Below, one piece after another: positions 1-22,485 of a DNA stretch of 22,485 nucleotides. The notes beneath the pieces were generated by a model. It did not search any database. It was not told the origin of the DNA and saw only the letters and a list, made by a program, of their open reading frames with translations. The position numbers and the translations under genes were made by a program. Origin of the DNA: Nitrospinota bacterium (GTDB lineage: Bacteria; Nitrospinota; Nitrospinia; JACRGO01); NCBI GenBank assembly GCA_016212295.1, contig JACRGO010000057.1, positions 1-22,485 of the forward strand, read 5' to 3'. The number at the start of each line of letters is the position of its first letter. Positions within the stretch are counted from its first letter, which is position 1.

Positions 1-119
1 AAGACCTTAAATCCTCTCTCCTTTGCATAGCGTCGAAGGTCCAGGAGTTGGGCTTCCGGGTTCTGGTGTCCGTTATTGGTTGATACCCTGGCGTATAAGG
101 CAACTCGTTTTTTATTCAT
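1..119 (-). CDS. Serine recombinase/resolvase, N-terminal part, cut by window edge
   Basis: The reverse strand from the ATG at 119 encodes 39 residues before the window ends. They begin MNKKRVALYARVST and continue through NPEAQLLDLRRYAKERGF. This is the start of the catalytic domain of serine recombinases (resolvase/invertase family): strand beta-1 followed by the Y-A-R-V-S-T motif, with Ser13 as the expected nucleophile, then the Q-L helix. The enzymes cut and rejoin DNA through a phosphoserine link. A purine-rich ribosome site (AGAAAGGGAAGG) lies a few bases upstream. The start codon overlaps the 3' end of the small broken gene at 112-264, so both probably belonged to one transcript. Whether the enzyme is a small resolvase, a large integrase or an IS607-type transposase cannot be told, because the rest lies outside the window. 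Confidence 0.82.
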   Translation of the reverse strand, partial: MNKKRVALYARVSTNNGHQNPEAQLLDLRRYAKERGFKV

Positions 120-264
120 TTTTACCCTTCCCTTTCTTCTTAAGATATTCCTTTATTTGACCCGTAAGCCACTCCTTATATTTTAGTTTTTCATCAATTA
201 ACCTCTTCTTAAGCTATCTTACCAACTTGTCATCTATGTCCGCAAGCAATCTCAATTTTTCCAT
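112..264 (-). pseudogene. Small helical (possibly DNA-binding) protein gene broken by an amber codon
   Basis: Reverse-strand reading frame of 50 codons with ATG at 264 and stop at 114-112. It is preceded by a strong ribosome site (TTGGAGGTAATA). It starts MEKLRLLADIDDKLVR, then has TAG at 216-214 (codon 17), then continues in frame with LKKRLIDEKLKYKEWLTGQI and a lysine-rich tail. A single C-to-T change from CAG (Gln) would explain the stop. The pattern (short strand, acidic turn, two amphipathic helices, basic tail) resembles ribbon-helix-helix or CopG-type regulators that often precede serine recombinases; that assignment is inference. Its end overlaps the recombinase start by 8 bases, suggesting translational coupling. 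The promoter, ribosome site and second half are all intact, so the break looks recent, or the codon is suppressed or a sequencing error. Confidence 0.6.
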
Positions 265-280
265 TATTACCTCCAATTAG

Positions 281-290
281 AATGTACATT
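281..290. promoter_or_regulatory. Perfect 10-bp palindrome, candidate operator
   Basis: AATGTACATT is a perfect palindrome. It lies on the reverse strand just downstream of the -10 element of the promoter at 299-326 and upstream of the ribosome site of the small gene at 112-264. That position would let a bound dimer block early transcription. Autoregulation by the small protein is inference. Confidence 0.35.
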
Positions 291-298
291 TAACCCTT

Positions 299-326
299 AA
301 TATAGCAGATTAAAATTATTTGTCAA
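299..326 (-). promoter_or_regulatory. Sigma70-type promoter of the recombinase transcript
   Basis: On the reverse strand TTGACA (326-321, perfect consensus) is followed after 16 bases by TATATT (304-299). The likely transcript start falls near 292, about 28 bases before the start codon at 264. It would drive the broken small gene and the serine recombinase. Confidence 0.65.
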
Positions 327-889
327 TAACAAAGGACTCCGGGAAGGCATATCACTGGCAATACCATAAGGCTTGATATAAGGAGATCGTTGAACCTGGC
401 TAATCCTGGAAAGGCTGTGGGGAAATTCGCGGCGTGGTGGACCTGGAAGGTTTCTTGCTTGCTGGCTGTGAAAGGGGGGGGAAGGCATGGCTGGCCCCTG
501 GGGAGGGAGGGGGGGACCCGGCCCCTTCGCAAAAGTCTATATATGCGTCATGGGGTTAAAAATCAAAAAAAGAGGTTAATTTTTCCCTGAAAAAACATCC
601 CTCCCTTGTAACCGTAAGGTGTTCCTGGGATTGAGTGTGGTCAAATTTTTAAAAAAAAACAGGAAATTTACAGATTTTCAGGTCAAAATTTTGGAGAAAA
701 AACGCGGAGAGCCTTACAAATACAGGGGATGAAATTCAAGAAGTAACGAAAAGAAATCAATTTGTTGATTGTAGTCAAAATGTAGTCAACTCCACCGGAA
801 TCAGCCGGAATTGGCGGGAATCAGCAGGAAATGCTAAAATTCAATAACTGCTTGAAAATCAAATAGATAGCGGCCAAACAGACGTAAAA
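327..889. other. Non-coding stretch with arm-site-like direct repeats
   Basis: I see no credible gene here; the open frames are short and have unlike composition. G-rich runs lie at 470-520. Near the right end are short direct repeats: TGTAGTCAA at 770-778 and again at 781-789 (11 bp apart, one helical turn), a near match TGTGGTCAA at 636-644, and GGAATCAGC at 797-805 and 817-825 (20 bp apart). Phased short repeats beside a tRNA-type attachment core are typical of integrase arm-binding sites. That reading is inference. Confidence 0.4.
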
Positions 890-1117
890 TCAGGCACTTG
901 CAAAATTGTTAGAAATGGCGTGAAATAGGTCTTCTAATCCGTAGGTCGGGGGTTCGAATCCCTCCAGGCGCGCCATATTTTCAATGCAATGATGTGCATA
1001 TCTTTGGGTTGTTTTTATGTCCCGGCGACCAAGTAATTTTGAAATTTTGTAGAGGTCTACCCCGGCGTGAGCCAGTCGGGTTGCAAAGGTGTGACGCAGG
1101 CAATGAAAGGTATCCAC
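890..1117 (-). pseudogene. Tyrosine recombinase (phage-type integrase), C-terminal remnant
   Basis: Reverse frame (GTG at 1117, stop at 890) encodes FHCLRHTFATRLAHAG, then a KISKLLGRRDIKTTQRYAHH block. These are the last two catalytic boxes of lambda-type integrases: Arg and His of R-H-T, then the nucleophile Tyr in T-T-Q-R-Y. The usual LGH before the tyrosine is LGR, so one catalytic residue is lost (CAC to CGC would do it). The frame is open upstream to 1309 and includes GNERRV, possibly from the preceding strand, but the roughly 30-40 residues expected before FHCLRHT are replaced by low-complexity sequence, so most of the protein is missing. After IENM the frame runs antisense through the tRNA fragment, meaning the original end was altered by integration. 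A decayed integration gene is the best reading. Confidence 0.7.
930..975 (+). other. 3' fragment of tRNA-Arg(UCU), candidate attachment (att) core
   Basis: Forward strand shows the 3' half of a tRNA. There is a CTTCTAA anticodon loop (anticodon TCT, arginine), a TTCGAAT T-loop flanked by GGGGG and CCCTC, the acceptor strand CAGGCGC, discriminator G and an encoded CCA ending at 975. The 5' half is absent: the bases before 930 cannot form the anticodon stem, and no GCGCCTG acceptor partner lies upstream. A 3'-only tRNA copy is the usual duplicated core left when a tyrosine integrase inserts an element into a tRNA gene. The tail of the integrase remnant reads antisense through it, giving the familiar GFEPPTYGLE-like string. 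Confidence 0.75.
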
Positions 1118-1309
1118 AAAAAAGAAAAAGAGCTTTCGTAAAACAGAAGAGGGGGTTTCCTGTGCATGGTTTTGATGCGCTGTTAACCGAACTCGCCGCT
1201 CGTTGCCGGAACCAATGCAAATTAAAATCCCCTGGCAATACCCCCTCCTTTGCTCAATATGCCGGATTTCCTCCTTTACTATTAAAATGAAAGAGGTGGA
1301 AGTCCCTGC

Positions 1310-2233
1310 TTACGTCTCTCCAAAGGATTCCTTGTCCAAAAAGTAGCGGCCAAGAAATGGTGCAAGCGTGACCGCCAAGGCAATGGACACGAACCTCACG
1401 AAAAGGGAAGCCATGAGTGATTGAGCCATTGAAATTCCTAATACATTGGAGGAAAAGACAATAGCTGCTTCCTGAATTCCCAGGCCCGCCGGGGTGATGT
1501 TCACCAAACCGGAGACGCTGAGAAGGGAAGAAATCATCAATAATTCCAATATATCCGGTCTCACGGAGGAGGACAAAAAACCATAATGAAGAAGAACTAT
1601 ATTCGTAACGCTGTTTATCGCGGTCAAAACAACCAACTGGAAAATTAAAACAGGGTCTCTTGCCACTTGCAGCCAGCCTGTTATTGCCCGGCCAATGAAT
1701 TCAGGCAATTTCCGACTGAAGGCAAATCCTTTAAAAGACGCAAGGAAAGGAAGAAAAACCAAAAACAGCACAAAGCCGAAAATAAGGCAAAGCGGAGGGG
1801 ACGCAACCCCACGGTAAAAATAAAGAAGCGCCATGGAGGCCAAACCCAGCAAGGAATTAGTGAGAAAAAAAACCAGATAAATTCCAGCCATTCCGCTCAT
1901 GAAATAAGAATAAGGAAAGTTGTGTTTTCGTTTGAGATAAATGGCCCTCAGTCCCAAACCTCCCCTGAATGGAAGAACATAATTCCCTATGGAAGCCATA
2001 ACAGCAATGGCGAACAGCTCTCCGGTCTTAATAGTTATGGAACAAGGCTTTAATATTGCCCGGTTGAAAAATCCGGAAATAAAAAACTGCGCTATTCCAG
2101 CGGCTGTCATGTAAAAGATGTACAAGGGCCTGAACTGGAAAAACGTCCTTAAATCATTCTGGTGATTATAAAGATAATAACCCGCCAGGAAAACCAGGGA
2201 GAGCAAGACAATATATGGGATATATCGCTTCAT
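1310..2233 (-). CDS. Flippase-like integral membrane protein (LPG synthase TM / UPF0104 family)
   Basis: 307 residues with about seven to eight hydrophobic helices. It carries the two family marks of the lysylphosphatidylglycerol-synthase transmembrane region (PF03706): NYVLPFRGGLGLRAIYL near residues 84-100 and NITPAGLGIQEAAIVFSS near 245-262. The family includes the flippase half of MprF and stand-alone proteins that sit in glycolipid and polysaccharide loci, where they are thought to flip or help transfer lipid-linked substrates. There is no soluble aminoacyl-transferase domain, so this is the stand-alone type. It lies downstream of the radical SAM gene at 2448-3950 in the same direction, but the whole gap is one 208-bp repeat whose end sits within a few bases of this start codon, and no clear ribosome site remains. 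A role in moving the lipid product of this neighbourhood across the inner membrane is inference. Confidence 0.85.
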   Translation of the reverse strand: MKRYIPYIVLLSLVFLAGYYLYNHQNDLRTFFQFRPLYIFYMTAAGIAQFFISGFFNRAILKPCSITIKTGELFAIAVMASIGNYVLPFRGGLGLRAIYLKRKHNFPYSYFMSGMAGIYLVFFLTNSLLGLASMALLYFYRGVASPPLCLIFGFVLFLVFLPFLASFKGFAFSRKLPEFIGRAITGWLQVARDPVLIFQLVVLTAINSVTNIVLLHYGFLSSSVRPDILELLMISSLLSVSGLVNITPAGLGIQEAAIVFSSNVLGISMAQSLMASLFVRFVSIALAVTLAPFLGRYFLDKESFGET

Positions 2234-2235
2234 TT

Positions 2236-2443
2236 ATATTATTAAGTTCAGAAATTTGCGTTTTTCGCGCAAGTTTTTTGCCGCTTCTTGGAGCGCGGCA
2301 CGTCCGCAACCAAAATAAATTTCTCTTGAAGCATTCAACGCTGATTTTATTTCAAGCGGAAAACGTAAATTTCTGAACGTAATAATATCATCAAACGTTT
2401 GAATACATCGAAATTTATTTTTGCTGCGAACATGCCGCGCTAT
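2236..2443 (+). repeat. 208-bp interleaved palindromic repeat, copy A (full)
   Basis: It fills the gap between two genes. Four arms lie in the order a (2238-2260), b (2293-2322), a' (2364-2386), b' (2411-2440). Arm a pairs with a' (ATTATTAAGTTCAGAAATTT against its near-exact complement) and b pairs with b' (GCGCGGCACGTCCGCAACC and its imperfect complement), so the two palindromes interleave. A second full copy, about 90% identical by eye, occurs inverted at 13376-13582, with partial copies at 12351 and 13253. No coding capacity. Best explained as a MITE-like non-autonomous element. Confidence 0.85.
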
Positions 2444-2447
2444 GGCC

Positions 2448-3950
2448 TCACTTAGAAGAAAAGAGACCGGTCTTTATATGGACAAGGCCCAGCCTGGCAA
2501 GATCAGCCACATCGCGCGCGGAGCGAATGTTTTTCAATGCGTCTATCGCATGTTTGTATATCGGGTACTTGATCATTTTCAAATATCTTGAGTTTACGGT
2601 GAATATCTGTTCCCAGGTAAGGACGTCCCGGAAAAACGGCACATTACCCTTAAGGGTCCTTGAAACAATCCCGGATTCAAACTCCATTTCCCTGGACCAG
2701 GCAAAGTCCTTGGGCAGCAAATTGTGCTTGATCGCGTACTCCTCCACCTTGGTGCCCGGGTAAGTCCTCATGATATTCAGCACGGCGGTCTGCTTGTCCT
2801 CCAAATGCCGCGCAATCATCTCCAGCGTCAATTCCGCGTCCGCCATTGTCTCGGTCGGGTGGCTCACTATGTAGGAAAAGTTGTTGACCATGCCGGAGAG
2901 CTTGCCGAGTTTGGAAACCTCGCCGGCCTGTTCGATTTTCACCCTCTTTTTTATTACCTCGTCAATGATTCTTTGCGAGCCGGATTCCACGCCGAACATA
3001 ATGCCGGCGCATCCGGCCAATCTCATTTTGTCCATCAACCCGGCGTCCATTGTGTCAATCCGGGAGTGGGTTTGCCAGCGGATATCCAATCCATTGCCGG
3101 AAATCTGTTCGCATATTTCCATTGCGCGTTTTCGGACAATGGTCATGGTGTCATCAAAAAAAATAAACGCTGAAATGCCGAATTTTTTTTTCAGTTGGAC
3201 GATTTCCTCAATAATATTTCCGGCGGACCGCATTCTATACCGGTTTCCCCAGGCCTGCGCGGACGAGCAAAAATTGCAGTGGAAAGGGCAGCCGCGGCTT
3301 GTAAAAAGCATCCCCATTTTTTCATTGGTTTGATACCAGTCCAGGGAGCCGTAATATCTGTCCATTTTCAGCTTGTCCCATGCAGGGAAAGGAACAGAGT
3401 CCAGGTCCTGTATAAACGGACGGTCTGGGTTATGGTGAATTTGGCCGTTCCGCTTGTATGAAATGCCTGCCACCTGGCTGAAATCCCAATTTCCATGAAG
3501 GCCCTTCAACAACTCGTAAAAAGTGGCCTCGCCCTCTCCCCTGACGATAAAATCAATTCCGTTGAAACGCCGGATGGTGTCGTCGGACGCCAGCGTGGCA
3601 TGCGACCCTCCAGCGACTATTACTATATTCGGATCATGGTTCTTGATGATTTGGATCGCCTTTAAGGCGTCGAAACGGTTTTCCGTATAGAAATTAAGGC
3701 CGATGACATTAGGCCTCAAGTCAATCAGGACCTTTTTGAGGCCGTCAAAAACAAGCCCTTCAATGGTGGAATCCAAAATGGTAAAATCGATTGGTATATT
3801 TTCCTCCTCGGCCTTCTTTCTGGCATAGGAAACGAGATAAGCGAGGCCGATTGGGGGCAGATACTGGGTCCTCAGGAAAACCGATTGTTTTTCCCTTGGA
3901 GGGACCATCAACAGGACATTGAGTTTGCCGATCCTTGCGTTTGGAAGCAT
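2448..3950 (-). CDS. Cobalamin-binding-type radical SAM protein
   Basis: 500 residues. The first ~150 form a B12-binding-like Rossmann domain (LPPIGLAYLVSYA near 31; VAGGSHATL near 112; IVRGEGEATF near 135). A radical SAM barrel follows, with the cluster motif C221-x3-C225-x2-C228 in TSRGCPFHCNFC and an FFDDTMT strand. This is the class B architecture that includes methylases (such as HpnP) and ring or chain-modifying enzymes (such as BchE). The DxHxxG cobalamin motif is absent, which is common in this class. Substrate unknown; the neighbourhood (glycosyltransferases, aminotransferase, flippase-like protein) points to a lipid or glycan modification. The ATG at 3950 has no clear ribosome site, and the ATG at 3908 (residue 15) is an alternative just before the first beta strand. 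No cobalamin riboswitch is visible upstream. Confidence 0.9.
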   Translation of the reverse strand: MLPNARIGKLNVLLMVPPREKQSVFLRTQYLPPIGLAYLVSYARKKAEEENIPIDFTILDSTIEGLVFDGLKKVLIDLRPNVIGLNFYTENRFDALKAIQIIKNHDPNIVIVAGGSHATLASDDTIRRFNGIDFIVRGEGEATFYELLKGLHGNWDFSQVAGISYKRNGQIHHNPDRPFIQDLDSVPFPAWDKLKMDRYYGSLDWYQTNEKMGMLFTSRGCPFHCNFCSSAQAWGNRYRMRSAGNIIEEIVQLKKKFGISAFIFFDDTMTIVRKRAMEICEQISGNGLDIRWQTHSRIDTMDAGLMDKMRLAGCAGIMFGVESGSQRIIDEVIKKRVKIEQAGEVSKLGKLSGMVNNFSYIVSHPTETMADAELTLEMIARHLEDKQTAVLNIMRTYPGTKVEEYAIKHNLLPKDFAWSREMEFESGIVSRTLKGNVPFFRDVLTWEQIFTVNSRYLKMIKYPIYKHAIDALKNIRSARDVADLARLGLVHIKTGLFSSK

Positions 3951-4080
3951 ACCTGGCGTCTTTCAGGCTTAAAGGTTTGTTGCTTGGCGTATTTTCACCT
4001 AAAAATTCTTTTTCACACAAAGGCACTGGGGACACAAAGGGGGAAAAGACTAACAAAAGATATTTTAAATTTTGGTGAAT

Positions 4081-4175
4081 CGAATAACGGATATCGAACA
4101 GGGAACCGCGGAATTTTGAAGGTTTTCCTTCGACATTCGTTATTCCTTGTTTGATATTCCGCGGTTCTGCAAGCC
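4081..4175. repeat. Nested inverted repeat in intergenic DNA
   Basis: AACCGCGGAAT (4104-4114) and ATTCCGCGGTT (4156-4166) are a perfect 11-bp inverted pair. Between them GAAGG-TTTT-CCTTC forms a small hairpin (about 4118-4131), and GAATAACGGATATCGAA (from 4082) is the near-complement of TTCGACATTCGTTATTC (from 4129). It lies in the 677-bp gap between divergent genes. It resembles the short AT-rich dispersed repeats found across many environmental bacterial genomes; no gene is seen. Confidence 0.6.
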
Positions 4176-4386
4176 TGAATTATAAATTGTGAGAGACGCA
4201 TTCTTAGAATGAACGAGTAAGTATCTAAAAACTGTGTGTTCTTTGTGTCTTCGTGTGAGTATTTTCATTCTTCTTTGTGAGCCGAAGGCTCATGAGAGTT
4301 TCATGCTGAATATGTCGCTGGTCTTTAACTATAACATAACGGCGGGAAAAAGAGAAAAGGGCGGTTTTAAGGAAAATAGTCGGCCA

Positions 4387-4416
4387 TTAACAATTTCATG
4401 GGATTTGGCTTATAAT
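4387..4416 (+). promoter_or_regulatory. Sigma70-type promoter for the aminotransferase-glycosyltransferase block
   Basis: TTAACA (4387-4392) and a perfect TATAAT (4411-4416) are spaced by 18 bases. The predicted transcript would begin near 4423 and carry a leader of about 200 bases, containing the AT-rich repeat at 4438-4567, before the start at 4628. The rest of the gap from 3951 holds no gene that I can support. Confidence 0.5.
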
Positions 4417-4437
4417 GTACAAGGAAAACAAAATCCC

Positions 4438-4567
4438 AAATGACAAATAGCAAATTACAAATAAATTACAATTACCGAATGTCCAAAACAATTCCATTTC
4501 TTTGTTTGTCATTTGTAATTTTGGTTATTGAGGTTTATTTGTTATTTGACAATTGATATTTGGAGTT
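4438..4567 (+). repeat. AT-rich dispersed repeat, copy 1
   Basis: It begins AAATGACAAATAGCAAATTA and contains ATTACCGAATGTCCAAAACA, then a tail rich in TTTGTNATTTG words. The first ~75 bases recur almost exactly, inverted, at 16533-16612. The words CAAATTACAAATAAA and TTTATTTGTTATTTG near the two ends are roughly complementary, so the unit is itself loosely palindromic. Non-coding. Confidence 0.8.
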
Positions 4568-4627
4568 TCATAACACTTTGTTTTTTCGCAAAGTTTTATG
4601 GATTTGTAGTATTAGGAGATACAGGAC

Positions 4628-5824
4628 TTGAAAAATAACGATTCCGAAGGGCTGCCGGCGAAAAAGGATTTCCTGCTGTTCGGTTCGCCGTTAATTGAAA
4701 AAGAGGAAATAGCCGAGGTTGTCGCGGCGATGGAGTCCGGCTGGCTTGGGACCGGGCCGAGGGTCGCCAGGTTCGAGAAGGATTTCGCGCGTTACAAGGG
4801 AGTGGACCCGGCGCGAGTGGCGGCCCTGAATTCCTGCTCCGCCGCCTTGCATGTGAGCATGATAGCCGCCAGGCTGGAGCCCGGCGACGAGGTCATCACC
4901 ACTCCCATGACCTTTTCCGCCACCGTCAACTCCATCATACACGCGGGCGCCAAGCCGGTCCTGGCCGACATTGACCCGCGCGCGTTCAATATCGACCCCG
5001 CCGCCATCGAGTCATGCATTACCACTCGCACCAAGGGACTTCTGCCCGTGCACTTCGGGGGGCGGCCTTGCGAAATGGACGCGATAACCGCCATAGCCAA
5101 GCGGCGCGGCCTTACTTTAATCGAGGACTGCGCCCATGCCATTGAGTCGGAGTACAAGGGACGCAAGACCGGGACCTTCGGCGATTTCGGATGTTTTAGT
5201 TTTTACGTGACCAAGAACGTAGTCACCGGCGAGGGGGGAATGGTGGTGGCAAAACGGCAGGAAGACATTGAGCGCGTCAAGGTCCTGTCCCTGCATGGCA
5301 TGAGCAAGGACGCCTGGCATCGGTTCGGGGACAGCGGGTACAGGCATTATCAAGTGGTGGAGTGCGGCTTTAAATACAACATGATGGACCTTCAGGCCGC
5401 GATCGGCATCCACCAATTGGCGAGGATTGAAAAAAACTGGCTGCGCCGCCGCGAAATATGGGACCGCTATCAAGAGGCGTTTAAAAATTTGCCTGTGGAG
5501 CGTCCCCTGGACCCGGAGCCTGACACGCGCCACGCCTTTCATCTGTATACGATTTTAGTGAGTAAGAAAAAAAGCGGAATTGAACGGGACGCTTTTCTGG
5601 AAGCAATAACTGAAAAGGGCATAGGGGTGGGGGTCCACTATCTGAGCATTTGCGAACACCCGTACTATCAGACCGCCTTTGGATGGGAACCGGAGGACTA
5701 TCCATGCGCCATGAAGACGGGAAGGGAAACAGTGAGCCTGCCCCTTTCGGCCAAGCTGTCAGATTCCGACGTGGAAAGGGTGATAACCGCTGTCCATAAA
5801 ATTATAAACGCCCATGCCGGATAA
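4628..5824 (+). CDS. DegT/DnrJ/EryC1/StrS-family PLP aminotransferase (nucleotide-sugar type)
   Basis: 398 residues, the usual length. Fold-type I PLP enzyme that normally transaminates a keto-sugar nucleotide for surface polysaccharide or glycolipid synthesis in the cytosol. Visible marks: GTGPRVARFEKDFARY near 41, TPMTFSATVNSI near 92 (substrate/phosphate region), EDCAHAIES near 166 with Asp167 expected to hold the PLP ring nitrogen, and FSFYVTKNVVTGEGG with Lys196 as the Schiff-base lysine. The C-terminal VGVHY (near 337) and SLPLS are also typical. The start is TTG at 4628, chosen because AGGAG lies about 9 bases upstream and the frame gives a full-length family protein. It overlaps the downstream glycosyltransferase by 11 bases, so they are almost surely co-transcribed. 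Exact sugar unknown. Confidence 0.93.
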   Translation: MKNNDSEGLPAKKDFLLFGSPLIEKEEIAEVVAAMESGWLGTGPRVARFEKDFARYKGVDPARVAALNSCSAALHVSMIAARLEPGDEVITTPMTFSATVNSIIHAGAKPVLADIDPRAFNIDPAAIESCITTRTKGLLPVHFGGRPCEMDAITAIAKRRGLTLIEDCAHAIESEYKGRKTGTFGDFGCFSFYVTKNVVTGEGGMVVAKRQEDIERVKVLSLHGMSKDAWHRFGDSGYRHYQVVECGFKYNMMDLQAAIGIHQLARIEKNWLRRREIWDRYQEAFKNLPVERPLDPEPDTRHAFHLYTILVSKKKSGIERDAFLEAITEKGIGVGVHYLSICEHPYYQTAFGWEPEDYPCAMKTGRETVSLPLSAKLSDSDVERVITAVHKIINAHAG

Positions 5825-6968
5825 TGGTGGCGCGGCGCCTAAGAAAATTTGCGTTATCACAAGCTCTTTTCCCCTGAACCCTGAGGACGCCCGCGCTGCC
5901 GCTGGACTCTTCGTACTCGACTTTTCCCGCGCCTTAGCCGAATTGGGCCACAAGGTTACAGTAGTAACGCCGGACAAGATTCCAGGTCGAAAGGAAAATT
6001 TCCCTGGCCTTTCCGTCCACTGGTTCCCCTGGATGGGCGGAAGGAAGGTCCTTGCGGCCATGAAGCCTTATAACCCCATCGACGCCCTGGCGTTCCTTTC
6101 TTTATTCCGGAGAGGTGCCCGCTGTCTGGACGCGCTTGCGAAAGAGGAGGGCTTCGACCATGTAATGGCAATGTGGGCCGTGCCGGCCGGCTATCTTGCC
6201 ATGGGACTCAAAAAACGGCATGGGATTCCTTATACCACTTGGTGCCTCGGCTCGGACATCTGGACCTATGGCCGGTATCCAATCCTTAAAGGCATGGTCA
6301 AACGGGTAATAAACGAAAGCGGCCTTGTCTTCGCCGACGGCCTGAAGCTGGCGGAAGACGCATCGAAACTTTCTGGAAGGCCATGTCCCTTCATGGCCAG
6401 CAGCAGGCGTCTTGACTGTTCCCTGATACGCCCTCTGGATCTTCCCGCTGGATATCGCTTTCTTTTCATAGGGCGTTACGCGCGCGTAAAGGGCGTTGAC
6501 ATACTCCTTGACGCAATGGAAGAGTATGCCGGTCTCGGGAAAGATGGGCGGCTCTACATGTTCGGAGGCGGACCTTTAGCCGGCTTGGTGCAAGAGAGGG
6601 CCGCGGGGAAGGCCCTGCAAGGCCGCGTTATCGTTGGAGGATTCGCGGACGAGGAAACGGTGGTATCCTACCTGAACGCTTGCGACTGCCTGATTATTTC
6701 CTCCCGCATGGAAAGCATCCCGGTGATCCTCTCCGACGCCTTGCGGATGGGAAAGCCGGTTATCGCCACTGACGTAGGGGACATGGGCAGGATCATGAGA
6801 AAGGATGGCGCCGGAATAGTCGTCCCTGCCGAAGACCCAAGAGAACTTTGCAAGGCCATGCAAGAGATGGCAAACGGGAAAGACAAGGAGTGCGCTGCCG
6901 GGGTGAAAAAACTGGCGGCTGAGTTTGATATCAAGAGAATTGCATCGGAGTGGCTGGAGAAAATCTAA
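5814..6968 (+). CDS. GT4-like glycosyltransferase
   Basis: 384 residues of GT-B form. The N-terminal domain starts KKICVITSSFPLNPEDARAA with the GLFV..FSRALAELGHKVTVV helix expected of GT4 acceptor domains. The C-terminal donor domain starts near 214 with FLFIGRYARVKGVDILLDA and has MFGGGP, then SSRMESIPVILSDALRMGKP near 296-315. GT4 enzymes transfer a sugar from a nucleotide donor with retention. The canonical E-x7-E donor-binding pair reads E300-x7-D308, so the second acid is Asp. It starts inside the end of the aminotransferase gene and has no independent ribosome site, implying translational coupling. It probably adds the aminated sugar, or another sugar, to a lipid or growing glycan; substrate is inference. 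Confidence 0.9.
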   Translation: MPDNGGAAPKKICVITSSFPLNPEDARAAAGLFVLDFSRALAELGHKVTVVTPDKIPGRKENFPGLSVHWFPWMGGRKVLAAMKPYNPIDALAFLSLFRRGARCLDALAKEEGFDHVMAMWAVPAGYLAMGLKKRHGIPYTTWCLGSDIWTYGRYPILKGMVKRVINESGLVFADGLKLAEDASKLSGRPCPFMASSRRLDCSLIRPLDLPAGYRFLFIGRYARVKGVDILLDAMEEYAGLGKDGRLYMFGGGPLAGLVQERAAGKALQGRVIVGGFADEETVVSYLNACDCLIISSRMESIPVILSDALRMGKPVIATDVGDMGRIMRKDGAGIVVPAEDPRELCKAMQEMANGKDKECAAGVKKLAAEFDIKRIASEWLEKI

Positions 6969-7041
6969 TGAAAGCCGCGAAGAACGCCAAGCACCACTAT
7001 TAACAATCTCATAATAGTAGCGACATAGCCTCCAGAATCAG

Positions 7042-7067
7042 CGCTCCCAGGGAGGACCCTGGGAGCG
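7042..7067. terminator. GC-rich hairpin between glycosyltransferase and radical SAM genes
   Basis: CGCTCCCAGGG-AGGA-CCCTGGGAGCG is a perfect 11-bp stem with a 4-base loop, 73 bases after the glycosyltransferase stop. The T-run follows only after an AGAGGAAAAAATA spacer, so it is not a textbook intrinsic terminator. The same sequence type is a widespread dispersed hairpin repeat. It is followed at about 7091-7116 by a second repeat-like stretch (TCCGTGTAGATCCGTATAAT). The 6969-7157 gap holds no gene. Confidence 0.4.
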
Positions 7068-7157
7068 AGAGGAAAAAATATTTTTTAAAATCCGTGTAGA
7101 TCCGTATAATCCGCGTTCTATTTCATTTTCAGTTTATCCAAAATCAGGTGATTATTA

Positions 7158-8585
7158 ATGGCAAGGGTTTTATTGACAGCGCCGGGGAGCAGGACCTTTT
7201 ACGGGGAGCCCCGGTATCCCATGGGCGGCATTTCCATGATAGGGGCGGTGCTGCGAAAAGAAGGCCACGACGTTCAGTGCGTTGACATGCGCTTTTCCTC
7301 CGCTGACGATGATTTTTTCGATGAAAAAATAAAGGCGTTTCAACCGGATGCCGCGGGCTTTACAGTCACCAACTGGGACGTCCTGGAGGCGGTCCGCCTG
7401 GCGGGCAGGGCCAAGGTCCTGGACCCGAAGATCATCACGATATTCGGAGGACCGCAGGCGACCCTGTGTCCAATGGAAACCCTTGATTATCCCGAAGCCG
7501 ATATCGTGGTCCGGGGCGAGGGGGAGGTCACAATCCTTTCACTCATTAAAGCCATTGAAAAAAATCTGCCCCTTGAAGGGGTTCCAGGCGTCGGCTTCAG
7601 GGGCGATAAAGGCGCGCCTGTTCTGAACGCCCCGCCTGATCTTATAAAGGACCTCTCCTCCCTTCCCTGGCCGGCTTACGGCCTATTCGATCTGCCCAAA
7701 TATTTCGCCGCCGGGGACCGCAGAATGGGTATCATCGGTTCGCGTGGCTGTCCGTTCGGCTGCATCTTTTGCACTTCCCACAACGTCATGGGGAGGGCCA
7801 CCAGATATCGAATGCCGGACGATGTGCTCGCGGAAATGAAGCACTGGCACGAATCCCAAGGGGTGTCCCATTTTCAGTTCATGGAGGACAATTTCCTGGG
7901 CAACCGCAGGAAGGCCATGGCGTTTCTGGACGAACTTGAGCGGGCCTCCTTGCCCGTTACCTATTCCCTGGAAGTCGGCGTCCGGGCGGACGCCCTGAAA
8001 CCCGATATTTGCCGGAAGCTCAAGAAAACAGGATGCAGCATGGCGGCAATCGGCATAGAGAGCGCCGACCCGGAGGTGCTGCGCCTGGCGAACAAGGGTG
8101 AAGACATTGAGACAATCACCTCCGGCATACGGGCGCTAAAGGCGGCTGGCATCCCGGTGAAGGGATATTTCATCGTCGGACTCCCTGGCGACACGCGGGA
8201 CAAGGTCCAAAAGTCGGTCCGGTACGCAGTGGAGGAAAAGATAGATATGCCGCGCTTCGCGCTGGCGCAGGCGTTCCCGCATTCAAAACTGGCGGAGTGG
8301 GTGGCGGAAAACGGGCATTTTTATCACGACCCCTACGAGTATACCCTGCATCATACGGATGAGTTTCATGGCGAGGTCCATTTTGATTTCCCGGGGTTTC
8401 CCAGGGAGGAAATCTGGAAAGCCTATCTCTGGGCCCATGACCAGGCCGAGGCCCTGTCCTTCAAGCATGCGCTCATCAGGCGATTCGGCGAGGGACTAGG
8501 ACGCGCCGCGAACATATTCAACACCAGGCCGGCCAGAAAGGCGGCCATCTGGCTGTATCAACACAAGTTTATCTCCCTTCCGTGA
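7158..8585 (+). CDS. Second cobalamin-binding-type radical SAM protein
   Basis: 475 residues. The N-terminal B12-binding-like domain starts MARVLLTAPGSRTFYGEPRY and has IFGGPQATL near 95 and VVRGEGEVTIL near 117. The radical SAM barrel carries C198-x3-C202-x2-C205 in GSRGCPFGCIFC, then FMEDNFLG, ALKPDICRKLKKTGC and GIESADPEVLRLANKG, and KGYFIVGLPGDT. Same broad class as the protein at 2448-3950 but clearly divergent, so probably a different reaction. AGGTGA lies about 8 bases before the ATG. Its 3' end overlaps the opposite-strand glycosyltransferase by 17 bases. It would act in the cytosol on an unidentified lipid, glycan or isoprenoid substrate; an anaerobic or microaerobic lifestyle and a supply of cobalamin are implied by the family, not shown here. 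Confidence 0.9.
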   Translation: MARVLLTAPGSRTFYGEPRYPMGGISMIGAVLRKEGHDVQCVDMRFSSADDDFFDEKIKAFQPDAAGFTVTNWDVLEAVRLAGRAKVLDPKIITIFGGPQATLCPMETLDYPEADIVVRGEGEVTILSLIKAIEKNLPLEGVPGVGFRGDKGAPVLNAPPDLIKDLSSLPWPAYGLFDLPKYFAAGDRRMGIIGSRGCPFGCIFCTSHNVMGRATRYRMPDDVLAEMKHWHESQGVSHFQFMEDNFLGNRRKAMAFLDELERASLPVTYSLEVGVRADALKPDICRKLKKTGCSMAAIGIESADPEVLRLANKGEDIETITSGIRALKAAGIPVKGYFIVGLPGDTRDKVQKSVRYAVEEKIDMPRFALAQAFPHSKLAEWVAENGHFYHDPYEYTLHHTDEFHGEVHFDFPGFPREEIWKAYLWAHDQAEALSFKHALIRRFGEGLGRAANIFNTRPARKAAIWLYQHKFISLP

Positions 8586-9678
8586 CAATAATGTCCACTA
8601 TCTGTTTCGCTGAATTATTTATGTCCCAAAACCTTCTCGCATGGACAGAGGCAAGTTCAGCGTCCCTGGCCGTTTGTTCCCAGTTATTGGTCCGGTCGAG
8701 AATGGCCTCCAAGAGGGCCTCGCTGTCGCGCGCGGCGAACCTTTTGCCGCAATGGGGATTTGAGTCAAAAATCAAATCCATCATTGGCAGGTCAGAGGCG
8801 ATTAAGGGAATTCCGGCGGCCATGGCCTCCAGCACTGAGGTGGGGACAAAGCGGGCGTGGTTTTCCCGGAAGGGAAATAAATAAATGCAGTGGCCGTTAA
8901 AAGCCTTATTGATGTCCACGAGAGTGTCGATATTGACTTTCAGCGAGGGGGCCATTTTTTTTAACAGACCGGAAAGCTCCTCCCGTCTTTCCCCGCACTG
9001 GAAAATCGGGGCAGCTATGGTCAGGGTGAATCCATGGACTGCAAGCCGTTCCCCTATTTTCAATATGTCGATCAGTCCCCGGACGTAGAGGATGTTGTTG
9101 AACTGGCTGCGTTTGTTTTCGGACAGTCCGGCCATGAATAGAAGCTTTTTAGTGTTTTCCCTTTTACGGACCAGGGGCGTCCTTTCCAGGTTTATCCCTA
9201 TATTGACGACCGGGCCGTCCCAGCCCCTGCCGCCGCTTGCTGCCAGAAGGCCAACCTTTTTTGACAAGGCCGCCGGGTCACCCTTGGTGACGGCGTATAG
9301 TATTGTGAGACACGGCAAGCCGCCGGACCTTGCCATGCGGTCGACCACTCCCATGCTCCATTTATTGGCCGCGCCGCGAAGTCCATCAAAGGTCCCGAAG
9401 GGGAAATGAAGGACGGCGTCCGGCTTGTTTTGCGCCGACAATTTTTTCCTTAACGCCCAGTGCAAGGCCGGCAATTGAAAAAATCTGTTGTGGCAACTGA
9501 CGCATTCGGTCTTAACCGGCCACTCTCCCGGCAAGAATTTTTTCCCGTAATCAGCGCTCAGCGCCTCCACGTCCCAGTATTTTGAGAGCGGAGGGGCCAG
9601 ATCCAGGATAAAGTTTTTTCTGCCTTCGGACCATGGCGGGACAAAGCCCGGGGCGACGATTAATACTTTCTTCCTCAA
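8569..9678 (-). CDS. Glycosyltransferase, GT-B fold (GT4-like)
   Basis: 369 residues. The N-terminus KKVLIVAPGFVPPWSEGRKN has the glycine-rich loop and short S-E-G-R stretch of acceptor domains. The donor half shows KKLLFMAGLSENKR near 177, then YLFPFRENHARFVPTSVLEA and MAAGIPLIASDLP, equivalent to the GT4 E...E box with Glu272 and Glu284 (longer spacing than E-x7-E). The start is TTG at 9678, supported by GGAG 9 bases upstream and by overlapping the preceding stop as TTGA. That tight overlap means it is translated together with the methyltransferase at 9675-10409. Probably a sugar transferase in surface glycan or glycolipid synthesis; donor and acceptor unknown. Confidence 0.85.
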   Translation of the reverse strand: MRKKVLIVAPGFVPPWSEGRKNFILDLAPPLSKYWDVEALSADYGKKFLPGEWPVKTECVSCHNRFFQLPALHWALRKKLSAQNKPDAVLHFPFGTFDGLRGAANKWSMGVVDRMARSGGLPCLTILYAVTKGDPAALSKKVGLLAASGGRGWDGPVVNIGINLERTPLVRKRENTKKLLFMAGLSENKRSQFNNILYVRGLIDILKIGERLAVHGFTLTIAAPIFQCGERREELSGLLKKMAPSLKVNIDTLVDINKAFNGHCIYLFPFRENHARFVPTSVLEAMAAGIPLIASDLPMMDLIFDSNPHCGKRFAARDSEALLEAILDRTNNWEQTARDAELASVHARRFWDINNSAKQIVDIIVTEGR

Positions 9679-10409
9679 ACCTGTTTTTCTCCAATGACGA
9701 TTATTTGCTCGGCCAGCATTTTAAGAGGTCCTTTCCTGAAGAGGCCGGCCAGGGCCAGGGAAAACCGGCGCGGGAATATCCATGACAGGACCAGGAAATA
9801 ACTGCCGACGCCAATGGTCCCGGCCATGTTGATTTTGTTCCGCCTCATCCAGCCGGTGATTTCATTAATGTTGCTCATCGTGCTGCCTGTCGGTCTTTTT
9901 TTCAGCAAGGCCCGGTAAACGAAAATGGGCAAGGCCAATATCCGCCAATGATGGATATTGAAAAAATCAACGGCCATCGTCCCTCCAGGTTTCAGCACCC
10001 TCAGGATTTCCAGCAGAACCTTTTTTTGGCGCGAGTCATCCAACAGGTGCAGGAAGCGGGACGAGGTAACTGCGTCGAAGGTGTTGTCAGGGAAAGGAAT
10101 TTGAAAGGCGTCGCCTCTTATATAATGAACATTCCGCCGCGGCCCCAATCTCTTCCTTGCCATCTCCATCATCTCCGGGGTAAGGTCGCAGGCCACGACC
10201 AAGTCCCCAGCTTCCGATAATACCCCGATATTATGTCCGGTGCCGCAAGCCACGTCCAGGATAATGAGCGGCCTTTCCCTGCCGGCAAGGATTTCCCTTA
10301 GGATATCATGGTGGGCTTCCGCCGCTATGGAGCCGTACCAGGAGCCGTAGCGGAGTTCGTGATACCGGTCAGCCTCCTTTTGGTAAAACCGGGAGTGTTC
10401 TTTTTGCAT
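9675..10409 (-). CDS. Class I SAM-dependent methyltransferase
   Basis: 244 residues. Motif I is ILDVACGTGHNIGVL (50-64), with an acidic residue ending the second strand in VVACDLT (Asp75), then GDAFQIPFPDNTFDAVTSS (99-117) and LRVLKPGGTMAVDFFNIHHW. This is the UbiE/Methyltransf_11 pattern, a small-molecule, lipid or sugar O/C-methylase acting with S-adenosylmethionine in the cytosol. The C-terminal region (residues ~160-240) has a moderately hydrophobic stretch around VGSYFLVLSWIFP that may contact membrane or lipid. First gene of a two-gene leftward unit; its stop overlaps the next start by 3 bases. No strong ribosome site precedes the ATG. The substrate cannot be named, but the neighbours suggest a methylated sugar or lipid. 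Confidence 0.88.
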   Translation of the reverse strand: MQKEHSRFYQKEADRYHELRYGSWYGSIAAEAHHDILREILAGRERPLIILDVACGTGHNIGVLSEAGDLVVACDLTPEMMEMARKRLGPRRNVHYIRGDAFQIPFPDNTFDAVTSSRFLHLLDDSRQKKVLLEILRVLKPGGTMAVDFFNIHHWRILALPIFVYRALLKKRPTGSTMSNINEITGWMRRNKINMAGTIGVGSYFLVLSWIFPRRFSLALAGLFRKGPLKMLAEQIIVIGEKQV

Positions 10410-10440
10410 TTTTTACTGCTCACGTCGCAAAATAAATGGT

Positions 10441-10460
10441 CCTCGCCGCAAGCGGCGGGG
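10441..10460. repeat. GC-rich hairpin
   Basis: CCTCGCCGC-AA-GCGGCGGGG forms a 9-bp stem with one G-T pair and a two-base loop, just upstream of the methyltransferase start. It may be a dispersed hairpin repeat, or a weak terminator for leftward transcription arriving from the M23 gene (the sequence beyond it on that strand reads ACCATTTATTTT). Confidence 0.5.
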
Positions 10461-10482
10461 TATTTGTTGAATATTTATAACA

Positions 10483-10560
10483 ACATCCCCCTTTATCCCC
10501 CCTTGCCAGGGGGGAATTTTTGAAATATTCCCCCTTAAAAAAGGGGGCCAGGGGGATGTC
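10483..10560. repeat. C-rich/G-rich palindromic repeat
   Basis: Left arm ACATCCCCCTTTATCCCCCC and right arm AGGGGGCCAGGGGGATGTC are complementary over most of about 33 bases. Each arm also folds locally (CCCCCCTTGCCAGGGGGG; CCCCCTTAAAAAAGGGGG). Units of this kind are scattered in many bacterial genomes. It is non-coding; the frames that run through it give only P-F-F-K-G-E-like translations. Confidence 0.7.
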
Positions 10561-10568
10561 AATTCTTT

Positions 10569-10615
10569 CCTGCCTGTGCGTGTCCGCCACAGACAGGTGG
10601 TTGCGGCGAAGCCGC
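10569..10615. repeat. Two adjacent hairpins
   Basis: CCTGCCTGTG (10569-10578) pairs with CACAGACAGG (10588-10597) with one mismatch. Directly after it GCGGC-GAA-GCCGC (10603-10615) is a perfect small stem-loop. With the hairpins at 10441 and 10483 these make the 10410-10645 gap almost entirely hairpin-forming; no gene is supported in it. Confidence 0.55.
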
Positions 10616-10645
10616 GCCATGAACTCTATCGCCGACTTTTTTATC

Positions 10646-10858
10646 TCAAGCGAAGGCATCGACATTAATACCCTTGCCGCTCGTGGCGGCGTTGATTTGG
10701 CCTGTGGCCATGGCGGAGATTTGCCTCGTATCATCCATATTGGCCTGGTGGTTTCCTGGGGAGGCTATATTTCTGTTGAGAGGGCCAGGCCCGGACAATG
10801 CCTTTCTTATCAACTCGCGGGCCAGCGGCTTGGAATCGGATGTGATGGCTTTGGACAT
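10646..10858 (-). CDS. Possible small protein of 70 residues, unknown function
   Basis: Reverse frame with ATG at 10858, only 8 bases after the M23 stop, ending at 10646. Sequence begins MSKAITSDSKPLARELIRKA, is rich in Ala, Ser, Asn, Gln and Gly, and ends GKGINVDAFA. There is one amphipathic N-terminal helix and no membrane segment. Codon choice (GCC, TCC, AAG, GGC) matches the neighbouring real genes, which is the main support. No ribosome site of its own is evident, so coupling to the M23 gene would be needed. I do not recognise a family. A loose resemblance to FlgM-type disordered anti-sigma factors was considered, but no conserved motif supports it. It could be non-coding sequence. Confidence 0.35.
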   Translation of the reverse strand: MSKAITSDSKPLARELIRKALSGPGPLNRNIASPGNHQANMDDTRQISAMATGQINAATSGKGINVDAFA

Positions 10859-10866
10859 GGACGGGA

Positions 10867-12168
10867 TTACGAAATATTTTTCCTTGCCAGTGTGGCGAAG
10901 CTGTCCAGCACCTCTTTCCTGGCTCCAACAAAGTCGCCCCACTGGTTCTCAGGAACAGGCTTCGCCTTCGGCGTCTTGAATTCCAAGGGATTGATGGGCA
11001 CGCCGTTTTTTCTAAGATGGAAGCAAAGGTGCGGGCCGGTGGTCCTGCCCGTCATGCCCACTGTTCCTATGAACTGGCCCTGCTTGACGGCGGTCCCGGC
11101 CTTGATTCCTCCGGCGAACCCCGCAAGGTGGCAATACGCGGAGCTGTACACCCCGTTATGCTTGATCCTGATCAGCTTCCCTGATGGCCCGCTGTTGCCC
11201 GCGAAGTAAACCTCTCCGTCCGCCACGGCATATACCGGGGTCCCGACCGGGGCCGAATAATCCACGCTGAGATGCGGCACGTTTTTTTGGAGTATGGGAT
11301 GGAAACGCCGGGTGGAAAATCCGGAGCTGATCTGGGAATATTTCAAGGGCGCCTTCAGGAATTGCTTTTTAAGGGATTTCCCCTCGGGCGTGAAGTAGTC
11401 TCGATTCTGAGGGAAATAAATCGCGGTGATTTTTTCTCCGTTACGGATGATTTGGGCGCCTATGATCTGGCCGTACTTAACGAATTTGCCGTCCCGGTAT
11501 TTTTTCTCAATCGCGACTTGCAGGCTGTCGCCTTTTTTCAGGTCCTTGAAAAAATCTATGTCCCACGCGAATATCTCGGTGATCCCATGCGCCAGCGAGG
11601 GCTTTTCTCCCATCCTGATAATGGCATTGTATAAATTATCCTCTATGATGGCGCCCTTTATGACGGTTTTAACCTCGAATTTAACCGGCACGATTTTCGC
11701 GTGATACCGGCCCTTCTCCCTGGCAATGGAAACCACATGCTCCTTATCGGTTTCATAGGCCAATCCAACGATGGACCTCCCCTGGAGCTCCAGCTCATAA
11801 GGCGTGCCCTCCGGCAGCATGGAAATGTTATGGACCTTCTTGGCGGATTCAATTAATTCATGGAGTTCTGAATTGTCCAGGCCGTGTTTTTTCAAGGCTA
11901 TATAAAAGTTGCCTCCCTCCGGTATTTTTCCTTCAAGGGAGGTGGTTTTGCCGGTTTTCGTTTCTTCCGCTTCAGAAGGAGCCGGATCAAGGGCGCTGGC
12001 CTGGGCTTCCGGCTTCTTGTCCTCGAAAATAACTTTTAATAGTTTTTCCTCGGGTAAGGGATCTGGCATCCTGGCGGTCTCGGAGCAAAAGACCGTGGTG
12101 GAAATAATGGTGAAAAAAACGGCCGGAGCGGCGATTTTTAAAAATGGCTTTTTTAATGTAAAAGACAC
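10867..12168 (-). CDS. Exported M23 peptidoglycan endopeptidase (MepM/Csd3-like)
   Basis: 433 residues. A Sec-type signal or anchor helix spans about 8-28 (AAPAVFFTIISTTVFC), then a Pro/Glu/Lys-rich linker to about 85. A LysM/OapA-like and Csd3-type middle domain covers about 86-265 (FYIALKKHGLDNSELHELI; EIFAWDIDFFKDLKKGDSL). The C-terminal M23 domain follows (FSTRRFHPILQKNVPHLSVD; GTPVYAVADGEV; GPHLCFHLRKNG). The family cleaves peptide cross-links of murein in the periplasm during growth. Zinc ligands expected: His299, Asp303 and the second His of HxH. Here that motif is H380-L-C382, so Cys replaces the usual His ligand. His347 (AYCHL) is the other active-site histidine. The start is GTG at 12168 with AAGGA six bases upstream. 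It reads in the same direction as rsmA but is about 290 bp away, with a repeat between. Confidence 0.9.
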   Translation of the reverse strand: MSFTLKKPFLKIAAPAVFFTIISTTVFCSETARMPDPLPEEKLLKVIFEDKKPEAQASALDPAPSEAEETKTGKTTSLEGKIPEGGNFYIALKKHGLDNSELHELIESAKKVHNISMLPEGTPYELELQGRSIVGLAYETDKEHVVSIAREKGRYHAKIVPVKFEVKTVIKGAIIEDNLYNAIIRMGEKPSLAHGITEIFAWDIDFFKDLKKGDSLQVAIEKKYRDGKFVKYGQIIGAQIIRNGEKITAIYFPQNRDYFTPEGKSLKKQFLKAPLKYSQISSGFSTRRFHPILQKNVPHLSVDYSAPVGTPVYAVADGEVYFAGNSGPSGKLIRIKHNGVYSSAYCHLAGFAGGIKAGTAVKQGQFIGTVGMTGRTTGPHLCFHLRKNGVPINPLEFKTPKAKPVPENQWGDFVGARKEVLDSFATLARKNIS

Positions 12169-12350
12169 GGATATCCTTTTGGATGCTAGTTTTTTGACGT
12201 TTTGAGTCTATAAAAACCGGATAAATTTCGTTATTCATGATAAGCAACATGGATGCCAACTTAGGGGAATTTCACGAGGGGCTTGTAAGAGCAAGGCCGT
12301 GCTGTCTTCTGGAGAAATGGAAAAGCGTTGATATATTGACGAGAGCTATG
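12169..12350. other. Intergenic DNA without a recognised feature
   Basis: Between the start of the M23 gene and the truncated repeat at 12351. Open frames here are short, cross the repeat and have no ribosome site. The M23 promoter should lie here, but no convincing -35/-10 pair stands out. Confidence 0.5.
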
Positions 12351-12425
12351 TTATTGCGTTCAGAAATTTGCGTTTCCCGCGCAAGTTTTCCAACTGTTTC
12401 TTGGAGCGCGCATGGCCGCGCTATG
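12351..12425 (+). repeat. 208-bp repeat family, copy B (internally deleted, ~75 bp)
   Basis: It begins like copy A (GTTCAGAAATTTGCGTTT, then CGCGCAAG and CTTGGAGCGCG). It then jumps directly to the far end of the unit (CATGGCCGCGCTATG). About 130 internal bases are missing, with the junction in a GCGCG word shared by both sides. The remainder is a short palindrome-ended unit, the form expected of a deletion derivative of a MITE. Confidence 0.75.
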
Positions 12426-12461
12426 AATTTCTATTTTATCCTGCACCCTGACAACTGCCCC

Positions 12462-13250
12462 CTAAATCCCCTTCTTTAGAATATTGCTCAGTCTGGCGAA
12501 ACTTTCCATTGATACTGTTTCCGCCCGCTGGCCTGGGTCGATCCCACAGATACCGCATGCCTTGTCCACTTGCCCCGCGTCGAAGGGAAGCGCTTTCAGA
12601 TTGTTGATGATTTTTTTTCTGCGGTGGACGAAAGACGTCTTGACCAGTTCAAAGAAAAACCGTTCATCCTCCACGGCGAACGGGGGCGCAGGGGAGGGGG
12701 CGAACCTTACCACCGCCGAACTCACTTTAGTATTGGGTGAGAAATCCTTTTTGGACAGGACAAATTCCAGGGCGCACGCGGAATGGTACTGCGCGAATAT
12801 GCTCAAGGCATTATAACTTTTTCCTCCCGGCTTGGCGGTGATTCTTTCCGCTACCTCCAATTGAAACATGAGGACCATCAAGGGAATCTTGTCCTTGAAC
12901 TCAATCAACCTGGCCAGTATGGGCACGGCGCAGGAGTAGGGGAGGTTGGAGACCACCTTGAATGGTCCCTTCAACCTGCCGTAGTCGAATCCGGCGGCGT
13001 CTTCCACGAATATTTGAAAATCTGGATTGCCGGAATATGTCCTTTTTAATTTTTCCGCAAGCCTTGGGTCCAGTTCAATGGCGGTGAGGGGATTTCCCAT
13101 GTTTAGAATCCTTTCAGTCAGGATGCCCTTTCCTGGCCCGATTTCCACAACATGCTCCGAAGGCCCTATCCGGGCGAGTTCCACTATGCGTCTGGCTTTT
13201 TCATCCGAGGCCAAAAAATGCTGTCCAAGTCTTTTCCTATAAGTTTTCAT
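12462..13250 (-). CDS. rsmA: 16S rRNA (adenine1518/1519-N6) dimethyltransferase RsmA/KsgA
   Basis: 262 residues, the normal length. It dimethylates two adjacent adenines in the 3' terminal hairpin of 16S rRNA late in 30S assembly, using S-adenosylmethionine. Diagnostic motifs: YRKRLGQHFLAS (4-15), VVEIGPGKGILTERIL (34-49, SAM loop), acidic ELDPRLAEKL, catalytic NLPY at 102-105, and LMVLMFQLEVAERITAKPG. The C-terminal helical domain (FVHRRKKIINNLK; GQRAETVSMESFARLSN) is complete. The ATG at 13250 lies two bases from a partial repeat copy and has no Shine-Dalgarno sequence, so initiation may be weak or leaderless. Commonly named rsmA or ksgA. Confidence 0.96.
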   Translation of the reverse strand: MKTYRKRLGQHFLASDEKARRIVELARIGPSEHVVEIGPGKGILTERILNMGNPLTAIELDPRLAEKLKRTYSGNPDFQIFVEDAAGFDYGRLKGPFKVVSNLPYSCAVPILARLIEFKDKIPLMVLMFQLEVAERITAKPGGKSYNALSIFAQYHSACALEFVLSKKDFSPNTKVSSAVVRFAPSPAPPFAVEDERFFFELVKTSFVHRRKKIINNLKALPFDAGQVDKACGICGIDPGQRAETVSMESFARLSNILKKGI

Positions 13251-13252
13251 TT

Positions 13253-13317
13253 ATAGCGCGGCATGGCCGCAATCAAAATGAATTTCGATGTATTCAAACG
13301 TTCGATGATATTATTAC
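13253..13317 (-). repeat. 208-bp repeat family, copy C' (one end only, 65 bp)
   Basis: ATAGCGCGGCATGGCCGCAA through GTATTCAAACGTTCGATGAT matches the b'-end of copy A in reverse, out to the outer end of arm a'. It breaks off where the other arms should follow. Same orientation as full copy C 58 bp further right. It abuts the rsmA start codon. The 58-bp spacer (13318-13375) is unlike the rest of the repeat. Confidence 0.8.
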
Positions 13318-13375
13318 CTCATTTCTTTAAATAGTTCAGCCTTTGATGATAAGATATTCAGTGCTTAATTACCAC

Positions 13376-13582
13376 ATAGCGCGGCATGTCCGCAACTAAA
13401 ATAAATTTCGACGTATTCAAACGTTTGATGATATTATTACGTTCCGAAATTTGCGTTTCCGCTTGAAATAAAACCGGCGTTGAATGCTTCGAGAGAAATT
13501 TATTTTGGCTGCGGCCATCCGCGCTCCAGGAAGCGGTTGAAAAATTTGCGCGGACAACGCGAATTTCTGAGCGTAATAAAAT
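13376..13582 (-). repeat. 208-bp repeat family, copy C (full)
   Basis: The reverse complement aligns along its whole length with copy A at 2236-2443, with scattered substitutions and no large gaps. It keeps the same a-b-a'-b' arm order and the same boundaries. It lies between the divergent rsmA and the membrane protein at 13610, whose own ribosome site (GGAGG, about 13597) lies just outside it. Confidence 0.85.
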
Positions 13583-13609
13583 ATAAACAATTTAAACGGA
13601 GGTATTTTC

Positions 13610-14134
13610 ATGAACGCGGCCCATGCGCATTTATTAGTGAACCATTTGCCGGTAGTCGGGGTACTGTTCGCCTTTTTGGCCCTTGTCCTCTCTTCCATCA
13701 AAAAAAGGGACGAAATGGAGTGGGGGGCGCTGGTCCTCTTTGTCGTTGTGGGGATAGCGGTCCTGCCCGCCTATTTTTCAGGAGAGGGCGCGGAGAAAGT
13801 GGTTGAGCACCTTCCTGGGGTGGCAGAGAAATTAATAGAAAATCATGAAGAGACGGCGGAAGCGGCGGCGATATTGACGGTCATCACGGGCCTGACCGCC
13901 CTCGTTGGCATTTTCTTTCGCCAACACCGCACTAAGGTGTTCCTCGGACTTTATTTGTTGTCACTTATCACTGGAGGGACCCTCGCCTATACCGCGAAGC
14001 TGGGTGGAGAGATCCGGCACCAGGAGATACGAAAAGATTTTGTTCCCGTCCAGAAAGGCCAAGGGGTCATGATGGGCAAGGAAGATGAGTCAGCCGGGGA
14101 GGAAGAGGGCGAAAAAGGCGAAGAGGCGCGTTGA
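13610..14134 (+). CDS. Small four-helix membrane protein (DUF2231-like), possible heme or metal site
   Basis: 174 residues. Four hydrophobic helices at about 8-28, 38-57, 83-104 and 108-127, then a long charged C-terminal tail (EDESAGEEEGEKGEEA). Histidines sit in the helix-end positions that such proteins keep: His5 and His7, NHLPVVG with His12, HLPG near 67, ENHEE near 78 and GGEIRHQE near 132. The NHLP...GGxIRH pattern recurs in uncharacterised bacterial membrane proteins of the DUF2231 type. Paired histidines in a four-helix bundle suggest heme or metal binding, but this is inference. GGAGG lies about 9 bases before the ATG. It is the first gene of a rightward group, about 215 bp before the sodium symporter; a shared function is not obvious. 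Confidence 0.72.
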   Translation: MNAAHAHLLVNHLPVVGVLFAFLALVLSSIKKRDEMEWGALVLFVVVGIAVLPAYFSGEGAEKVVEHLPGVAEKLIENHEETAEAAAILTVITGLTALVGIFFRQHRTKVFLGLYLLSLITGGTLAYTAKLGGEIRHQEIRKDFVPVQKGQGVMMGKEDESAGEEEGEKGEEAR

Positions 14135-14194
14135 CGACCCGGCCGGACGCGAGAGCGGGCCATGTCTGCTTATGCCTGAACGAAAACCCCCTTT

Positions 14195-14335
14195 CAGGCA
14201 AAATCCGAAATTCTAAGATCGAAATCCGAAACAAATTCGAATGTTAAAATTACGAAATCACCTAAGCCAAAACCTTGTCAATACGATGTTATTGTCATTT
14301 GGATATTAGCGCTTCGGATTTCGAATTTTTGAGTT
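14195..14335. repeat. AT-rich dispersed repeat with GAAATCCGAAA words
   Basis: It opens with AAATCCGAAATTCTAAGATC and CGAAATCCGAAACAAATTCG and closes with GCGCTTCGGATTTCGAATTT, so the ends are inverted versions of the same word. It occupies most of the 14135-14350 gap. Non-coding. This kind of interspersed unit is common in environmental bacterial genomes; no promoter for the downstream transporter is clear within it. Confidence 0.55.
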
Positions 14336-14350
14336 TACATTTATTTGTCC

Positions 14351-15958
14351 ATGGCCTCTGATACAGCAACGGAAAAATGGAGTTCCCGCTTCGGCGTCAT
14401 TCTCGCCGTGGCCGGGAGCGCGGTGGGACTTGGAAACTTCCTCCGCTTCCCGGGCCTAGCGGCCCAGTACGGGAGCGGGGCCTTCATGGTAGCCTATTTC
14501 ATATCCCTGTTTCTTATCGGCATACCAATATGCTGGGCAGAGTGGACTTTAGGAAGATACGCCGGACAAAAGGGGTTCCACTCCAGTCCGGGCATCTTCC
14601 ATGTCCTGATCCGGCGCCAGGCGGGGAAATACATTGGCGTGCTTGGGGTCATCATCCCGGTTGTCATATATATGTATTACGTGTATATCGAGGCGTGGTG
14701 CCTGGGATATTTTTATTACTTCCTCACCGGACAGTTGGATCTTGGCCAGGACGTGGCCGCTTACGGGGATTTCTGGGCCAGGTTCGTGGGCGCCAATGAA
14801 AACGGCCTGGTCCTGGGCCACGGGCAAAACCAGGTTATAGTCTTTCTCATCATTGTCTTCGCGTTGAACTTCATCATCATATACCAGGGGATCGTGCGCG
14901 GGATCGAGTTCTTCTGCAAATACGCCATGCCCGCGCTTGTGGTCCTGGCCTTAATAACCCTGGCCAGGGTGCTGACCCTTGGGACCCCGGACCCCTTGAA
15001 GCCGGACCAGAACATCCTAAACGGCCTGGGCTACATGTGGAACCCCGGCGACATCGCCGCCTCTCTATCCAATCCCCAGTTATGGCTGGCCGCCGCCGGA
15101 CAGATATTCTTTTCCCTTTCAGTGGGCTTCGGCGTGATCATCACCTACGCCAGTTATCTGACAAATGAAGACGACGTGGCGCTCAGCGGATTGGCGGCCT
15201 CAAGCGCCAACGAGTTCTGCGAGGTGGGATTAGGGGGGATGATCACCGTGCCCGCGGCCTTTGTCTTTCTAGGGGCGGCGGGGATAGTGGGGCAGGGGAC
15301 CTTCGGCCTGGGTTTTAAAGTCCTTCCCCTGGTCTTTTCGAAAATCCCGGTCCTCCCGTGGCTTTTTGGAGGGATATTCTTTTTTCTCCTCTTTCTGGCC
15401 GCAATCACAAGTTCCCTGTCCATGCTCCAACCCGGCATCGCCTTCCTGGAGGAAGGATTGGGCCTCGGGCGGAAACAGTCAGTCGCCATCCTGGGACTCC
15501 TTACCGCCATCGGCTCCCTGTTCGTGGTTTATTTCAGCAAGGACCTGAAGGCGCTGGACACCCTGGATTTCTGGGTCGGGACCTTCCTGATTTTCGTGAT
15601 GGGCACCATTATCATCGTTATTTTTGGATGGATACTGGGGACCGAAAGGGGTTGGATAGAAGCCCACAGAGGGGCCGAGATGAAAATACCTGGAGTTTTC
15701 AAGTGGATCATTCAATATGTTTCTCCAATTTATCTGCTGGGCATCTTTGTCTTATGGGTCCTCTTCAACGTTTTCGGCTGGGACCCGTCCACCGGAGAGT
15801 TCAAGCCGACCTCCTACATCCTGGACCTTGTGGGACCCATGCCTGACCCGGTGGCGCGGTTGAGCGTCCTGTTCATATTATTAGTGATGGGCTTTTTCCT
15901 GATCCTCATCGCCAACGCCGGGAAACGGTGGAATAAGATAGCGCCTCCTTCCGGTTAA
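14351..15958 (+). CDS. LeuT-like sodium-dependent symporter (NSS/SNF family)
   Basis: 535 residues, 12 hydrophobic helices. From memory it follows Aquifex LeuT closely: WSSRFGVILAVAGSAVGLGN and FLRFPG (TM1), CWAEWTLGRYAGQKG, YYVYIEAWCLGY (TM3), QIFFSLSVGFGVIITYASY (TM6), a NEFCEVGLGG stretch carrying the Glu that makes LeuT chloride-independent, and ITSSLSMLQPGIAFLEE (TM8). The family imports amino acids with Na+ across the inner membrane. Against LeuT, the substrate-pocket residues differ at Asn21 (Ser here), Thr254 (Ser here) and Ile359 (Met here), so specificity may differ. I chose ATG 14351 over the in-frame TTG at 14345; neither has a good ribosome site. A MetS-like small subunit gene follows at 16110. 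Confidence 0.93.
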   Translation: MASDTATEKWSSRFGVILAVAGSAVGLGNFLRFPGLAAQYGSGAFMVAYFISLFLIGIPICWAEWTLGRYAGQKGFHSSPGIFHVLIRRQAGKYIGVLGVIIPVVIYMYYVYIEAWCLGYFYYFLTGQLDLGQDVAAYGDFWARFVGANENGLVLGHGQNQVIVFLIIVFALNFIIIYQGIVRGIEFFCKYAMPALVVLALITLARVLTLGTPDPLKPDQNILNGLGYMWNPGDIAASLSNPQLWLAAAGQIFFSLSVGFGVIITYASYLTNEDDVALSGLAASSANEFCEVGLGGMITVPAAFVFLGAAGIVGQGTFGLGFKVLPLVFSKIPVLPWLFGGIFFFLLFLAAITSSLSMLQPGIAFLEEGLGLGRKQSVAILGLLTAIGSLFVVYFSKDLKALDTLDFWVGTFLIFVMGTIIIVIFGWILGTERGWIEAHRGAEMKIPGVFKWIIQYVSPIYLLGIFVLWVLFNVFGWDPSTGEFKPTSYILDLVGPMPDPVARLSVLFILLVMGFFLILIANAGKRWNKIAPPSG

Positions 15959-16109
15959 ACGCGGCTTCGCGAATTGATTAAGAAAAAGCCCTGGACCATA
16001 AAATTTCAAATATTTTGGTTAGTTTTTTTTGGCAGGATGAACAGGATTTTTATCTTGTAAATCAAATGTGCGTTGAAAGAATTTTCATTTCATAGGAAAA
16101 TATACAATC

Positions 16110-16265
16110 ATGACTACAGGCGGTTGGATAAATATGATTTTTTCCGTGGGATTCGTGACAGTCCTTTTCCTGTGGTGCATCTTCAAGGTTGTCTTCGGCA
16201 AACCACCGTTGGAGCACCTTCACGGCCTGGAGGATATCGACACCAAGGACGAGGATGTTGAGTGA
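16110..16265 (+). CDS. MetS-like small subunit of an NSS transporter
   Basis: 51 residues. One transmembrane helix spans roughly residues 6-29 (WINMIFSVGFVTVLFLWCIF), then a short cytosolic tail KPPLEHLHGLEDIDTKDED. Tiny single-helix proteins encoded right after sodium-dependent NSS symporters are known as MetS-type small subunits (first described for the Corynebacterium MetPS methionine/alanine importer), and the HLH...DxDTKD tail fits the bacterial version as I recall it. It begins 151 bases after the symporter stop, on the same strand, with an AGGA about 13 bases upstream. Sequence type, length and position together support a real gene although it is very short. Confidence 0.75.
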   Translation: MTTGGWINMIFSVGFVTVLFLWCIFKVVFGKPPLEHLHGLEDIDTKDEDVE

Positions 16266-16319
16266 GCAGGCGCAAAACATTAACCACGAATTAACGCGAA
16301 TATCCACGAATTATTGATA

Positions 16320-16506
16320 TAACACACCCCGGCCTTCGGCCACCCCTCTCAAGAGGGGAATTTATAGATGATGGCGTCCTGCCAAGAGGAGATTTAAAAA
16401 TAAGGAATCGCGGCAAGCCGCGGGAAATTATGCCTGCGCCGGCTGAAAATTTTTTCTCTGAATAATTCCCCTCTTGAGAGGGGTGGCCGAAGGCCGGGGT
16501 GTGTTA
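16320..16506. mobile_element. 187-bp MITE-like unit with perfect 43-bp inverted ends
   Basis: The left end 16320-16362 (TAACACACCCCGGCCTTCGG...) and right end 16464-16506 are perfect reverse complements over 43 bases. Each end also contains two small palindromes (GGCCTTCGGCC and CCCCTCTCAAGAGGGG). The ~100-bp centre is unrelated and has its own hairpin (GCGGCAAGCCGC). A third, diverged single end lies at 22283-22328. There is no coding capacity. It sits between the convergent transporter and uvrA genes, where the strong stems could also end transcription from both sides. Confidence 0.75.
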
Positions 16507-16532
16507 GAGGGCTTCTTCAATTACAAAGAATA

Positions 16533-16612
16533 AACAAGGAAATGGAATTGTTTTGGACATTCGGTAATTGTAATTTGTGATTTATTTGTAATTTGCTATT
16601 TGTAATTTGTAA
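16533..16612 (-). repeat. AT-rich dispersed repeat, copy 2
   Basis: The reverse complement contains AAATAGCAAATTACAAATAA and ATTACCGAATGTCCAAAACA and matches the first ~75 bases of the unit at 4438, with a small insertion (ATCACAA) and few other changes. It lies directly downstream of the uvrA stop codon. Confidence 0.8.
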
Positions 16613-16624
16613 TTTTGTTTTCAT

Positions 16625-19600
16625 TTAACCCCGTCCAATAAATTTCCTCAGAAACCTTGATGTGTGCGAGGCTTTCCCGGCGCGGACTATCTCCTCAGGC
16701 GTTCCCTGGGCGGTGATGCGGCCTCCGCCGTCTCCGCCCTCAGGCCCAAGGTCTATTACCCAGTCCGCCTCGGCCAGCACGTCCATGTTGTGCTCGATCA
16801 CCACCACCGTGTTTCCCGCGTCAACCAGCCTGTGCAGCGCATGAATCAACTTTTCCACGTCAGCCATGTGCAAGCCGATGGTGGGCTCGTCGAGCACGTA
16901 CAGGGAGTGGATACCTCCAAAATTTTTTCCTGGTCCCTTAAGACTATCCGTTGACGCCACGCGCGCGCGCAGGCCAGTTGTTGGGGCACGATGCATCGCG
17001 CCCTTACACGTTGTGGACGACGCGCGCGCCCTGGCCAGTTCAGTGACCAGCTTGATTCGCTGCGCCTCCCCTCCGCTCAAGGTCGGGCTCTGCTGGCCGA
17101 GGGTAAGATAGCCAAGCCCCACGTCTAGCAGGAGTTTAAGCGCATGGTGTATGGATGAATGAGCCTTGAAAAACTCCACTGCTTCGTCTATGTTCATCGC
17201 CAGGACCTCGGCTATGGTTTTTTCCTTGAACCTGACAGCCAGCGTCTCCTCGTTGAACCGCGCCCCGCGGCATCCCTCGCACGGCACGGTGACGTCCGGC
17301 AGGAAGCTCATGGCGATCTTTTTCAATCCCTGTCCCTCGCATTCCGGGCACCGCCCGCTGGCCGTGTTGAAGGAAAACCGCGCCGGGGAATACCCTCGAA
17401 TGGCGGCCTCGGTGGTTTGCGCGAAAAGCTTTCTTATCTCGCCCCAGAATCCAACGTAAGTTGCGGGACACGACCTGGGCGTCCTGCCGATAGGGGTCTG
17501 GTCCACTTCAAGGACGCGGTCCACCGCTTCCCACCCGGTGATATCCTCACACCCGGAAAACCTGCCTGCCTGGATATCCTGGCGGCCTTGCTTCTTTCCC
17601 ACAAGGTGGCCAAGGTTCTCGCGCAATACGTCGCGGACCAGCGTGCTCTTGCCGCTCCCGCTCACTCCCGACACGCAGACCAGTCCGCCAAGAGGTATGG
17701 ACAGGCTGATGTTTTTCAGATTGTGCATAGCGGCCTTTTTTATTGTGAGGCGGGGGGAATCCTTTGACGCGAAGACAGGACGCCTCTTCCTGCTCAGCGG
17801 ATGCCGCAGCGGTTCGCGAAGATATTGTCCTGTCACCGAGTCCTTGTTTTTTATCAAATCATCCACGCGGCCCTCGGCGATCAGACGCCCTCCCCGCGTT
17901 CCGCCGCCCGGGCCAAGGTCTATCACATGAGCGGCGTGGCGTATGGTCTCCTCGTCATGCTCAACCACTATTATGGTGTTGCCCTTTTTCTGGAGCATGC
18001 TTAAAGTGTCCAGCAGCATGAGATTGTCCCTGGCGTGGAGTCCGATGGTCGGCTCGTCCAGGATGTAGCATACGCCGCGCAGGTTCGAGCCTATCTGGGC
18101 CGCAAGCCTGATCCTCTGCGCCTCGCCCCCGCTCAGGCTGGGCGCGGAGCGGTCGAGTCCAAGATACGACAGCCCCACCTGCTTGAGGAATAGGAGGCGG
18201 GACAGGAGTTCGGAGATGATATCACGGGCGATGGGGGCCTCATGCGCCTCCCATTTCCACGATTGAAAAAGTTTTTTCGCCTCCGCCACTGAAGAGGCAG
18301 TGGCCTCGGCTATGGATTTTCCGCGCACCTTCACGGCCAGGGCCTCTGGACGCAGCCTCAGTCCGTTGCACTGGACGCATGCCCGCTCCGGCCCTTCCCA
18401 CCACTCGTTCCACCAGATTTCCTCCCCGGTCTGCTCCTCTTCAAAGCCGGAAAGCTCCAGCCCGGTCCCGTAGCAGCGGCGGCACCAGCCGTGCCTGGAG
18501 TTGAAGGAAAAGAGGCGCGGGTCCAATTCCTCGAAGCTTCGTCCGCAGCCCGGACACGCCCTGCTGGTGGAGAAGATTTTTTCCGTCCTGGCGGACTTCC
18601 CCCCAGGCCTTGGCGCAGCGTAAACGGTCCCCTTGCCGTATTCCAGGGCAAGGTCAAGCAGCCTTCTCAGTTCGCGCTCGTTTTCCGGTACGGCCATGGC
18701 CTCTCCAACCGGCAGGTCTATGCTATGCTCCTTATAGCGATCCAGCCTCGGCCAGGCTTCCGTTGGAATCAATTCTCCGTCCACCCTCAAGAATTCATAT
18801 CCCTTTTTCGCCGCCCATTTGGCAAGGTCCGTGTAATAACCCTTGCGTGAAACCACGAGAGGGGCAAGCAAGGCCACCTTCCTGCCCCGCCATTCGCGGA
18901 TGACATTCGCTATGATGGCCTCGGGACTTTGAGGCTTGATGGGAATTTCGCAATCCGGGCAATGCTGCGTCCCGAGCCTTGCGAACATAAGCCGCAGGAA
19001 GTGATATATCTCCGTTGCAGTTGCCACGGTGCTCTTGCGGCCCCCCCGGCTGGTGCGCTGCTCGATCGCCACTGTCGGGGGCAGGCCGGACACGCCGTCC
19101 ACGTCCGGCCTTGAAGCTGGCTGCGCGTACTGGCGGGCGTAGGCGTTCAACGACTCCAGATACCTCCTTTGCCCCTCCGCGAAGAGGATATCGAAGGCCA
19201 CGGTGCTCTTGCCGCTGCCGCTCACCCCGGTGATGACCGTGAAGGCGTCGCGTGGAATGGAGAGGTCCAGGTTCCGCAGATTATGCTCACGCGCGCGGCG
19301 GATGACGATGTTTTCGCCCGCGCTGTATGCGGCCTGGGTTTCAGCAACTCCGCCTGTATTCCCCGCCTGGCAAGTAGAGAGCAAGGCTGAAGATTTTTTT
19401 CCTTTTTCGCTCCGCGTTTTCTGGACTCTGCTTCCGTTTAAGTATTCACGCAATGCCTTTCCTGTATGGCTCCCGGCGAACTTGGCGACCTCCGCTGGCC
19501 CGCCCTCGCACACGATCTCCCCTCCAGCTTCACCTCCTTCAGGACCGAGGTCTATGATCCAGTCAGCCGCTGCAATTACGTCCAGATTGTGCTCGATCAC

Positions 19601-22234
19601 CACAAGTGAATGTCCTTCCTGGATGAGTTGGCGGAACGCGGAAAGGAGGGTCGCTATATCGTCGAAATGCAATCCTGTGGTCGGCTCGTCAAAGATAAAG
19701 AGAGTGCCCCCTTTTCCATTGCCGGATTTTTTCTTCTCCGACAAGTGGCCGGCGAGCTTGAGGCGCTGCGCCTCTCCGCCGCTCAGGGTGGGGAGGGGCT
19801 GGCCAAGCTTCATGTAGGACAAACCCACCGCGGTAAGAGGCGCCAGCATTAGCGTTACCGGCTCATGCCCTGAAAAAAATTCCAATGCCTGGGAAACGGT
19901 CATGTCCAGGACGTCGGCTATGGACTTTGTCCCATCCATCTTCACCTCTAAAGTCTCAGGGCGGAACCTGCGGCCGTCGCAGTCCGGGCAGCGCAGGTAC
20001 ACATCGCTCAGGAACTGCATCTCCACGCGCTCGAATCCGCTCCCGCTGCACGCCGGACAACGCCCGTTCCCGGAATTGAAACTGAAGGTCCCGGCCGTAT
20101 ACCCCCGCTTGCGCGAGGGCTCCAGCGCGGCGAAGAGTTTTCTGATTGAGTCAAAGGCGCCCACATAGCTGGCTGGATTGGAGCGGGCCGTTTTTCCCAT
20201 GGGCGACTGGTCCACAAGGACCACGTCCCCTATATGCTCATGGCCTTGAATCTCGCGATGCCTGCCCGGGGAGTCCACCGGCCTTCCCTTGATCTTCCTG
20301 AGGGCGTTGTAGCATACGTCGTGAATCAGGGTGGATTTGCCGGACCCGCTTACGCCCGTTATGCACACAAGGCGGCCCAGGGGGATGGACACGTCGATGC
20401 CTTTCAGGTTGTGCTCTGCCGCGCCGATGATTTCCAGCCGGGGCGTTTTGGGGTCCACCCTTCTGACTTCACCCTGCGGCGCAACGCCATTCTCTCTTCG
20501 CAGGTATTTGGCGGTGAGGGAGGCCTTTGACTTAAGCAGCCGGGGCAGATCTCCGAAGAACACCGCCTCGCCTCCGCGCTCGCCCGGACCCGGCCCCATG
20601 TCCAGCACATAATCAGCGGCCCGTATCACGTCAGGATCATGCTCCACTATGATGAGCGTGTTGCCTGCGTCCCGCAGGCGTTGCAGGATGCCGATCAGCC
20701 GCCCGATGTCCCTGGGGTGGAGTCCGATGCTGGGCTCGTCCAGAACGAAGAGGGAGTTGACGAGTGACGTGCCAAGCGCGGTGGTGAGATTGATGCGCTG
20801 CACTTCGCCGCCGCTCAGGGTGCGCGACTGGCGGTCCAGCGTCAGGTATCCCAGACCCACCTCCACCAGATACCGCAGGCGGGAGCGTACTTCTCCAAGG
20901 AGCATGTCCGCCGCCTCATCCATTGGTTTCGGGAGTTTCAGGTCCCTGAAAAACGCGAGACACCCGCTGATGGGCAGGAGCATGGCCTCGTGGATATTCA
21001 AACCCTTGCCAGGTCCGAGACGCCACGTCATTGCCTCCGGTTTCAGCCTTGCGCCCTTGCAGTCTCCGCATAAATGATAGGCGCGGTATTTGGAGAGCAG
21101 CACCCTTATGTGCATCTTGTAGCTCTTGGTTTCGAGCCACTCGAAGAAGCGGCGGACGCCGTACCATTTCTTGTCCTCCCAACTTCCTTCCCCCTCCAGC
21201 GCCCAATGCCTGTGGGCCTCTGTCATGTCCTTCCAGGGGACGTTGACAGGGACGCCCCGCTTTCGCGCGAAGGCCATGAGGTCGTCCTGGCATTCACGGT
21301 AGCTCTCGGTTTGCCACGGCTTGATCGCGCCCTCGGCCAGGCTTTTGGATTCATCCGGCACCACGAGGCTGTAGTCGATCCCGATGGTTCGGCCGAAGCC
21401 CCGGCATGTCCCGCACGCGCCCATGGGGGAATTGAAGGAGAAGAGGTTCTGGACCGGGTCTCGGTAGTGGATATCGCAGTGGGCGCAGTGGAGGCCGGAG
21501 GAGAAACGGAGCGGGGCCAAGGGGTTTTTGTCCGCGTCAAGTGGATAGACCGTGACGCGGCCCTGGCCGTGCTTGAGGGCCTGCTCAAGGTCGTCGATGA
21601 TTCGTTTTCTGTTTGCGCCCTTGAGCGGGAGCCGGTCCTGGACCACTTCCAGGGAGCCGTTATCTTGCCGGGTGATCCGCGTATAGCCTTGCCGCCGGAG
21701 CAGGGCCTCCGCCTCTTCCACCGGCATGTTTTCCGGGACGATTACAGGAAACGCGATTAGTATCCCGGAAGGTCCCTTGTCCACTGGACCGCCGGAAAAC
21801 TCCTTTGCCAAATTGCGGTAAATGCCGTCAGCGGAGTCGCGTTGCACTATTTTTCCGCATCCACGGCAGTGCAGCCTTGCCGCGCGCGCGAAGAGGAGTT
21901 TAAGGTGGTCGTTCAGCTCCGTCATGGTGCCGACCGTGGAGCGCGAGGTGCGGACCGGGTTGGTCTGGTCTATGGCGATGGCGGGAGGGATGCCTTCTAT
22001 GCGGTCAACCTGGGGCTTGTCCATGCGGTCCAGGAACTGCCGCGCGTATGAGGAGAAGGTCTCCACGTACCGCCTCTGGCCTTCGGCGTAAAGGGTGTCG
22101 AAGGCGAGTGAGGATTTTCCAGAACCGCTCACGCCGGTGACGCCGGTGATTTTATTAAGCGGCAGGTCCAGGTCCAGGTTTTTCAGGTTGTTCTGCCGCG
22201 CGCCCCTGATGGAGATGTGGTTGTTTTTTTTCAT
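16625..22234 (-). CDS. uvrA: Tandem-fused double UvrA excinuclease subunit (two full UvrA units)
   Basis: 1869 residues, twice the usual ~940. UvrA is the ATP-driven DNA-damage sensor that loads UvrB in nucleotide excision repair. Unit 1 (1-~935) and unit 2 (~975-1869) are each complete. Walker A GVSGSGKS lies at 34, 627, 1003 and 1523; LSGGE signatures lie at 473, 817, 1367 and 1719; four Walker B DEP(S/T) boxes have H-switches. Zinc cysteine pairs are intact in both units (123/126 with 389/392, 250/253 with 274/277, 726/729 with 749/752; and 1092/1095 with 1286/1289, 1227/1230 with 1251/1254, 1629/1632 with 1652/1655). A hydrophilic linker (~935-972) joins them. An extra ~30 residues (about 1737-1775, Arg/Ala/Thr-rich) split the last signature from its Walker B. 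UvrA works as a dimer, so the fusion is a covalent dimer. Long UvrAs are known in Chlamydiae and some other phyla. No clear ribosome site precedes the ATG. Confidence 0.96.
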   Translation of the reverse strand: MKKNNHISIRGARQNNLKNLDLDLPLNKITGVTGVSGSGKSSLAFDTLYAEGQRRYVETFSSYARQFLDRMDKPQVDRIEGIPPAIAIDQTNPVRTSRSTVGTMTELNDHLKLLFARAARLHCRGCGKIVQRDSADGIYRNLAKEFSGGPVDKGPSGILIAFPVIVPENMPVEEAEALLRRQGYTRITRQDNGSLEVVQDRLPLKGANRKRIIDDLEQALKHGQGRVTVYPLDADKNPLAPLRFSSGLHCAHCDIHYRDPVQNLFSFNSPMGACGTCRGFGRTIGIDYSLVVPDESKSLAEGAIKPWQTESYRECQDDLMAFARKRGVPVNVPWKDMTEAHRHWALEGEGSWEDKKWYGVRRFFEWLETKSYKMHIRVLLSKYRAYHLCGDCKGARLKPEAMTWRLGPGKGLNIHEAMLLPISGCLAFFRDLKLPKPMDEAADMLLGEVRSRLRYLVEVGLGYLTLDRQSRTLSGGEVQRINLTTALGTSLVNSLFVLDEPSIGLHPRDIGRLIGILQRLRDAGNTLIIVEHDPDVIRAADYVLDMGPGPGERGGEAVFFGDLPRLLKSKASLTAKYLRRENGVAPQGEVRRVDPKTPRLEIIGAAEHNLKGIDVSIPLGRLVCITGVSGSGKSTLIHDVCYNALRKIKGRPVDSPGRHREIQGHEHIGDVVLVDQSPMGKTARSNPASYVGAFDSIRKLFAALEPSRKRGYTAGTFSFNSGNGRCPACSGSGFERVEMQFLSDVYLRCPDCDGRRFRPETLEVKMDGTKSIADVLDMTVSQALEFFSGHEPVTLMLAPLTAVGLSYMKLGQPLPTLSGGEAQRLKLAGHLSEKKKSGNGKGGTLFIFDEPTTGLHFDDIATLLSAFRQLIQEGHSLVVIEHNLDVIAAADWIIDLGPEGGEAGGEIVCEGGPAEVAKFAGSHTGKALREYLNGSRVQKTRSEKGKKSSALLSTCQAGNTGGVAETQAAYSAGENIVIRRAREHNLRNLDLSIPRDAFTVITGVSGSGKSTVAFDILFAEGQRRYLESLNAYARQYAQPASRPDVDGVSGLPPTVAIEQRTSRGGRKSTVATATEIYHFLRLMFARLGTQHCPDCEIPIKPQSPEAIIANVIREWRGRKVALLAPLVVSRKGYYTDLAKWAAKKGYEFLRVDGELIPTEAWPRLDRYKEHSIDLPVGEAMAVPENERELRRLLDLALEYGKGTVYAAPRPGGKSARTEKIFSTSRACPGCGRSFEELDPRLFSFNSRHGWCRRCYGTGLELSGFEEEQTGEEIWWNEWWEGPERACVQCNGLRLRPEALAVKVRGKSIAEATASSVAEAKKLFQSWKWEAHEAPIARDIISELLSRLLFLKQVGLSYLGLDRSAPSLSGGEAQRIRLAAQIGSNLRGVCYILDEPTIGLHARDNLMLLDTLSMLQKKGNTIIVVEHDEETIRHAAHVIDLGPGGGTRGGRLIAEGRVDDLIKNKDSVTGQYLREPLRHPLSRKRRPVFASKDSPRLTIKKAAMHNLKNISLSIPLGGLVCVSGVSGSGKSTLVRDVLRENLGHLVGKKQGRQDIQAGRFSGCEDITGWEAVDRVLEVDQTPIGRTPRSCPATYVGFWGEIRKLFAQTTEAAIRGYSPARFSFNTASGRCPECEGQGLKKIAMSFLPDVTVPCEGCRGARFNEETLAVRFKEKTIAEVLAMNIDEAVEFFKAHSSIHHALKLLLDVGLGYLTLGQQSPTLSGGEAQRIKLVTELARARASSTTCKGAMHRAPTTGLRARVASTDSLKGPGKNFGGIHSLYVLDEPTIGLHMADVEKLIHALHRLVDAGNTVVVIEHNMDVLAEADWVIDLGPEGGDGGGRITAQGTPEEIVRAGKASHTSRFLRKFIGRG

Positions 22235-22282
22235 GTGGGTTGTTTACTTTCAATAAAAAATATTAAGCCTCTTGATTCCCTA

Positions 22283-22328
22283 TAATTCCCCTCCTTGGAG
22301 GGGTGGCGCGAAGCGCCGGGGTGGGTTA
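22283..22328 (+). repeat. Single-end relative of the 16320-16506 element
   Basis: ATTCCCCTCCTTGGAGGGGT, then GGCGCGAAGCGCC and GGGGTGGGTTA, parallels the right end of the unit at 16464-16506. Compensating changes keep both stems paired (CTTG to CCTTGG; GGCCGAAGGCC to GGCGCGAAGCGCC). This is the pattern expected if the fold, rather than the letters, is preserved. It lies upstream of uvrA. Confidence 0.7.
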
Positions 22329-22485
22329 TATCGATACTATTATATAAATAAAATGCCTATCCAGTTAGCTCCTAAAAACTTGGAGAAAACTCATTGAACT
22401 CCGAGTGCGGTGGCTTTATCGTTATTTTTTGCTTTTTTTCAGTAGCTTTATATTAAAAAATGGTGTTGTAAACGTTGGTATTCCA
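22329..22485. other. AT-rich right edge, no gene seen
   Basis: Only short open frames and T-rich runs are present to the window edge. The uvrA promoter should lie in 22235-22400 on the reverse strand, but I could not single out a convincing -35/-10 pair or an SOS box. Confidence 0.4.

Follow-up and report, generated by a model that had tools for sequence, protein, structure and literature searches.

The stretch of Nitrospinota DNA analysed here (22,485 nucleotides, the window) holds two copies of an intergenic repeat in opposite orientation, and the question raised by the locus is whether such a unit is a mobile element, two nested elements or a conserved structured RNA, the three readings offered by a first-pass annotation. 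Both copies were found where the annotation had placed them, with ends one base longer (Table 1). The extra base is the closing G of ...GCGCTATG, included because 87% of the right ends have it; this figure is slightly inflated, since the pattern used in the search also had this G. The copies had also been described as occupying whole intergenic gaps. This was true of copy 1, which leaves 2 nt to the start codon of one gene (1310-2233) and 3 nt to the stop codon of another (2448-3950), but not of copy 2, which shares its gap with a b'-half copy.

Table 1. Copies of the repeat unit, its arms in copy 1, and related repeats in the window.
Feature	Position	Strand	Remarks
Full-length copy 1	2236..2444	+	Subfamily S1, 209 bp
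Copy 1, arm a	2236..2268	+	Outer left end ATATTATTAAG...; inverted repeat with a'
Copy 1, arm b	2292..2323	+	Inverted repeat with b'
Copy 1, arm a'	2356..2388	+	Inverted repeat with a
Copy 1, arm b' and outer right end	2410..2444	+	Hairpin and GCGCTATG; inverted repeat (2410-2441) with b
Repeat family C copy	4421..4568	-	Without the right-end hairpin that the full form has
Hairpin module	4569..4600	-	Occurs upstream of family C and also of family D; counterpart of the left end
Internal-deletion derivative	12348..12425	+	78 bp; both outer ends kept (ATGTTATTGCG...GCCGCGCTATG)
b'-half copy	13253..13317	-	Unit positions 144-208; ends immediately ahead of the start codon (13250) of a ksgA-like gene
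Full-length copy 2	13375..13582	-	Opposite orientation to copy 1
Repeat family C partial copy	16519..16625	+	Without the shared right end

The unit is 209 bp long in the window, and its arms follow the interleaved order a-b-a'-b' that had been described, with a at unit positions 1-33, b at 57-88, a' at 121-153 and b' at 175-206. In copy 1, the complementarity was 91% for a/a' and 88% for b/b'. In copy 2, b' lies at 13378-13409, a' starts at 13431, b starts at 13495 and a extends to 13582. Two subfamilies are distinguished by the start of b (GGAGCGC vs CATAGCGC). The outer ends are sharp and fixed, the left being ATATTATTACG… (or ATATTATTACGTTCAG...) and the right …GCGCTATG, and the inner breakpoints are variable. 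No terminal inverted repeat at the outer ends was found in an alignment of 30 full copies, and one end does not match the other as an inverted repeat (ATATTATTACG vs CATAGCGCGGC).

Simpler units were also identified. A 57-bp A.A' palindrome without the internal b exists (L054), and b'-only units are common among the genome's pieces. The B hairpin has the form GCGGC-CAT-GCCGC with a constant foot, CAT[A/G]. In the full unit, the loop of the A-palindrome would hold an inverted B unit, and a second B unit would follow; the best reading of the 209 bp is that an AT-rich palindrome (A) and a REP-like hairpin unit (B) are combined into a mosaic, arranged as A-arm, inverted B, A'-arm and B. The suggestion of two nested elements stands to this extent, since A.A' and b'-only units occur on their own and the inverted B sits in the A loop beside a second B.

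The repeat family extends well beyond the window. A BLAST search of the source genome (3.74 Mb in 237 contigs) gave at least 118 matches, from 40 scored of 325 candidates, and whole-genome pattern counts allowing up to 3 mismatches gave 165 a ends and 218 b ends, with none for the reversed-pattern controls. Full and partial copies together exceed 150 and are scattered between genes. The counts other than the motif totals come from the stretches that were fetched, a set biased towards copies with well-preserved ends; in these, 165 non-redundant pieces included 30 with both ends, 70 with the right end only and 47 with the left end only. Internal-deletion derivatives that keep both ends measured 39 bp (three copies), 61-65, 71 and 78 bp. 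Non-coding DNA held 60 of the 76 pieces sampled, the sampled sequence being 83% coding. In other copies, the similarity stopped at the ends given here.

Among 59 genomes of relatives, one weak end-motif match was found, in the sole genome of the same genus. The b' end, with at most 1 mismatch, was present 78 times in the source genome and 1-3 times in 4 of 76 other genomes of the phylum. Plasmids and viral contigs were also searched, with no match to the element. As the copies are numerous here and nearly absent from relatives, the element is, judged by its sequence distribution, a repeat family expanded in this lineage.

The left flank had a T at position -1 in 83% of cases, and the right end was ATG, followed by sequence without constraint. 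No target-site duplication of the variable kind, which had been proposed as a check, was seen in the flanks of the copies, and no true empty site was recovered; the matches obtained by flank BLAST for paralogous empty sites were other repeat families joined end to end. The terminal ATG opened a frame of at least 75 codons in 24 cases, about a quarter of the right ends, against a background of 18% for intergenic ATGs in general. A share so near the background fits a preference for ATG as such, not for genes. At least 80 codons were open from the right-end ATG (n = 99) in frame 0 in 22 cases, in frame 1 in 6 and in frame 2 in 12.

Clear genes whose first methionine is the ATG at the element end encode DnaJ, GuaA, UvrA, a SIS-CBS protein (kdsD-like) and an ArsR regulator, and in the DnaJ case the DnaJ domain begins at residue 3 from this methionine. 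The same-genus orthologues of uvrA and kdsD have Met at the same place, behind an unrelated leader without the element. In these cases the ATG is therefore host sequence, against which the element ends exactly, and the target probably includes ATG (CAT on the opposite strand). No significant Shine-Dalgarno remnant was seen to the left of the element (p = 0.23). If insertion flush to ATG is a real choice of target, the 5' leaders of core genes (uvrA, dnaJ, guaA and kdsD) would have been rewritten with the protein left intact, and such insertion would be a route for a mobile repeat to alter expression genome-wide.

The stem positions, whose covariation had been suggested as a check, co-varied within copies in both a/a' and b/b'. 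Resemblance within a copy exceeded that between copies (z = 5.8 for a/a' and 7.3 for b/b', permutation p ≤ 5e-5), with the limit that shared ancestry of the copies inflates the coupling counts and the z values are not exact probabilities. Pairs changed on both sides numbered 11 in b/b' and 6 in a/a', and neither number was reached in any of 500 shuffles. There were no both-side changes in the local hairpins inside the arms. In three pieces (L015, L026 and L027) the double changes formed runs, or blocks, with few or no mismatches remaining, and ancestry does not explain such block variants in single copies. Template switching from arm to arm accounts for the coupling better than selection on an RNA does, since the double changes come as the blocks that such switching yields. 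As the a-a' and b-b' foldbacks can each form, and not both in full together, template switching between paired arms during replication would make the arms alike. Homogenisation of inverted-repeat arms by template switching, via multi-nucleotide changes, is described in one study (PMC8604942). The present arms are like the quasi-palindromes treated in that literature (PMC8604942, PMC7202029) in that they become identical by multi-nucleotide changes, and are apparently unlike them in belonging to two interleaved palindromes of one dispersed family. The block-wise matching of two interlocked palindromes would be a record, left by nature, of template switching on foldback DNA.

The same covariation, as compensatory base changes in both helices, would be expected of a cis-acting structured RNA (leader or switch) whose a-a' and b-b' hairpins alternate, but template switching explains it likewise, and the changes occur block-wise in the long arms, not in local hairpins. 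Alternative folds are consistent with a switch, as a single sequence prefers b-b' (z = -4.7) and the alignment consensus prefers a-a'. The right end adjoins start codons in about a quarter of copies; however, this is not far above the intergenic-ATG background, and truncated copies adjoin start codons just like full ones. The orientation to flanking genes was random (same direction 8 and 8, divergent 8, convergent 4), which argues against a leader or trailer RNA. An Rfam search gave no match and the promoter or terminator signal was not above shuffles, and we regard an RNA of this kind as highly improbable. A classical MITE of a DDE transposase (e.g. IS630/Correia-like), in which the interleaved palindromes are internal and the ends conceal a duplication of 2 bp (AT or TA), would agree with the size, the A+T-rich flanks and the intergenic location. 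Both ends begin ATA, and a duplicated target dinucleotide could be represented by the AT at the left and the AT at the right. Such a MITE is unlikely, however, as the outer ends are not mutual inverted repeats, variation in the base at left -1 is independent of that in the right-end T, and the fetched sequence yielded no autonomous partner bearing these ends. The classical MITE definition was rejected on the lack of terminal inverted repeats at the outer ends. Bacterial MITEs such as Correia, NEMIS and RUP are 100-210 bp, non-coding, multi-copy, intergenic and palindromic. The element is alike in these respects, and differs from them in its lack of terminal inverted repeats at the outer ends and in that no target duplication was detected. 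Helitron and IS91 elements have 5' TC and 3' CTRR termini after a hairpin, and a Helitron/IS91-like element was rejected on its ends, ATATT... and ...GCTATG.

If B were the REP of a canonical REP/BIME family mobilised by a RAYT, this would account for the GCGGC-CAT-GCCGC hairpin with its constant foot, for the inverted pairs, high copy number and intergenic location, all of which were found, and for two RAYT-like genes in the genome. We judge it very unlikely, as the foot is CAT[A/G] and not the defining GT[AG]G and neither RAYT gene is flanked by B; the canonical GTAG REP/REPIN was rejected on these grounds, the 5' GT[AG]G foot being absent and the RAYT not flanked by the repeat. The element resembles REP/BIME/REPIN sequences with RAYT (TnpA-REP) in its high copy number, intergenic location and inverted pairs of short palindromes, as well as in its mosaic composition, lack of coding capacity and the RAYT-like genes in the genome (PMC3733652, PMC6006769, PMC3116915). 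It differs from them in its foot, its two interleaved palindromes, its asymmetric outer ends and RAYTs that are candidates at most. The strict definitions of REP, BIME and MITE did not apply where tested, and the element is a variant within that kind of repeat.

The 209-bp unit is thus most plausibly, and more probably than otherwise, a mobile repeat of the REP/BIME/MITE kind, non-autonomous and mosaic, and probably moved by a single-strand enzyme of HUH/Y1 type. The mobile-element reading of the first-pass annotation, a non-autonomous repeat with unusual ends, is largely right: the element is multi-copy, sharp-ended, mostly intergenic and nearly species-specific, with deletion derivatives that keep both ends. 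The RNA reading is unlikely. A trans-acting enzyme would move the element via its two end hairpins. An IS200/IS605-like element would have subterminal hairpins, no duplication and a fixed short target on one flank. From the hairpin ends, the fixed triplet ATG/CAT flush at one end and the absence of a visible duplication, the route would most likely be a single-strand one of HUH/Y1 type, as for REP and IS200/IS605 elements. Insertion would take place with the b' end flush to ATG (5'-CAT on the other strand), and the element would therefore often land exactly before a start codon. It is conceivable, although we propose it only tentatively, that these are site-specific single-strand modules that recognise the start-codon triplet (CAT antisense) and insert between the ribosome-binding site and ATG, with an end hairpin conserved across several phyla and a transposase as yet linked to no repeat. 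A lagging-strand bias, which a single-strand route would lead one to expect, was not established by GC skew, which is weak here; the count was 31 of 45 for right ends (p = 0.016), in one of four tests.

Two RAYT-like Y1 genes, C179 and C211, with HUH and tyrosine motifs, are present in the source genome. No B unit flanking either gene was found, and the C211 gene is surrounded by palindromes other than those of the element. An A end lies 12 nt past the stop codon of the C179 gene and could be there by chance. This gene has a C-terminal extension and an upstream GGGGTCAA, features by which it is like the TIRYT kind (PMC3733652, PMC6006769), and as a candidate it fits that kind. The terminal inverted repeats associated with the TIRYT class (subclass 2.1 Y1 proteins) carry GGGGWSAS; the ends of the present element are without this motif (PMC3733652, PMC6006769). 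At L092, a 329-aa Y1 transposase gene (1429-2418) is followed by an a-type end (2430-2453) 12 nt past the stop codon, and then by a long inverted repeat (AGCGGGGTATCCACTTA...TAAGTGGATACCCCGCT). A 180-aa RAYT gene at L093 (1080-2290) has palindromic repeats around GGATTTGCAATCC on both sides. The neighbours of RAYT genes in relatives included no ends of this element. A transposase gene flanked by the same pair of ends, another check that had been proposed, was not found in the fetched sequence. Ten pairs of ends lay 0.2-6 kb apart there, and none was recognised as a transposase element at the level of pairs.

The right-end hairpin is shared with other repeat families. Two of them, C of about 190 bp and D of about 232 bp, terminate in the same right-end hairpin and CATG (L087, L152); in family E as well as in C and D, the foot reads CATA or CATG. 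Copies of C are often fused directly to the ATG end of another unit. The 27-mer TTTTGGTTGCGGCNATGCCGCGCYATG of the right-end hairpin was found exactly in Kiritimatiellae, Lentisphaeria, Acidobacteria, Magnetococcales and Chloroflexi (L188-L202), that is, in no fewer than five lineages beyond this one, counted at phylum or class level; the sequence upstream of it is unrelated. No RAYT was found near these cross-phylum hairpins. An end hairpin common to several phyla is a handle for the search for the enzyme.

At 16320-16506 the window has an inverted repeat whose perfectly matching 43-bp arms are separated by 101 nt (AATTCCCCTCTTGAGAGGGGTGGCC...), and sequences akin to it adjoin copies of the element at four further loci (L035, L058, L110 and L148). 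The window also encodes a UvrA-like protein of 1869 aa (16625-22234), which resembles two UvrA proteins in one chain; an ordinary UvrA is also encoded in the source genome, on contig C173.
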